The notes beneath the pieces were generated by a model. It was not told where the DNA came from and did not search any database. It saw nothing but the letters and a program-made list of their open reading frames with translations. Shown here one piece after another: positions 1-57,849 of a stretch of DNA of 57,849 bases. The DNA lies in NCBI GenBank assembly GCA_947626285.1, contig CANQRR010000019.1, positions 1 through 57,849 of the forward strand. The letters run 5' to 3'. The stretch comes from an uncultured Lachnospiraceae bacterium. GTDB taxonomy: Bacteria; Bacillota; Clostridia; Lachnospirales; Lachnospiraceae. The position numbers and the translations under genes were made by a program. Each line of letters begins with the position of its first letter. Within the stretch, counting starts at the first letter, position 1.

Positions 1-75
1 GTTATGTTGAACCGCCGTATGCCGAACGGCACGTACGGTGGTGTGAGAGGGCGGAGAAAATCCGCCCTACTCGAT
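1..75 (+). mobile_element. 3' end of a group II intron (domains V and VI)
   Basis: Positions 8-50 read as a group II intron domain V: a GAACCGCCGTATG 5' arm, a short loop, and a CACGTACGGTGG 3' arm followed by GTGTGAGAGG. A domain VI-like hairpin follows (GGGCGGA / TCCGCCC, about 49-67), and then CTACTCGAT, the usual form of a bacterial group II intron 3' end, near position 75. The rest of the intron and any reverse transcriptase gene would lie to the left of the window. The exact splice site is inferred from the motif. Confidence 0.8.
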
Positions 76-140
76 TGAAACGGACGCCCCGGTCGGTACT
101 GCAGAATGCTTAACTTTCTTACGAGATTTGGCTTTAGCCG

Positions 141-1163
141 TTATTTGGAGACAGTTTTTTGAGTTGATTTCCCGATTAAGAATGGGAAAAAGCGGTTGAG
201 GAACCAGCACACTGGCGTGAGCATTAAGCAGATTCCTGCGAGGGCGAGCAGACCGCCGACGATGGAATCGGTGTGCAGTCCGAGGATCTCCTGAAGGATC
301 CGAAGGACGATGATGTGCAGCCCGAGGATCGTCAGGCTGTTGCGCCCGGCGAGCACAAGAAGTGCAGAGGCGAGACGGAGTATGCCGCGGCTGCTGTGCT
401 CAGGCGCAGGACGAAGCGGGTCTTCTTGCGTCAGTTTCTTCAGTAGAAAGATGGTGCAGAGCGAGCCAGTGAGCGCGCAGACGGTGAAGAGCAGCGGGTT
501 ATGAAAGGTCAGCTTGTAGACGCCGGTTTTTCCGTTGAGCCATGCGAGTGTACAGTTAGCGATCGCTGTAAACAGCAGGAGAGGCGAGGGCGGGTTTTTC
601 GTGCGGATAAAGCCGGAAGCGAAATACCCGGCGGCGAGAAAACCGACGGACGAGAGAAGGCGTAGAAGCGCGTTCGGCAGAAGCCCTTTCACCCCGGGGC
701 AGAACGGCACGAGGTAGAGCGCCAGACAGATCAGCGCGGCAGCTTTCCGGCTGCGGATCAGCCGGAGGAGCAGAATAAGGATCAGCTCCGCGAAAAACAG
801 CGTCGGAAGAAACCACAAGGGCACGTTCAGCGGGGAGAGAAAGAGCCCGTCGTAGACGTGCGCGCTCTGTGAGCTGAAATCAAAGTGATTTCGAAGCCCG
901 AAGATCGCGAGGAAAACAATTTCAAAAAACACGTAGGGGACGATCAAACCGCGCAGCCCGGAGAGCGCGAGCTGCTTCAAGGGCCGGTGCGCCCGCCCGG
1001 TATAGTCGGCCAGAATTCCGCTGACCACAAAGAAAAGCGGCACGTGGAAGGAATAGATCAGAACCGGAAGAGGCTGATCGGTCTCCCAGATGTGTCCCAA
1101 AACGACGAGGAGGATGGCAAACCCTCTTGCCGCGTCCAGATAATGTAAACGTTCCTGATCCAT
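141..1163 (-). CDS. Acyltransferase family 3 membrane protein
   Basis: Integral membrane acyltransferase of the OafA/YrhL (Acyl_transf_3) family, which O-acylates surface sugars. The family hallmarks are near the N-terminus: a LHYLDAARGFAILLVVLGHI segment, then FHVPLFFVVSGIL, followed by about nine further hydrophobic segments. I chose the ATG at 1163 because GGAAAAGGATG lies just upstream; a longer reading from 1265 adds 34 residues before the conserved start and has no better ribosome site. It is divergent from the export genes at 1353, which fits modification of the glycan made by this locus. The acyl donor and the sugar cannot be read from the sequence. Confidence 0.85.
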   Translation of the reverse strand: MDQERLHYLDAARGFAILLVVLGHIWETDQPLPVLIYSFHVPLFFVVSGILADYTGRAHRPLKQLALSGLRGLIVPYVFFEIVFLAIFGLRNHFDFSSQSAHVYDGLFLSPLNVPLWFLPTLFFAELILILLLRLIRSRKAAALICLALYLVPFCPGVKGLLPNALLRLLSSVGFLAAGYFASGFIRTKNPPSPLLLFTAIANCTLAWLNGKTGVYKLTFHNPLLFTVCALTGSLCTIFLLKKLTQEDPLRPAPEHSSRGILRLASALLVLAGRNSLTILGLHIIVLRILQEILGLHTDSIVGGLLALAGICLMLTPVCWFLNRFFPFLIGKSTQKTVSK

Positions 1164-1352
1164 TTCGACATCCTTTTCCGCGTGGAATCCCAAGCGTGAT
1201 TTTTGGTAATCATACCATGGAAACAGGAGTTTTTCCAGAAAAAAAGCATATTTTATTGAAAACAACAGGGGGATTGTGATAAGATATGAACTTGAAATGT
1301 GATACGAGAAAGCAAAGAGCCGGGTCTGGCACGGCGCTTAAGGAGGCACGAG

Positions 1353-2144
1353 ATGGATCTACTGCGATACCGTATCAGGACGTTATTTAAATACAAGGAT
1401 CTGATTCAGGAACTTGTCGCGCGCGATCTCAGACTGAAGTACCGAAGGAGTTTTCTGGGATACGTGTGGAGCGTGCTGAATCCGCTTCTGACGATGATCG
1501 TACTCACGATCGTGTTTACGAATCTTTTGGGGAAAAAGATTGAGAATTATCCGGTCTACCTGCTGAGCGGGCGCATGTTGTATGATTTTCTGAAGATCAG
1601 CACGACTGAGGCGATGAAATCCGTGATTAACAACTCGCCACTGCTGCGCAAGGTCTATGTGCCGAAGTATATTTTTACGCTGGCGAAGGTGACAAGCTGT
1701 ATGGTGGATATGGTGCTCTCCCTGGGTGCCCTGTTTATTGTGATGGTCGTGACCGGCGCGAAATTCCATGTGACGCTGCTGCTGCTTCCCTTTGTAATCC
1801 TGCAGCTCTATATTTTCTGCTGCGGGCTGGGGTTTTTCCTGGCGCAGCTCAACGTTTTCTTCCGGGATGTCCAGCACATTTACGGCGCGGTACTGACGGC
1901 TTGGCTGTACTGTACGCCGATTATTTACCAGTTGGATGAGCGCTTCCCGCGCTGGTTCCATATTTTTGTCAAGGGATTCAACCCGCTGTACTATTATGTG
2001 GCGCAGTCCCGTGATCTGATCTATTATGGAAGATTTCCGGGGCCGAGGGTGTTCTGGGGCGGCTGGGTGATCGCGTTTATCATGCTTGTGATAGGCGTGT
2101 GGTCTTTCCAGAGGTCAAAGGATAAGTTTATACTCTACATCTGA
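1353..2144 (+). CDS. ABC-2 type polysaccharide export permease (Wzm/TagG-like)
   Basis: Membrane half of an ABC exporter for surface polysaccharide or teichoic-acid-like polymer. The protein has about 263 residues. An N-terminal amphipathic stretch carries RDLRLKYRRSFLGYVWSVLNP, a hallmark of TagG/Wzm permeases, and about six membrane segments follow, ending in a short charged tail. An in-frame upstream start at 1299 exists, but AAGGAGG at 1340-1346 points to the ATG at 1353. The ATPase partner starts 23 bases downstream, so the two form one exporter. Substrate identity must come from the neighbouring enzymes: galactofuranose, a polyol or choline phosphate, and glycerol phosphate. Confidence 0.92.
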   Translation: MDLLRYRIRTLFKYKDLIQELVARDLRLKYRRSFLGYVWSVLNPLLTMIVLTIVFTNLLGKKIENYPVYLLSGRMLYDFLKISTTEAMKSVINNSPLLRKVYVPKYIFTLAKVTSCMVDMVLSLGALFIVMVVTGAKFHVTLLLLPFVILQLYIFCCGLGFFLAQLNVFFRDVQHIYGAVLTAWLYCTPIIYQLDERFPRWFHIFVKGFNPLYYYVAQSRDLIYYGRFPGPRVFWGGWVIAFIMLVIGVWSFQRSKDKFILYI

Positions 2145-2167
2145 CAGATATATTTTTGGAGGAACGA

Positions 2168-4087
2168 ATGGGCAAATACGCGATCGAAGTAGAGAATGTG
2201 AAGATACGCTTCAATCTGGCGAGCGAGAATGTGGACAACCTCAAGGAGTACGCGATCAAGCTGGTGAAGCATGAGCTGATGTTTCAGGAGTTTCTGGCGC
2301 TGCAGGATATCAGCCTGAAGATCAAAAAGGGCGAATCCTGGGGCTTTATCGGGGTCAACGGCTCCGGAAAATCGACGCTCTTAAAGACGATCAGCGGCAT
2401 TCTGCAGCCGTATGAGGGCACGGTGAAGGTCGAGGGGCGCATTGCCCCGCTGATCGAATTGGGCGCGGGCGTGGACCCGAACCTGACCGCGCGGGAGAAC
2501 ATCTATCTGAACGGCCTGGTGCTTGGGCATTCCAAAGAGTTCATGGAGAAGCATTTTGACGAGATCGTGGAGTTTTCCAATCTGGAGGAGTTTCTGGACT
2601 CCCCGCTCAAAAATTTTTCCTCCGGCATGAAGGCGCGCCTTGGCTTTGCCGTGGCGACGGTCGTGAACCCGGACATTCTCGTGGTGGACGAGGTGCTTGA
2701 GGTGGGCGATATGAGGTTCCGCCGCAAGTGCAACGAGCGCATGCAGCAGATGCTTGCCGGAGGGACGACGCTGCTGTACGTCTCCCACAACATCGAGTCG
2801 GTCCAGTCGCTCTGCGAAAACGTCGTCTGGCTGGATCGGGGGAAAATTCGTATGATGGGACCCGCGGACGAGGTCTGCGAGGCCTACAAGGAGGAGCAGG
2901 AAGAGCAGACGGTAAAGCGAAAGGAAGAGAAGCGCGCGCGCTGGAGGGAGAAGGGGAAGAAATACGATTACCTGGTCGTCGGCGCCGGGCTTTTCGGCGC
3001 GGTGTTCGCGAAGGAGATGGCCAAGAGGGGCAGGCGCTGTCTGGTCATCGACAGGCGGAACCACATCGCGGGCAATATTTATACCGAAAATCTGGATGGG
3101 ATCCAGGTGCACAAGTACGGGGCGCACATTTTCCACACGAGCAATGAGAAGATCTGGAAATATGTCAACCGGCAGGCGGAGTTTAACAATTACATCAATT
3201 CCCCGGTCGCGCGTTACAAGGACGAGCTGTACAATCTTCCGTTCAATATGAACACGTTTTACGGGCTCTGGGGGCTGAAAAAGCCGCAGGAGGTGAAGGA
3301 CAGGATCGCCGCGCAAATTGCGGATCTTGGGATTACCGAGCCGAAGAACCTTGAGGAGCAGGCGTTGTCTCTTGTCGGGCCGGACGTCTATGAGAAGCTC
3401 ATCAAGGGGTACACGGAGAAGCAGTGGGGCAGGGACTGCAGAGATCTCCCGTCCTTTATCATCCGCAGGCTCCCGCTGCGCTTTACCTACGACAACAATT
3501 ACTTTAACGACCGCTATCAGGGGATTCCGATGGGCGGCTACACGAAGATCGTGCAGAAGCTGTTATCAAACGTCGACGTGATGTTGGAGACCGACTTTTT
3601 TGAGTACCGGAAGGAGCACCCGGACAGCTTCAAAAAGGTCATGTACACAGGGATGATCGACGAGTACTTTGATTTCTGCTACGGACATCTGGAATACCGC
3701 ACGGTGCGGTTTGAGACGGAGCGCGTAGAGGAGGCAAATTATCAGGGCAACGCGGTCGTCAACTACACGGAGCGTGAAGTGCCGTACACGCGGATCATCG
3801 AGCACAAGCATTTTGAGCCGGAGGAGGAGCGGAAGAATCCGAAAGATTACAGCTACATCTCCAGGGAATATTCAACGGAATGGAAACCGGGGATCGATCC
3901 GTATTACCCGGTGAACGATGAGAAGAACAACGCGCTCTATGAGAAATACCGCGCGCTTGCCGACCAGGAGAAGAACGTCATCTTCGGCGGACGGCTTGGG
4001 GCATACCGGTATTACGATATGGACAAAGTGATCGCGGCGGCGTTCGAGACCGTGGCGAAAGAGCTCAATCTCCGTCCGTGGTGGTGA
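2168..4087 (+). CDS. Fusion protein: polysaccharide ABC export ATPase (Wzt/TagH-like) + UDP-galactopyranose mutase (Glf)
   Basis: A 639-residue single reading frame joins two enzymes. Residues 1-245 are a Wzt/TagH ATPase: Walker A GVNGSGKST at 62-70, signature SSGMK at 151-155, Walker B LVVDE near 171-175 and the switch His in YVSHN near 207. A charged linker (about 245-265, rich in K, R and E) leads to a UDP-galactopyranose mutase: FAD-binding VGAGLFGA near 271-278, GAHIFHT, a GGYTKIV segment and GRLGAYRYYDMDKVI near the C-terminus. Glf interconverts UDP-galactopyranose and UDP-galactofuranose. GGAGG at 2158-2162 sets the ATG at 2168. I see no stop or frameshift at the junction. The fusion suggests that Galf supply is tethered to the exporter; that is inference. 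Confidence 0.92.
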   Translation: MGKYAIEVENVKIRFNLASENVDNLKEYAIKLVKHELMFQEFLALQDISLKIKKGESWGFIGVNGSGKSTLLKTISGILQPYEGTVKVEGRIAPLIELGAGVDPNLTARENIYLNGLVLGHSKEFMEKHFDEIVEFSNLEEFLDSPLKNFSSGMKARLGFAVATVVNPDILVVDEVLEVGDMRFRRKCNERMQQMLAGGTTLLYVSHNIESVQSLCENVVWLDRGKIRMMGPADEVCEAYKEEQEEQTVKRKEEKRARWREKGKKYDYLVVGAGLFGAVFAKEMAKRGRRCLVIDRRNHIAGNIYTENLDGIQVHKYGAHIFHTSNEKIWKYVNRQAEFNNYINSPVARYKDELYNLPFNMNTFYGLWGLKKPQEVKDRIAAQIADLGITEPKNLEEQALSLVGPDVYEKLIKGYTEKQWGRDCRDLPSFIIRRLPLRFTYDNNYFNDRYQGIPMGGYTKIVQKLLSNVDVMLETDFFEYRKEHPDSFKKVMYTGMIDEYFDFCYGHLEYRTVRFETERVEEANYQGNAVVNYTEREVPYTRIIEHKHFEPEEERKNPKDYSYISREYSTEWKPGIDPYYPVNDEKNNALYEKYRALADQEKNVIFGGRLGAYRYYDMDKVIAAAFETVAKELNLRPWW

Positions 4088-5412
4088 TGGAAGAACCTAT
4101 GTTTCGAATCAAACAGATCGTAAAAATGTTTCTGCAGAATGTGCTTCTGCCGCTTGTCTACGCCTGGTACGCGAGGAAGCCGGTCGAGAAGGGCAGGATT
4201 TTGTTTGCGGACGCGCACCATGAGGAGATTCCTTTTTCGATGCGCCGTGTGTATGAGGCGCTTGCGAAAGGGAACACAGCTCCGGATGAGGAATCAGCCG
4301 GACGGTATGCAGATGCAGGAGAGACACGGACAGAGGACGAGAGGCGGATCACCGTGTGCGTTCGGAATTTTGACCGGATGCCATATGGGGAACTGATGCG
4401 CTATTTGCTGCGGTTCATGAGACAGTACGCGACGGCGGAGTATGTGTTTATCTGCGATTACTATCTTCCGGTGGCTGCGTGCCGTAAGAGACCGGAGACG
4501 ACGGTCGTGCAGCTCTGGCACTCTTGTGGGTTGATGAAGCGGATCGCGCATGACGCCGGGCAGGATATCCCGAAGGGTTATCGCGGTAACATGTTTGGCA
4601 ATTACACGTATCTGACGTTGAGCGCGCAGGTCTGTGTGCCGGTGCACGCACGGGCGTTGCGGATTCCAGAGGAGCGGATCCGGGCAATCGGAATCAGTCG
4701 GACGGACTATTATTTTGATGAAGAATGGAACCGCAGATGCCGGGAGGCATTTTATGGACAATATCCGCAGGCACGGGGAAAAAGGATCGCACTGTGGGCG
4801 CCGACTTTTCGCGGAAACGCGGCGATGCCGCGGTTGGAGGGGCTGCAGGAGATTCGGCGGGCAGCGGAAGCTCTTAAGGAAGAGTGGTATTTTGTGATCC
4901 GTGCGCATCCACATGTCGATGCGCACGGACAGATCTCAAATTGTTCGATTCCGACAGAGGAGCTGCTGCCGGTCACAGATTTGATGATTACGGATTATTC
5001 TTCGATCATGTTTGATTTTCTGCTCTACCGGAAACCGATCGTTCTGTTTGCGCCGGATCTGGAGCAGTATGAGGCAGAGCGGGGATTCTATCTGAATTAT
5101 CGCGAGATTCCGTATCCGCTTGCACAGACAGAGGAGGAGTTGGTGCGCGCGATCGCAGGCAGCGCAGATGTATTGGACGCATTGGATGGGGATGCTTTCG
5201 TGACGAAAAAAGAGCCGGAATGTGTGGAAGAAGAGCCGGGACGTACGGAAGAAAAGCCGGAACGTGCGAAAGAAGAGCTTGGAGTCGCGAAAAAAGGCGA
5301 TGGAAAACGTGTCGGAAGGCCGGAGGAGATCGACCGGTTCCGGGAAAAATACGTCGGGGCCTGCGACGGACACGCGACGGAGCGGATCTTGGAGCTGGTT
5401 CAACTGGGTTGA
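4087..5412 (+). CDS. CDP-glycerol glycerophosphotransferase family protein (TagB/TagF-like)
   Basis: Member of the CDP-glycerol:glycerophosphate transferase family, which primes or extends poly(glycerol phosphate) chains on teichoic-type polymers at the cytoplasmic membrane face. Family landmarks are LWHSCGLMKRIAHDAG, WAPTFRGN, a HPH motif and the strongly conserved DLMITDYSSIMFDFLLYRKP followed by YREIPYPLAQTEEEL. The start overlaps the stop of the previous gene by one base (TGATG), so the genes are probably translationally coupled. A start at 4099 (MFRIKQ) is equally possible. Between the catalytic domain and the last 35 residues is a repetitive Glu/Lys-rich stretch not expected in the family (see the repeat at 5212-5297). 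Confidence 0.88.
   Translation: MEEPMFRIKQIVKMFLQNVLLPLVYAWYARKPVEKGRILFADAHHEEIPFSMRRVYEALAKGNTAPDEESAGRYADAGETRTEDERRITVCVRNFDRMPYGELMRYLLRFMRQYATAEYVFICDYYLPVAACRKRPETTVVQLWHSCGLMKRIAHDAGQDIPKGYRGNMFGNYTYLTLSAQVCVPVHARALRIPEERIRAIGISRTDYYFDEEWNRRCREAFYGQYPQARGKRIALWAPTFRGNAAMPRLEGLQEIRRAAEALKEEWYFVIRAHPHVDAHGQISNCSIPTEELLPVTDLMITDYSSIMFDFLLYRKPIVLFAPDLEQYEAERGFYLNYREIPYPLAQTEEELVRAIAGSADVLDALDGDAFVTKKEPECVEEEPGRTEEKPERAKEELGVAKKGDGKRVGRPEEIDRFREKYVGACDGHATERILELVQLG
5212..5297 (+). repeat. Imperfect 21-bp tandem repeat (about 4 units) inside the TagF-like gene
   Basis: Four units of seven codons encode EPECVEE, EPGRTEE, KPERAKE and ELGVAKK, giving a charged heptad-like stretch near the C-terminus. 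The unit length keeps the reading frame, so gain or loss of units would change tail length without breaking the gene. Confidence 0.7.
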
Positions 5413-5497
5413 TATTCGTGGCAAAACAAGTTTCACATTTCGGAAACACCGAGGGGAAACCAAAAGAGAAATGTGACGACAGGAAAATGGAGGAAGT

Positions 5498-6271
5498 ATG
5501 AATATTGCAATTATTTTTGCCGGGGGCAGCGGCGTGCGCATGGGCGCGGGCGTGCCGAAACAGTTTCTGGAGATCAACGGCAAGCCGATCCTGATCCACA
5601 CGCTGCAGTTGTTTCAGGAGCACGAGGAGATCGACAAGATCTATCTGGCCGTGAGCCGGGATTTTATCCGGTATACAGATCAGCTTGTGATCGACTACCG
5701 CATCGACAAGATCGCGGGGATCGTGGAGGGCGGAGAGACGGCGCAGGATTCCATTTTCCATGCGCTTGAGAGGGCGGAGCAGGAGAATCCCGGGGATTCG
5801 GTCGTCCTGATTCACGACGGCGTGCGGCCGTTCGTCGAGTACGGCGTCATCAGCGACAACATTGACAGTGTGAAAAAATACGGCAGCGCGATCACTTCCA
5901 CCTTGTGTTATGAGACGATTCTTGTCAGCCGTGACGGGCAGAAGGTGGATGAGCTTCCGCCGCGGAAGGACAGCTATGCGGCGCAGGCTCCGCAGAGCTT
6001 TTATCTGAAGGATATTCTGGAGGCCCACCGGGCGATCCGCGCGGTGAATCCGGGTTATGAAAATATGGTGGACGCGTGCACGATCTACCGGGAGCTTGGC
6101 CGGGAACCGCACATGGTGCCGGGCAACCGCGGCAACATCAAGGTGACGACGCCGGAGGACGTCTATATGTTCCGGGCGCTTCTTCAGTACAAGGAGAATG
6201 AGCAGGCGTTTGGTTTCGGGCTGACGGACCGGCTGGCGGCAAAGATGAACCGGTATCGGGACCGGGAGTAA
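5498..6271 (+). CDS. IspD/TarI family cytidylyltransferase
   Basis: A 257-residue nucleotidyltransferase that activates a sugar- or polyol-phosphate with CTP. The start AIIFAGGSGVRMGAGVPKQF contains the glycine-rich CTP-binding loop and the PKQF motif of IspD/TarI; IHDGVRPF and NIKVTTPEDVYMF are further family blocks. IspD (isoprenoids) and TarI (CDP-ribitol) are hard to separate by eye. The setting beside a TagF-like enzyme, SDR enzymes and LicD argues for a TarI-like role in making a CDP-activated polyol for surface glycans. A strong GGAGGA site lies just before the ATG. It heads a tightly spaced run of four genes. Confidence 0.85.
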   Translation: MNIAIIFAGGSGVRMGAGVPKQFLEINGKPILIHTLQLFQEHEEIDKIYLAVSRDFIRYTDQLVIDYRIDKIAGIVEGGETAQDSIFHALERAEQENPGDSVVLIHDGVRPFVEYGVISDNIDSVKKYGSAITSTLCYETILVSRDGQKVDELPPRKDSYAAQAPQSFYLKDILEAHRAIRAVNPGYENMVDACTIYRELGREPHMVPGNRGNIKVTTPEDVYMFRALLQYKENEQAFGFGLTDRLAAKMNRYRDRE

Positions 6272-6282
6272 GAGGTGCGGAT

Positions 6283-7368
6283 ATGAGTGACCGTGTATGG
6301 TGTGAGGACAACATTTTACAGCAGGATCTTGAACGGATCGCGGCGTCAAAGCAGATTGACTGGGAAAAGCTGAGAGGAAAATGTGTGCTGGTGACCGGGG
6401 CGACCGGGTTGATCGGGAGCATTCTGGCGCGGGCTCTGGTATGCGCAAGCGTGCGGCGGAGCCTGGGTCTTCGCGTGCTTGCGGCGGTGCGGAACCGTGC
6501 GAAGGCGGAGCGGATGTTCTCCTCTTTTCTGCAGGAAGGACTGGAGCTTTTCGTCTGCGACATCCTCAGGTCGTTTGAGTTGCCGGGAGACGTGGATTAC
6601 ATCGTGCATGGGGCCGGCGTGACGACGTCAAAGGACTTCGTGGATCATCCGGTGGAGACGATTTTGACGACGCTTCGGGGAACGGAGAACCTGCTTGAGC
6701 TGGCGCGGGGGAAGAGCGTGAAAGGGATGGTCTATCTCTCTTCCATGGAGGCGTACGGGGTGGTCGACGCGGAGCATTATAACGTGCGCGAGACCGATTA
6801 CGGATATATTGACCCGCTGCAGGTCCGCAGCAGTTATTCGGAGAGCAAGCGCATGGCGGAGGGACTCTGCGGCGCGTATGCGCATGAGTACGGTGTGCCG
6901 GTGAAGGCAGCGCGGCTGGCGCAGACCTTTGGCGCGGGGATCCCGGAGAGCGAGAACCGCGTGTTCGCCCAGTTTGCGCGGAGCATTCTCACGGGGCAGG
7001 ATATCGTGCTGCACACGGACGGGAGCAAGGCGCATTGTTATTGCTATACGTCGGACGCTGTGCTGGGAATCTTGAAGGTACTGCTTGACGGGACGCCGGG
7101 GGAGGCGTACAACGTCTCAAATGAGGCGACGTTCTCAACAATCCGGGAGATGGCGGAGATGCTGATCGCGGATTATTCTGAGAGCGGATCAAAGCTTGTG
7201 TTTGACATTCCGGAGGACGCGAACAAATATGGCTACGCGCCGACATCGCGAATGCTGGTGAACGCGGAGAAGCTGCGCGCGCTTGGCTGGGAGCCGGAGG
7301 CGGATCTGCGGGAGATGTTCCGAAGGCTGCTTGCGAGCATGCGAAAGAGCTGGAAAGAATTTGCATGA
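6283..7368 (+). CDS. NAD-dependent epimerase/dehydratase (extended SDR)
   Basis: Extended short-chain dehydrogenase of 361 residues acting on nucleotide-activated sugars. It has an intact Rossmann motif VTGATGLIGS, a LSSMEAYG strand with the catalytic Ser region, and the YSESK form of the YxxxK active site, followed by the downstream NVSNEATFSTIREMAEML block. It starts 11 bases after the cytidylyltransferase stop, so both probably act in one pathway, perhaps supplying or reducing the CDP-linked group that LicD transfers. The substrate cannot be read. The last codons lie in the first copy of a 44-bp tandem duplication (7351-7438). Confidence 0.85.
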   Translation: MSDRVWCEDNILQQDLERIAASKQIDWEKLRGKCVLVTGATGLIGSILARALVCASVRRSLGLRVLAAVRNRAKAERMFSSFLQEGLELFVCDILRSFELPGDVDYIVHGAGVTTSKDFVDHPVETILTTLRGTENLLELARGKSVKGMVYLSSMEAYGVVDAEHYNVRETDYGYIDPLQVRSSYSESKRMAEGLCGAYAHEYGVPVKAARLAQTFGAGIPESENRVFAQFARSILTGQDIVLHTDGSKAHCYCYTSDAVLGILKVLLDGTPGEAYNVSNEATFSTIREMAEMLIADYSESGSKLVFDIPEDANKYGYAPTSRMLVNAEKLRALGWEPEADLREMFRRLLASMRKSWKEFA

Positions 7369-7438
7369 GCAGGTCTGTGGGTATATGGCAGATTTGGAAA
7401 GAATTTGTGTGAAGAGGTTTGTGGGCACGCGGCAGGAA
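7351..7438 (+). repeat. 44-bp imperfect tandem duplication at the end of the SDR gene
   Basis: Copy 1 (7351-7394) and copy 2 (7395-7438) both begin TGGAAAGAATTTG and share GTGGG and GGCAG blocks in register. Copy 1 contains the last codons (SWKEFA) and stop of the SDR gene. Copy 2 would encode WKEFV followed by a stop, so the gene end was duplicated into the short intergenic gap. Confidence 0.7.
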
Positions 7439-7491
7439 TGCGATTAAGAGAAAATACAGAATTTCGGTCTGACCGGAAGAAAGGCAATCGG

Positions 7492-8181
7492 ATGCAAAAG
7501 ACAGGAACGTACGGAAATTATATATTGCTTGGGGCGGCCTCACCGGTGAAACAGACTCTGCAAAATGCTTTGGAACGGGCAGGAATCGGAGAAATCCGAA
7601 GCTTCGCCGGCGCAGCGCCGGAGCCTGCGCCTGCGCCGGAGGATTCCGTGCTTCTTTTCGGCTGTTATGACGTGGAGGGCGGCAATGTGGATCCGCGATG
7701 GCCGGAGCTGCTGACAGAAGCGATCGCGCAGATACAGATCGCACGGCCACGCCGGACACTTTTGATTTCGGATCTGATGGTCTATGGAAAAATGTTCGGA
7801 CAACAGCGCCTGTTGGGAGAAGAGGAGATTGGCTATGTCTGCCATACGTCCGCGGACGACGCGGCTGCGCAGTGGATGCGCACGGCGGAGCATCTCTGTT
7901 CCAGACTGGCGCGCGAGGAAGGTCTGGCGGTGAAGATCGTGCGGGCGGATTGGGCTCATATCCCGGTTTTGCTGCAGGCGGAAGACGGTTCGGGGACGAT
8001 TCTGAATTCCATACTTGATATTCTGGAAAACGGAGCCGCCGGGGAGGCGTACAATCTCTCCGGTTTGACACAGGAGGGACTTGTGCGGAAAAATGCGGAA
8101 TACGCGAAGACACGCTCTCCGCTTGCGCCTGTCAGGCGGATCCCGGATATCGGAAAGGCGGAAAACCATGCTGCTTCGTGA
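7492..8181 (+). CDS. Degenerate SDR-fold protein
   Basis: A 229-residue protein shaped like a shortened nucleotide-sugar epimerase but without its catalytic signatures. The first strand reads YILLGAASPVKQ in place of GxxGxxG, the LLISDLMVYGKMF strand matches the SSxxVYG block, and no YxxxK is present where it should follow (SADDAAAQWMRTAEHL). The C-terminal GEAYNLSG block is kept. It is probably a non-catalytic partner or a strongly diverged enzyme; that is inference. GAAAGG precedes the ATG at 7492. The 3' end overlaps the next gene by 14 bases. Confidence 0.65.
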   Translation: MQKTGTYGNYILLGAASPVKQTLQNALERAGIGEIRSFAGAAPEPAPAPEDSVLLFGCYDVEGGNVDPRWPELLTEAIAQIQIARPRRTLLISDLMVYGKMFGQQRLLGEEEIGYVCHTSADDAAAQWMRTAEHLCSRLAREEGLAVKIVRADWAHIPVLLQAEDGSGTILNSILDILENGAAGEAYNLSGLTQEGLVRKNAEYAKTRSPLAPVRRIPDIGKAENHAAS

Positions 8182-10222
8182 TCGATTGAATGAATTTGAG
8201 CTGGACTGGGCGCAGGCCGCAGTCCGGTCGGAGTTGATTCCGACCGGAAAGATCAGGGGGAAGAAGATTCTGATCGTGGGATGTGAGGACACATTTGAGG
8301 CCGCGATCGGCTGGTCTTTCGCGGCGTGGAACGACGAGCGGAAAGCCGGGGTGCGCGTGGAACAGGCGCGCTGTGTTTTCTGCGAAGAGGGATTGCGGGG
8401 AACACAAAAAGAAACCGTGAGCGGACCGTTAGGAGAACAAGATGCTACGGGCGGGGCGGCAGAGCAACGATTTGAGATCACGCGCAGCTTCACGGATGAG
8501 ACATTTGCGCCGGAGGAGGCGGATGATATCATACTGACCGGTTTCTGCTGCCGCGAGACGAATGATACGGTGGCGGAGACGGTCGCCCGGATCGATGAAT
8601 TCCGGAAACTTGTGCGGGCGGTGGCTTCTCTGGATTGCGCGAGAGTCCTTCTCTTGTCCGACGGGCGGGTGTACGGACGGCTGGGGCATGGATTTGCCGC
8701 GTCCGAGTATGAGGCGGGAAAGACAGATCCCTGTGCGCCCGGATTTGAAGCGCAGTATCTTTTGCAGGCATTTGAGAATCTGTTTGTCACGGCGATGCGC
8801 GCGGCAAAGAGACCGTTCAATATCCTGCGGATCGGGTTGATCTATGGGGCGTGCGTTTCCATGAGAGGGAATCTTGCGACAGAGCTTGCGGCGAAAACTG
8901 CTTCGGGGGAGGAGATCTCTCTGACGCTTTCCCGGGAGAAAAGTTCTTACATCAGCATTCATGACGCACTGACGGCGATTCAGTTTGTGCTGACGAAGTG
9001 TCCGGAGAACAAGATCCTGAACGTCTCAGGACTGAATTCGGATGTGACGGACGGAGAGCTGGCGATGCTCCTCTACGACAATTTCCCGGAACAGTGCAGG
9101 CTGAGTTTGACATCCGGGACGCCGGAATGTTCGGAATTCGCTTCGCATAAATTGGAAGAACAGACCTGTGATGGCGATGCCTCCACAGAGAGCGCGGAGC
9201 GTGCGTCGGCTGATCCAGATGATCTTACGGAAGGAAATGCAGAGACCGGGCGGCGGCCCGGAATCTTCCTGAACACGCAGCTGATCCGGCATTACGGATT
9301 TGTTCCGTCCGTCTCACTGGAGGACGGCTTGATCATTCTGGTCAAGAGCCTGCAGAATACCGGAGAGGTGTTTATCTTTGACAATACCTACCTTGGCAAG
9401 CTGGAGAAGGTGCAGAAGATTCTGCTCGCGTACCTGCTGGAGATCGACCGCATCTGCAAAAAGCACAACATCAAGTATTTTCTGGCGGGCGGGACGCTGC
9501 TTGGCGCTATCCGGCATCACGGCTTTATCCCCTGGGACGACGACGCCGACGTGATGATGCTGCGCGAGGATTACGATCGTTTTCTGGAAGTGGCGAAGGA
9601 CGAGCTGCCGGAAAATATCTTTCTTCAGCTGCCGCACACGGAGAAGGGAAATTACAATCCGTTCACGAAACTGCGCATCGACAATACGATGTTCGCGACG
9701 GAGTTTACCGGGCATTTTCTGTGGATGCACAACGGCATCTTTTTCGATATTCTGGCGCACGACCGGACCGGAAAGCACAAGTGGTCGCAGAAGCTGCACC
9801 TGATGGCGACGATGCTGATGCGTTCGATCGTCTTTAACAAGTGGGGCGACACCGACATCGCGGGCGGCGGCGGACATCCGCTTGTCTGCAAGATTGTGGA
9901 CAAGGTGAAATACATTGTTCCGATGCGGTTCGCGCTCTGGGCGCAGAACCGTCTGCTGGAGTTTTATAAGAACCGTGATACGGGCTATCTGTACGACGGT
10001 ATGGGGCGCAACTTAAGCCGCGGGTCGTTCCCGGAGGAGTGGCTGAAAGAGGTCGTGTATGTGGACTTTGAGGGATACCAGTTCCCGGTGCCGAAGGAGT
10101 ATGACAAGTATTTGACCTACCTTTACGGCGATTATATGCAGATGATCCCGGTCAGCAGCCGCAGAACGAGCCACAGCATCGTGCTGATGGATTTGGGGGA
10201 ATATTCGGATTTTCATGTTTAG
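8168..10222 (+). CDS. SDR-like domain fused to a LicD family phosphotransferase
   Basis: A 684-residue fusion. The N-terminal half (about 1-330) resembles another SDR: a KKILIVGCEDTFEAAIGW first strand lacking the classical glycine motif, LLLSDGRVYGRLG, and NILRIGLIYGACVSMRGNL. The C-terminal part (about 420-684) is LicD: YFLAGGTLLGAIRHHGF followed by the IPWDDDADVMM metal-binding motif, and later a GIFFDILAHDR segment. LicD proteins transfer phosphocholine or related phospho-alcohols from CDP-activated donors to surface sugars, which fits the cytidylyltransferase upstream. The region between the domains (about 320-400) is low in recognisable structure. ATG 8168 was chosen over the GTG-region starts because the SDR strand begins soon after it. 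Confidence 0.85.
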   Translation: MLLRDRLNEFELDWAQAAVRSELIPTGKIRGKKILIVGCEDTFEAAIGWSFAAWNDERKAGVRVEQARCVFCEEGLRGTQKETVSGPLGEQDATGGAAEQRFEITRSFTDETFAPEEADDIILTGFCCRETNDTVAETVARIDEFRKLVRAVASLDCARVLLLSDGRVYGRLGHGFAASEYEAGKTDPCAPGFEAQYLLQAFENLFVTAMRAAKRPFNILRIGLIYGACVSMRGNLATELAAKTASGEEISLTLSREKSSYISIHDALTAIQFVLTKCPENKILNVSGLNSDVTDGELAMLLYDNFPEQCRLSLTSGTPECSEFASHKLEEQTCDGDASTESAERASADPDDLTEGNAETGRRPGIFLNTQLIRHYGFVPSVSLEDGLIILVKSLQNTGEVFIFDNTYLGKLEKVQKILLAYLLEIDRICKKHNIKYFLAGGTLLGAIRHHGFIPWDDDADVMMLREDYDRFLEVAKDELPENIFLQLPHTEKGNYNPFTKLRIDNTMFATEFTGHFLWMHNGIFFDILAHDRTGKHKWSQKLHLMATMLMRSIVFNKWGDTDIAGGGGHPLVCKIVDKVKYIVPMRFALWAQNRLLEFYKNRDTGYLYDGMGRNLSRGSFPEEWLKEVVYVDFEGYQFPVPKEYDKYLTYLYGDYMQMIPVSSRRTSHSIVLMDLGEYSDFHV

Positions 10223-10596
10223 TTTACTCTATCATAGCGGCGTCGGCTGTAATAGTCCACTGTCCGCCGATTGTCCTCTTACATCTGTCTGCCTGCGTCG
10301 GACTACGTCCGTCTCAGATCAGACATCTGTATCGGACATGTCGGAACAGTTGGACCACCACAGCCTTCCGCCGTATAGTGTATCGCAGCCGTAGACAGGA
10401 ACCGCAGGGATTTCCGGGGCTTTTCCGGCACAAACTGAAAAAAGAAAATCTTCCGTTTCCCAACGTGTATCTACAGTTTTGCCGGGAAAGTTCCCAGGAA
10501 GGGTACCGTGCGGTTCCGTCCGGATACATTATATAAAGTTCACTAAACATGGAAAACGGTCGCGTGCGGCTTGCCGCATAGAAAGGAAATAAGGAA
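10223..10596. other. Intergenic region without a supported gene
   Basis: About 370 bases separate the LicD fusion from the GT2 gene. I see no convincing reading frame. An AT-rich CATTATATAAAG at about 10529-10540 could be a -10 region for the GT2 gene, but no clear -35 accompanies it. A short perfect hairpin, TGCGG-CTTG-CCGCA, lies just before the GT2 ribosome binding site. Confidence 0.4.
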
Positions 10597-11640
10597 ATGC
10601 TTTCAGTAGTAATACCGGCGTACAATGAGGAGAAGATGATCGGGAAGGCTGCAACGAGGATCGGGCAGGTGCTCGCGGGGGCAGATATTCCGTATGAGAT
10701 CGTCTTTGTAAACGACGGTTCAAAGGATCAGACCTGGCAGGAGATTGAGAAGACCGCGGCGGCGGATTCGCACGTGGCGGCAATTTGCTTTTCGCGGAAT
10801 TTCGGCAAGGAGTCCGCGATGCTGGCGGGACTGGCCGGAGCGCTCGGCGACTGCTGCGCTGTGATGGATTGCGATCTTCAGCATCCGCCGGAGGCGCTGG
10901 TGGAGATGTACCGGCTCTGGGAGCAGGGATACGAAGTAATCGAGGGCGTGAAACGCACAAGGGGAAGAGAGAGCGTGATGCACCGTGCGAGCGCCGGACT
11001 TTTTTACAAGATCATTTCGAAAGCGGCGAAGATCGATATGTCGCGCGCCTCGGATTTCAAGCTGCTGGATCGACGCGCGGTGGACGCGCTGCTGTCGATG
11101 CCGGAGCGCAACACCTTTTTTCGTGCGCTGTCGTCGTGGATCGGTTTCCGCGCGACATCGGTGGAGTTTGACGTGCAGGAGCGCACAGAGGGAGAGTCCA
11201 AGTGGTCTACGTGGTCGCTTGTGAAGTACGCGGTCAAGAATATTGTCGCGTTTTCCGCTGTTCCGATGCAGTGCGTCACGGTGGCAGGCATGCTTGTGCT
11301 GCTGTTGGCGGTGGTGCTGGGTATCCAGTCGCTTGTGCGGTATTTCAGCGGACATGCGGTGGAAGGTTTTACCACGGTGATTCTGTTGGTTCTGATCATC
11401 GGGAGTTTTATCATGATCAGCTTGGGTATCATCGGTTACTATATCGCGAAGATCTACGAGGAAGTCAAAGGGCGTCCGCGGTACCTGATCTCTCGCAGGA
11501 TCGGACACATCGAGGCGGACGAGGACGATATCTACCGGATGGAGCAGAAAGAAGAGAAGAACGAAAGGGAGAGCGAGAAGAACGGGAAGAATGGGAAAAA
11601 TGAGAAGAATGAGAAGAATGGGAAAAACAGGCAAGGCTGA
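10597..11640 (+). CDS. Glycosyltransferase family 2 (DPM1/GtrB-like) with two C-terminal membrane helices
   Basis: A 347-residue membrane-anchored glycosyltransferase of the type that loads a sugar on undecaprenyl phosphate. The GT-A signatures are LSVVIPAYNEE at the start, EIVFVNDGSKDQTW and the DCDLQHPPE metal-binding region; SRASDFKLLDRRAV is also conserved. Two membrane helices follow at about 225-250 and 265-290, then EEVKGRPRYLI. AAAGGAAATAAGGAA precedes the start. The last 40 residues are an odd low-complexity tail of KNGKNEKN-type units encoded by short AAGAATGGG-like repeats. Family members in glycan loci usually provide a lipid-linked sugar for transfer outside the membrane. Confidence 0.9.
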   Translation: MLSVVIPAYNEEKMIGKAATRIGQVLAGADIPYEIVFVNDGSKDQTWQEIEKTAAADSHVAAICFSRNFGKESAMLAGLAGALGDCCAVMDCDLQHPPEALVEMYRLWEQGYEVIEGVKRTRGRESVMHRASAGLFYKIISKAAKIDMSRASDFKLLDRRAVDALLSMPERNTFFRALSSWIGFRATSVEFDVQERTEGESKWSTWSLVKYAVKNIVAFSAVPMQCVTVAGMLVLLLAVVLGIQSLVRYFSGHAVEGFTTVILLVLIIGSFIMISLGIIGYYIAKIYEEVKGRPRYLISRRIGHIEADEDDIYRMEQKEEKNERESEKNGKNGKNEKNEKNGKNRQG

Positions 11641-11807
11641 TGTGACCGCCAGGTTTAAAGAGGGTCGTCCTGCTGTGTAAAAAGCAGAATGCAGTGAAAG
11701 ATTCTGAAATATACTGTATCAAACCGCAGCCTCACGGCAGCCGGTCCGCACGATTTTTGGAAGCCGACCGGTATGGGAGTTTTGTGGGGCGAAGGGCAGG
11801 TACGGGT

Positions 11808-12725
11808 ATGAATTATATTTGGGCGGCAATGATACTGACCGGGATGGTCTATGGGATATTGACCGGGCATATTGAGGCAGTCTCCGACGCGGTGCTGGAT
11901 TCGTCGAAGGAGGCGGTCACATTGTGCGTCACGATGCTTGGGGTCATGGGACTTTGGATGGGATTAATGGAAATAGCGAAAGATGCGGGGCTGGTTCGCT
12001 CGATCTCGAGGCGGATCCAGCCCCTGATTCGTTTCCTGTTTCCGCGGATTCCGGAGGGACATCCGGCGAACGAACATATTACGATGAACTTTGTGGCAAA
12101 TTTTCTGGGCCTCGGCTGGGCGGCGACCCCGGCGGGCCTGAAGGCGATGGAGAGCCTGGCCGCGCTGGAGGAGGAGCGGAGAGCAGAGGCCGAAACAGAT
12201 CGGGGGACGGACGTAGCACAACAGATGGCGGATGCGGGACAGCCGTCGGACAGATATCAGATGGAGGATAAGAGCGCAAGCGCGCAAAAGAAAGAGGACA
12301 GGTACACCCGGAGGACAGCAGCGGAACGACAGGCTGCAAATACGATACAGGCGACGGACAGATACCGGGCGAGGGAAGAACACGTGAGGAAGACGGCAGC
12401 GGCACAGCGGGCGTCAGATGCGGCACAGCGGACAGAAAGAACAGCGCAGCAGGCGGCAGATGCGAAGCGCAGACGGAAAGTGCCTGCCGTACCCCGCGGC
12501 GTGGCGAGCAACGAGATGTGTACGTTTTTGATCCTGAATATTTCCTCCCTGCAGTTAATTCCCGTCAATGTCATCGCCTACCGCGCGCAGTATGGCAGTG
12601 TGAACCCCACGGCAATTGTTGGTCCGGGGATTGCGGCAACGGCGGTGAGTACATTGGTGGCGGTGGTGTTCTGCAAGGTGATGGACAAGATGCAAGATTC
12701 CATTAAATTAGATAAAATAAATTAA
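11808..12725 (+). CDS. spmA: Spore maturation protein A with a hydrophilic insert
   Basis: SpmA is a membrane protein of the nucleoside-recognition (Gate) family needed for full spore-core dehydration. The ends match the family: VTMLGVMGLWMGLMEIAKDA and NFLGLGWAATPAGLKAME in the first half, and LQLIPVNVIAYRAQYGS with a TAIVGPGIAATAVS block in the second. The usual length is about 200 residues, but this one has 305, because roughly residues 125-231 are an Ala/Arg/Gln/Glu-rich hydrophilic insert in the loop where SpmA normally runs straight from KAME to the TFL segment. spmB, the usual partner, is not beside it. A partial second copy of the 3' end lies at 22072-22194. The start at MNYIW is set by homology; its ribosome site is weak. 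Confidence 0.85.
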   Translation: MNYIWAAMILTGMVYGILTGHIEAVSDAVLDSSKEAVTLCVTMLGVMGLWMGLMEIAKDAGLVRSISRRIQPLIRFLFPRIPEGHPANEHITMNFVANFLGLGWAATPAGLKAMESLAALEEERRAEAETDRGTDVAQQMADAGQPSDRYQMEDKSASAQKKEDRYTRRTAAERQAANTIQATDRYRAREEHVRKTAAAQRASDAAQRTERTAQQAADAKRRRKVPAVPRGVASNEMCTFLILNISSLQLIPVNVIAYRAQYGSVNPTAIVGPGIAATAVSTLVAVVFCKVMDKMQDSIKLDKIN

Positions 12726-12730
12726 AACAG

Positions 12731-12788
12731 ATAAAAACTATTTAAATCGAATAAAAACTATTTAAATTTGGTAAAGATATGATATAAT
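12731..12788 (+). promoter_or_regulatory. Promoter region with a 20-bp tandem direct repeat upstream of the ATPase gene
   Basis: ATAAAAACTATTTAAAT occurs at 12731-12747 and again at 12751-12767, 20 bases apart, followed by a TATGATATAAT extended -10 (TATAAT at 12783-12788). Two identical boxes two helical turns apart just upstream of a -10 look like a regulator-binding site. No classical -35 is visible. Confidence 0.5.
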
Positions 12789-12817
12789 GGTTAAAAAATA
12801 TAGATTGGAGATTAAAG

Positions 12818-13990
12818 ATGTTAAAGGCAGAAGATATATTCAGACCAGGAGCATTTCCTGAGTACACATATGTATCAAGGACGTCGGCGAATTCTGGACT
12901 CACATATGAGTTTCGTTTAAATCAGGCAATTAAGGTGTCTGGATTTTTGACATCTTTGGTGGGGCCATCCAAAATGGGTAAAACAATATTATGTGAGAAA
13001 GTAATTGGATTAGAACATATTGTGGAAATATCAGGTGCGGATTTTGATGAGGGGACAGATTTCTGGAAGCTGGCAGCCGCAAAGGCCGGTCTGTCCTACG
13101 AAGGGCAGTTTACATCGGAAAAAGAGATTGCAGAGGCTGGAAGTAAATATTCTAAAAAGGAAACCTTTGTGCTGACTAAGGACAAGATAATCGATTATTA
13201 CAAAGAAAAAGAATTGGTGCTAGTCATTGATGATTTCCATTATGCACCGGAAGTGAAAAGAATGCAGATCGCTCAGCAGTTAAAAGACGCGATTCGCAGA
13301 GGATTTAAGACAATTGTCGTCTCTCTTCCGCATAGGGCAGATGAGGCTATTCGACAGAATGCAGATCTTTCCGGCAGGCTGAGCCTGATTAATATGGAGC
13401 CCTGGACAGTTAATGATTTGGAGCAGATAGCAAAAGTTGGGTTTGAACAATTAGGGATATCTATTAACACTTCAATCGCAAGCCAGATTGCGGTTGAAAG
13501 CTTAACGTCACCTCAATTAATGCAATATATTTGCTTAAATATCTGCACAATATTGGAGATGGACAAAAAAGGGTGTAATACTATCAAACGAGAAATTCTG
13601 GAAACGGCATATCGATATACGACTGCGAATTTTGAATACGGAGAAGTTATTTCCCTTATGAAAAAAGGCCCAAATACAAGGGGAAGATCAAGAAATAAAT
13701 TTCGTACAAAAGAAGGATACGAATATGATATATATGAATTGATCGTAAAATCGATTGCAGAAAATCCGCCGATTATGCAATTAGAATTCGAAGAGATAAA
13801 GGGCAGGATTTATAATCTACTTACCGATGACTTTGAAAAACCGAAACCTCAGGCTATAAAGGATGGTCTGGCAAAGCTTCAGGAGCTATTGAGTGGAAGG
13901 GAAGATATTTTTAGAGTGTTGGAATGGAAGGAAGGAGTTTTATATATATTAGATCCGTTATTTTTATTTTATTTACGCTGGGGGAGGTAA
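12818..13990 (+). CDS. AAA ATPase (archaeal-type ATPase_2-like) of an ATPase/nuclease pair
   Basis: A 390-residue P-loop ATPase with a Walker A GPSKMGKT near residues 49-56, a Walker B LVLVIDDFHY near 132-140, and a C-terminal winged-helix-like region ending VLYILDPLFLFYLRWGR, an ending typical of ATPase_2/STAND-like ATPases. GGAG precedes the ATG. The next gene starts 6 bases after its stop and encodes a putative PD-(D/E)XK nuclease, so the two probably work together; such pairs are common in defence islands. The base composition is much more AT-rich than the spmA and glycan genes to the left, a sign of transfer. Its exact role is not recognised. Confidence 0.7.
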   Translation: MLKAEDIFRPGAFPEYTYVSRTSANSGLTYEFRLNQAIKVSGFLTSLVGPSKMGKTILCEKVIGLEHIVEISGADFDEGTDFWKLAAAKAGLSYEGQFTSEKEIAEAGSKYSKKETFVLTKDKIIDYYKEKELVLVIDDFHYAPEVKRMQIAQQLKDAIRRGFKTIVVSLPHRADEAIRQNADLSGRLSLINMEPWTVNDLEQIAKVGFEQLGISINTSIASQIAVESLTSPQLMQYICLNICTILEMDKKGCNTIKREILETAYRYTTANFEYGEVISLMKKGPNTRGRSRNKFRTKEGYEYDIYELIVKSIAENPPIMQLEFEEIKGRIYNLLTDDFEKPKPQAIKDGLAKLQELLSGREDIFRVLEWKEGVLYILDPLFLFYLRWGR

Positions 13991-13996
13991 AGGTGA

Positions 13997-14623
13997 ATGT
14001 CGAAAGAAATCAGCGGTATACAGGAAGCGATAGAGAGAATTCAAGAATGCAGTTCCCCGGAGGCTTTCGACGATACGAAGCGCCAACTGGAAGAGTATAT
14101 GAAAAGAACAGGTATGGGAGCAGAATGCATATCGGAGCTGGAAAAACGTGCGTTTTATTATGTAAATGAATATTCAGAAAAGGATACGAGTCGGAGTATC
14201 AAGGCGGCAAAAGAACGTGTAATCCAATATGTTTATGAAAAAATGACTGAAAAACCCGGAGAAAATAATCTTTTATCTGTATTGGAAAATTACTATTATT
14301 TTCTGGAAAGTCTTTTGGAAAGGGAACCGGATAAAAGGGGCGGCATTCAAAAGAATCATTTAGATGCGATCAGAATCAAAAATGAATATGACGTTCAGTT
14401 TTTACTATATGCGTACTTAAAGCCTCTTTATCCTGAGGCACGGTTAGAAGTCAGCGAAGATACAGGCTATAGTACAGTTCGGACGGATATTTACATTGAG
14501 CCTGATAAAGCAATCGAGATAAAATGCAGTCGGGGAAATATGAAGGTGAAAAAGACTAACCAGGCTAATCAAATTATAAAAAGAGAAGGTACCAGCCAGA
14601 AGGGCAAATGGGTTATTATGTGA
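13997..14623 (+). CDS. Putative PD-(D/E)XK nuclease (DpnII/MboI-like), probably frameshifted at the C-terminus
   Basis: A 208-residue protein whose second half reads like a DpnII/MboI-type restriction-endonuclease fold: NEYDVQFLLYAYLKPLYPEA, then a VRTDIYI strand with the catalytic Asp, then AIEIKC supplying E-x-K. The N-terminal half is helical and unrecognised. The reading frame ends soon after the active site (KGKWVIM), shorter than expected for this fold. In another frame the same DNA encodes YQPEGQMGYYVIFVFA and stops at 14640, which looks like the missing last strand. A small indel near 14560-14590 therefore probably truncated the gene. It is preceded by the ATPase gene by 6 bases. Confidence 0.6.
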   Translation: MSKEISGIQEAIERIQECSSPEAFDDTKRQLEEYMKRTGMGAECISELEKRAFYYVNEYSEKDTSRSIKAAKERVIQYVYEKMTEKPGENNLLSVLENYYYFLESLLEREPDKRGGIQKNHLDAIRIKNEYDVQFLLYAYLKPLYPEARLEVSEDTGYSTVRTDIYIEPDKAIEIKCSRGNMKVKKTNQANQIIKREGTSQKGKWVIM

Positions 14624-14636
14624 TATTTGTTTTTGC

Positions 14637-14664
14637 TTGATTTGAGGCAAATGTGAGATATGAT
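14637..14664 (+). promoter_or_regulatory. Predicted promoter for the Wadjet operon
   Basis: TTGATT at 14637-14642 and TATGAT at 14659-14664 are separated by 16 bases, 57 bases before the jetD start codon. The -35 overlaps the alternative-frame stop of the upstream nuclease gene. Confidence 0.45.
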
Positions 14665-14720
14665 TTTAAAGAAGTATGCACCAGAAGATTGACCCAAAAT
14701 AGACGAAGGAGATTGGTCGG

Positions 14721-15929
14721 ATGGGACAAAAGAGTCAGACGGCATCTCGCAGGCAGATCACGCTGGGACAGTGGCTGATTGAAAAGACGGATACGGACAG
14801 TTGGCGTGCAGGGAAGGTGACAGGTTTTAAGCACCCGGAGGTGGATCAGGAGATGATAACTGCCGTCGGGAGAAAGAATTTGCTGGAACAGGCCGCCGCG
14901 CTGGAACGGGAGGGGCTGATTACGGTGGAATGGAAGGATGTCCGCACGGATATCCGGAGGATTCACTTTGACGTGAAGCAGATGGACAGGCTGTGTGAAC
15001 GGGAGGGCATTGAGAATCCGCGTCGCCGTCTGGAAAATGTGCGCAAGACTGTATGGAAATGGAGAGGGCGGACGCAAGCAGAGTGGCTGATTTCTTACTA
15101 CGACAATCTGCTTGGAAAGCTGGATGCCGGAAAACTGCCGCAAAACGCCGAGGACGAAGAGTTATTCTGCTGTCTGAATGCCATCGCAGGCCTGAAGCAG
15201 GACGTATGGAAACGCGTATTCAGCGCCCGGATCTTTCGGAATTCAAAGCATTTTGAGAATTTCTGCCAAAACAGAGTTCTCACGATATTAAGAAACTATT
15301 CGCCTCTTTGCCGCGAGGATATGGAGGATGTAGAGATACTGGCTGAGCACAGGATCATGACCTATTCTCAGACGCTCGAATGGAAGGGCGCGGTGGTCTA
15401 CCGTATTTTGGGAACGGACGGCACGGAGGAAAGCAGAGTGGATACCTCCGGGCAGATCTGGGGGACGATGCTGAATGCGCAGACTCTGAGTCATGCGCTT
15501 CCGGTGGCGGCGGAGCGCGTGCGGGAGGTAATTACCATTGAGAATAAGGCGAACTATGAGGCCATGGAATTTGCTCCCTCAAAGCTATATATTTATGCAC
15601 ACGGGTTCTTTTCCCCCAAGGAGCGTATTTTTTTGAATGAGCTGAGGCAGATCCTTCCGGTTGGCGTCTGTTACCGTCACTGGGGCGACATGGATTACGG
15701 TGGAATTCGCATTTTTCAATTTATCCGGCAGCACGTTTTCCCGGAGGCGATGCCGTTGCACATGGACCGGAAAACCTATGCGGCTGCTTTGCAGAGGGGA
15801 GCAGGGATCGCGCTGGAGGAGGAAAAACGTAAAAAACTGGAGCAGATGGACGCCGGGGCTCTGGAGGAACTGAAAGCCTGCATTTTGGAAAAGGGTATGG
15901 AGATTGAGCAGGAGATGCTGATGACGTGA
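14721..15929 (+). CDS. jetD: Wadjet system protein JetD (toprim-type nuclease subunit)
   Basis: JetD (DUF2220-type C-terminal domain) is the nuclease that cuts plasmid DNA after loop extrusion by the JetABC condensin. The 402-residue protein has a winged-helix-like N-terminal half and a toprim-like C-terminal half: ITIENKANYE (about 271-280) gives the toprim Glu, and HWGDMDYGGIRIF (about 320-332) gives the DxD metal site. AAGGAG precedes the ATG at 14721. It leads the operon jetD-jetA-jetB-jetC. The D-first order fits type II/III Wadjet systems better than the jetABCD order of type I, though I cannot fix the subtype by eye. Confidence 0.85.
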   Translation: MGQKSQTASRRQITLGQWLIEKTDTDSWRAGKVTGFKHPEVDQEMITAVGRKNLLEQAAALEREGLITVEWKDVRTDIRRIHFDVKQMDRLCEREGIENPRRRLENVRKTVWKWRGRTQAEWLISYYDNLLGKLDAGKLPQNAEDEELFCCLNAIAGLKQDVWKRVFSARIFRNSKHFENFCQNRVLTILRNYSPLCREDMEDVEILAEHRIMTYSQTLEWKGAVVYRILGTDGTEESRVDTSGQIWGTMLNAQTLSHALPVAAERVREVITIENKANYEAMEFAPSKLYIYAHGFFSPKERIFLNELRQILPVGVCYRHWGDMDYGGIRIFQFIRQHVFPEAMPLHMDRKTYAAALQRGAGIALEEEKRKKLEQMDAGALEELKACILEKGMEIEQEMLMT

Positions 15930-15985
15930 GAAAAATACAGCCAGGATGTCTTTATCTTGGGCAGGAGATTTGGGGAAGGTAGTAC

Positions 15986-17476
15986 ATGATCTTAAAGAAA
16001 CGGATACCAAAGGATTTTTATAAACTTTTCCGGACGAAAAACAGAGAGATTTATATGGAGCTGCTCGTCGCCATCTATCAGGAGAACAACGAGGTTTATG
16101 CCGCGTTGGGACTGACAAGGGAGGAGTGCCTTGCCATTGTCAACGAGACTATGGTGCGCACGCAGTTGCGGTGGCAGACGGAGCCGGAGGAGAGCGCGGA
16201 AAGCGACGAGAAGACGGAAGCACAGGCAGCAGATAAGGCTGATGGGTCAAAGTGGCGGAGTATCAGGGCGCAGAGGGCGGAAGACTTAAAAGATATGGAG
16301 TTCTCTGCCTCGATACTGCTCGGACGGCTGATTGATTGGGGGTGGCTGAAGAGCGATTTCGATGAAAAGATGAACAGTTATGTGATTTCGTTTCCGGAAT
16401 ACAGCCAGCTTTTTACCGAGCTGTTTCAGAAACTGCAGAGGGAGGATGACAGTCGAGAGAGGGAGAGCATTCTCTCCGTATACAGCGCATTGTATACCTT
16501 TCATTCCGATCAGGAACGCAACAATGACATTCTTCGGAACGCCCTGCAGACCTCGAAAGGCCTGGGGCAGTTGCTGTCCAATATGCAGGATGGGATGCGG
16601 GCGTATTTTGACAAGCTTTCAAAACGCAAAAATTTTATCGGGATACAGGAGGTTCTGGTCGAGGAAATCAACAACAGTGACAGCAGGCGCTATGCGATCC
16701 TTACGACGACGGACAGTTTTTATCGCTATAAAGAGGCGGTGAAGGAGCTGATCAGTCAGATTCTGAATGAAAATGACAACAGGAAGCTGGACCTGGAGCG
16801 GGAGCAGAGCAGTCTGCAGCAGGGTACCCTTATGTGGATGAGGGGACAGCGCGCTATAGAGCTCTGTGAGGAGACGAACGGACTGATCTACAAGATTGAC
16901 CGGGAGTTCGATCAGATTGAGCAGAAATACAACAAGTTGATTAATCAGAAGACGATCTTTGCGAAACGGGCGCTGGCGCGGGTGCGCTATATTCTGCAGG
17001 AGGGCGTGGAGGACGCTGATATTCTGCTTAGGCTGTTTCGTATTCTGGAACAAAGAGATAACCCGGATGAGGTTCTGGAGGATTTGCGGGGGAGACTGAA
17101 GTTTTCCGCGCAGTTCGGACAGCTCTGCGACGCGAGCCTTTACAGCCGCAGGGAGAAGACCGAATCGGAATTCCGGCCGGTGACAGGGGCAGAAACGGAG
17201 GAGCCGGCTGCGCACATCACGGATTATGTGCCGAGACCGCTGTATACAAGAAAGGAGCTGGACGATTTTCGGCTGAAAAATACATCCGATGGGAAATTCA
17301 GAGCGACGCAGGACACGGTACACTCGGTAGAGGATTTGGAAAAGCTGCTGTTCTTGTGGCAGCAGGAGACGGGCGCTGCAGAGAAAACCGGCAGGATTGT
17401 GCTGGAGGATGAAGTCCGGACAGCGGAAGGCTTTACGTTTTCCGGTCTGACCATAGAGGAGGAAAAACATGCTTAA
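15986..17476 (+). CDS. jetA: Wadjet system protein JetA (kleisin-like subunit)
   Basis: JetA is the kleisin-like subunit that bridges the JetC SMC heads. The 496-residue protein begins KKRIPKDFYKLFRTKNREIY, continues through a helical middle (FSASILLGRLIDWGWLKSDF, then a long region from about 150 to 340 with heptad-like spacing) and ends with an acidic, Pro-containing segment. There is no catalytic motif, as expected. The call rests on the JetA-like start together with the operon position between jetD and jetB; the residue-level match is weaker than for jetC or jetD. The 3' end overlaps jetB by 8 bases, implying coupled translation. Confidence 0.8.
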   Translation: MILKKRIPKDFYKLFRTKNREIYMELLVAIYQENNEVYAALGLTREECLAIVNETMVRTQLRWQTEPEESAESDEKTEAQAADKADGSKWRSIRAQRAEDLKDMEFSASILLGRLIDWGWLKSDFDEKMNSYVISFPEYSQLFTELFQKLQREDDSRERESILSVYSALYTFHSDQERNNDILRNALQTSKGLGQLLSNMQDGMRAYFDKLSKRKNFIGIQEVLVEEINNSDSRRYAILTTTDSFYRYKEAVKELISQILNENDNRKLDLEREQSSLQQGTLMWMRGQRAIELCEETNGLIYKIDREFDQIEQKYNKLINQKTIFAKRALARVRYILQEGVEDADILLRLFRILEQRDNPDEVLEDLRGRLKFSAQFGQLCDASLYSRREKTESEFRPVTGAETEEPAAHITDYVPRPLYTRKELDDFRLKNTSDGKFRATQDTVHSVEDLEKLLFLWQQETGAAEKTGRIVLEDEVRTAEGFTFSGLTIEEEKHA

Positions 17477-18107
17477 TTATATGGAAACACTGTCGCCGTC
17501 GGAGGCGGATGCTGTGCGCAAAACGATACAGGCGCTGTTTCGACAGACCTGTATCCTGCAGGTAAAATGCGATCCGGCGACGCTGCTCCAGCGCGACGAT
17601 CTGCGCTACAAGATATGCGCAAGGCATCGCGAGTTCATTGCGGATTATCTGGAAGTGCTGGGCTGCGAATTGGTTCACGACCCGCAGGAGCATATTTTCC
17701 GGATTCAGGGGGACGGAGTGCCTGTGGAAAAAATGTCTTTGACGGCCACCAGGCTGGTGCTTTTGATGAAACTGATCTATCATGAAAAGATCATGGGAGA
17801 GGGTCTGCACGCCACGGTGACGAACCTAGAGGAGATCCGCGAGTACGGGAAGAATACGAACCTGATCACGAGAAAACTCACCGGACAGGAATGGCAGGAG
17901 GCGCTGGTGCTGATGAAGACGCACCAGATGATCGAGCTGCCGGGGGCGGTGGCGAATCTGGAGGACCGCACGCCGATCTATCTGTACGGCACGGTGAATC
18001 TTTTCTGTACGGGGGCAGATATTCACGAGCTGGTGAAACGGTATCAGACGGAGGAGGAGAATACGCAGGATGCAGAAGAAGATATTTACCCGGATGAGTC
18101 TGAATAA
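17469..18107 (+). CDS. jetB: Wadjet system protein JetB (kite-like subunit)
   Basis: JetB is the small winged-helix KITE subunit of the condensin-like complex (DUF4194/DUF6063-type). The 212-residue protein has two winged-helix-like parts (about 20-100 and 100-185) and an acidic tail. GAGGAGG precedes the ATG, which lies inside the last codons of jetA, and its own 3' end overlaps jetC by 38 bases. This overlap chain supports fixed stoichiometric synthesis of the three condensin subunits. Confidence 0.82.
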   Translation: MLNYMETLSPSEADAVRKTIQALFRQTCILQVKCDPATLLQRDDLRYKICARHREFIADYLEVLGCELVHDPQEHIFRIQGDGVPVEKMSLTATRLVLLMKLIYHEKIMGEGLHATVTNLEEIREYGKNTNLITRKLTGQEWQEALVLMKTHQMIELPGAVANLEDRTPIYLYGTVNLFCTGADIHELVKRYQTEEENTQDAEEDIYPDESE

Positions 18108-21100
18108 CTGGGGAGGGATCAGCCACAGGATTCTGGAATTTCACGAGTATGTAAATCTGTTCAGCGGAAAGAGCGGCTCCGGGAAGTCGACGGTGATGGA
18201 CGCCATACAGGTAATCCTGTACGGGAGTTTTTCTTCCAATTTCCTGAACAAGGCGGCAGATGACGCGAAAAATAAGAGAAGCGTGCTGGGCTATCTGCGT
18301 GGGGAGCAGAAGGACGGAACGGCGAACCGGGAGGGGCAGGACTTCTGCTCCACGATCGTGCTGGAGATCGAAGATACCGGAACGCATATTGTAAACTGTG
18401 TGGGGATCGGATTTGAAGTGCGCAAAAAGGATACCGATCTGAAAAAGTACGTGTATTTCAGCCATTCCGGGAGAATGCCGGAGAGAGGCTACCTAAACAG
18501 GCAGGGATATCCGTACACGAACCACGATATCCGCCAGCTGGTGCAGGAGAGATCCGCTTCGCCGGACAACCGCGGGAAGCCGGACGTGAACCGCATCTAC
18601 CCGTCGAAGGAAGCCTATCTGAACACGCTGTACGAGGGAATTCTCGGGTACATCGACGGCACGCGTTTCGGCATTATGGAGCGGAACGCGATCGCCCTGC
18701 GCATGACAAACGGAACCGGACAGTTCATCAGGGACTACATGTTTCCCAAGAGCGTCACGGATACGATTTCGGACATCAGCGATCAGCTCGGAGCCTACCG
18801 CGAGATTCGCGAGAAGATTGAGGATCTGGAAGAGCGGATCGGGATGCTTTTGCAGGTGAAGCAGGCGGGGGACGAGCTGCAGGAGACAGAGTACGGTCTG
18901 GTGAGAAATGCGGCGTTTCTGCGATGCATGGATATTCAGGATATTCAAAACAAGATCGCAGCGTATGAGGAAGACAGAAAGGCGGCGCAGGAACAGGAGC
19001 AAAAGATCGGCGATAAACTGAAACAGCTGGATCAGGAATACGCGGCTGCAGAGGAGGAGCTGATCCAGGCCAGCGCCGACCTGAAAGCCAGCGATCTCGG
19101 GAGCCGCAGGGAAATGCTGGAGCAGGTGCTGAAACGGGAGCAGGATCTGGCGGCAGGAAGCAGGGAGTGGAGAGCGATCACGCATGGCCTGCGCCGTTGG
19201 GAGGAGGACGAGATCGTCACGGATTACGTCAGCAATTCCATGCTGCAGGAGATCGCATCGTTCGGCAAAGGCAATGTGAGCGAGGAGCAATGCGACAGGC
19301 TCAAAACACAGATTGCGGATGCCAAGGAGATTGTGAATGAGGAGTTGGAAGACCGAAAAGAGAAGCGGCGGGAGATCGGCGGCAGGTTGAAAGAACTGCG
19401 TCAGTTGATTGACGATATGCAGAACAACCGGAAATCCTATGACGGCAATCTGAGGCAGGCGAGGGCGGCGCTGGAGCGAAAGCTCGGGGATCGGTACGGA
19501 AAGTCGGTTCATGTGTATATCCTGGCCGACCTGTTCGATGTAAGGGAGGAAGAGTGGAAAAACGCCATAGAGGGAAGGATGGCGGGACTGAAACTGTCCC
19601 TGATCACGGAGCCGAGGTATTCCCACGACGCCGCGATGCTTTTCCGCGCGATGAAGGAGTTCGAGGAGGTGGATCTGATCAATTCCGACGCTGTGGTGAA
19701 GAGCAGGCCGGAGGCTTTGCCGGGTTCCCTGTACGATGCGGTGGAGACCGGGGAGAGCTATGTGGACGCCTGCCTGAAGCGGTATCTGGGACACATCATC
19801 AAATGCCGTTCGGTGGAGGAACTGGAGGAGGCCGGAAACGGCGTCACGCCGGATTGTTATTCGTACAGCAATTTCCGTTTCCGCCATCTGCGCAGGAAGG
19901 ATTATACGGTTCGCGCGTTTATCGGGAGGACCGTCTCGAAGGCGAAGCTTTCGGAATACATGGAACAGGAGGAGCGTTTGCAGAGGGAGTATGACAGCCT
20001 GATTCGGGAGATTGAGGCGCTGAGCGCCGCGGGCGATTTTGAGAGCCTGAAGCACGATGCCGATATCCTGATACAATGGTCCCGTGCGGACAGGGAGCTT
20101 GAGGAGGAGCGCAAGAAACAGGCAAAGTTGGAGAAGGAGATCGAACAGCTGGAAAAAGGAAAATACGGGGAGCTCAAACGTCGGGAGGAGCAGTGCCGCA
20201 AAGAGCGGGACGGACTGAAAGAAAAACTGAACGCCTGCCGGGAGAGCCAGAGGGACGCAGAGATCCTGCGTGTCGAGTGCGAACAGAAGATTGCGGCTCA
20301 GCGACAGAATCTGGAGGAAAAAAGCGAGGGCTATGTCGCGAACGCCGAGATCGAGCAGGAGGTGGAAGAACAGCTGAAGCACTTCTCCGGGCTGACCCTC
20401 CGGAACCGAAAAGCCAGGGAGATCAGTGAGTTGAAAGAGCGGGAAGACCGGCAGAAGGAAAAACTTCAGAAGAGCAGGATCGACTTCAATGTGAAATATC
20501 CGTCCTGCGGCTTGGATGAAAGCAGCTCTAATCAGACCTATCTGGATCTGCTTGACAGATACCGGCAGGATTTTGAGCCGAAGTATAAGGCGGAATTTGA
20601 AAAGCAGTGCGATTTTGTGTATAAGAGCCTGCGCGGTAATGTGATTGCCACGATTCACGGCGATATCAAGGCGGCGAAGCGCCACACCTACGAGATCAAC
20701 CGACTGCTGCGCCGGACAAATTTCTCAGACAGCACCTATCAGATTCGGATCGACCGGGCGCAGAATGAGAACGGCCAGTTTTATGATATGCTGATGGCGG
20801 AGGAGCTGGACAGTAAGAATCTGGATAACGGAGGCTACGAGGGCCAGCTGAGTCTGGAAGAGGATACCTTTTTCCAGAAATATGGGCAGAAGATTCAGCT
20901 GCTGATCGAGAAGTTTATGCCTGCGAGGGACGAGAGCGAACAGATGGCGCAGCAGAGACGGGCAGAGATGGAGAAATATGCCGACTACCGGAACTACCTC
21001 TCGTTCAGCATGTTTGAGCAGGTGACGGATGAGGACGGTCAAGTGATTCGTGAGAATCCGGTGGACGAGATGGCGGGAAAGGATTCCGGTGGAGAGGGAC

Positions 21101-21456
21101 AGAATCCGAAATATGTGGCGCTCCTTGCGGGGTTTGCTATGCTGTATCTGCAGCAGAGCAACCGCGATTCGAAGATCCGGTTGGTGCTTTTGGATGAGGC
21201 GTTTTCCAAAATGGATCAGGAGCGCAGCGAGGTATGCCTGAAGTATGCGCGGGAGCTCGACCTGCAGATGATCGTCTGTGTGCCGGACGAGCGGCTTCAA
21301 TCCCTGATTCGCAATGTGGACTGTGTTTACGGTTTTCGCAGATATCAGAATCAGATTTCCATGATGCATATTGATAAGGGCGATTATCTGAAATTGATGG
21401 AGGGCGATACAGTTGATGAACTGGAGGAGAGTGTGTTCGATGGGAGGAAGCAATAA
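18070..21456 (+). CDS. jetC: Wadjet system protein JetC (SMC/MukB-like ATPase)
   Basis: JetC is the SMC-like motor that extrudes DNA loops. The 1128-residue protein has Walker A GKSGSGKST at 33-41, long coiled coils (about 270-470 and 640-830) flanking a globular hinge-like region around 480-640, the ABC signature SGGEGQ near 1006-1011 and Walker B RLVLLDEAFSKMD near 1037-1049. All ATPase elements are intact, so the system looks functional. The ATG at 18070 has GGAGGAG upstream; an internal ATG at 18094 is also possible. A 730-codon open frame on the other strand is a shadow of this gene. Confidence 0.93.
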   Translation: MQKKIFTRMSLNNWGGISHRILEFHEYVNLFSGKSGSGKSTVMDAIQVILYGSFSSNFLNKAADDAKNKRSVLGYLRGEQKDGTANREGQDFCSTIVLEIEDTGTHIVNCVGIGFEVRKKDTDLKKYVYFSHSGRMPERGYLNRQGYPYTNHDIRQLVQERSASPDNRGKPDVNRIYPSKEAYLNTLYEGILGYIDGTRFGIMERNAIALRMTNGTGQFIRDYMFPKSVTDTISDISDQLGAYREIREKIEDLEERIGMLLQVKQAGDELQETEYGLVRNAAFLRCMDIQDIQNKIAAYEEDRKAAQEQEQKIGDKLKQLDQEYAAAEEELIQASADLKASDLGSRREMLEQVLKREQDLAAGSREWRAITHGLRRWEEDEIVTDYVSNSMLQEIASFGKGNVSEEQCDRLKTQIADAKEIVNEELEDRKEKRREIGGRLKELRQLIDDMQNNRKSYDGNLRQARAALERKLGDRYGKSVHVYILADLFDVREEEWKNAIEGRMAGLKLSLITEPRYSHDAAMLFRAMKEFEEVDLINSDAVVKSRPEALPGSLYDAVETGESYVDACLKRYLGHIIKCRSVEELEEAGNGVTPDCYSYSNFRFRHLRRKDYTVRAFIGRTVSKAKLSEYMEQEERLQREYDSLIREIEALSAAGDFESLKHDADILIQWSRADRELEEERKKQAKLEKEIEQLEKGKYGELKRREEQCRKERDGLKEKLNACRESQRDAEILRVECEQKIAAQRQNLEEKSEGYVANAEIEQEVEEQLKHFSGLTLRNRKAREISELKEREDRQKEKLQKSRIDFNVKYPSCGLDESSSNQTYLDLLDRYRQDFEPKYKAEFEKQCDFVYKSLRGNVIATIHGDIKAAKRHTYEINRLLRRTNFSDSTYQIRIDRAQNENGQFYDMLMAEELDSKNLDNGGYEGQLSLEEDTFFQKYGQKIQLLIEKFMPARDESEQMAQQRRAEMEKYADYRNYLSFSMFEQVTDEDGQVIRENPVDEMAGKDSGGEGQNPKYVALLAGFAMLYLQQSNRDSKIRLVLLDEAFSKMDQERSEVCLKYARELDLQMIVCVPDERLQSLIRNVDCVYGFRRYQNQISMMHIDKGDYLKLMEGDTVDELEESVFDGRKQ

Positions 21457-21515
21457 TTTATGCAAATTTGTTTTTGGTATATATTGCGATAGTTTTAGAA
21501 AGGAACAGGTAGAAA

Positions 21516-22028
21516 ATGATCGAGCCGAGGAAGGTAAAATTTGAATCAAAAAAGAAAGAAAATGAAAATCTTGCGTTCCGCACATTTTTAAAGTGCCACG
21601 CGGACGAGGAGACATTGGACAGGCAGTTTCGGGAACTGCATGAAGAATTATTTGCGGATTATGATTGCAGCCGATGCAGAAATTGCTGCAAAATGTACGC
21701 GGGAAGTATTCCGGAGGAAGAGGTGGATCGTGACGCAAAGTGTCTGGGCATGACACGCGAACAGTTTATGGATACATATCTGGAAAACAAAACGGTAGAG
21801 GGAAATTATCAGACCAAACATATGCCATGCGACTTTCTGGAATCGGATGGATCTTGCAGGCTGGGTGACTGCAGGCCTGACAGCTGCAAAAAATATCCGT
21901 ATACCAACCAGCCGGAGCGTCTGCAAAGTCTGTACAGTGTTCTGGATGTGATCGAAGTCTGCCCGGTTGCGTTTGAGATCTATGAGCGTTTGAAAAAAGA
22001 ATATCATTTTCGTTGGAGGAACCGATAA
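21516..22028 (+). CDS. YkgJ family cysteine-cluster protein
   Basis: A 170-residue protein with the YkgJ/UPF0153 cysteine pattern: CSRCRNCCK near residues 51-59, later a MPCDFL cysteine, then a CRLGDCRPDSC cluster, and a single Cys in EVCPVAFEIY. The family is thought to bind a metal or Fe-S centre, and its role is unknown. AGAAAGGAACAGG precedes the ATG. It is the last gene before the spmA remnant, so it probably belongs to the inserted segment rather than the backbone. Confidence 0.8.
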   Translation: MIEPRKVKFESKKKENENLAFRTFLKCHADEETLDRQFRELHEELFADYDCSRCRNCCKMYAGSIPEEEVDRDAKCLGMTREQFMDTYLENKTVEGNYQTKHMPCDFLESDGSCRLGDCRPDSCKKYPYTNQPERLQSLYSVLDVIEVCPVAFEIYERLKKEYHFRWRNR

Positions 22029-22071
22029 TTTTCTGAAAATAGAAAATCTTTTTTAGTCCTACTTGATGTGC

Positions 22072-22194
22072 AGCTAATTTTTTGGACTTGGCTGGGCAGC
22101 AATCGTCGGGCCGGGAATCGCGGCGACAGCTGTGAGCACGCTGGCAGCTGTGGTGTTCTGCAAAGCGATGGAAAGAAAGAAAAAAGCCGGATGA
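22072..22194 (+). pseudogene. Internally deleted remnant of a second spmA 3' end
   Basis: From 22078 the frame reads FFGLGWAAIVGPGIAATAVS and then STLAAVVFCKAMERKKKAG before a stop at 22194. The first eight residues match the NFLGLGWAA block of intact SpmA (residues about 98-106), and the rest matches its last 45 residues. The whole stretch between them is missing. Just upstream, GCTAATTTTTTGGA needs one more T to continue in frame (ANFF). The DNA is clearly related to but diverged from the intact gene at 12640-12700, so it is not a very recent copy. Confidence 0.85.
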
Positions 22195-22238
22195 AGAATG
22201 GACCGTTAATAAACTGTTCAGATTTTCAGATTTCCGGG

Positions 22239-23720
22239 TCAACCCTTCAAGGATTCAGCTTCCTCTTTTGTGCAGCCTTCACGGCTGTAGCGGGCTTTTT
22301 CGTACAGTGTGTGCAGCTTGTCTGTGGATGGATCCCGGATAAGCTGCGCTTTTGTTTCCAGTTCGGTGGGAGTTTCCCAGCCGGCAGGGATTTTCTTTCC
22401 GGTCAAGGTTGTCCGGTCGGCGGCGATCCGGCCGCTTGTGCGTTCTTGCCCCGCTGATGTTTGTGATTCAGAAGAGGACGATCTTTCCGTGTCGGAGCGT
22501 TTTCCCATGGCGCGGAGAATCGTCTTTTTATATTGCCTGCGTATTCTCCGGTTCGGCGAACTCCGCCGTTCCTTTTTTTCGCGCACGCGGCGCTCTTTGG
22601 TGCGGGTGCCGGAGGATTCTTCTGTCCCGAGAAAGAGAATCTCATCCGCTTCGTCCTGCGCAAAGTAGGACAGAGCGTTGCGGCAGACCCGATAGATTAC
22701 GATCAGCAGGGCGATCCCGACAGCGACTGCGCCCAGATAGAAGAGCACGTTGCCGAGCGCGACCAGCCACGCGGGCGGGTCGGTGGGAGCTTCCTCCGGC
22801 AGGCCGAAGTCCGGATCGGAAAGTCCGCCCTGCATCAGCTCTTCCATGTCAGTGGAAGGGGTGAGCTCAACCGGCTTTATGTGCGCGCGCAGATTTGTCA
22901 GCGGCTCTCTGCCGTAGAGTGCCGACGGCAGTACGATCAGTCCCAGCAGGATCACGCTGACGAGCAGCAGGATCCGCCCGACCTTCTGGATGGAATGGAC
23001 CGGAAGGTTGGCGATCCGTTTGTTTTCGCGGATAAAGCGCTGCATATTGTCCTGGTAGCCGAAGAGGAAACAGACAAAGACATCGGCGAGCAACAGATAA
23101 AAGACATAGATCAGAAGATCGCTTTTTCCGGCGACCAGAAAGATCAGATAGTAAAACGCGAACACGCCCCAGTGCGTCGGAACCGGACGATCCAGAAAGG
23201 TCGGGATCTCCCAGAGCTCCGGGGCAAGCTGTCCGCCAGCTTCGCCGGGCATTTCTGCCAGCATCCGTTTTAATTTTCCCTTTTTGAGACGTGTATAGCA
23301 GCGCGCCGCCAGAAGAAACGCCGAGAGCGATACGGTCAGGACAGAGTGTGTGAGTCCGGCGAGCAGCGCGCAGACGACGCAGGAGCACAGCAGGTAGACG
23401 ACAAGTGAGCGTGTGGCACGGATCAGGATCCAGCCGAGCGCAAGGGGAACGATCAGCCAGAGAGATTCTGCCAGAAGTTCCGCGGGACTTTTGAGCTCAT
23501 AGGGCAGCAGTTCCCCCGACATCTCCATATCGTAGGCGAGGGTCGTCAGAAGATACAGGCCGGCGCAGATCGCCAGAATGTGGAGCCAGGACAGCGCCGA
23601 GAGGAAGAGGTTATCTTCCGGCTTTACGATCCTGCTGAATCCGTTGTCCTTTTTTGTATTTTGTGATGTCTCTGCGTCACTGTTGCTGTCGAAACGGAAT
23701 TGCTTTTCTTCTATCTTCAT
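22239..23720 (-). CDS. DUF4129-type multi-pass membrane protein
   Basis: A 493-residue membrane protein that follows moxR and DUF58 genes in one operon. About nine hydrophobic segments lie between residues 35 and 350. A cytoplasmic tail contains the basic RIRRQYKKTILRAMGKR and the LYEKARYSREGCTKEEAESL ending typical of DUF4129. Many homologous operons carry a transglutaminase (TgpA-like) domain here, but I find none. GGAGGTG precedes the ATG at 23720, which overlaps the DUF58 stop (ATGA). The operon type is linked to complex assembly or cell-envelope maturation, but its role here is not known. Confidence 0.7.
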   Translation of the reverse strand: MKIEEKQFRFDSNSDAETSQNTKKDNGFSRIVKPEDNLFLSALSWLHILAICAGLYLLTTLAYDMEMSGELLPYELKSPAELLAESLWLIVPLALGWILIRATRSLVVYLLCSCVVCALLAGLTHSVLTVSLSAFLLAARCYTRLKKGKLKRMLAEMPGEAGGQLAPELWEIPTFLDRPVPTHWGVFAFYYLIFLVAGKSDLLIYVFYLLLADVFVCFLFGYQDNMQRFIRENKRIANLPVHSIQKVGRILLLVSVILLGLIVLPSALYGREPLTNLRAHIKPVELTPSTDMEELMQGGLSDPDFGLPEEAPTDPPAWLVALGNVLFYLGAVAVGIALLIVIYRVCRNALSYFAQDEADEILFLGTEESSGTRTKERRVREKKERRSSPNRRIRRQYKKTILRAMGKRSDTERSSSSESQTSAGQERTSGRIAADRTTLTGKKIPAGWETPTELETKAQLIRDPSTDKLHTLYEKARYSREGCTKEEAESLKG

Positions 23721-24904
23721 GAGATGCCCACCTCCCAACGCATCAGATGGATGCCCGGCATATCCGCATGGAGCAGGGCGGCGCCAGGATTTACGGGAAT
23801 CACCCACAAAATCTCATTGCCGACGGACAGCGTGCGGAGCAGGTGCATTGCGGCGCTGTCCTGATTTTTCGAGATCAGGACATAGATCTGTCCGGACTGC
23901 TTTCGGATGATCTCTTCCTGCAGGAGATCGTTGATCGAAGCGGTTTTCTGCTGTGTGTCGATGCACGCAAGCATGCGGTTCAGTTCGTGGATCTTTGCCG
24001 CGCCGGGTTTGCCGTGCCATATCAGGAGTCTGTCCGTCGAGTTTGCGCCCGGATCATTCGCAGAATTTTCTGTGTTTTCGGTATCCGGAGAGCTTAAAAT
24101 AAATTCCCCGATCGTCGCGTTGCTGAGGAGCCGCAGTTCCATGTTCTGCTTCACCAGGCGCGCGGCGAGGGACGAGGCGATGCGTATGCCCTCCTCCGTC
24201 AGCGCTTCGCTGCGCAGAATATGCGAATCCTCCACGTCGAGAAAGATCGTGGCGCGGATGCTGGTCGTGGAGTCAAACTGGTTCACCATCAGAGAACTGC
24301 TCCGCGCGGAAGCTTTCCAGTTGATGTGGTGCATGGGGTCGCGCCGGTATTCGCGAATGCCGGAGAATTCAAACGGGTCGGGATACAGGCGGTTCTGCAC
24401 GAGCACCATGCCGGAGATCGTCTGACAGAGCAACCGGATCCTGCCCGTGTCGATCTGCGCCGGATAGACATAGAGCTGCGTCTGCTGGGCGGCGTTGAGA
24501 TAGTGTTGCGTGCGGAAAAACAGGTCGTAACCGACCACCTCCACGTTGGAGATCTGGTAAAACCCGCGCTTCCGGCAGATAAAAGGAAGCGTGTGGATCA
24601 CCTTCTGGTGGAACAGAAAGGAGAACACATCACGCTTATAGCTTAAGTCGGTCACATTGGTATTTGCCTTCGCTTCGCCGGAAAACTCCAGATCGCGGCT
24701 GAGCGCGAGGCGCACTTCGAGCGCGGGGAGCGGGAGCTTTTTGTCGTTGGCGATCTCTTCGCGCAGAGAGGAGGAGTCGCCCTCATACACGCAGGAGTCG
24801 GAGAAAGAAGTCCGCACCTGCAGACGCTTGTCCCAATAGTTTCGATAAATATATTTTTGAAGATGGTAAGCGAGCAGCACGCCGACCAACAGTAAAACGA
24901 GCAT
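23717..24904 (-). CDS. DUF58 domain protein
   Basis: A 395-residue protein with one N-terminal membrane helix and a DUF58/vWA-like domain. The diagnostic block FSGIREYRRDPMHHINWKAS is near residues 185-205, followed by VNQFDSTTSIRATIFLDVED. DUF58 proteins are regularly encoded with MoxR ATPases, which are thought to act on them as chaperones. Its ATG directly follows the moxR stop codon (TAAATG) and its end overlaps the next gene by 4 bases, so the three genes are one unit. Confidence 0.9.
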   Translation of the reverse strand: MLVLLLVGVLLAYHLQKYIYRNYWDKRLQVRTSFSDSCVYEGDSSSLREEIANDKKLPLPALEVRLALSRDLEFSGEAKANTNVTDLSYKRDVFSFLFHQKVIHTLPFICRKRGFYQISNVEVVGYDLFFRTQHYLNAAQQTQLYVYPAQIDTGRIRLLCQTISGMVLVQNRLYPDPFEFSGIREYRRDPMHHINWKASARSSSLMVNQFDSTTSIRATIFLDVEDSHILRSEALTEEGIRIASSLAARLVKQNMELRLLSNATIGEFILSSPDTENTENSANDPGANSTDRLLIWHGKPGAAKIHELNRMLACIDTQQKTASINDLLQEEIIRKQSGQIYVLISKNQDSAAMHLLRTLSVGNEILWVIPVNPGAALLHADMPGIHLMRWEVGIS

Positions 24905-25849
24905 TTAACGTTTCCCCCAGTCCTCTGTGGGCAGCGGTATCCCTGAGAGGATCTCACTGATGATCTGCGCGGAGAGCCGCTTTTCGTCTTCACCGGCCAT
25001 AAGGTTCAGCCGGTGCGCGAGCACGGGGACGGCGACGGTCTTGATGTCTTCGGGGACGACGTAACCGCGCCCCTGCACCAGCGCGTACCCCTGCGACGCG
25101 CGCACGAACGCTAAAGTTCCTCTTGGGCTGACGCCATGCAGCACCTTTGCGTGCTCTCTGGTGGCGTGGATGACGTTCACGATATATCTCAGAAGTTCCG
25201 GATGCAGCCAGACATTCCGACATTCTTCCTGGAGCTGTACGATATCTTCCGTTGTGCAGACGGCGGCAAGCTGTTCCAGCGGCTCATCCGTAAGGAAACG
25301 CTCCACCATTGCGCACTCCTGCGCCGGGGAGAGATCCTCCATCGAGATCTGCATGAGAAAACGGTCCATCTGCGCTTCAGGCAGAGGGAAAGTCCCCAGA
25401 GTTTCAAGCGGATTCTGTGTGGCGATCACCAGAAACGGCTCCGCCAGAGGCCGCGTGACCTTGTCCACAGTGACCTGTCGTTCCGCCATGCACTCAAGCA
25501 GACTGCTCTGCGTTTTCGGCGTGGCGCGGTTGATCTCATCCGCCAGCAGAATATTGCAGAAGACGGGGCCTTCCGAGAAGATGAATTCGCCCTGCTGTGC
25601 ATTGAAATAATTCAGTCCGGTGACGTCGGAGGGCAGCAGATCCGGCGTGAACTGCACGCGTCCGAAATCCGCCTGCACCGAGCGCGCCAGAGACTTCGCC
25701 ATCACGGTCTTTCCTGTGCCCGGGACGTCCTCCAGAAGGACATGCCCCTTCGCCAGAATGCAGGTGAGGATCAGTTCGATCGTGCGCTCATTGCCGATCA
25801 TGACCCTTGCGATGTTGTCTTTCAGTTTTTGTAAAATGTTCTCTTCCAT
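24905..25849 (-). CDS. MoxR family AAA+ ATPase
   Basis: A 314-residue AAA+ ATPase: Walker A EDVPGTGKTVMAKSLA near 40-55, Walker B LADEINRATPKTQSSLLECM near 108-127, sensor-type ATQNPLE, and the MoxR PEAQMDRFLM arginine-finger region. MoxR proteins act as ATP-driven chaperones for vWA/DUF58 partners, here encoded immediately downstream. It starts the operon, with GAGGG before the ATG. Confidence 0.95.
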   Translation of the reverse strand: MEENILQKLKDNIARVMIGNERTIELILTCILAKGHVLLEDVPGTGKTVMAKSLARSVQADFGRVQFTPDLLPSDVTGLNYFNAQQGEFIFSEGPVFCNILLADEINRATPKTQSSLLECMAERQVTVDKVTRPLAEPFLVIATQNPLETLGTFPLPEAQMDRFLMQISMEDLSPAQECAMVERFLTDEPLEQLAAVCTTEDIVQLQEECRNVWLHPELLRYIVNVIHATREHAKVLHGVSPRGTLAFVRASQGYALVQGRGYVVPEDIKTVAVPVLAHRLNLMAGEDEKRLSAQIISEILSGIPLPTEDWGKR

Positions 25850-25883
25850 TTCATTGCCCTCTGTAGATATAATAAAAATGATT

Positions 25884-26216
25884 TTATGTAAGTGAAAAAC
25901 CTTGTCTCAAGACAGCCAGCCAGTTACTTTTGCAGTATAAGAACCTGATGACCGTTACCGTAAGTTCCTCATCCGAAACAAGATAGAAAACAAGATAATT
26001 GTTTACATTCACAAAACGAACGCCCCATGAGGCGAGTATCTTGTCCTCGGAAGGAGGGTATTTTTTGGGAAACGATGACAAGGAATTGATCTGTCTCTCC
26101 GCTTCGTCGAGAAGCCGGTCTGCCGCCTGCGGGTTTTTCAGCACAAACTCAATGTAATCCGCGGCATGATTCATATCTTTTTCCGCAGCCTGTGTGATAT
26201 GAATACGGTAATTCAT
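25884..26216 (-). CDS. RelE/ParE superfamily toxin
   Basis: A 110-residue toxin of the RelE/ParE fold: YRIHITQAAEKDMNHAADYI at the start, SFPKKYPPSE in the middle, then VRFVNVNNYLVFYLV and TVIRFLY strands. RelE-type members cut mRNA on ribosomes and ParE-type members act on gyrase; the sequence does not decide between them. It starts within the last codons of the Phd-type antitoxin gene (4-base overlap), the standard arrangement for co-translated pairs. Confidence 0.85.
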   Translation of the reverse strand: MNYRIHITQAAEKDMNHAADYIEFVLKNPQAADRLLDEAERQINSLSSFPKKYPPSEDKILASWGVRFVNVNNYLVFYLVSDEELTVTVIRFLYCKSNWLAVLRQGFSLT

Positions 26217-26476
26217 TTCTTTCGCTTACTCCTTATATCCGCCATTGCCTCGGAGAAAGGACGAGTCCTTCCCGCAGCGATATCGTCCAGTCCCTCCTGA
26301 ATCAAACCATACAATTCAAAGCGAGCAGTGAGCTGTTCATATGCCTCGATACTCATGACAGCGAGATCTCCCTTGCCGTTTTTGGTGATAAAAACAGGCT
26401 CGGAATAATCGTGGCATAATTTTGAAATTTCACTGTAACAGTTGCGCAAATCTGCGCTGGAACGGATCGTGGGCAT
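26213..26476 (-). CDS. Phd/YefM family antitoxin
   Basis: An 87-residue antitoxin with the Phd/YefM N-terminal DNA-binding fold (RSSADLRNCYSEISKLC, EPVFITKNGKGDLAVMS) and a helical C-terminus that would wrap the toxin. GGAGGTG precedes the ATG. The middle segment is nearly the same as in the second antitoxin at 51389-51691, so the two pairs have related antitoxins. Confidence 0.88.
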   Translation of the reverse strand: MPTIRSSADLRNCYSEISKLCHDYSEPVFITKNGKGDLAVMSIEAYEQLTARFELYGLIQEGLDDIAAGRTRPFSEAMADIRSKRKK

Positions 26477-26605
26477 AGCTGCACCTCCTGCTTGATATAA
26501 AGGAATTATACAGAAATTTCTTTACAGAGTCAAGGGAGTATCAAATCGAAATGCGGGAGATTCGATTTTGAGCGAAGCTTGAAATATGTACTGAATAATG
26601 AAGAA

Positions 26606-26629
26606 AATCCCGGGCCTGTGCCCGGGATT
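26606..26629 (-). terminator. Terminator of hsp20
   Basis: A perfect 10-bp inverted repeat, AATCCCGGGC-CTGT-GCCCGGGATT, followed on the minus strand by a T-rich run. It lies 25 bases past the hsp20 stop. Confidence 0.8.
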
Positions 26630-26653
26630 GACTTTGAGATATTCTTTTGAAAG

Positions 26654-27103
26654 TTACCCTTCGATCGCGATATACTTCCGATCTTCGACGGCCGGCTTGC
26701 TCTCCTTCTTCGGGACAAGCATTTTCAGCGTGCCGTTCTCAAACTTAGCCTTGATCTCGTCCTGCGTGACGGCTTCGCCCACGTAGAAGCTTCTGCTGCA
26801 GGAGCCGTAGTGGCGTTCGCGGCGGAGGAAGCGACCGTTCTCGTCCTTTTCCTCGTTGTCGGAATCGGTGCTGGCCTGAATTGTCAGGTAGCCGTCCTTC
26901 AGCTCTGCCTGGACGTGATCCTTGTCAACGCCCGGGATGTCCATCGTGATCTCATAACCGGCATCCGTATCCTTGATATCGGTCTTCATCATGCCGGCCT
27001 TCGCGATGTTGCTGTGATCAAGCTCGCTCGTCCGAAACGCGTTGAATGGGAAGCTGAAAAAGTCATCAAACATATCTCTTCCAAAAATACTAGGCATCAT
27101 CAT
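26654..27103 (-). CDS. Small heat-shock protein (Hsp20/alpha-crystallin family)
   Basis: A 149-residue small heat-shock chaperone that holds unfolding proteins. The N-terminal SIFGRDMFDDFFSFPF, an alpha-crystallin domain from YEITMDIPGVDKDHVQAEL to the end of the beta sandwich, and a final tail carrying an I-x-I/V-like element (YIAIEG) fit the family and its usual length. AAGGAGAGATGATT precedes three successive ATG codons; the first is used here. Its promoter is overlapped by a CIRCE operator (27224-27250), so repression by HrcA and induction by heat are expected. Confidence 0.93.
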   Translation of the reverse strand: MMMPSIFGRDMFDDFFSFPFNAFRTSELDHSNIAKAGMMKTDIKDTDAGYEITMDIPGVDKDHVQAELKDGYLTIQASTDSDNEEKDENGRFLRRERHYGSCSRSFYVGEAVTQDEIKAKFENGTLKMLVPKKESKPAVEDRKYIAIEG

Positions 27104-27207
27104 AAATCATCTCTCCTTTTTTCTTTTATTGTTTCCTGTGTTTTTGTTTTTTAGAACCCGGAAAAGAAATTTGATGAAAAATCCTTTTCCTTGCTCGTTC
27201 TAGATGT

Positions 27208-27250
27208 AATATAGCACGCATTGTTAGCACTGTCAAGAGGCGAGTGCTAA
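27208..27250 (-). promoter_or_regulatory. hsp20 promoter overlapped by a CIRCE (HrcA) operator
   Basis: On the minus strand, TTGACA (27231-27236) and TATATT (27208-27213) are 17 bases apart, an excellent vegetative promoter. On the plus strand TTAGCACTG, nine bases, then GAGTGCTAA (27224-27250) is a CIRCE element with one mismatch to TTAGCACTC-N9-GAGTGCTAA. The operator covers the -35 box, so bound HrcA would block the polymerase. Confidence 0.9.
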
Positions 27251-27288
27251 TTTATTTGTGAAAAATTTGTGAAACCCGAATTTACGGG

Positions 27289-27359
27289 CTTCACAGCGTT
27301 TGCAGTTTTTTAATTTCCCCGTTTTTGGGGCTTACTACACCAATTTTATACCAATTGCG
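27289..27359 (+). repeat. Left direct repeat of the restriction-modification island
   Basis: The segment CTTCACAGCGTTTGCAG through TTATACCAATTGCG recurs with few mismatches at 41221-41291 in the same orientation. Related sequence extends further left through the CIRCE region. The two copies enclose the 28-41 kb island. Confidence 0.8.
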
Positions 27360-27627
27360 CGTAAGCTACGAGCCATGCGGGGCAAGACCGAACACTCGAT
27401 GGGACGTTGCCCTCAGTACAAACCTGTCGGAATCTCCGACAGGTTGAACTTTCGTCCAGTTCGCCCTCTTCGTATATGTGCTGTATATGTTCTACGATGT
27501 TGGTGCGAGATGATTGAAGGAGTTCCGCCATTTGCTGCTACGTAAGCCAGACTGTTTCATCCACGAATCGAACATTTATTTTTGTGTCGCCGTTCTCAGA
27601 CTGATATATGACAATCTCACCCTGGTT
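27346..27627 (-). pseudogene. Truncated RhuM family gene remnant
   Basis: On the minus strand the translation runs EIVIYQSENGDTKINVRFVD, then ETVWLT, a TAG stop (27538-27540), QQMAELLQSSRTNIVEHIQH and IYEEGELDESSTC. This is the N-terminal region of RhuM family virulence proteins, which are frequent on mobile islands. The remaining domains are gone: the frame runs into the left direct repeat and stops at 27346. A premature stop and a missing C-terminus make it a clear remnant. Confidence 0.85.
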
Positions 27628-27670
27628 GGCGTCAAATAGAAACAAACACTATTTCTATGTAATATATCGT

Positions 27671-27832
27671 GTGTTTACTACACCAATTTTTACACCAATT
27701 CTGCACCGATTGATGCTCCCAGATATCACCAGATAAAAGCATCAATACCGCAGAAGTCCCGGAAATCCGGCTCTGCAGCATTTGACAGTATAAAATAAAG
27801 GACGATTAACGCTAACAATAGGTGAGTGCTAA
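27671..27832 (+). repeat. Middle repeat copy: TTACTACACCAATT block, hairpin unit and decayed CIRCE-like element
   Basis: 27672-27696 repeats the TTACTACACCAATTTT-type block seen in the left and right direct repeats. 27748-27778 holds a hairpin unit (CCGCAGAAGTCCCGG ... CCGGCTCTGCAG) shared with 41099-41131 and 42639-42670. 27806-27832 is a CIRCE-like TTAACGCTA-N9-GAGTGCTAA whose left arm has decayed. Confidence 0.7.
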
Positions 27833-27893
27833 TTATTTTGTAGAAAATTTGTGAAGTCCTGAATTTCTGGTGCAGGAAGAAATGAAACTAAAA

Positions 27894-27930
27894 TAAAGCA
27901 ACCCGGATTTATTGAATACCGAATTGCTTT
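27894..27930 (-). terminator. Terminator of the XRE regulator gene
   Basis: On the minus strand AAGCAATTCGG pairs with the later CCGGGTTGCTT, allowing a bulge, and is followed by a T-rich run. The left arm begins at the stop codon of the regulator. Confidence 0.6.
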
Positions 27931-28159
27931 ACTTGTTATCTTTATTCCGTGGATATGGACGTTTCTCATTTGTGAGTCCCAGCAGATAATCCACACTTGT
28001 CTTGTGAAATTCAGCCAGCTTGATCAGAATTTGCGTTGAAATATCCACATCACCGCATTCATAGTTGCTGTAAATTCTTTGGCTGCAGTTTAGGATTTCG
28101 CCCATTTGTTTCTGTGTCAGGTCTGCATCTTCTCTTAAATCCCGGATTCTACGGTACAT
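27929..28159 (-). CDS. XRE family transcriptional regulator (probable controller of the RM operon)
   Basis: A 76-residue single-domain helix-turn-helix protein: YRRIRDLREDADLTQKQMGE, then an ILNCSQRIYSNYECG recognition region, ending with the KTSVDYLLGLT block typical of XRE repressors. AGAGGTG precedes the ATG at 28159; a GTG at 28168 would place the ribosome site inside the gene. It is divergent from the methyltransferase operon, and two matching palindromes lie between them. The size and position fit a C-protein-like or Cro-like controller of restriction-modification. Confidence 0.85.
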   Translation of the reverse strand: MYRRIRDLREDADLTQKQMGEILNCSQRIYSNYECGDVDISTQILIKLAEFHKTSVDYLLGLTNEKRPYPRNKDNK

Positions 28160-28189
28160 GGTGATCACCTCTTGAGTTCTATCATAACT

Positions 28190-28235
28190 TAGCGGAATAT
28201 TCGCTATTGATATTTAGCGAATAATTCGCTAGAAT
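28190..28235 (+). promoter_or_regulatory. RM operon promoter with two palindromic operators
   Basis: TAGCGGAATATTCGCTA (28190-28206) and TAGCGAATAATTCGCTA (28215-28231) are 17-bp near-perfect palindromes, 25 bases centre to centre. The rightward promoter is TTGATA (28207-28212), 17 bases, TAGAAT (28230-28235). Operator 2 fills the spacer and operator 1 abuts the -35. Binding by the adjacent XRE protein is inferred. Confidence 0.8.
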
Positions 28236-28341
28236 AGTTATCGCAAAAGAAGCGATTGGTTATGCAGAAAATGCTTCAAAAGTTGTAGAATAGTACACAT
28301 TTTCATAGACGCATTTTTCTGTGAATTAGTTGGAGGCATCT

Positions 28342-29079
28342 ATGTCGGAGACACAAGTGAAATCCAAGCAGCGTGTAGCAGATCACGGAGAAGTGTTTAC
28401 GGCTGAACGAGAAGTCAATGCCATGCTTGATCTGGTAAAGCAAGAGACAGAACGGGTGGACAGCCGGTTTTTAGAACCTGCTTGTGGCGATGGAAATTTT
28501 GTGGTCGAGATACTCCGGCGCAAGCTGGAAGCGGCAAAGAAACGTTCTACGCCACCGAAAAGGAAAAAACCTCTGCCTCTCGAATTTGAAAAACAGTCAG
28601 TTATCGCCGTGGCAAGCATTTATGGCGTTGACTTAATGATGGATAACGTTATCGCTTGCCGAGAGCGGCTTTATGAGATCTGGAACACTGAATATACGGC
28701 TGTTTGTAAAAATGAAGTAAATGAAGATTGTCGGACAGCTATCCGCTTTATTTTAAGCAGGAACATCGTCTGCGGCAACGCACTCAGTCTTAAAACAGTC
28801 GATGAAAATGGAAATGACACGAACGAGCCTATTGTATTTTCGGAGTGGTCTTTTGTGATGGGGACAAAACTGCAGCGTAAAGACTTCCGTTTTGATAAAT
28901 TATTAGCCGGTGATTATGAGCCGGTAGCCGGTGTCCCCAAAAAGAAGAAAAAAGACGCTGATACCGCCTATCAGCAAATGGAGTTATTTCCTGCAACAGA
29001 AGATAAACCGAGCGATGAAGGAGAGCTTTTGACTTCTTACATAGCCGATTACAGGAGGATACAAGATTATGGCGAGTAA
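28342..29079 (+). CDS. Adenine methyltransferase-like protein lacking the NPPY motif
   Basis: A 245-residue protein related to the N-terminal half of Eco57I-type N6-adenine methyltransferases: [18 protein letters not shown], then SAM-binding motif [17 protein letters not shown], and [20 protein letters not shown] as the motif II/III region. The frame ends after [10 protein letters not shown] with no NPPY/DPPY catalytic motif, although the same block occurs in the next gene. It may bind SAM as a partner subunit, or it may be the remnant of a larger enzyme. GGAGG precedes the ATG at 28342. It overlaps the next gene by 11 bases. Confidence 0.75.
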
Positions 29080-30586
29080 CCTCTACAATACAATGTATAA
29101 TCCGGATGTGCTTTCCTGTATTGCAAATCTGTCCAATGACGAGGTATTCACCCCGCCGGAAGTCGCAAATGCCATGCTTGATCTTCTGCCGCAGGAATTG
29201 TTCAGCGACCCGAACACCACATTTTTAGACCCGGCAACAAAGAGTGGTGTTTTTCTGCGGGAAATAGCAAAACGACTTCTTAAAGGGTTGGAGCCGATTT
29301 ATCCTGACCTTCAAGAGCGGACTGACCACATTTTCAAACATCAGCTTTACGGCATTGCCATTACGGAATTGACTTCTCACCTTTCCCGGCGTAGTTTGTA
29401 CTGCTCTAAGACGGCGAATGGAAATTATTCCGTGACACGCTTTGATACGATTGACGGGAATATACGCTTTAAGAATATTCAGCACAGATGGAAAGACGGG
29501 CGATGTGTGTTTTGTGGGGCGTCGCAAAAAGAGTATGACCGCGAGGCAGGTCTCGAAACTTACGCCTACGAATGGATTCACACCATAAAGCCTGAGGAGA
29601 TTTTCAAGATGAAGTTTGATGTGATAATCGGAAATCCACCATATCAGTTGAGTGATGGGGGAAGCAAGGCAAGTGCAAAACCAATTTATCAAATGTTTGT
29701 TATGCAAGCACAAAAGCTTAACCCCCGTTATCTTACTATGATTATCCCAGCACGCTGGTATTCTGGAGGAAAAGGTCTTGATGATTTTCGTACAACTATG
29801 CTTCATGATGGCAGGATTCGTACTTTAGTTGATTTCTTTGATTCCACTGATTGTTTTCCTGGCGTAGATATTTCTGGTGGTATTTGCTATTTTCTTTGGG
29901 ATCGAGACAATAACGGAAAGTGCAAAGTAATATCTTTTCGAGATGGTAAGGAATCCGTGTTAACACGTCCACTACTTGAAGAAAATGAGGATACATTTAT
30001 TAGGTTTAATGAAGCAGTAAACATTGTAAATAAAGTTAAAGGGAAAAAGGAAATTTCTTTTTCTAAAGATATAAGCTCAAGAAAACCGTTTGGTTTAGAT
30101 ACACAAACACGCTTATCATATATACAGGAACGAGGTATGATAAATGTTTTTGCATATCCCAATAATGGATTTATAGATAGTAGAAAAATACAACAAAATA
30201 ATGAGTGGGTAGATAAAATTAAAGTTTGTGTTTCTTATGCTTATGGCGAGAGAGGAAGCTTTCCTTATTTCGTAATTGGGAAACCTTTCATTGCACCTAA
30301 AGGATCATGTTGCACAGAAACCTATTTGGTTATTCGAACTGTTGAAGCTGAAAGGGAAGCAAAAAATATTATATCTTATATGACAACTAAATTTTTCCGC
30401 TTCTTAGTTTTACTTAAGAAAAACACTCAACATGCAACAAAAAGTGTTTATGAATATGTCCCAATGCAGGATTTCTCTAAGCCATGGACTGACGAAGAAT
30501 TATACGCAAAATACGATCTGACTAATGACGAAATCGCCTTTATCGAAAGCATGATAAAACCGATGGACTTGGGAGGTGACGACTAA
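29069..30586 (+). CDS. Eco57I-like N6-adenine DNA methyltransferase
   Basis: A 505-residue methyltransferase: [17 protein letters not shown], motif [17 protein letters not shown], a possible zinc knuckle (CVFCG, single pair), and the catalytic [16 protein letters not shown] near residues 188-203. [18 protein letters not shown] and the downstream region give the rest of the fold and the target-recognition part. From about 29640 to 30470 the DNA turns visibly AT-rich while both flanks are balanced, so the recognition region looks exchanged. AGGAGG precedes the ATG. The stop overlaps the next start (TAATG). It should protect host DNA from the restriction partner. Confidence 0.88.
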
Positions 30587-33579
30587 TGCCAGAAATGGAA
30601 TTCTTCCCTCAACGTCCCGAATCCCATCCCACGATTTACGCTTATGAATTTGTGGGTGTTGATTCCCACAGAGGATACATCAAAGTCGGCTACACAGAGC
30701 GGGACGTGGAAACCCGTGTGAAAGAGCAGGTACATACTGCTGCTGTACCGTATAAAATTCTCGGCCAGTGGTCAGCAATGAAAAATGATGGCAGCTGCTT
30801 CACCGACCACGATGTTCATGCTGTTCTGCAAGCAAAGGGAAAGCAGCGTCTCAACTCCGGCGAGGATCGCAACGAGTGGTTCAAATGTTCTCTCTCCGAT
30901 GTGCAGGCAGCCATTGTCGCCGTTCAGACAGGTGTAGAAAATGTGGAAAGCCGCACGCAGACTTTTGCCATGCGCCCGGAACAGGAACTGGCGGTGGATC
31001 GGACAGTCAAATATTTTGAATCTGCCTATCAGGAGAACAGCGGCAGGACGCCGAAGTTTCTTTGGAACGCTAAAATGCGTTTCGGAAAAACCTTTGCTTC
31101 CTATCAGCTTGCCAGGCGGATGGGCTTTAAGCGTGTGCTGATTCTGACTTTTAAGCCTGCCGTACAGACGGCTTGGAAGGAAGATTTGCTGACCCACGTT
31201 GACTTTGAAGGTTGGCAGTTTATCACCCGTCCTACCTCTCCGGGAGGTCTTTCCACTGATGCCCAATTCCAAAGGGCGGACAAGTCAAGACCTATTGTGT
31301 GCTTTGGCTCTTTTCAGGATTTCCTCGGTGTCAATAAGGAAACTGGCGGTATAAAAGCAAACAATGAATGGGTACATACCACCAACTGGGATCTGGTTAT
31401 CTTTGATGAATACCATTTCGGCGCATGGAAAGACAGTGCCAAGAAGCTTTTTGAGCAGGACGAAGATTCTTATGAAGAAGATCTTTCCAAATATGACGCA
31501 GGAAACGCCTATGATGAAACGTGGCTGCCGATCACGACGACCTACTATTTGTATTTGTCAGGCACACCGTTTCGGGCGCTCAATTCCGGGGAATTCATCG
31601 AGGAACAGATTTACAACTGGACGTATTCCGACGAACAAAGGGCAAAAGCAGAATGGCCGAATCTTTCCGCTTTCCCGGATTACCGTTCGAAGCCGGGCGA
31701 CAACAATCCCTATGCCGCTTTGCCCCGCATGGTGATGATGACCTATAAAATTCCGGAAAGTATCCAATGCGTTGCCAAGCAGGGAGAGTTTGACGAGTTC
31801 GACCTGAATGTATTCTTCTCTGCCGAGGGAAGCGGCGTGAATGCTTACTTCAAATATGAAGATTATGTTCAGAAATGGCTCGATCTTATTCGTGGATCTT
31901 ATTTGGAAACAACAGTAGATGAATTGAAGCTGGGGGCACAGAAACCGCCAATGCCGTATTCTGACACCCGGCTGCTTAATGTGCTTTCTCATACGCTGTG
32001 GTTCTTGCCAAATGTTGCGTCCTGCTATGCAATGGCGAATCTTCTTGCCCAAAAGCAGAATGCCTTTTTTCATGACTATAAAATCAATGTCTGTGCCGGC
32101 GGGCAGGCAGGTATCGGTGTGGCGGCTTTGGAGCCGGTACGCCGCTCTATGGGCGACCCGCTGGAGACAAAAACCATTACCCTTTCCTGCGGCAAACTGA
32201 CTACCGGTGTTACCATCAAGCCGTGGACGGGGATTTTCATGCTGCGCAACCTGACCAGCCCGGAAACATATTTCCAGGCAGCTTTTCGTGTACAGAGCCC
32301 ATGGGAGATCACCAAGGACAACGGCGAGAAAGAGATCGTCAAGCAGGAATGTTATGTCTTTGACTTCGCCCTTGACCGTGCGCTTCGTCAGATTTCCGAT
32401 TATAGTTGCCGTCTGAATGTAGCGGAGAGTAACCCGGAAAAGAAGGTCGGGGAATTTATCAGTTTCCTGCCTGTGCTTGCCTATGATGGAAGCGCCATGC
32501 GGCAGGTCAACGCTGCTGAAATCCTGGATATTGCTATGGCCGGTACTTCCGCGACTCTGCTCGCTAAGCGTTGGGAATCCGCGCTGCTTGTCAATGTGGA
32601 CAATGACACGCTTGCGAGGCTGCTCGCCAGCGAGGAGGCTATGGATGCACTCATGCGGATAGAGGGATTCCGCAGTTTGAACTCTGATATTGAAACGATC
32701 ATCAACAAATCTAATGCTGTAAAGAAAGCCAAACGTGACGGAGAGAAACTGACCCCAAAGGAGAAGAAAGAGATGACAGACGCCGAGAAAGAATATAAGT
32801 CGAAGCGGAAAATGATTCAGGAGAAACTGATTAAGTTTGCTACCCGCGTTCCGGTGTTTATGTATCTGACGGACCACCGGGAATACAGCTTACAGGATGT
32901 TATCACACAGTTGGAGCCGGAGCTTTTCAAAAAAGTCACTGGCCTGAATGTGAAGGACTTTGAGCTGCTGGTTTCCTTGAATGTGTTCAACGAGGCTTTG
33001 ATGAATGACGCCGTTTATAAATTTAAGCGGTATGAAGACGCAAGCCTGATCTATACGGGTATTGACAAACACTCCGGGGAGGATGTGGGTCTGTACAGTA
33101 CCGTCATTTCCCGCGCTGATTATGACGCGATGGCGGGACAGCTCGCTTCTTCTATGCAGGCTGAAATACCGAGGGAAGATGATCTTCCTGAAAAATCAAT
33201 ATTTACAAACATCAGCTCCTATTTTGATGAAGACGAAGATGAAGAAGAGTTGCTGATGGTGGCAGAGCCGGAAGCGAAATATGGTGAAAAAAGGACGCCG
33301 ATTGTACAGAATACTCAATCAACCACTGGCAGTACTTACCGTCCAGCTTATGTGCCCCCTGCATCTGCTCCCACGCCGCCTGCAAAGAAAGCGGTAATAA
33401 AGGTAGACACTTCGAAAGTTCATGCTGGCGCTATTGTTACACACAAGGCATTTGGAACAGGGCAAGTCAAGGGCATTGACGGAGGAATTATCATTGTTGT
33501 CTTTAGTGGTGTAGATAAAAAGTTTCAATTCCCTGGTGCATTTGAACAGGGATTCCTGAAATTGGATGAAAAGTTTTAA
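30586..33579 (+). CDS. Restriction subunit: GIY-YIG (T5orf172-like) nuclease + superfamily 2 helicase
   Basis: A 997-residue protein. Residues about 15-110 form a GIY-YIG/T5orf172-type nuclease (TIYAYEFVG, GYIKVGYTERDVETRV). A superfamily 2 motor follows: MRPEQELAVDRTVKYF, a P-loop-like NAKMRFGKTFAS near 162, motif II DEYH near 275, LYLSGTPFRAL near 320, and late motifs including TSPETYFQAAFRVQSPW. The last 60 residues form a small beta barrel (THKAFGTGQVKGIDGG), like the C-terminal domains of UvrD-type helicases. It should translocate and cleave unmodified DNA. GGGAGGTG precedes the start, and it is coupled to the methyltransferase gene. Confidence 0.85.
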   Translation: MPEMEFFPQRPESHPTIYAYEFVGVDSHRGYIKVGYTERDVETRVKEQVHTAAVPYKILGQWSAMKNDGSCFTDHDVHAVLQAKGKQRLNSGEDRNEWFKCSLSDVQAAIVAVQTGVENVESRTQTFAMRPEQELAVDRTVKYFESAYQENSGRTPKFLWNAKMRFGKTFASYQLARRMGFKRVLILTFKPAVQTAWKEDLLTHVDFEGWQFITRPTSPGGLSTDAQFQRADKSRPIVCFGSFQDFLGVNKETGGIKANNEWVHTTNWDLVIFDEYHFGAWKDSAKKLFEQDEDSYEEDLSKYDAGNAYDETWLPITTTYYLYLSGTPFRALNSGEFIEEQIYNWTYSDEQRAKAEWPNLSAFPDYRSKPGDNNPYAALPRMVMMTYKIPESIQCVAKQGEFDEFDLNVFFSAEGSGVNAYFKYEDYVQKWLDLIRGSYLETTVDELKLGAQKPPMPYSDTRLLNVLSHTLWFLPNVASCYAMANLLAQKQNAFFHDYKINVCAGGQAGIGVAALEPVRRSMGDPLETKTITLSCGKLTTGVTIKPWTGIFMLRNLTSPETYFQAAFRVQSPWEITKDNGEKEIVKQECYVFDFALDRALRQISDYSCRLNVAESNPEKKVGEFISFLPVLAYDGSAMRQVNAAEILDIAMAGTSATLLAKRWESALLVNVDNDTLARLLASEEAMDALMRIEGFRSLNSDIETIINKSNAVKKAKRDGEKLTPKEKKEMTDAEKEYKSKRKMIQEKLIKFATRVPVFMYLTDHREYSLQDVITQLEPELFKKVTGLNVKDFELLVSLNVFNEALMNDAVYKFKRYEDASLIYTGIDKHSGEDVGLYSTVISRADYDAMAGQLASSMQAEIPREDDLPEKSIFTNISSYFDEDEDEEELLMVAEPEAKYGEKRTPIVQNTQSTTGSTYRPAYVPPASAPTPPAKKAVIKVDTSKVHAGAIVTHKAFGTGQVKGIDGGIIIVVFSGVDKKFQFPGAFEQGFLKLDEKF

Positions 33580-33860
33580 TAATAGAAAGCAGCTGACTTG
33601 GATTCTGTCTGTACCAAGCAGAAAAAATGCTCAAAAGATATGGTTGTTGGGATTTTTGTACAGGAGATTATGAGATAATACAAGCAATCAGGAAATGTGG
33701 TCGGACCTGCTGTAGTGGCTGAGAAAGCAATTATTTTGGCAAAAGCAGCTCTTCCGGAAAAAATTTTTCGAAGAAAAAGGAAGACAAGTTTCATGTTTGT
33801 TCAGAGTCTGAAAAAATGCAGCTAAAGACAAGGATCTTATAAATTTTGAAAGGAGCAGGT

Positions 33861-35504
33861 ATGGGTGATTTTATTATTAAAGATGGAATTCTGGAAAAAT
33901 ATGAAGGCTTTGACAGCATGGTTGAAATACCTGCTGGCATTACAAAGATTGGGGAAGAAGCCTTTAGAAAGAATCCTGCAATAGTCAAAGTGATTATCCC
34001 GGAAGGTACAACGCACATTATGCCATGGGCTTTCCGTGATTGTCTCAAATTGAAAGAAGTAATTATTCCGGAAGGAATTGAATCAATAGGTTCCAGGGCA
34101 TTCTATTGGTGTGAATCTTTAGAATCTATTACGATTCCAGATTCTGTAAAATTTATAGGAAGAGCTGCATTTAGTAGCTGTAAATCACTGGAGAAAGTTG
34201 TTATCCTATCAAATAATATCAGAATGATGGAAAAGGGACATTTCAATACAGTATGGTGGGCTGATGGTGTATTCAATGAGAGTTATGGTTTAAAAAGCGC
34301 AGGACCTCTTAACAGCGGTAGCAATATAGAGTTTGTATGGAAGGATTCTATACCGGAACTTGCGTTTTACGCCTCTGCGCTTTCCGAGGTACAAATCCCG
34401 GAAACGATAAAAAGCATTGGTACGCTTGCATTTAAAGGATGCAGAGACGACTTGAACGTGACAATGCCTGGTAAATGCGACTTGGGCATAAAAGTCTTTG
34501 AAAAAGGTGTTAATATAAAACTGTCAACACCTGTTTTATCAAAAGATAAATTACCACGTGGTTTAATTGAGTATATTAATATTGACTTTTTTGAAAAACT
34601 GACGGATGAAGAACTCGCTTGGATTGTGTTATATCAGTCTAAAAAATGGAAGTCCGCTGTTCTGTCATTTGTTAGAGGGCAGAAGGCATTAGACGTACTC
34701 GAAAAATGTTATATAATATTGAAAGATGTGAAAAAGATAACAAATGCGATGGGTACTGTATTGGCTGATATTTTATACAAGGCAAACGTAAATGGCCCAT
34801 GCATTGATGCTGCGGCTGAATTAAAGTCTTTCCTTATTGCAAAACGATGCCATGAAGTTGCGGAATCAATACATATAGAGCAGAAGGCTCCGGAAGCGCA
34901 GGAATTGGAAATCGAAGATAACCGAGATCCTATTGTTCTTTCTGGTGGTTCTAATTGTGGGGATGAGATAGCTTTTGGAAGATATCCGCAGGAAAAATCA
35001 CAGAAGCCGATTCCGATAAAGTGGATAGTTTTAGGTATAGATGGGGATAGAATGTTGGTTATTTCTAAAGCCTGTCTCGCGATACGCCCATACCATGAAA
35101 TAAGGAAAAAGGTATCGTGGACTAAATGCGATTTGCGTAAGTGGCTGAACGTGGATTTTCTACAAGCGGCTTTTACTGATCAGGAACAAAAACTGATTGC
35201 GGGAGTACGAGACGATAAAGTATCCCTTCTGACACTGAAGGAAATCAATACTTACGTTACGGATATTAACATGTTAATATCCAGGCACACAGAATATACA
35301 TGTATGGATAATCCGGATGAGTCGCCAGATTCGCTTTGCTCGTGGTGGCTTTGCATGCCGATAGGAAGTGAAGCAAAAGCACCTTATGTAGCGGGGTTCG
35401 ATCCAGAATATTGTGATTGTGACATTCCACAGATAGTGAAATATTGCGTTCCAGTAAATCAGATGTTGGCAGTAAGGCCGACATTATGGCTGAATATGGG
35501 ATGA
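33861..35504 (+). CDS. Leucine-rich-repeat (BspA-type) protein with a DUF6273 C-terminal domain
   Basis: A 547-residue protein. Residues about 5-135 are BspA-like LRR units (GITKIGEEAF, IPEGTTHIMPWAF, LKEVIIPEGIESIGSRAF, LESITIPDSVKFIGRAAF), with a further unit near 180. A helical middle of about 150 residues follows. The last 180 residues match DUF6273: AFGRYPQEKSQKPIPIKWIV, LRKWLNVDFLQAAF, and a PTLWLNM ending. AAAGGAGCAGGT sets the ATG at 33861. There is no signal peptide, unlike surface BspA proteins, so it is probably cytoplasmic. It lies between the RM genes and the Mre11-Rad50-like pair and is AT-richer than both. Function is unknown. Confidence 0.75.
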   Translation: MGDFIIKDGILEKYEGFDSMVEIPAGITKIGEEAFRKNPAIVKVIIPEGTTHIMPWAFRDCLKLKEVIIPEGIESIGSRAFYWCESLESITIPDSVKFIGRAAFSSCKSLEKVVILSNNIRMMEKGHFNTVWWADGVFNESYGLKSAGPLNSGSNIEFVWKDSIPELAFYASALSEVQIPETIKSIGTLAFKGCRDDLNVTMPGKCDLGIKVFEKGVNIKLSTPVLSKDKLPRGLIEYINIDFFEKLTDEELAWIVLYQSKKWKSAVLSFVRGQKALDVLEKCYIILKDVKKITNAMGTVLADILYKANVNGPCIDAAAELKSFLIAKRCHEVAESIHIEQKAPEAQELEIEDNRDPIVLSGGSNCGDEIAFGRYPQEKSQKPIPIKWIVLGIDGDRMLVISKACLAIRPYHEIRKKVSWTKCDLRKWLNVDFLQAAFTDQEQKLIAGVRDDKVSLLTLKEINTYVTDINMLISRHTEYTCMDNPDESPDSLCSWWLCMPIGSEAKAPYVAGFDPEYCDCDIPQIVKYCVPVNQMLAVRPTLWLNMG

Positions 35505-35551
35505 TAATAATAAAATAAACGATTGATAAGTTTTTGGAGGCAGGTGATAAC

Positions 35552-35671
35552 ATGATTTCTTTAAAGGCGCGGTAAAGGATCGAGGGTGTTTTGGAACTGG
35601 AATTAGTATTACTAAGCTGGCTATCACAAAGTGATAGCATTCAAAAGGCAGAAGTTTCGGAGGAAAATTAA
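35552..35671 (+). other. Possible small disrupted ORF and hairpin before the SbcD-like gene
   Basis: A good site (GGAGGCAGGTGATAAC) precedes ATG at 35552, which encodes MISLKAR and a stop. The same frame then stays open for 31 codons and ends with TAA touching the next ATG (35672). A perfect hairpin, GCTATCAC-AAA-GTGATAGC, lies at 35620-35638. It could be a nonsense-disrupted mini-gene or simply leader sequence. Confidence 0.3.
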
Positions 35672-36802
35672 ATGATCAGGATATTTTTGACGGGAGATAA
35701 TCATATTGGGTTAATGTACGAGAGATATGAACAACCAGAAATCCTTCGTGAAAAAAGGATCACAGCCTTTGAAGGGATGGTTCAGACCGCTAACAAAGAG
35801 AACTGCGATTTATTTGTGATCGCCGGGGATCTCTTTCATAAGACGTCGCGTATAACTAGGAAAACCATACAGCGGATTATGGATATTTTATCGAAATTCA
35901 AAGGAGTTGTGACAGTCCTGCCTGGCAATCATGACTTTTATGAAGACGATGTTGAGGTCTGGCAGTATTTTAAAGGTCTGTTGCCGTCCTATGATAATAT
36001 TAAACTCCTCACGGAGTATAAACCCTACAGGCTTACCTGTGGGGAAAATGAGGTAGTCCTTTATCCGGCATTATGCCGCTCACCTCATTCCGAACCAGGT
36101 GAAAACAATCTGGCTTGGTTAAAAAAGGAGCCAATTACTTCCAACAGTGTCTACCGCGTTGGTATCGCTCATGGAGCCGTGGAAGGAGAGACTATTGATA
36201 ACGAAGGCTCTTATTTTCTTATGAAACGGGAGGAACTGGAAGAGATCCCGGTAGATGTATGGCTTATAGGACATACCCATGTTCCGTTTCCACAGAACTT
36301 GAATGAGACGGCGTATACAGTCAGCGGGCGTATATTTAATGCAGGCACCCATGTACAGACGGATGTCTCCTGCAACACCGACGGGGAGTGCTTTATCATT
36401 CAGATTGATGAGGATAAAATCGTGCGGGCAAAGAAATACCAGTCTGGGAATGTCTGCTTCTGCCGGATGATGCTGACTCTTACTGCTGGACAGTTTGAGA
36501 ATCAGGTCAGAGAGGCGCTGAGCGGTCTTGCGAAGGATTCCGTTGTGGATGTTATCCTAAAAGGTGCGGTGTCAGCGGAAGAATATGAAAGCCGTCACGG
36601 TATAATGGAGAGCGTCCTTGCCGGATTTATCGAAGGAAGCTACCACGATTCCGACCTCAGTATACTGATAACAAAGGAGCAGGTCGATGCAGAGTTTCCG
36701 GAAACGTCCTTTGCTGCGGGATTTTTAAATGCGCTTCTTGTCGACCCAAAAGAAGCACAGCTTGCGTATGAACTGGTGAAATTGCTGAAAGGAGAGAAAT
36801 AA
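35672..36802 (+). CDS. Mre11/SbcD-like metallophosphatase (DNA exonuclease subunit)
   Basis: A 376-residue calcineurin-like phosphoesterase with the DNA-repair nuclease motif set: GDNHIG at 8-13, GDLFH at 52-56, GNHD at 85-88, GIAHG at 164-168 and GHTHVP at 200-205. All metal ligands are present. The C-terminal part (about 270-376) is a cap that would contact its ATPase. GGAGG precedes the ATG. The Rad50-like gene starts one base after its stop, giving an Mre11-Rad50/SbcCD-type or YhaO/YhaN-type pair. Such pairs trim DNA ends; in this island a role on cleaved or unusual foreign DNA ends is likely but unproven. Confidence 0.85.
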   Translation: MIRIFLTGDNHIGLMYERYEQPEILREKRITAFEGMVQTANKENCDLFVIAGDLFHKTSRITRKTIQRIMDILSKFKGVVTVLPGNHDFYEDDVEVWQYFKGLLPSYDNIKLLTEYKPYRLTCGENEVVLYPALCRSPHSEPGENNLAWLKKEPITSNSVYRVGIAHGAVEGETIDNEGSYFLMKREELEEIPVDVWLIGHTHVPFPQNLNETAYTVSGRIFNAGTHVQTDVSCNTDGECFIIQIDEDKIVRAKKYQSGNVCFCRMMLTLTAGQFENQVREALSGLAKDSVVDVILKGAVSAEEYESRHGIMESVLAGFIEGSYHDSDLSILITKEQVDAEFPETSFAAGFLNALLVDPKEAQLAYELVKLLKGEK

Positions 36803-36803
36803 G

Positions 36804-39185
36804 ATGAAGATTACCCATGTGTCCTGTGAACAGTTTGCCGGAGTTCGCGATTTGGATATTTCGCTTAAGGATGGAATCAATGTGATTTATGGAAAGAATG
36901 AAAGCGGCAAAAGCACATTTGTAAACCTGATTAGCCGGACATTCTTCCAGGATGTCAAGAAAGACGATAAAACGGTAAAGGGAAAGGATTTTAAAAAATC
37001 ATTTTTCACAGCTCCCAAAAAAGGAAATACAGCAAAAACAGACTCCATAGATGGGAAGATTATGTTCGAAACGGAGAAAGGGACATACACGCTCACGAAG
37101 GAATGGGGAGCCAGCTCTCGCTGCACACTTAAGACGCCAGATGACATGTTTCGTGACAGCAAATTGATCGAAGATACTTTAAAAGATACATTGGCCTATG
37201 GGGAAGGGGTATATGCCAATATGCTGCTTTCTTCCCAGAGGAACGCTGATGCGTCCTTGCAGACCATTCTGGATTCATCTAAAGCAAACGCGACGAAAAA
37301 CGAGATTGCGGACGCTGTGTCGCAGGCTTTCATCGAAAGCGCTGGTGTTTCCGTAGACGCCGTGGAGCAGAAGATACAGGAAAAAATTTATGAGATTGGA
37401 GGAAAATACTGGGATTTTGAGCGTGAGGCTCCGATTCAACAACAGAACAATGAGCGTAGAGAAAAAGGAATTGGACAGATTCTGAAGGCGTATTATAAGC
37501 TGGAAGATGCGAAAAAAGTCCTCTCAGAGATATCTGATCTTGAACGCAATGCGGCACAGGCCGCGGCTGAGTATGATGAAAAGGATAACGATTTTCTCGC
37601 GGCGGAAGAAGAGTTAAATAAATTTCGGACTTATGAAAGTCTCCTGACTGCCCGGGAAAATAGCAAGAAAGAAATTAAGCATTTAGAAGGAGAGATCCGG
37701 AAGGCTAAAGAAGTGCTTTCGCAGTGGCCAATCCTGATCTCTGACATTAAGAATGTTGAGAACTTGGAAAAAGAGCAGGAGGATCGACAAGCGTATGATA
37801 CTTACAGCGCCGCGAAAAAATTGCATAATGAGATTATGAGGGGAAAGGATAAGCTTTCTTTTATCCTCTGTCCGGAAGAAAAAGAAGTAAAGGATGTCGA
37901 GAAAGCTGAGAGGCGCAAAAAAGATCTCGACAGCGAGCTCCGGGGGATGAACTTAAATGCATCGGTCAGGATGTTGGGTGAAAACTGTGTTGAAGTGCAT
38001 TCCATCCGGACCGGGGAGGAGATTCCGGTCTCTGATACGATCACTATCACAGAAGCAGTCAGAATCACAGTTCCGGGCGTTATGGAGATGGAACTGGCGC
38101 CGGCGAATGTAGATGTGGCTGATGTCAAAGAGCAGATGGCAGAGAATCAAAAATTGATTGAAGAGGTTTTTGCAAAGTACAAGGTTCAAAGTAAGGAAGA
38201 GTTGGATGAATTAAGAGATACATCAAAGCAAATTCAGACAGAGGTTTCAAATGCGGAATATAAGTGGGAAACGCGGTTTGGAGATCGTACATTCGAGGAG
38301 ATAGAGGAGACAGTGAAGAATATCCCTTCTAAGCTTCGTGATAAAGAGGAGATAGAGGCCGATATTATTGCCGTCTGCGGTTATAAAAAGATAGAGGAGT
38401 TTAAAGGCGCCGTTAAAAACAGTTTGGAAATATATAAACACGATTACATAAGCGTTTCGGAACTGAATGCGAAAATATCTGATCTTCGGAAAGAACTGGA
38501 CAAGGCTAAGAAAACGTTGTTTTCCGCGCAGGACATTCCGGAAGAATATAACAGCATCACCGATCCGGAAGCACATCTTCACAGGCTGGAGAATGACTAT
38601 CAAAAAGCGCGGGAAATCAGGGATAAGGCTCTGGAAACCAAGGCAGGAAAGATTCGTGACCTGGAGAATAGGAGTGACAGTGACCCTTCCTATGATGTGG
38701 AGAAAGCGGAACAAGAGTTTAATGAGCAGAAGGCGCTGCTTAAGCACTGGAAGCATATCGAAGAAGTCTTTGAAAAGGAAAAGGAGAAGATTCAAGACAA
38801 TCCGTTTTTTGATCTGGCGGAGAATTTTGCCCGTTGCCTTGCCATAATCACGAACGGCAGAGTGGTTTCCGAGTTCCCGGAAGCGGATAAGCTGAACATG
38901 AATCTGTACAGCGCCAATCGTCTGGTTGATTACGGTCAACTGTCAGAGGGGACAAAGGAAACCGTTTCGCTGGCATTCCGTATGGCGGTGCTTGATCATC
39001 TCTTCCCGGAGGGCGGAGGTGTTACCGTGCTTGATGATCCGTTTGCCAATATGGATGCTGAACGAACGGCCCAGGCCGTGGAGTTGGTAAAGGATTGTGC
39101 CAAACGGCATCAGGTGATATTTCTGACCTGTAAGGAAGACTATCGTTCCATGTTTAACGGTAATTATATTGAGTTGGATTCATAG
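36804..39185 (+). CDS. Rad50/SbcC-like ATPase without a CxxC zinc hook
   Basis: A 793-residue ABC-type DNA-repair ATPase. Walker A GKNESGKST is at 30-38, the Q-loop region follows, the ABC signature YGQLSEGTKETVSLAFRMAV is near residues 710-730 and Walker B GGVTVLDDPFANMDAERT near 740-756. The coiled coils (about 210-320 and 450-650) are short for SbcC. The apex has no CxxC. Instead a compact beta-rich stretch (about 355-440, HSIRTGEEIPVSDTITITEA) separates the arms, as in YhaN-like relatives. AAAGGAGAG precedes the ATG. It is co-transcribed with the metallophosphatase. Confidence 0.85.
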   Translation: MKITHVSCEQFAGVRDLDISLKDGINVIYGKNESGKSTFVNLISRTFFQDVKKDDKTVKGKDFKKSFFTAPKKGNTAKTDSIDGKIMFETEKGTYTLTKEWGASSRCTLKTPDDMFRDSKLIEDTLKDTLAYGEGVYANMLLSSQRNADASLQTILDSSKANATKNEIADAVSQAFIESAGVSVDAVEQKIQEKIYEIGGKYWDFEREAPIQQQNNERREKGIGQILKAYYKLEDAKKVLSEISDLERNAAQAAAEYDEKDNDFLAAEEELNKFRTYESLLTARENSKKEIKHLEGEIRKAKEVLSQWPILISDIKNVENLEKEQEDRQAYDTYSAAKKLHNEIMRGKDKLSFILCPEEKEVKDVEKAERRKKDLDSELRGMNLNASVRMLGENCVEVHSIRTGEEIPVSDTITITEAVRITVPGVMEMELAPANVDVADVKEQMAENQKLIEEVFAKYKVQSKEELDELRDTSKQIQTEVSNAEYKWETRFGDRTFEEIEETVKNIPSKLRDKEEIEADIIAVCGYKKIEEFKGAVKNSLEIYKHDYISVSELNAKISDLRKELDKAKKTLFSAQDIPEEYNSITDPEAHLHRLENDYQKAREIRDKALETKAGKIRDLENRSDSDPSYDVEKAEQEFNEQKALLKHWKHIEEVFEKEKEKIQDNPFFDLAENFARCLAIITNGRVVSEFPEADKLNMNLYSANRLVDYGQLSEGTKETVSLAFRMAVLDHLFPEGGGVTVLDDPFANMDAERTAQAVELVKDCAKRHQVIFLTCKEDYRSMFNGNYIELDS

Positions 39186-39326
39186 AAGAGGTAAGCAAGT
39201 GTCCGCAATGGCAGGCTGAAACATTCACCAATTGACAGTTCTGGAAACTTTATCAGAAACTGAGATATGCTTGAAGTGATTGGATATTATGGTTCCAAAG
39301 GAAAGCTGGTATGGGAGGAAATTATC

Positions 39327-39521
39327 ATGGATGAAGAAATTATGATTGATATCGAGCAGTTGAGGGAGGATCTAAAACAGGAGGCTTTAGGTGCGTTCTT
39401 CGGAGGCGGTTTTGGCGGAGCGTTGATAGAAGCTTCGGATATCGACCAGGCATCGGACCAGGAGTTGGTGGATATGGCAGAAAGACAGGGCATTGATTTG
39501 AGAGATTATCGGATGGAGTAA
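39327..39521 (+). CDS. Small conserved-looking acidic protein
   Basis: A 64-residue acidic protein: IDIEQLREDLKQEALGAFFG, a glycine-rich turn, then IEASDIDQASDQELVDMAER and GIDLRDYRME. The layout (short helix, Gly-rich turn, ASDEEL helix, DLxxY end) resembles small proteins I know from Lachnospiraceae accessory regions, but I can assign no function. GGGAGGA lies 7 bases before the ATG at 39327; a longer frame from 39267 has no ribosome site. Confidence 0.65.
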   Translation: MDEEIMIDIEQLREDLKQEALGAFFGGGFGGALIEASDIDQASDQELVDMAERQGIDLRDYRME

Positions 39522-39603
39522 GGCGGATCCGGGAAGCGGTCGAAGTCGGCATGGAGCAAGCATAGGGTATATTTCTGCAAAAAATCAGAATGGAGGATGA
39601 ACA

Positions 39604-40299
39604 ATGTCATTTTGGGATTTTGCGAATCTTGGAGCATCCTGTGAAGAACGGGACAGGGAATATGTAAAGCAGTTGCTGGAATGCTATGGCGTTGACTTTG
39701 GATCGATCTATGAGTCGCAGACAGGTTATATCTCAGACAAATATCGGCCGGATATTGAGGGTACGACTAAACGGAAGAGCCTCGAAGTTTTGGGGCTGTA
39801 CCTGCTTGCCAATACGCTATTCAGCGATGTTACGATCTATTATGCCGAAGAATACGGAAATAACACCAGCGATGATTATAATCGGCGGGAGAAGATATAC
39901 AATCCGAAGACAAAGAAAGTGACGATTGGAGAAGCCGGGTATTGCTATGGGACGTCTGAGATTTTTGGGCTGAATATGTACACGGTTTTGCAGGAGCAGA
40001 TTGAGAAAGCTGCCTTGGAAAAAGGTATACCTGTCAAGTGGAACATAGACATGTTTCCGGCGACAGAGAAGTTTGAAGCTTTTTGTGGCGAATATATCAG
40101 TAGCATAGGTGGTCTGAGTCAGGCCGGAAGACGAAAGAGAGAGGAAGAGATTCCTGTCGGGAAGGTCAGCACCTCCCTGATAAGGCGCATCCTGACAAAG
40201 GCTTCTCGGTCCGGGTATACCAAGCTGGCAGATATGATAAACGAAAAGTTAGAACTTCCGCCTGTAGCGAAAAGGAAAAGCAAGAAAGACATTGGATAA
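39604..40299 (+). CDS. Hypothetical protein
   Basis: A 231-residue soluble protein that I do not recognise. It has no signal peptide or membrane segment. It begins MSFWDFANLGASCEERDREY, has a Tyr-rich middle (YLLANTLFSDVTIYYAEEYG), and a basic Ser/Lys-rich C-terminus (SLIRRILTKASRSGYTKLAD, then KRKSKKD) that could bind nucleic acid. GGAGGATGAACA precedes the ATG. It follows the Rad50-like operon and the 64-residue gene in the same orientation, so it may belong to the same accessory module. Confidence 0.6.
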   Translation: MSFWDFANLGASCEERDREYVKQLLECYGVDFGSIYESQTGYISDKYRPDIEGTTKRKSLEVLGLYLLANTLFSDVTIYYAEEYGNNTSDDYNRREKIYNPKTKKVTIGEAGYCYGTSEIFGLNMYTVLQEQIEKAALEKGIPVKWNIDMFPATEKFEAFCGEYISSIGGLSQAGRRKREEEIPVGKVSTSLIRRILTKASRSGYTKLADMINEKLELPPVAKRKSKKDIG

Positions 40300-40375
40300 G
40301 CTGTCCGAATTTGCAGCAGTGTAAAAGAAGGGAGTAACGTTGAATACTTACACTCATGGAGGCGAGGATTGAATT

Positions 40376-41032
40376 ATGAAAAAAGGCGCATATTTTTTTG
40401 CGGTATTTGTGCTTGTTCTGGTGGCAGCAACGATTTTCTTCATGACATCAAAAAGCATGCAGTGTAGTTATCCGGGTTGTGATAAACGGCGGGAGAGCGA
40501 CAGTGAGTACTGCCAAGAGCACAAGCCGGACAGTGAAGAAGAGGAAAACAAAGAGGAAGAAAGTAAAAAGGAAGAAAGCGAAATCGCTTCAGCGGTTTCT
40601 TCCACGGAGACGGAATCCGTTTTGTGCGAGAGCCCGCAATGTACGAATGTAAGGAAAGAAGGGAGCAAATATTGCGACATTCATACTTGTCATAAAGTCG
40701 GCTGCAACGACGGCGCTTTGACCGGCGGGAAATTCTGCTATACGCATACCTGTCGTCAGACCGGGTGCTTCAATGTGATCATTAGCGGCTCATACTGTGG
40801 TGAGCATTTCCCCAAAAGCCCCGTCAAAAGGACATATTCCGGCAGTACAGGATGGAAAAGCAATTCATCCGGCAAGAGTTCATCCGGTAAAAAATCTTCC
40901 GACACGAAACGGGAAGACCCGTATCACGCGCGTGATTACGGCGATGTGGAAGACTTCTATTATGACTATTTTGACGACTTCGAAAGTTTTGATGACGCGG
41001 AGACCTATTTTGAGGATGTACGGGAAGAATGA
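40376..41032 (+). CDS. Membrane-anchored protein with repeated Cys/His zinc-binding-like units
   Basis: A 218-residue protein with a single N-terminal membrane helix (about 5-25), then four short Cys/His units of the form C-x4-C ... YC-x2-H: CSYPGC...EYCQEH, CESPQC...KYCDIH, CHKVGC...FCYTH and CRQTGC...YCGEH. An acidic, Glu/Lys-rich linker separates unit 1 from unit 2. The C-terminus is Ser/Lys-rich, then strongly acidic and Tyr-rich (DYGDVEDFYYDYFDDFESFD). The units look like structural zinc sites facing away from the cytoplasm. GGAGGCGAGG precedes the start. Function is unknown. Confidence 0.65.
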   Translation: MKKGAYFFAVFVLVLVAATIFFMTSKSMQCSYPGCDKRRESDSEYCQEHKPDSEEEENKEEESKKEESEIASAVSSTETESVLCESPQCTNVRKEGSKYCDIHTCHKVGCNDGALTGGKFCYTHTCRQTGCFNVIISGSYCGEHFPKSPVKRTYSGSTGWKSNSSGKSSSGKKSSDTKREDPYHARDYGDVEDFYYDYFDDFESFDDAETYFEDVREE

Positions 41033-41080
41033 AATGCCAAAAGCTTTAGCTGAAGATCTGGCTTTTACACAGAAAGATAA

Positions 41081-41183
41081 GGTTTCATTACAACAATGCC
41101 GCAGAAGTCCCGGGAATCCGGCTCAGCGGCATTTGACATTATAAGAGAAAGACCGATTAACGCTAACAAGAGGCGAGGGCAAA
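41081..41183 (+). repeat. Dispersed hairpin repeat copy B with a decayed CIRCE-like element
   Basis: TTTCATTACAACAATGCCGC starts a unit shared with 42623-42692 and, more loosely, 27740-27800. Its core GCCGCAGAAGTCCCGG / CCGGCTCAGCGGC folds into a hairpin, and TTTGACATTATAAGA follows. Here and in the middle copy (27806) it is joined to TTAACGCTAACAA and a GAGG-CGAG arm resembling a broken CIRCE (41157-41183). Confidence 0.75.
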
Positions 41184-41220
41184 TTATTCCCCCAATTTTT
41201 TGAGATCCTTGTTTTTCGGA

Positions 41221-41291
41221 CTTCACAGCGTTTGCAGTTTTTCATTTTCTCCGTTTTTGTGGCTTACTACAGCAATTTTACACCAATTGCG
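41221..41291 (+). repeat. Right direct repeat of the restriction-modification island
   Basis: CTTCACAGCGTTTGCAG through TTTACACCAATTGCGGG matches 27289-27359 in the same orientation with only scattered mismatches. The degenerate CIRCE-like element just before it keeps the same order as at the left end, so the homology covers about 135 bases. Confidence 0.8.
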
Positions 41292-41377
41292 GGTTTTTTA
41301 CTACCTCAATCCATTCGCGAACCCTTGAGTAAATTACATTTTAGTGATATATTATTAGCAGTTTAAGAGGTGCAGAC

Positions 41378-41484
41378 ATGACTGTTAGCTATAAAAAGTA
41401 TTTCATTTGATGATAGAGAAGAATATTCGCCATGCCTTGAACTGTCACGTAGAGGACATTTTAGAATTCACAGACAAACAATAG
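41378..41484 (+). pseudogene. Internally deleted XRE family regulator remnant
   Basis: AGAGGTG precedes an ATG at 41378 that encodes MTVSYKKYFI and stops. In a shifted frame the DNA then encodes IRHALNCHVEDILEFTDKQ and stops at 41484. These are the start (MxxSYKKLxxLL) and the end (ALNCxVxDILEF) of a common Firmicute XRE/Cro-type regulator. The helix-turn-helix between them is missing. With the decayed repeats from 41081 to 41291 it fills the gap before the DUF1016 gene. Confidence 0.75.
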
Positions 41485-41513
41485 ACTGTGGAACGAATTG
41501 AAAGGATGCTTTT

Positions 41514-42566
41514 ATGGGTGAAATTATAAAAAAGGAAAATTTGCCGGGCGGTCCGCAGTCAGAGGATACGTATCTCTCTATTCGAAGCTATATTATCGAT
41601 GCGCAACGACAGGTGTATTCGGCTGTCAATGCTGCGATGGTGGCCGCGTATTGGAATATCGGAAAAATAATCTATGAAGTTTGCGGTGAGAATGAACGTG
41701 CGGCGTATGGAAAACAGATATTGAATGATATTTCTGACCGCCTTACGGTTGAATTTGGAAAGGGATTTACAGTCAGAAATTTGCGTGCCATGCGGCAGTT
41801 TTATCTTGCTTTTCCAATTTGGCACACAGTGTGTGCCGAATTGAGTTGGTCGCATTATCGGCTCTTGATGCGGGTGGCAAATGAAAAAGAACGAATGTTT
41901 TACATGCAGGAAGCGGTAAAATCCGGCTGGAGTGTAAGGCAGCTTGAGCGACAGATTAACACAATGTTTTACCAGCGCATTCTTGCAAGCAGAGACAAAG
42001 AAAGTGTGGTTGCTGAGATTCAAACTACAGAGCCGAAGCCGGAGTATGAGCGGATCATCAAGGATCCCTACGTATTGGAATTTCTCGATCTTCCGGCTAA
42101 TGAGCACTATTATGAATCCACGCTGGAACAGGCGCTCATCGACCATTTGCAGAAGTTTCTGCTGGAACTTGGGAGAGGTTTTTCTTTTGTTGCCAGACAG
42201 AAGCATTTCAATATAGACGGCAGACATTTTTATATTGACCTGGTCTTTTACAACTATATTCTGAAATGCTTTGTATTATTCGACTTGAAGACAGACGACC
42301 TGACGCATCAGGATATCGGTCAGATGCAGATGTATGTTAACTATTACACACGCTATATGATGAATGAGGGCGACAATCCTCCGGTGGGTGTTCTCCTCTG
42401 TGCGCAGAAAAGCAACACTTTGGTACAGCTGACACTTCCGGAAGATAACAGGCAGATATATGCAGCGAAATATATGCCTTATATGCCGACCGAGGAAGAA
42501 CTGAAGCGAGAATTGAATCTCGATGAATTTGAAAAACTGGAAGATACAAACGACGGACAAGCTTAA
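41514..42566 (+). CDS. DUF1016/YhcG family PD-(D/E)XK nuclease
   Basis: A 350-residue protein of the YhcG (DUF1016) family. The N-terminal helical domain contains MVAAYWNIGKIIYE, FTVRNLRAMRQFYLAFP and LSWSHYRLLMRV. The C-terminal domain has the nuclease fold: FLLELGRGFSFVARQKHF, FYIDLVFYN with the catalytic Asp, and FVLFDLKTDDL with the D-x-K element. Members occur near RM and recombination genes and are thought to be nucleases or recombination helpers. AAAGGA precedes the ATG. It lies just outside the right direct repeat. Confidence 0.9.
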   Translation: MGEIIKKENLPGGPQSEDTYLSIRSYIIDAQRQVYSAVNAAMVAAYWNIGKIIYEVCGENERAAYGKQILNDISDRLTVEFGKGFTVRNLRAMRQFYLAFPIWHTVCAELSWSHYRLLMRVANEKERMFYMQEAVKSGWSVRQLERQINTMFYQRILASRDKESVVAEIQTTEPKPEYERIIKDPYVLEFLDLPANEHYYESTLEQALIDHLQKFLLELGRGFSFVARQKHFNIDGRHFYIDLVFYNYILKCFVLFDLKTDDLTHQDIGQMQMYVNYYTRYMMNEGDNPPVGVLLCAQKSNTLVQLTLPEDNRQIYAAKYMPYMPTEEELKRELNLDEFEKLEDTNDGQA

Positions 42567-42620
42567 AATGCAAACGTCGGATTTGACAGAGAAAAATTTC
42601 AAAAAGCCGGCCGTGCATAA

Positions 42621-42692
42621 GATTTCATTACAATAATGCCGCAGAAGTCCCGGAAATCCGGCTCTGCGGCATTTGACATTATAAGATAAAAT
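42621..42692 (+). repeat. Dispersed hairpin repeat copy C
   Basis: GATTTCATTACAATAATGCC followed by the hairpin GCCGCAGAAGTCCCGG / CCGGCTCTGCGGC and TTTGACATTATAAGATAAAA nearly repeats 41081-41153. Placed 54 bases after the DUF1016 stop, it could act as a terminator, but the T-run is weak. Confidence 0.75.
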
Positions 42693-42749
42693 AGAGAAAA
42701 ACAGACAGAAGCATACACGAAAAGGCGGGGCAAAATCATCCTGAAAAAA

Positions 42750-42778
42750 TTGACAAACGACCGGGGAATCTATATACT
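42750..42778 (+). promoter_or_regulatory. Strong predicted promoter of the phosphofructokinase gene
   Basis: TTGACA (42750-42755) and TATACT (42773-42778) are 17 bases apart, near-consensus for the vegetative sigma factor, with an 85-base leader to the ATG. Confidence 0.8.
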
Positions 42779-42863
42779 ATTATTCAGAAAAGCAGCAGAG
42801 GATATACAGGACGGAATGTTCGGAAAAAGAACTAAAAAATATTAAGAAAAGGATGTGATAAGT

Positions 42864-43937
42864 ATGAAACGAGTGGGACTGTTGACAAGCGGCGGTGACT
42901 GTCAGGCGCTGAACGCGACAATGAGAGGTGTGGTGAAGGGCTTATCCTCAAACCTCACAGAGCTTGAGGTCTACGGCTTTATGAACGGTTACAAGGGCTT
43001 GATCTACGGGGACTATCGTCTTCTGACCTCCAGGGATTTCTCCGGCATCCTGACGAAAGGCGGAACGATCCTCGGGTCTTCCCGTCAGCCGTTCAAGCTG
43101 ATGCGCGAGCCGGACGAGAAGGGGCTGGACAAAGTCGAGGCGATGAAGCAGAACTACTACAAGCTCCGCCTGGACTGTCTTGTGATCTTGGGCGGCAACG
43201 GCACGCAGAAGACGGCGAACCTGCTGCGCGAAGAGGGACTGAACATCATCCATCTGCCGAAGACGATCGACAACGACATCTGGGGCACCGATATGACCTT
43301 CGGCTTCTACAGCGCGGTCAATATCGCGACGGATGCGATCGACCGCATCCACACGACGGCGGCGTCGCACAACCGTGTCTTCATCGTCGAGGTCATGGGC
43401 CACAAGGTAGGCTGGCTGACGCTGTACGCGGGGCTTGCGGGCGGCGCGGATATCATCCTGCTTCCGGAGATTCCGTACGATATCAAGAAAGTCATCGAGG
43501 CGATCGACCGCAGGACGAAGGCCGGCAAGGGCTTTACGGTTATCGCGGTGGCCGAGGGCGCGATTTCCAAGAAGGACGCGAAGCTGAGCAAGAAAGAATA
43601 CAAGAAGAAGATCGAATCCAAGTCTTATCAGTCGGTAGCTTACGAGCTGGCGGAGGAGATCAAGGCGGCGAACGGCCCGGAGGTCCGTATCACGATTCCG
43701 GGACATACGCAGAGGGGCGGAAGCCCGTGCCCGTACGACCGTGTGCTCTCCACGAGAATCGGCGTGACCTGCGCGGAGTTGATCCTGAACGACGAATACG
43801 GCTATATGGTCGGCATCGTCAATGGCAAGATGAAGAAAGTACCGCTCGGCGAGGTGGCCGGCAAGCTGAAGGTGGTCTCTCCGAAAGACCAGATCATCAA
43901 GGAAGCGAAGCTCATGGGCATCAGCTTCGGAGACTGA
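42864..43937 (+). CDS. 6-phosphofructokinase
   Basis: Glycolytic phosphofructokinase, 357 residues, converting fructose 6-phosphate to the 1,6-bisphosphate. Motifs are the LLTSGGDCQALNATMRGVV start, GGTILGSSRQPF, LVILGGNGTQKTA, the catalytic PKTIDNDIWGTDMTFG, VEVMGHKVGWL and PGHTQRGGSPCPYDR. The GGNGT motif keeps the Gly (position 104 in E. coli PfkA numbering) expected for ATP use, while PKTIDND carries Lys at position 124, a residue common in pyrophosphate-dependent enzymes. This combination is known from actinobacterial-type ATP enzymes, so ATP is the likelier donor. AAAAGGA precedes the ATG at 42864. Confidence 0.93.
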   Translation: MKRVGLLTSGGDCQALNATMRGVVKGLSSNLTELEVYGFMNGYKGLIYGDYRLLTSRDFSGILTKGGTILGSSRQPFKLMREPDEKGLDKVEAMKQNYYKLRLDCLVILGGNGTQKTANLLREEGLNIIHLPKTIDNDIWGTDMTFGFYSAVNIATDAIDRIHTTAASHNRVFIVEVMGHKVGWLTLYAGLAGGADIILLPEIPYDIKKVIEAIDRRTKAGKGFTVIAVAEGAISKKDAKLSKKEYKKKIESKSYQSVAYELAEEIKAANGPEVRITIPGHTQRGGSPCPYDRVLSTRIGVTCAELILNDEYGYMVGIVNGKMKKVPLGEVAGKLKVVSPKDQIIKEAKLMGISFGD

Positions 43938-43980
43938 GAAAACAGAACGCATCCGTATGGGTGCTGACAGGGGTGCAGGT

Positions 43981-45714
43981 ATGAGCTATACAGCTTTATA
44001 CAGAAAATTTCGTCCGGACAGTTTCGCGGATGTCAGGGGACAGGATCATATCGTGAAGACGTTAAAGAACCAGATTCTTGCGGACCGCATCGGGCACGCG
44101 TATCTGTTCTGCGGGACCAGGGGCACGGGCAAGACTACCGTGGCGAAGATACTGGCGAAAGCGGTAAACTGTGAACATCCGGACGGAGGGAACCCCTGCA
44201 ACCAATGTGCGTCCTGCCGCGCGATCGCGGCGGGCTCCGCGATGAATGTGATTGAGATCGACGCCGCTTCCAACAACGGCGTCGACAACATTCGTGAGAT
44301 TCGCGAGGAGGTGGCGTATCCTCCGGCGGAAGGCAGATACAAGGTCTATATCATCGACGAGGTGCATATGCTCTCACCGGGCGCGTTCAATGCGCTCCTG
44401 AAAACGCTGGAGGAGCCCCCTTCGTATGTGATCTTCATATTGGCGACGACAGAGGCGCAGAAGATTCCTGTCACGATCTTGTCACGCTGCCAGCGTTATG
44501 ATTTTCGTCGAATCGGGCAGGATACGATTCTTGAGCGCCTGAAGGAGCTGATGGAAGTCGAACAGGTGGATGCGGAGGAGAAAGCGCTGCGCTATATCGC
44601 GAAGAAGGGCGACGGTTCGCTGAGAGATTCGCTGAGCCTGTTGGATCAGTGCATCGCGTTTTATCTGGGGGAGACGCTTACTTACGACAAAGTGCTGGAG
44701 GTGCTCGGCGCGGTGGACACCGAGGTTTTCAGCGACCTGTTGCGCAAGATCATAGACGGAGACGTTGTAAATGTGATCCGTGCGCTCGATGCGCTGACGA
44801 TGCAGGGCAGAGATCTGACTCAGTTTGTGAATGATTTCACCTGGTATATGCGCAACCTGATGCTGCTCAAGGCATCGGACGACATGGAAGACGTGCTTGA
44901 CGTCTCCAGCGAGAATCTGAAGCAGCTCCGCGAGGAGGCGTCCATGATCCGGAATGATACGCTGATGCGTTTCATCCGCATTTTCTCCGAGCTTGCCGCG
45001 CGCATCCGTTATGCAAGCAATCGGCGCGTGCAGTTGGAGATGGCTTTGATCAAGCTTTGTCATCCGGAGGCGGAGCGGGATGAGCTTTCCATCGTTGAGC
45101 GCATCCGGAAACTGGAGCTTCTGGCGGAGGCAGGCAAGTTTGCGTATCCGGCGGGGAATAGCGCAGGAAGCGGGGCGCAGGGCGGATCGGCAGAAAATGA
45201 GGCATTTGGAGCGCCGGGGACTACGAGAGCATATACTGGTGGAGCAGTAAACGGTCTGGCGGAAATCGAAGTTTCGGGCGAGGCAAACGGCAATTTTTCA
45301 GGCGCTGTTTCCGGAAACGGAAATGTTCCTGCGGACGTGCAGTCGATTGCGTACCAGAGAGTAGCGCCGGAGGACCTCCAGCAGGTCAGCGCGATGTGGA
45401 AGATGATCGTTGCCCGGGCGGACGGAAAGGTCTTCCAGACAGTCCTTTCGACGGCGGAGCCCAAATTCAACGCGCGGGATGAAAGTGACGGTCGGTTGTT
45501 TGTCGTGTTTACCAATTATCTGGCGGAGCGCTATCTCGATGACAAGCAGAAAAAAGCGGAGCTGGAACAGATCATCGAGGAGAAGACCGGAAAGCACATC
45601 GAAGTAAAGTTTATTCTGGCGGCCGATGAGATGGCGCAGAGGGAATCGCTTGCCAGGATTCAGCTTGAGGAAAGAATACACGAATTCATTCATACAGATA
45701 TAGAGATCGAGTAG
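43981..45714 (+). CDS. dnaX: DNA polymerase III subunit gamma/tau
   Basis: Clamp-loader ATPase of 577 residues that loads the sliding clamp and organises the replisome. It begins SYTALYRKFRPDSFADVRGQ. Walker A GTRGTGKT is at 45-52, zinc-binding cysteines at 64, 73, 76 and 79, Walker B and sensor regions VYIIDEVHML and LATTEAQKIPVTILSRCQRY, and an SRC arginine finger. A Gly/Ala/Glu-rich low-complexity linker (about 390-455) leads to a tau-like C-terminal domain. The start follows a GGTGCAGGT site. It begins the usual Firmicute cluster dnaX-ybaB-recR. Confidence 0.97.
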   Translation: MSYTALYRKFRPDSFADVRGQDHIVKTLKNQILADRIGHAYLFCGTRGTGKTTVAKILAKAVNCEHPDGGNPCNQCASCRAIAAGSAMNVIEIDAASNNGVDNIREIREEVAYPPAEGRYKVYIIDEVHMLSPGAFNALLKTLEEPPSYVIFILATTEAQKIPVTILSRCQRYDFRRIGQDTILERLKELMEVEQVDAEEKALRYIAKKGDGSLRDSLSLLDQCIAFYLGETLTYDKVLEVLGAVDTEVFSDLLRKIIDGDVVNVIRALDALTMQGRDLTQFVNDFTWYMRNLMLLKASDDMEDVLDVSSENLKQLREEASMIRNDTLMRFIRIFSELAARIRYASNRRVQLEMALIKLCHPEAERDELSIVERIRKLELLAEAGKFAYPAGNSAGSGAQGGSAENEAFGAPGTTRAYTGGAVNGLAEIEVSGEANGNFSGAVSGNGNVPADVQSIAYQRVAPEDLQQVSAMWKMIVARADGKVFQTVLSTAEPKFNARDESDGRLFVVFTNYLAERYLDDKQKKAELEQIIEEKTGKHIEVKFILAADEMAQRESLARIQLEERIHEFIHTDIEIE

Positions 45715-45821
45715 AAATACTGACCGGAATGATTGCAAAATTTGTTGAAGAGTCTATATTGTTGGCTATGGGATTGCAATGATTCGGGCAGAAAATATCA
45801 ACAGAATGCGGAGGGAATGAC

Positions 45822-46178
45822 ATGGCGAAGCGTGGCGGGTTCCCCGGCGGAATGGGCATGCCGGGAAACATGAACAATCTGATGAAACAGGCGCAGAAGA
45901 TGCAGAAGCAGATGGAGGAGAACCAGAAAGCGCTTGAGGAGAAGGAATTCACGGCGGCGGCGGGCGGCGGCGCGGTGGAGGTGACGGTCACCGGGAAACG
46001 CGAAGTGACGAAGGTGAAACTGTCGGAAGAAGTGGTGGATCCGGACGACATTGAGATGCTGGAGGATCTGATCGTGGCGGCCACGAACGAGGCGCTTCGG
46101 CAGGCGGAAGAGGCGGCGTCCTCAGCGATGGCGAAGCTGACCGGCGGATTGGGCGGACTGGGAGGCTTCGGACTCTGA
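45822..46178 (+). CDS. YbaB/EbfC family nucleoid-associated protein
   Basis: A 118-residue DNA-binding protein of the YbaB/EbfC family, a dimeric, tweezer-shaped nucleoid protein. It has a Gly/Met-rich N-terminus ([20 protein letters not shown]), a central beta sheet from [20 protein letters not shown] to [20 protein letters not shown], and a Gly-rich tail. GGAGGGAATGAC precedes the ATG. Its stop overlaps the recR start (TGATG); this ybaB-recR coupling is conserved across Firmicutes. Confidence 0.95.
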
Positions 46179-46774
46179 TGGATTATTATGGAAGCCAGAT
46201 GTCGCGCCTGATCGAGCAGCTTTCTTCCCTGCCGGGCATCGGTGGGAAATCCGCGCAGCGGCTGGCGTTTCACATCATTCATATGCCAAAGGAGCGCGTG
46301 GAACAGTTGGCGCAGGCCATCACGGAAGCGCGCGAAAACGTCCGTTACTGTAAGGAATGCTATACGCTGACAGACCAGGAGGTCTGCCCGATCTGCAGCA
46401 ATCCCGCCAGGGACAAGAAGACGATCATGGTCGTGGAGAGCACGAGGGATCTCGCGGCGTATGAGAAAACGGGCAAGTACGAAGGGGTTTATCACGTCCT
46501 GCACGGCGCGATCTCGCCGATGCTGGGAATCGGCCCCGGGGACATTCGACTGAAAGAACTGATGCAGAGGTTGCAGGGTGAGGTGAATGAGGTGATCATT
46601 GCCACGAACTCCAGCCTGGAGGGCGAGACCACGGCAATGTACATCAGCAAGCTGATCAAGCCGACCGGGATCAAGGTCAGCCGTATCGCGAGCGGCGTGC
46701 CGGTGGGCGGTGATCTGGAATACATTGACGAAGTGACGCTTCTGCGCGCGCTCGAAGGGCGCGTGGAATTGTGA
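46178..46774 (+). CDS. recR: Recombination mediator protein RecR
   Basis: RecR, 198 residues, works with RecF and RecO to load RecA on gapped DNA. Helix-hairpin-helix [20 protein letters not shown] near residues 10-30, a four-Cys zinc site ([16 protein letters not shown]) near 54-70, and a toprim domain ([20 protein letters not shown], later [14 protein letters not shown]) are all intact, and the length matches the family. Translationally coupled to ybaB. Confidence 0.97.
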
Positions 46775-46783
46775 AGATCATCT

Positions 46784-46811
46784 GGCAGATGCTGCGGCTT
46801 CTGCCTTTTTC
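46784..46811 (+). terminator. Terminator between convergent recR and yyaC
   Basis: GGCAGA (46784-46789) pairs with TCTGCC (46800-46805), followed by TTTTTC. It sits in the 38-base gap between the two stops. Confidence 0.65.
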
Positions 46812-46812
46812 T

Positions 46813-47451
46813 TTACAGACAGGCGTCGAGGATACAGCCGCAGATCTCATCAGCCATCGCGGCGATCGTGGAGAGACGGACGGTCTGGAGATTCAGATAC
46901 GGCTGGGCGCCGAGAGCGCCGACGATGCCGGTGATCGCGATATCGCCGGTCTCCGGGAGTTCCTTGCGGACACCGGCCCCGGGGCGCAGGCTGCCGGATC
47001 TCACAAAAACAGAACCGACATGTTCGGGGGCTCCGAGGGAAGCATCCACCGCAATGACTGCGCGGTCCGGGTGTTTCTTTTTGATCTGCGCGATGGTTTC
47101 GGGGAGGTTCAGTGCATGGACCGTGCCGGAGAGCGTACCGTACACGTTTAAACGGTCGCTTGCGCTTTTCTCTAGCAGTGTGCCGAGAAACGGGCCGAGA
47201 CAGTCCCCGATCAGGCGGTCGGTGCCGATGCACAGGACGACCGGAGCTGCGGAAAAACCGGCCTCATCCAGCAGTTCACGCAGGCGGTTTGCGCACAGCG
47301 GCGCAGGGTCACCAGGCGAGAGCGGGGCCGGGATACAGGAAACGCCATGTGGAGAAACTTCGTGCGCAAGGTTCGCTGAGTGCAGCGCATGAGAGCCGCT
47401 CTGCCGGGGAATGGAGTTGTTTTCGCGCATCGAATGAAAAAAAGTCCACAT
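46813..47451 (-). CDS. Spore protein YyaC (DUF1256, GPR-like fold)
   Basis: A 212-residue spore protein of the DUF1256/YyaC family, related in fold to the germination protease that degrades small acid-soluble spore proteins. Diagnostic blocks are VVLCIGTDRLIGDCLGPFLG, AVIAVDASLGAPEHVGSVFV and RPGAGVRKELPETGDIAITG, and later GALGAQPYLNLQTVRLSTIA. It supports a sporulating host. The first 45 residues are poorly conserved and Ser/His-rich, so a start further in is possible. It is convergent with recR. Confidence 0.9.
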   Translation of the reverse strand: MWTFFHSMRENNSIPRQSGSHALHSANLAHEVSPHGVSCIPAPLSPGDPAPLCANRLRELLDEAGFSAAPVVLCIGTDRLIGDCLGPFLGTLLEKSASDRLNVYGTLSGTVHALNLPETIAQIKKKHPDRAVIAVDASLGAPEHVGSVFVRSGSLRPGAGVRKELPETGDIAITGIVGALGAQPYLNLQTVRLSTIAAMADEICGCILDACL

Positions 47452-47682
47452 AAGCTTCTTCCTTGCTTTTCCAATAAGATTTTCTCTATTTTATCCATTT
47501 CACGGCGGGAATATTCATATAGCCGCTTCTTTCAACCCTCTCTTTATCCGGCAGATATCTGTCGACGCGTTTCTTTTTTATAAAAATCTGCACACTTTTG
47601 TCCAAGAAATGATAAATTCCGCATAGAGTATATGGTAAGGTATTAAGGCATTGGCAGACAAAGAAGAAGGAGTGAGAGGAGT

Positions 47683-49050
47683 ATGGAAAAAGGGCCGGCT
47701 CTGCCGAAGAACATACGCCAGATAGGGGAGATCAGCGGGAAGGAGAAAGTCTGCATCGAAGACTATGTGATGACTTGGATCCGCAAGAGGGAACAGCAGG
47801 AGGAAAAGGGATATCTGGGTATCTTTTTCGGGGAACGACAGGAGACGGAGGATTCCGTTTACATCTTTATCCGGGGAATTTTTGAACTGCCGGAGGAGAT
47901 ACAGGATCAGCAGGAGCGGGAAAAGATCAGGGAAGAATATGAAAAATACTTTGAAGGGTGGACGGTACAGGGTTGTTGCGTCGTCGGGACATATCCGACG
48001 GAGCGCATGAAGACGCTGGCGGCGTGGATCCCGGAGACGGGAAAACTGATCTATCATCTTCAGGAGCAGGAAGAAACGCTCTACTGGACCGGGGAGGAGC
48101 AGTACCGGCGTCTGCGCGGTTACTTCGTATTCTACGAGCAGAACCGGAACATGCAGGAGTATCTCTGCGAACTGTTTAAAGACAGCAGCGTGGAAAAGGA
48201 GAGCGCGCCGGACCGCGCGATCCACAGCTTTCGGGCAAAGGTACGGGAGAAAAGCGAGATCAGGCAGAGCAAAGTCCTGCGCATGGCGAGTTCGTTTTTC
48301 GTTATCACGATCCTGGTCGTCGGGGCGATCGTTGTGAACCGGATCGAGGATATCCGGACTGCGCGCAGCTTGTCGCTCACGGACGGAGAGGTTCCCGTAT
48401 ACCAGCCGCAGCAGAAGGGGGAGACCCTGCAGAGCGCGTCTTCCGGGAGCGCGTCATGGCAGGTAGCGCAGGAAGTCACGCCAAAGAAGGAGGAGTCGTC
48501 GGAGGAAACTTCCGCGCAGTACGGTGCGGCTGCCAGTGCCGCACAGTATCATGCGATACAGCAGGCAGCGGAGGAAGCAAAGCTTGCCGGGTCGAACGCC
48601 TTCTGGGAGGAGTCCGGGACAGAGGATGACGCAGATCCGCAGTCTGAAGGGATGACGGAGGCGGAGAGCGTTGCGGAAGAGAGTGCTGCGACAGAGAATG
48701 TCGAAGCCGATGCCGCTGTGACAGAGAACGTGTCGACCGACAGCACAGCGACAGAGAGCAGTGGAACTGCTGACGCTGTAATAACAGAGGACATGGAGGT
48801 CGGCGACGTTGCCGCGGCAGAGAGTATGCTGACAGAAAACATTGCCGCAGCCCCTTCGACAGAAGCCGCGCAGGAGGCCGTTGCCGTGCGCCACATGCAG
48901 TCCGGATATGTGATAAAGGAAGGCGACACACTTGCCGCGATTTGCAGCCGGTATTACGGAACGTTGGACCGGATCGCGGATGTCTGCGAGGCAAACGGCA
49001 TAGAGGACGCCAACATGATTATGCCAGGACAGAGGATCGAACTCCCATAG
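47683..49050 (+). CDS. LysM domain membrane protein
   Basis: A 455-residue single-pass membrane protein. Residues 1-200 form an intracellular domain I do not recognise (ALPKNIRQIGEISGKEKVCI, GYLGIFFGERQETEDSVYIF, RRLRGYFVFYEQNRNMQEYL). A membrane helix lies near 208-226 (SSFFVITILVVGAIVV). A long Glu/Ala/Thr-rich linker with TENV-type repeats runs from about 260 to 400. The C-terminus is a LysM peptidoglycan-binding domain, GYVIKEGDTLAAICSRYYGT to MIMPGQRIELP. The layout suggests a sensor or anchor linking cytoplasm and wall. AGAGGAGT precedes the start. Confidence 0.8.
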   Translation: MEKGPALPKNIRQIGEISGKEKVCIEDYVMTWIRKREQQEEKGYLGIFFGERQETEDSVYIFIRGIFELPEEIQDQQEREKIREEYEKYFEGWTVQGCCVVGTYPTERMKTLAAWIPETGKLIYHLQEQEETLYWTGEEQYRRLRGYFVFYEQNRNMQEYLCELFKDSSVEKESAPDRAIHSFRAKVREKSEIRQSKVLRMASSFFVITILVVGAIVVNRIEDIRTARSLSLTDGEVPVYQPQQKGETLQSASSGSASWQVAQEVTPKKEESSEETSAQYGAAASAAQYHAIQQAAEEAKLAGSNAFWEESGTEDDADPQSEGMTEAESVAEESAATENVEADAAVTENVSTDSTATESSGTADAVITEDMEVGDVAAAESMLTENIAAAPSTEAAQEAVAVRHMQSGYVIKEGDTLAAICSRYYGTLDRIADVCEANGIEDANMIMPGQRIELP

Positions 49051-49214
49051 ACGGTTTTCCGAAAAATGTAAGGGCAGGTTGCGTTTGTCTGGCAATTCTG
49101 TTATAGTAATTAGCAATGGAGCGCGCCGTCGTGTCGACTTTGTTCTGCTATATTATATGAACAAAGCTGCCCGGCGGAACCATTTGACCGGAAAAAGATG
49201 TAAGGTGCGGACAG

Positions 49215-50507
49215 ATGAAAAACGAGTGGAAAGAGAGGTTGGATCGGATTCGCGAGAAACTGTGGTTTTTGCGGCTGGATGAGGATCTTGACCTGGACGG
49301 GGAAATACAGATCGAAGAGGCTTCGTTGCCCTCCGGCGGTTCCGACTCAGCGGATCTGCCGGGAGGCGGTCTCAGGGAGACGCTTGCGCGAAGCCGCAGG
49401 TGGCTTTTTCGGAAGCGTGTTTTGGCGGCGCTTCTTATTATCGGAATTGCCGGCGGGTTCATTGTATACAACAGCACTCATGAATTTCAGGATTACGTAG
49501 TGACTTCTTCGATCAAAAACGAGGTTTCCGCGGGGACGCGTTATGAAGCGGTCGGGAAAAATCTGTACCGCTACAACACGGATGGAATCTCCTGCGTGAC
49601 CCGGGACAATGAGATCAAATGGAGCATTACGTACAATATGCAGGCGCCGATCGCGGATATCTGCGGGGATACGATGGTGGTGGCGGAGCAGCAGGGCAAC
49701 CAGGTCTTTGTGGTGGACAAGGACGGACTGGTCGGCAGCTTTGAGACGTTGCTGCCGATCCTCAAGGTCCGTGTGTCGAGACAGGGCGTGGTAGCGGTCG
49801 TCCTGCAGGAGAATGACATCACATGGGTGAACCTCTATCAGCCGGATGGGACTTCAATCGTGAACGACAAGACGACCATGTCCGATTCCGGTTATCCGGT
49901 GGACATCGACGTGTCTCCGGACGGGCAGAAGCTTGCGGTCTCCTATCTCAAGACGGATAAAGGGGTCATCTCAAGCGAGATCGTATTCTACCATTTCGGT
50001 TCCGCCGGGCAGTCGCAGGACGACCATGTGGTCGGGAGCGAAAGCTTTGAGGAAGTCGTGATGCCGGAAGTCTATTTCATCAGCAATTCACGGGCGGTGG
50101 CGGTGTCAGACCGGGGCTTTGTGGTCTATCGCGGTGCGGAGGCCCCGAAGCGGACGGCGTCCGTAGAGTTTGACGAAGAGATTCTGAGCTGCTTCCACAA
50201 TGAGGACAGGATCGGATTTCTATTCAAAGGCAGTACGGAGGAATACCGCTATCGCATGGAATTGTACAATTACAGCGGAAGCCGCAAGGCATCCAGAGAT
50301 ATCGACGCCGAGTACGAGAAGATCAAGATGCAAAACGGACAGATCCTGATGTACAGTGACGCGGGCTGCGATATTTATACGTCGTCGGGCAGGAAGCGTT
50401 TTTCCACGGCCTATGAAAAAGAAATTACGGATATTTTCTATTTTTCAGAGTTCAGACGGTATCTGATCGTCACGAGGGACAGCTTTGACAAGATACGGAT
50501 CAGCTGA
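49215..50507 (+). CDS. DUF5711-type beta-propeller membrane protein
   Basis: A 430-residue protein with a charged cytoplasmic N-terminus (about 1-70), one membrane helix (RVLAALLIIGIAGGFIVYNS, about 73-93) and an extracytoplasmic region of repeated beta strands. Several propeller-like blades are visible: YEAVGKNLYRYNTDGISCVT, VVVAEQQGNQVFVVDKDG, DVSPDGQKLAVSYLKTDKGV. This matches the DUF5711 layout common in Lachnospiraceae. It is followed 27 bases later by the CvpA gene, suggesting an envelope-related operon with it. No biochemical role is known to me. Confidence 0.75.
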   Translation: MKNEWKERLDRIREKLWFLRLDEDLDLDGEIQIEEASLPSGGSDSADLPGGGLRETLARSRRWLFRKRVLAALLIIGIAGGFIVYNSTHEFQDYVVTSSIKNEVSAGTRYEAVGKNLYRYNTDGISCVTRDNEIKWSITYNMQAPIADICGDTMVVAEQQGNQVFVVDKDGLVGSFETLLPILKVRVSRQGVVAVVLQENDITWVNLYQPDGTSIVNDKTTMSDSGYPVDIDVSPDGQKLAVSYLKTDKGVISSEIVFYHFGSAGQSQDDHVVGSESFEEVVMPEVYFISNSRAVAVSDRGFVVYRGAEAPKRTASVEFDEEILSCFHNEDRIGFLFKGSTEEYRYRMELYNYSGSRKASRDIDAEYEKIKMQNGQILMYSDAGCDIYTSSGRKRFSTAYEKEITDIFYFSEFRRYLIVTRDSFDKIRIS

Positions 50508-50534
50508 CACAGGGACAGCGGCCGGGAGGCGGAC

Positions 50535-51326
50535 ATGAATATTCTGGAAATTATTATTATTGCTCTTACGGTACTGTTTGCGGTTACCGGTTACCGGAAA
50601 GGGTTTGTCAGAAAACTGGCTTCCCTGCTTTCGCTGGTCGTCTCCGTTGTCCTGGTCTCCATGTGTCTGCCGTATGTGACGGATTTTCTGAAAAACAGTA
50701 CTCCGGTCTACGATGTGATTGTGAAGCAGTGCCGCGGGATCATGGAGGAGCAGATCGAGAGCGTGCTCGCTGCGGGCAGCATGACAGGTTCGGCATCTGA
50801 TCTTTACGGAGACGCAGGGCTTGATACGTACCGGATCGGCGTACAGGAGGAGATCGCGGCGAACAGCTATCTGCAGGAGGAGCTGATCGAGCGCCTTCCG
50901 CTTCCACGGGCGTTTCGGGAACAGTTGCTTGACAACAACAACAGCGAGGGGTATCAGAAACTTGGCGTATCGACGTTTTCAGACTATGTTGTGAATTTCA
51001 GCGCGACGGTGATCCTGAATGTCGTCTCTTTCATCGTGGCGTTTCTGCTTGTGCAGATCGCGCTGCGCCTGGTGATCGCCGCGCTTGATATTTTGTCGCA
51101 GGCGCCGGTGCTCAGTCTGCTGAATCGCGTGGCCGGACTTTTGCTGGGATTGCTGCAGATGCTGTTTTTGCTGTGGATTTTTTTCATGGCAGTATCGGCT
51201 GCGTCGGCGACAGAGACGGGATTGTATCTGATGTCGATGGTGCAGGAAAGCGGGCTGCTGAGTTATCTGTACGATGCGAATCTTTTTATGCGGATCGTTC
51301 TGCAGGCAGCGGGAGTGTTTATCTGA
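50535..51326 (+). CDS. CvpA family membrane protein
   Basis: A 263-residue membrane protein of the CvpA family (colicin V production). The N-terminal block ILEIIIIALTVLFAVTGYRK followed by GFVRKLASLLSLVVSVVLVS is diagnostic, and two to three more helices lie between about 150 and 225, with a non-membrane stretch from 60 to 140 that is longer than in proteobacterial CvpA. GGGAGGCGGAC precedes the ATG. CvpA proteins affect envelope properties; the mechanism is unknown. Confidence 0.85.
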   Translation: MNILEIIIIALTVLFAVTGYRKGFVRKLASLLSLVVSVVLVSMCLPYVTDFLKNSTPVYDVIVKQCRGIMEEQIESVLAAGSMTGSASDLYGDAGLDTYRIGVQEEIAANSYLQEELIERLPLPRAFREQLLDNNNSEGYQKLGVSTFSDYVVNFSATVILNVVSFIVAFLLVQIALRLVIAALDILSQAPVLSLLNRVAGLLLGLLQMLFLLWIFFMAVSAASATETGLYLMSMVQESGLLSYLYDANLFMRIVLQAAGVFI

Positions 51327-51388
51327 TAAGCGTTGCCGCACGGGCGATGAAATGGCCGCGCGGGATTGGAACGGAGGATACAAAAGAC

Positions 51389-51691
51389 ATGATCATTAGA
51401 CCGTCTGCAATCATTCGGCAGAATTATAACGTGATCTCTGACCTCTGCAAAGAAACAAAAGAGCCGGTTTTTCTGACGAAAAACGGGAAAGGCGATCTGG
51501 TAGTGATGGATATCGGAGCGTTCAATGAGAGGGAGCGTTGGCTGGAGATACGTGAGAGGCTGGTTGAGGCGGAAGAATTGCGTCTGTTGGGCGTACGCGA
51601 TGTTCCGGCGGAGTCGGTCTGCGAGAGACTATGGAGAATGCTTAAAGGCAATTATGGCGGAATGGGAGGGAGACCTTATGTTTCAGGTTGA
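51389..51691 (+). CDS. Phd/YefM family antitoxin (second pair)
   Basis: A 100-residue antitoxin: IIRPSAIIRQNYNVISDLCK, then EPVFLTKNGKGDLVVMDIGA in the Phd DNA-binding domain, and a helical C-terminus of EERLRLLG-like character. GGAGGA lies 10 bases before the ATG at 51389; the frame is open further left, but that part is a shadow of the CvpA gene. The toxin gene begins 14 bases before its stop. The antitoxin core is nearly the same as in the pair at 26213-26476. Confidence 0.85.
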   Translation: MIIRPSAIIRQNYNVISDLCKETKEPVFLTKNGKGDLVVMDIGAFNERERWLEIRERLVEAEELRLLGVRDVPAESVCERLWRMLKGNYGGMGGRPYVSG

Positions 51692-51962
51692 CTTTGCGCC
51701 GGATGCCATGTGCCAGCTGGAACGGGCGGTGCTGCAAAGACTGGATTACGGAGGAAGACAGGAAGCAGGGAATTTCCTGCGCGCGCTTGAGGACTGCATC
51801 GTTTCGCTTGGCAAGAATCCGCTGGATGGCGGAATGTATATGAACGAGATCCCGAAAAGATACAGGACCAAAAATATAACGCCCCGGCAGCTGTTGATCT
51901 ACCAGGTCGACGAACCGGCTTCCTGCGTCAAGGTAGACGGCCTGATTGAAATTTCCAATTGA
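51678..51962 (+). CDS. RelE/ParE superfamily toxin (second pair)
   Basis: A 94-residue RelE/ParE-fold toxin: FQVDFAPDAMCQLERAVLQR, a GGRQEAGNFLRALEDCIVSL helix, YRTKNITPRQLLIYQVDEPA, ending VKVDGLIEISN. GGGAGGGAGACCTT precedes the ATG at 51678. It differs clearly from the toxin at 25884, although the antitoxins are alike. The stop codon overlaps the -35 box of the T-box transcript. Confidence 0.78.
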   Translation: MFQVDFAPDAMCQLERAVLQRLDYGGRQEAGNFLRALEDCIVSLGKNPLDGGMYMNEIPKRYRTKNITPRQLLIYQVDEPASCVKVDGLIEISN

Positions 51963-51987
51963 CAAACGAACAGGGCGGTGGTACACT
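51959..51987 (+). promoter_or_regulatory. Promoter of the T-box/tryptophan transporter transcript
   Basis: TTGACA (51959-51964), 17 bases, TACACT (51982-51987). The -35 overlaps the stop codon of the upstream toxin gene. Transcription would start about 51994, right at the T-box leader. Confidence 0.75.
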
Positions 51988-51993
51988 TTAACA

Positions 51994-52285
51994 CAACAAA
52001 GGATGAAACCGATGAGAAAGAGTAGTAGGCATCTGTTGTGACATCCCAGAGAGCTGCAGGTGGTGGGATTGCAGTATGGAACCGTTTGCTGAATGGACTT
52101 TTGAGGGCGGTCTGAAATCGTCAGGATTTGTCTGTCGAGAGTAGGCGCTGCCGGGAACCGAACCCGTTATCAATCAGGAGTGTATGAACGTACATGCGAA
52201 AGTGGGCTTTATGTCAAAGTGAGTGGCACCGCGATAATAAGAATTTATTACCGTCTCAAACGATTGTTTGAGGCGTTTTTTTCGC
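51994..52285 (+). promoter_or_regulatory. T-box riboswitch, tryptophan-type, with terminator
   Basis: A full T-box leader. The AG-box region GATGAGAAAGAGTAGTA lies at 52011-52027, the stem I specifier loop reads GAA-TGG-AC at 52091-52098 with a Trp codon (UGG, 52094-52096), and the T-box sequence GAGTGGCACCGCG is at 52221-52233. The terminator CGTCTCAAA / TTTGAGGCG followed by seven Ts ends near 52282. Uncharged tRNA-Trp would pair with UGG and the T-box, favouring the antiterminator and expression of the downstream transporter. Confidence 0.93.
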
Positions 52286-52415
52286 GAAAGCAATGAGTTG
52301 TGCAAAGCGTGCCCTTGGTGGGAAGGCCGGAGGCCTTTCGAGGTGTAGCACGGCTCGCTCACCGGTTAGTCCTTTGAATCGGCCCGGGCGGCCTAAAAGA
52401 AAAGGAGAGATTATT

Positions 52416-53417
52416 ATGAAAAAAGTATTGACAGGCGTAACCGTATCTGCAGTCGCTGCGATGATGATCGCAGGCGCTGCGTCCGCGCAGGAGTACAAGG
52501 TGGGTATTCTCCAGCTTGTGGACGACGCTTCCCTGAATCAGATTGAGACGGCGATCGAGGCCGAGCTTGACGCGATCTCGGAGGAAGGCGAAGACACGTT
52601 CGTCTATGATGGCCATGTGTACAACGGACAGGCGGACGCGACGACCATGAATCAGATGACGTCCCAGATGATCGCGGACGAAGTGGATGTGATCATCCCG
52701 ATCGCGACCCCGGCTGCGCAGATCGTGCAGGCAGCGACGGAAGACAACCAGATTCCGGTGGTATTCTCCGCGGTATCCGATCCGGTAGGTGCGGGCCTTG
52801 CTGAGAGCATGGAAGCTCCGGGCGCGAACATCACTGGCACGAGCGATGCGCTCAACACGAACGCGATGCTGGATCTGATGTTCATCGCGAACCCGGACGT
52901 CGACTACGTAGGACTGCTCTACAGCCAGTCCGAGGACGCTTCTACACAGGCGATCGCGGACGCGAAAGCATACCTGGATGAGAAGGGCATCAAATACGTC
53001 GAGAAGACCGGAACGAACAACACCGAAGTAACACAGGCGGCGGATGCGCTTGTAGCAGAGGGCGTTGACGCGATCTTCACGCCGTCTGACAACACGATCA
53101 TGACGGCGGAGCTCGCGATCTACGAGAAGTTCCTTGACGCAGGCATTGCACATTACGGCGGAGCGGATTCCTTCGCTCTGAACGGCGCGTTCTGCGGCTA
53201 CGGCGTAGACTACACGAACCTTGGCACAGAAACGGCTGATCTGGCAGTGGAAGTGCTGCGCGGTGCGGATCCGGCGGAGACTCCGATCATGACCTTCGAC
53301 AACGGTATCGCAATGGTCAACACGGAGAGTGCGGAGGCGCTTGGCCTGGACTACAGCGGATTTGAAGAGGTCTGCACGGGCGTCGTAGAGACAGTGACTG
53401 CGGAGGAATTTGAATAA
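52416..53417 (+). CDS. ABC transporter substrate-binding protein, probable tryptophan transporter (TrpX-like)
   Basis: A 333-residue periplasmic-binding-type protein of the ABC_sub_bind family: EYKVGILQLVDDASLNQIE, then the VDVIIPIATPAAQIVQAATE hinge block and IPVVFSAVSDPVGAGLAESM. The signal peptide (about 1-24) ends GAASA-QEY with no lipobox Cys, unusual for a Gram-positive binding protein. Its upstream Trp T-box and permease/ATPase neighbours make it the binding protein of the predicted TrpXYZ tryptophan transporter. AAAGGAGAG sets the ATG at 52416; about 130 leader bases separate it from the terminator. Confidence 0.88.
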   Translation: MKKVLTGVTVSAVAAMMIAGAASAQEYKVGILQLVDDASLNQIETAIEAELDAISEEGEDTFVYDGHVYNGQADATTMNQMTSQMIADEVDVIIPIATPAAQIVQAATEDNQIPVVFSAVSDPVGAGLAESMEAPGANITGTSDALNTNAMLDLMFIANPDVDYVGLLYSQSEDASTQAIADAKAYLDEKGIKYVEKTGTNNTEVTQAADALVAEGVDAIFTPSDNTIMTAELAIYEKFLDAGIAHYGGADSFALNGAFCGYGVDYTNLGTETADLAVEVLRGADPAETPIMTFDNGIAMVNTESAEALGLDYSGFEEVCTGVVETVTAEEFE

Positions 53418-53432
53418 AGAAAGGAAGGTACC

Positions 53433-54365
53433 ATGAGCTCATTACTATCATTTCCGGTCGTCATCAGCGCACTGGAGCTTGGCTTCATCTACGCGCTGGT
53501 CGCGCTGGCCCTGTTTCTGAGCTATTCGATTCTGAACATCGCCGATCTGTCGACGGACGGCTGCTTCACACTCGGCTGTGCCGTGGGTGCGCAGGTCGCG
53601 ATCATGGGGCATCCGGTGCTTGCGCTGTTCGCGGCGATGGCGGCGGGCGTCTGCTCCGGCTTCATCATGGCGTCGCTGCAGACGAAGCTTGGCGTGGAGC
53701 CGATCCTGGCGGGAATCATTGTGAATACAGGGCTGTATACTGTGAATCTGGCGGTAATGGGCTTTTCTTCCAATCTATCTATCTTTAAAAGCGAGACGAT
53801 TTATAGCCTGTTCAAGGACTGGCTGGGCGGCGACTGGTATCGCCTGATCGTATCGATTATTGTCGTTGTGATCGTCTGTATATTGCTGGCATGGTTTCTT
53901 GGCACGCGGATGGGGCTTTCCATCCGCGCGACCGGCGACAACGAGGACATGGTGAAGGCGTCCAGCATCAATCCAGGCTTTACGGTGACCGTGGGCCTGT
54001 GCATTTCCGGTTCTATGACGGCTCTGTCCGGCTGCCTGATCGGGCACTACCAGAAGACTTGCGACATTAACCTGGGTACCGGCATGGTGACGATTGCTCT
54101 GGCAAGCCTGATCATCGGAGAGACGCTTGTCGGCAAGCACAGCATCTTTCGCAGGATCGTCGGCGTGATCCTCGGGAGCTGTCTGTACCGCTTTGCGATC
54201 GCGATCGCGTTGCGGCTGCATGTTCCGGCTGAGTGTTTGAAGCTTGTGTCTGCGGTGATCGTGGCGATTGCCATCGCTTCGCCGTATCTGAAGCAGCAGA
54301 TCGCATTCCAGAAAAGGAAAATGACGTCTGCCTCTTCCGCGAAAGGAGGGGACGGCGCATGCTGA
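53433..54365 (+). CDS. ABC transporter permease, probable tryptophan transporter (TrpY-like)
   Basis: A 310-residue integral membrane permease of the branched-chain-amino-acid type (BPD_transp_2): eight or more hydrophobic segments, with YALVALALFLSYSILNIADL early, GVEPILAGIIVNTGLY, a cytoplasmic loop containing RATGDNEDMVKASSINPGFT, and GTGMVTIALASLIIGETLVG. AAAGGAAGG precedes the ATG 13 bases after the binding-protein stop. Controlled by the same T-box. Confidence 0.9.
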   Translation: MSSLLSFPVVISALELGFIYALVALALFLSYSILNIADLSTDGCFTLGCAVGAQVAIMGHPVLALFAAMAAGVCSGFIMASLQTKLGVEPILAGIIVNTGLYTVNLAVMGFSSNLSIFKSETIYSLFKDWLGGDWYRLIVSIIVVVIVCILLAWFLGTRMGLSIRATGDNEDMVKASSINPGFTVTVGLCISGSMTALSGCLIGHYQKTCDINLGTGMVTIALASLIIGETLVGKHSIFRRIVGVILGSCLYRFAIAIALRLHVPAECLKLVSAVIVAIAIASPYLKQQIAFQKRKMTSASSAKGGDGAC

Positions 54366-55165
54366 AACTGACAAATGTGAGAAAGGTGTTTAACGCCGGG
54401 ACGGTCAACGAGAAGGTGGCTTTAGACGGCGTGAGTCTGACCGTGAACGACGGTGAATTTGCCACGATCATCGGCAGCAACGGTGCCGGGAAATCGACGC
54501 TGTTCAACTGTATCGGCGGGAGCTTTTACGTGGATGCGGGCAGCGTATTTCTGGACGACCGAAATATCACCTACATTCCGGAATACAAGCGCGCGGTAGA
54601 GATCGGACGGCTCTTTCAGGATCCGATGAAAGGCACGGCTCCGCACATGAGCATTGAGGAAAATCTGGCGCTTGCCTATCTGCGCGCGTCCAAAAAGACC
54701 TCCGTGTTTTCCAGGATCACCGCGCGGGAGCGGGAAATGTTCCGCGAGAAGCTTGCCCTGCTGAACATGGGGCTTGAGGATCGCTTGAAACAGCCCGTGG
54801 GACTGCTCTCCGGCGGACAGAGACAGGCGCTCACGCTTCTGATGGCGACGCTGGTCCCGCCGAAGATTCTGCTGCTTGACGAGCACACGGCAGCGCTTGA
54901 CCCGGCGACGGCCGACAAGGTGATCGAGCTGACGAAGAAGATCGTGGAGGAGAACCATCTGGCCTGTCTGATGATCACGCACAACATGCACTCAGCGCTT
55001 GAGATGGGCAACCGCACGCTGATGATGGATTCCGGAAAGATTGTTCTGGACATCAGCGGGGAGGAGCGAGACGGGCTGACCGTGGACGGGCTGCTTGAGA
55101 AGTTCAGCGAAGGCGTCGGCAAAGAGCTTGACAACGATCGCATCCTGTTCTCAAAAGTAGAGTAG
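54359..55165 (+). CDS. ABC transporter ATPase, probable tryptophan transporter (TrpZ-like)
   Basis: A 268-residue ABC ATPase: Walker A IIGSNGAGKSTLFN near residues 38-51, Q-loop GRLFQDP, signature LLSGGQRQALTLLM near 146-159, Walker B ILLLDEHTAALDP near 169-181, and H-loop MITHNMHSAL. The ATG at 54359 lies 7 bases inside the permease gene with GAAAGGAGGGG ahead of it, so synthesis is coupled. The substitution of His for Pro after LDE (LDEHTAALD) is typical of this transporter subfamily. Confidence 0.92.
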   Translation: MLKLTNVRKVFNAGTVNEKVALDGVSLTVNDGEFATIIGSNGAGKSTLFNCIGGSFYVDAGSVFLDDRNITYIPEYKRAVEIGRLFQDPMKGTAPHMSIEENLALAYLRASKKTSVFSRITAREREMFREKLALLNMGLEDRLKQPVGLLSGGQRQALTLLMATLVPPKILLLDEHTAALDPATADKVIELTKKIVEENHLACLMITHNMHSALEMGNRTLMMDSGKIVLDISGEERDGLTVDGLLEKFSEGVGKELDNDRILFSKVE

Positions 55166-55176
55166 AGTGAATGATA

Positions 55177-55252
55177 CAAGGCTGTTACAAAATGAATCGC
55201 TTGATATTTTTGAAAATCAAACGATTGCTGTTTTGCAGCAGCCTTGTTTTTA
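55177..55252 (+). terminator. Terminator of the tryptophan transporter operon
   Basis: A long imperfect hairpin: CAAGGCTGTTACAAAA pairs with TTTTGCAGCAGCCTTG, with an inner ATCGCTTGAT / ATCAAACGAT pairing, then GTTTTTAT. Confidence 0.75.
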
Positions 55253-55333
55253 TATTTCGGGTAATTTCGCTTTCTGTTGAACAGAGTTTTTTACGGAACT
55301 GCACCGTAAGCAGATTCAAATCAGGTTCTGACG

Positions 55334-56182
55334 TTATTTTTCAATAAACAGAACGCCGAGTGTTCCGGGTCCGCAGTGGCTTGAGATCACGCCGCCGGCT
55401 CTGGTCTCCAAAATCTCATCAAAATAATGCAGGCCGTCGAGATAATCATACACCTGTTTCACGATCCCCGCGTCACAGCCGGAGTGTGTGATGAACACAC
55501 GGTCCGGCATCGCCCGGAGCAGCTGGGGTTCCATATCTCTTGCGTAGTGCAGGATGACCCGGTCCAGGTTTCCACGGTACTTGCTTCCGGGCTTCATCGC
55601 TCCGTCTGTCACTTCAATTCTGGGATGCAGCTTCAGAGCGCTTCCGGCCAGCGCAGCCAGTCCGCTGCACCTTCCGCCCCGGTAGAGATAGGTCAGGGTG
55701 TCCACCACAAAGCTTGCGCGCACCTTCGGTTTGAGATTTTCTATGTTCTTCGCGATCTCTTTGACTGCGGTTCCCTTTTTGGCCTGAATCGCCGCCTGCA
55801 CCGCCAGCAGACCGATGCCGGTGGAGAGATTTCCGGAATCGATCACGGTAATCAGCTCCTCCGCGTCCAGCTCCTGCGCGGCCAGCCGCATGACGTTTGC
55901 GGAGGCCGACATTTCTGAGGAGATGGAAAAGCAGATCAGTTCCTCTTTGGCCTTTACATAGGGCTCAAACAGCCGGACGGCCTCCTCAATGGACGGCGCC
56001 GAAGTCTTTGGAGTGGTCTTGTGCGCGTCCGCCCACTTATAGATTTCCTCCGGGGTGAGATCCACCCCGTCGTTGTACTCCTCATCTCCCAGCAGGATGT
56101 GCAGAGGGAGGATTGAGATCTCATATTTTTTCAGTAAATCTTTTGACAGATCACAGGTGCTGTCGCAAATGATTCTTGCCAT
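55334..56182 (-). CDS. DegV family (fatty-acid-binding) protein
   Basis: A 282-residue DegV/FakB-type protein that binds a fatty acid and presents it for phosphorylation by FakA. It starts ARIICDSTCDLSKDLLKKYE; SAPSIEEAVRLFEPYVK, SSEMSASANVMRLA, DSGNLSTGIGLL, YLYRGGRCSGLAAL and a SHCGPGTLGVLFI end are all family blocks. I chose the ATG at 56182 because the 27 extra upstream residues are not part of the conserved start, although its ribosome site (AAAGAGAG) is only fair. No fakA is beside it. Confidence 0.93.
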   Translation of the reverse strand: MARIICDSTCDLSKDLLKKYEISILPLHILLGDEEYNDGVDLTPEEIYKWADAHKTTPKTSAPSIEEAVRLFEPYVKAKEELICFSISSEMSASANVMRLAAQELDAEELITVIDSGNLSTGIGLLAVQAAIQAKKGTAVKEIAKNIENLKPKVRASFVVDTLTYLYRGGRCSGLAALAGSALKLHPRIEVTDGAMKPGSKYRGNLDRVILHYARDMEPQLLRAMPDRVFITHSGCDAGIVKQVYDYLDGLHYFDEILETRAGGVISSHCGPGTLGVLFIEK

Positions 56183-56319
56183 TTTTTTCTCTCTTTTCTT
56201 TGAATATAGTGGTGTATTGCTTCGAATGAGTTTTTTATTGTAAATGGAAAATAAGTTTGCCATTCACTACAATTATATTCCCGACCAATAGCTACGTCAA
56301 TAAGACAAGTCAATGCCTA

Positions 56320-57213
56320 TCAATCGGGAAGATTTTTTCGCTGCTCACGCTCAATCTGCTGTATGCTCTTTTGCGGTGTAGGAAGATCTTCCGGCATTGT
56401 GCCACCAAGTTCGGCGATCGTTTGTCGAACCTTCCGTCCGACCTCAAAGTGCGTATGGTTTGCGACTTTTTTGCCGGTGATGTTTTCTTTGCGCAGTTTT
56501 TCGTCGGTTTGCGTTGCACGGAAGAGATTTGCGGCCAGTTCGGTGCTGCCCATATGATCAAGAATATTTTGACTTTTCTTCAATTCTTTTCGCGCATGAA
56601 TTTCTTTCTGACCAAGACCTCCATACAAACCTTGGTAGCCTTTGTTCTGGAATACCGCATAATCGCGTGGCGTTTCGACCCCGGCCTGCTTTGCGGCTTC
56701 AGCGAGGGATTTGTTATGTATTTTCATTTCGTTGCGAATTGCAAGGCGTTTTCTGTCCTCATCTAATGAATCATAGTTTTCAATCAGTTCCTGTTGCCTG
56801 GTTTTTACAGCAAAGTATGTCTGACCCAAGGCAATTACTTTTTTGCGGGGATCACCATTTTGGACGATAAGATAACAGGCATAGCGGGAGAGCTGGTAAT
56901 CTAAAATTTTTTTAACCGCATTTTTGGGCATTTCTATCGTTTTGCCGACTTCGGCAAAATGATCAGAGATTGATTCGCCGCTGTTTTTACAAGCTGTCTT
57001 TGCCCGTTCAATTGTTTCATTAAATCTTCTCCATTGAGTGTAATCCAGTGCGCCCTGAAGATCTCTGGCGTACCAGAATTCCTGCCCGTGTTCATTGACA
57101 TGTTTTATCTTTTCGAACAAAGCTTCTGCATAATTGTTCTGATTATCTTCTGTAAAGGTCTCAGAGAGCGCTTGCTCAGAGAATTCATCCAATCTTTTGT
57201 TGAAATCGTCCAT
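56320..57213 (-). CDS. dinD: DNA damage-inducible protein D (DinD)
   Basis: A 297-residue DinD protein: the BRO-N-like N-terminal domain with QEFWYARDLQGALDYTQWRR, then FNETIERAKTACKNSG, LSRYACYLIVQNGDPRKKVI and ALGQTYFAVKTRQQE. In E. coli DinD is LexA-controlled and antagonises RecA filaments. The C-terminal half contains NKGYQGLYGGLGQKEIHARK and ELAANLFRATQTDEKLRKEN, as in the family, and the length is near the usual size. I could not find a clear LexA box in its upstream region. Confidence 0.92.
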   Translation of the reverse strand: MDDFNKRLDEFSEQALSETFTEDNQNNYAEALFEKIKHVNEHGQEFWYARDLQGALDYTQWRRFNETIERAKTACKNSGESISDHFAEVGKTIEMPKNAVKKILDYQLSRYACYLIVQNGDPRKKVIALGQTYFAVKTRQQELIENYDSLDEDRKRLAIRNEMKIHNKSLAEAAKQAGVETPRDYAVFQNKGYQGLYGGLGQKEIHARKELKKSQNILDHMGSTELAANLFRATQTDEKLRKENITGKKVANHTHFEVGRKVRQTIAELGGTMPEDLPTPQKSIQQIEREQRKNLPD

Positions 57214-57589
57214 GATCAGACCTCTTTTTTGATCTGCAAGTGCTAAAGCAGATTCATTTACTCATGCTTTCTAAGGAAAAAATGGTTTTCTGCTTTACCT
57301 GCCATATAGTAAACATATTATATGAAAAAGCAACAAAATATTCAACCGTTATTCTATTAAAACTTTATAAATAAAAACAACATCTTTTGGGGCCAATCCG
57401 GATATGATTATAGAAAACATCGAAAAAACATCAACAGGTCATAATAGGCCAAAGCTGCGAAAAAGTGCTTGCCAAACGAGCCGAGGTATGGTATTATCTA
57501 GTTTGTCGCTGATGCAGTGGCTGTCTGGATTCTGCGTTCAGACCGAGGGGTCCGTTCCCTATAGTCCAGAGGATATTCATGTATAATAA
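57214..57589. other. Intergenic region between dinD and the tRNA genes
   Basis: AT-rich sequence with no supported gene. A probable promoter for the tRNA genes lies at 57469-57497: TTGCCA, 17 bases, TATTAT. About 90 leader bases follow before tRNA-Glu. Confidence 0.55.
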
Positions 57590-57661
57590 GGCTCCTTGGT
57601 CAAGCGGTTAAGACATCGCCCTTTCACGGCGGTAACACGGGTTCGATTCCCGTAGGAGTCA
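57590..57661 (+). tRNA. tRNA-Glu (anticodon TTC)
   Basis: The acceptor stem GGCTCCT / AGGAGTC closes. The anticodon loop CTTTCAC carries TTC, and the T-arm CGGGTTCGATTCCCG is standard. Discriminator A is at 57661, with no encoded CCA. Length is 72 bases. Confidence 0.95.
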
Positions 57662-57699
57662 TGGACGACCAAAATACGGTCGTCAAGTGCTCATAGCGA

Positions 57700-57770
57700 G
57701 GTGCCATAGCCAAGAGGTAAGGCGCGGGTCTGCAACACCCTTATCCCCGGTTCAAATCCGGGTGGCACCT
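57700..57770 (+). tRNA. tRNA-Cys (anticodon GCA)
   Basis: The acceptor GGTGCCA / TGGCACC closes, the anticodon loop CTGCAAC carries GCA, and the T-arm CCCGGTTCAAATCCGGG is standard. Discriminator T is at 57770. Length is 71 bases, and it is 38 bases after tRNA-Glu on the same strand. Confidence 0.95.
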
Positions 57771-57778
57771 GTAAAGGG

Positions 57779-57828
57779 GGTGTCGCAAAATCATCAAAAT
57801 TAGATGATTGAGCGACACCTTCACTTAT
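57779..57828 (+). terminator. Terminator after the tRNA pair
   Basis: GGTGTCGC (57779-57786) pairs with GCGACACC (57812-57819), with an inner ATCATC / GATGAT stem, then a T-rich stretch. Confidence 0.75.
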
Positions 57829-57849
57829 TATAACCCAAAAATCCGGAGA

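Follow-up and report, generated by a model that had tools for sequence, protein, structure and literature searches.

The end of the spmA gene in an uncultured Lachnospiraceae bacterium raises a simple question. In the stretch of 57,849 nucleotides analysed here (contig CANQRR010000019.1; this whole stretch is called the window), intact spmA is followed by a block of defence genes, and behind this block the end of spmA seems to be read a second time. How did the same gene end come to stand on both sides of the block, and is spmA a place at which such genes are taken up? The relatives compared are denoted by G and L numbers.

The second spmA 3' end in the window

A sequence-only reading of this DNA had placed a second copy of the spmA 3' end at 22078–22194, alike to the first yet diverged in DNA. 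Both statements held. A protein search with SpmA against its own genome gave two places, 11811–12722 and 22090–22182, the latter with 71% identity (E 1.7e-7), and at the DNA level 22099–22176 is 78% identical to 12612–12690 (E 3e-10). These E values rule out a chance similarity of the second end, or stub, to spmA. The features of the locus are listed below, and the gene order is as originally proposed.

11694–12725, forward: intact spmA; conserved reading from Met 11811, stop ends at 12725
12099, forward: start of codon 97 of intact spmA (AAT of ANFLGLGW)
12099–12725, forward: 3' half of intact spmA, which may be cassette-borne or restored by recombination
12818–13990, forward: AAA ATPase gene (PADLOC PDC-S59), also directly behind spmA in G003 and Lachnospiraceae bacterium 3-2
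13997–14623, forward: gene of a DpnII/MboI-like nuclease; its native part reaches about 14554 and is fused to an AlbA_2 gene tail
14721–15929, forward: jetD of type I Wadjet (PADLOC JetD1, 475.6 bits)
15986–17476, forward: jetA (PADLOC JetA1, 696.5 bits)
17469–18107, forward: jetB (PADLOC JetB1, 371.4 bits)
18070–21456, forward: jetC (PADLOC JetC1, 1380.1 bits)
21516–22028, forward: CxxCxxCC (YkgJ-like) gene, the last cargo gene before END in G005, G056 and G060 too
22049–22072, forward: END of the window, TTTTTTAGTCCTACTTGATGTGCA, two bases off the G056 form; putative attachment-site arm and right end of the inserted element
22076–22194, forward: stub, the displaced and decayed spmA 3' half, lacking a single base and some 340 bases of the middle that G056 has
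22239–25849, reverse: right flank of the site, presumably TGase-like, DUF58-like and MoxR-like genes, common to G005, G009, G012 and G022

The stub reads AN-F/FGLGWAA fused to IVGPGIAATAVS, with a stop at 22192–22194. That its middle is deleted and one T is missing, as had been claimed, was confirmed against the larger remnant in G056, which retains both the T and the roughly 340 bases. Over its approximately 80 usable bases, the stub is 85% identical to G061, 83% to G003, 82% to G012 and 76% to the window's own spmA. Directly before it, at 22049–22072, lies a conserved sequence that is also found in other genomes and is called END here.

END and its junctions with target genes

The END consensus is TTTTTTAGTCCTA(n)CTTGACA. 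The genus sample consisted of 47 genomes, 42 of them with SpmA, and the loci were chosen from search hits rather than at random. Besides the window, seven genomes carry extra spmA 3' pieces: G056, G043 (two), G004, G042, G012, G005 and G060. The G060 remnant is degenerate, though well above shuffled sequences (score 43–47 against at most 32 in 500 shuffles); the other six were recognised by search or reading. In different species, the site-97 remnants begin at SpmA codon 96–97, directly after END, and these fixed starts uphold the view of the stub as a displaced spmA 3' end. With up to two changes allowed, END matched seven times in 51 loci and the window, all seven directly before a codon-97 remnant and none before codon 97 where spmA is intact. 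Three further junctions (G411, G465 and Lachnospiraceae bacterium 3-2) bring the total to 10 loci, which span two genera or more; the remnants of G060 and G465 are degenerate. The ends can be stacked. G043 has an intact spmA and two extra 3' halves with END before each, and the 2.38-Mb scaffold of Lachnospiraceae bacterium 3-2 has two stacked cassettes, the first with the ATPase–nuclease pair of the window.

A strict END search of 84,980 species genomes gave 21 stretches, against about four expected by chance in all (author's estimate). Eleven lie at spmA, five at a Csp-like gene (three on one contig), two at one unidentified gene, one at a helicase-like gene and two at nothing recognised. Eight of the 21 had already been found; among the 13 new ones, eight are at spmA and one is at the Csp-like gene. 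A loose END pattern in 397 family genomes gave 10 matches in seven genomes and 11 for the reversed control, so this count alone means nothing. By position, five of the 10 lie at the 3' end of a subtilase gene (four in tandem in G225, one in G361), one at spmA (G411) and four at nothing recognised. The exact loose pattern gave four matches in all 47 genus genomes, every one at spmA, against three for the control. In G225, a subtilase copy with its own 3' end, whose last 358 codons are covered, lies upstream of the tandem END. Its best models are CspBA and CspC, both below cut-off, and it is called a Csp-like germination protease gene here.

END is thus joined to spmA at two codons and to the Csp-like gene. 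Its positions in spmA are codon 97 (98–99 in L218 numbering) or 169–170. In L281, L282, L284 and L286, a similar sequence, the related END GTTCGTGTCACTAACTTGACnCAA, occurs at another place in spmA, near codon 110; codons ~110 and 170 are counted in the 210-residue SpmA of L218.

Cargo of the window and its relatives

The genes jetA, jetB, jetC and jetD occur together in the window, with nearly full-length PADLOC matches, which is the gene set of Wadjet type I. By gene content, jetDABC is classified accordingly; the genes themselves are ordinary, and what is new is where they sit. Among the 47 genus genomes, the nearest JetA proteins are those of G056 (99%) and G024 (57–74%), with four further genomes matching weakly.

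The block had been taken for a single arrival, and this did not survive comparison. The ATPase–nuclease part is about 94–96% identical to G003. From about 14560 it is G056 that matches, with 95–100% over 14600–21300, 92–97% up to END and then 70/100. The join lies at about 14555, inside the nuclease gene, whose copies in G003 and G012 have 243 amino acids, while the window copy is truncated and ends in the tail of the G056 AlbA_2 gene. A nuclease cut at the join and carrying this foreign tail indicates that two cargoes were fused, and the block is, on these alignments, a hybrid. The same jet block adjoins different displaced spmA ends in two species, the window and G056.

The cargo before END is exchangeable and often consists of defence genes, a description that rests on the genes picked for annotation. 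AlbA_2 genes lie behind spmA in G022, G056 and G062, and in G005 by similarity; AbiLi/AriA-like ATPases in G007, G043 and G060; RhuM (PDC-S05) in G002; and a DUF4143 AAA gene (PDC-S01) in G004. Lachnospiraceae bacterium 3-2 carries GmrSD-like and NsnB-like genes. Cas3 and further cas-like genes, named by eye, follow spmA in G062; in G464 such genes and CRISPR-like repeats are on one contig, with END and remnants on another. The cargo of G225, agr-like and RHS-like genes by eye, is not obviously defensive. An empty site, the suggested check on relatives, does exist: in G011, a GlpQ-like gene follows about 190 bases after spmA, at the place where G002 has cargo. Relatives without Wadjet that carry the stub at the same position had been named as evidence against the proposal, and they were found. 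G005 and G060 have the stub and END with other cargo; this refutes a Wadjet-specific stub, and only the tie to Wadjet falls with it.

Recombinase genes and the left end of the element

Large serine recombinases lie close to END in several relatives. L235 has three in tandem, with END at most seven bases from the last stop; Pfam Resolvase and Recombinase domains are above cut-off in all three (the Pfam check covered these and one recombinase of L286/L220). In L294, such a trio is followed by an END-like sequence and then the 3' part of a tyrosine-integrase gene, and in L286, a trio whose first member is cut by the edge of the stretch lies 3.6 kb before END. Recombinase fragments precede END in L281, L282, L284 and G043. 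For the END-nearest recombinases of L235 and L294, the resemblance is to XisF and CcrB/CcrC, with scores far under the cut-offs (58.7 and 99.4 bits for END-adjacent recombinases against CcrB, cut-off 900). When searched against plasmids, the third L235 recombinase had its best match in a recombinase family protein (36%), and its named matches were of the TndX type, an alikeness of low identity (31%). TndX is the recombinase of Tn5397. Against viral contigs, the L220 recombinase found no match; a search with the L235 recombinase gave four loci, its own among them, and in two of these END or an END-like sequence lies behind the trio. In the window block, no recombinase was found by Pfam, NCBIfam and PADLOC on the block genes or by five recombinase queries against the window. 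Large serine recombinases of this kind have matches in 38 of the 47 genus genomes, which makes action in trans possible.

The left end of an element, called START, was seen in two relatives. In G461, spmA ends at codon 170 and runs on into TATGAATGATTTATAATAGGACTAAA; a different contig carries a recombinase trio and, behind it, END and the codons from 169 on. G462 has the same START after codon 170 of an additional, incomplete spmA, and an intact spmA lies upstream. START carries the END core in mirror image, the two ends having mirrored TTTAGTCCTA / TAGGACTAAA arms; mirrored arms are frequent at serine-recombinase sites. Since chance alone should give about two matches to a START-like pattern in the 1.8 Mb searched when one change is permitted (author's estimate), only the two matches right behind spmA codon 170 were used. 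Recombinase-bearing elements thus appear to insert plainly and can interrupt spmA. No START was seen in the window and many relatives, which have an intact gene on the left instead, and this form needs further explanation.

A probable docking place at spmA

The suggestion that spmA is an integration site is supported by the END remnants at codon 97 in 10 loci, the recombinases near END and the differing cargoes. Probably, elements mobilised by large serine recombinases dock in spmA at fixed codons, and the stub is the right edge of one such insertion. Elements would join spmA at codon 97 in the window and at about 110 and 170 in relatives. A full element would have START on the left and END on the right, and its insertion would leave END and then the displaced gene end. 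Derived cassettes most likely move as circular molecules that carry END linked to a second 3' half of the gene; a circle joining the chromosomal spmA would rebuild the gene, by analogy with SCC at rlmH, and repeated rounds would stack cassettes. Within the same docking reading, homologous recombination may instead have healed the gene and swapped the cargo. For the intact left copy, the balance leans slightly towards circles.

Several observations count against docking. No END remnant was seen in the stretches read at the cargo-bearing sites of G002, G007, G022, G061 and G062. G004 has a remnant without END, G465 has spmA beside spmB on one contig with END and a remnant on another, and the loose END was no commoner than its control. 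Most genomes are metagenome assemblies; the assemblies of named strains (Lachnospiraceae bacterium 3-2, [Clostridium] fimetarium and Hespellia stercorisuis) argue against a pure artefact.

Origin of the intact gene and other explanations

The 3' half of the window spmA had been regarded as foreign, and this could not be shown. Trees of the 5' and 3' halves show no significant conflict. In two 3'-half trees, the window and G003 stand together (99/94 in the first, 93/96 in the second); the 5' half gives the same group weakly (42/84). The first tree omits the site-97 copy of Lachnospiraceae bacterium 3-2, in which the C-part motif is missing. Against G003, which shares the ATPase–nuclease cargo, identity rises from 78% (codons 1–96) to about 84% (codon 97 onwards) and reaches about 96% only at the spmA stop, so that the top identity starts near the stop and not at codon 97. 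At third positions, in 253 pairs of 23 genes (4 of 27 were dropped for a missing C-part motif), the window–G003 excess of 3' over 5' identity ranks 77, and G003 with G061, G056 and G060 ranks 2, 5 and 11. In L281 and L282, the near-identical tract begins about 140 bases past the L282 spmA stop; the test is weak, since what stands behind spmA in L281 is a different sequence. The two tracts and the absence of tree conflict seem to speak against a cassette-borne 3' half, as does the recombinase-bearing element of G461, which interrupts spmA and restores nothing.

The window–G003 tract, starting at the spmA stop and not at codon 97, fits homologous recombination by itself. Here, circles or fragments with a piece of spmA and cargo would enter through one crossover within the 3' half of spmA, cargo would be swapped between repeats, and END would be the inherited far edge of one old lineage. 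The remnants of G043 and G411 group with the spmA of their own genome, as gene conversion would also produce, and that of G056 does not do so specifically. This explanation is nevertheless unlikely, as the same END stands at different genes (spmA at two codons and the Csp-like gene) and its relative at yet another position in spmA; END also has recombinase genes in its neighbourhood and a mirrored counterpart in START.

The interruption of spmA in G461, together with START in G461 and G462, makes an SCC-like restoration less likely and raises the chances of a sporulation-timed element. One such element is skin, a sporulation gene-intervening element with a serine recombinase. An element like skin or gin would interrupt spmA or csp and be excised in sporulation, the window keeping mere traces. 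The targets are indeed spore-cycle genes, and a recombinase-bearing type of element interrupts spmA at codon 170 in G461, with trio and END on another contig. The window has a whole spmA and a block in which the searches found no recombinase, so there is nothing to rebuild, and intact left copies also occur in G043, G411, Lachnospiraceae bacterium 3-2, L281, L282 and L290. The explanation is accordingly given very little weight. An old tandem duplication of spmA, with the second copy decayed and unrelated genes gathered between, would account for two spmA-derived copies in direct order around cargo, but is hardly credible given site-97 remnants without spmA sequence 5' of the junction, fixed starts preceded by END, and two or more such ends in G043 and L281.

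Comparison with known systems

The docking reading has its closest parallel in SCC and the Enterococcus cassette chromosome (ECC). According to PMC6222049, these use large serine recombinases and insert in the 3' region of a conserved gene, with attL inside this gene, attR on its downstream side, multiple attR sites in composites, remnants and very variable cargo. The spmA loci resemble them in these points, with serine recombinases near END in relatives. An intact target and tandem composites are shared by the window, G043 and Lachnospiraceae bacterium 3-2, and not by G461. The differences are that the target is spmA or the Csp-like gene instead of the rlmH by which SCC/ECC are recognised, that the att core TATCATAA is absent from the END junctions (by eye), that no ccr was found in the window block and the relatives' recombinases fall below the Ccr cut-offs, and that the length of the duplicated part of the gene greatly exceeds 50 bp.

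Streptococcal ICEs with serine-integrase triplets target mutT, traG and hsdM (PMC4701971). They resemble L235, L294 and L286, though not the window, in carrying a tandem trio of large serine recombinases close to the end of the element, and G461 in interrupting the target; they differ in that the window and many relatives keep an intact gene on the left. PMC5595907 describes gin in gerE as a sporulation gene-intervening element. Gin and skin have spore genes as targets, as the present loci do, and skin also shares a serine recombinase with them. Both gin and skin interrupt their gene and are excised in sporulation, whereas spmA is whole in the window (interrupted in G461). Outside subscription papers, nothing was found in the literature that ties spmA to a serine recombinase and integration site or to mobile elements; matches for spmA and mobile elements were unrelated by title.

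Significance for defence gene exchange

A wider picture may be proposed tentatively, as possible rather than probable. A family of serine-recombinase elements of Lachnospiraceae with one shared end would dock into spore-cycle genes (spmA at three places and the Csp-like protease). Derived, mostly non-autonomous, interchangeable, stackable and defence-rich cassettes would be mobilised in trans and would rebuild the 3' end of the gene each time, an integron-like loading dock for immunity genes. The docking reading offers a concrete mechanism, with short searchable ends, by which Wadjet, CRISPR-Cas, Abi-like and other defence genes could build up and be exchanged at a single position of the chromosome in gut bacteria. 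A testable pair of recombinase and site follows from it, and it may provide a route to new defence genes, by reading what lies between spmA and END.

Interrupted spmA and its surroundings

In two relatives, a spmA copy is broken at codon 170 by an inserted element (L285, G461:C40; L282, G462:C50). The two elements have their left end in common and begin with similar genes, and in G461 the interrupted gene is the only spmA copy with a complete start that was found. The SpmA protein of the window carries, in its middle, a long insert rich in Ala, Arg, Gln and Glu (12180-12480), which is of variable length and is also present in near relatives.

With about 3 kb examined per locus, spmB was observed near spmA in 6 of 30 spmA loci of the family, and additionally in L288. 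In G465 (L288, L289), one contig holds spmA-spmB without a cassette, while END, the shared sequence directly preceding the displaced spmA 3' pieces, lies with its spmA remnant on a different contig. At L046 (G000:C6), an SpmB-like gene is found on a separate contig.

Right border and cargo

At L026 (G012:C32), three consecutive serine-recombinase-like stretches (747-4089) adjoin the MoxR gene, at the opposite end of the operon next to the window block. In L023, L025, L134 and L136, a large gene, named subtilase-like by eye, separates the YkgJ/remnant region from the right flank or the contig end; this gene is absent from the window.

Shortly downstream of spmA, two genomes (L139, L283) carry Cas3 along with other cas-like genes. 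In G225 (L206-L207), the Csp-like germination protease gene bears four tandem END junctions, and the cargo there is toxin-antitoxin-like, RHS-like and agr-like.
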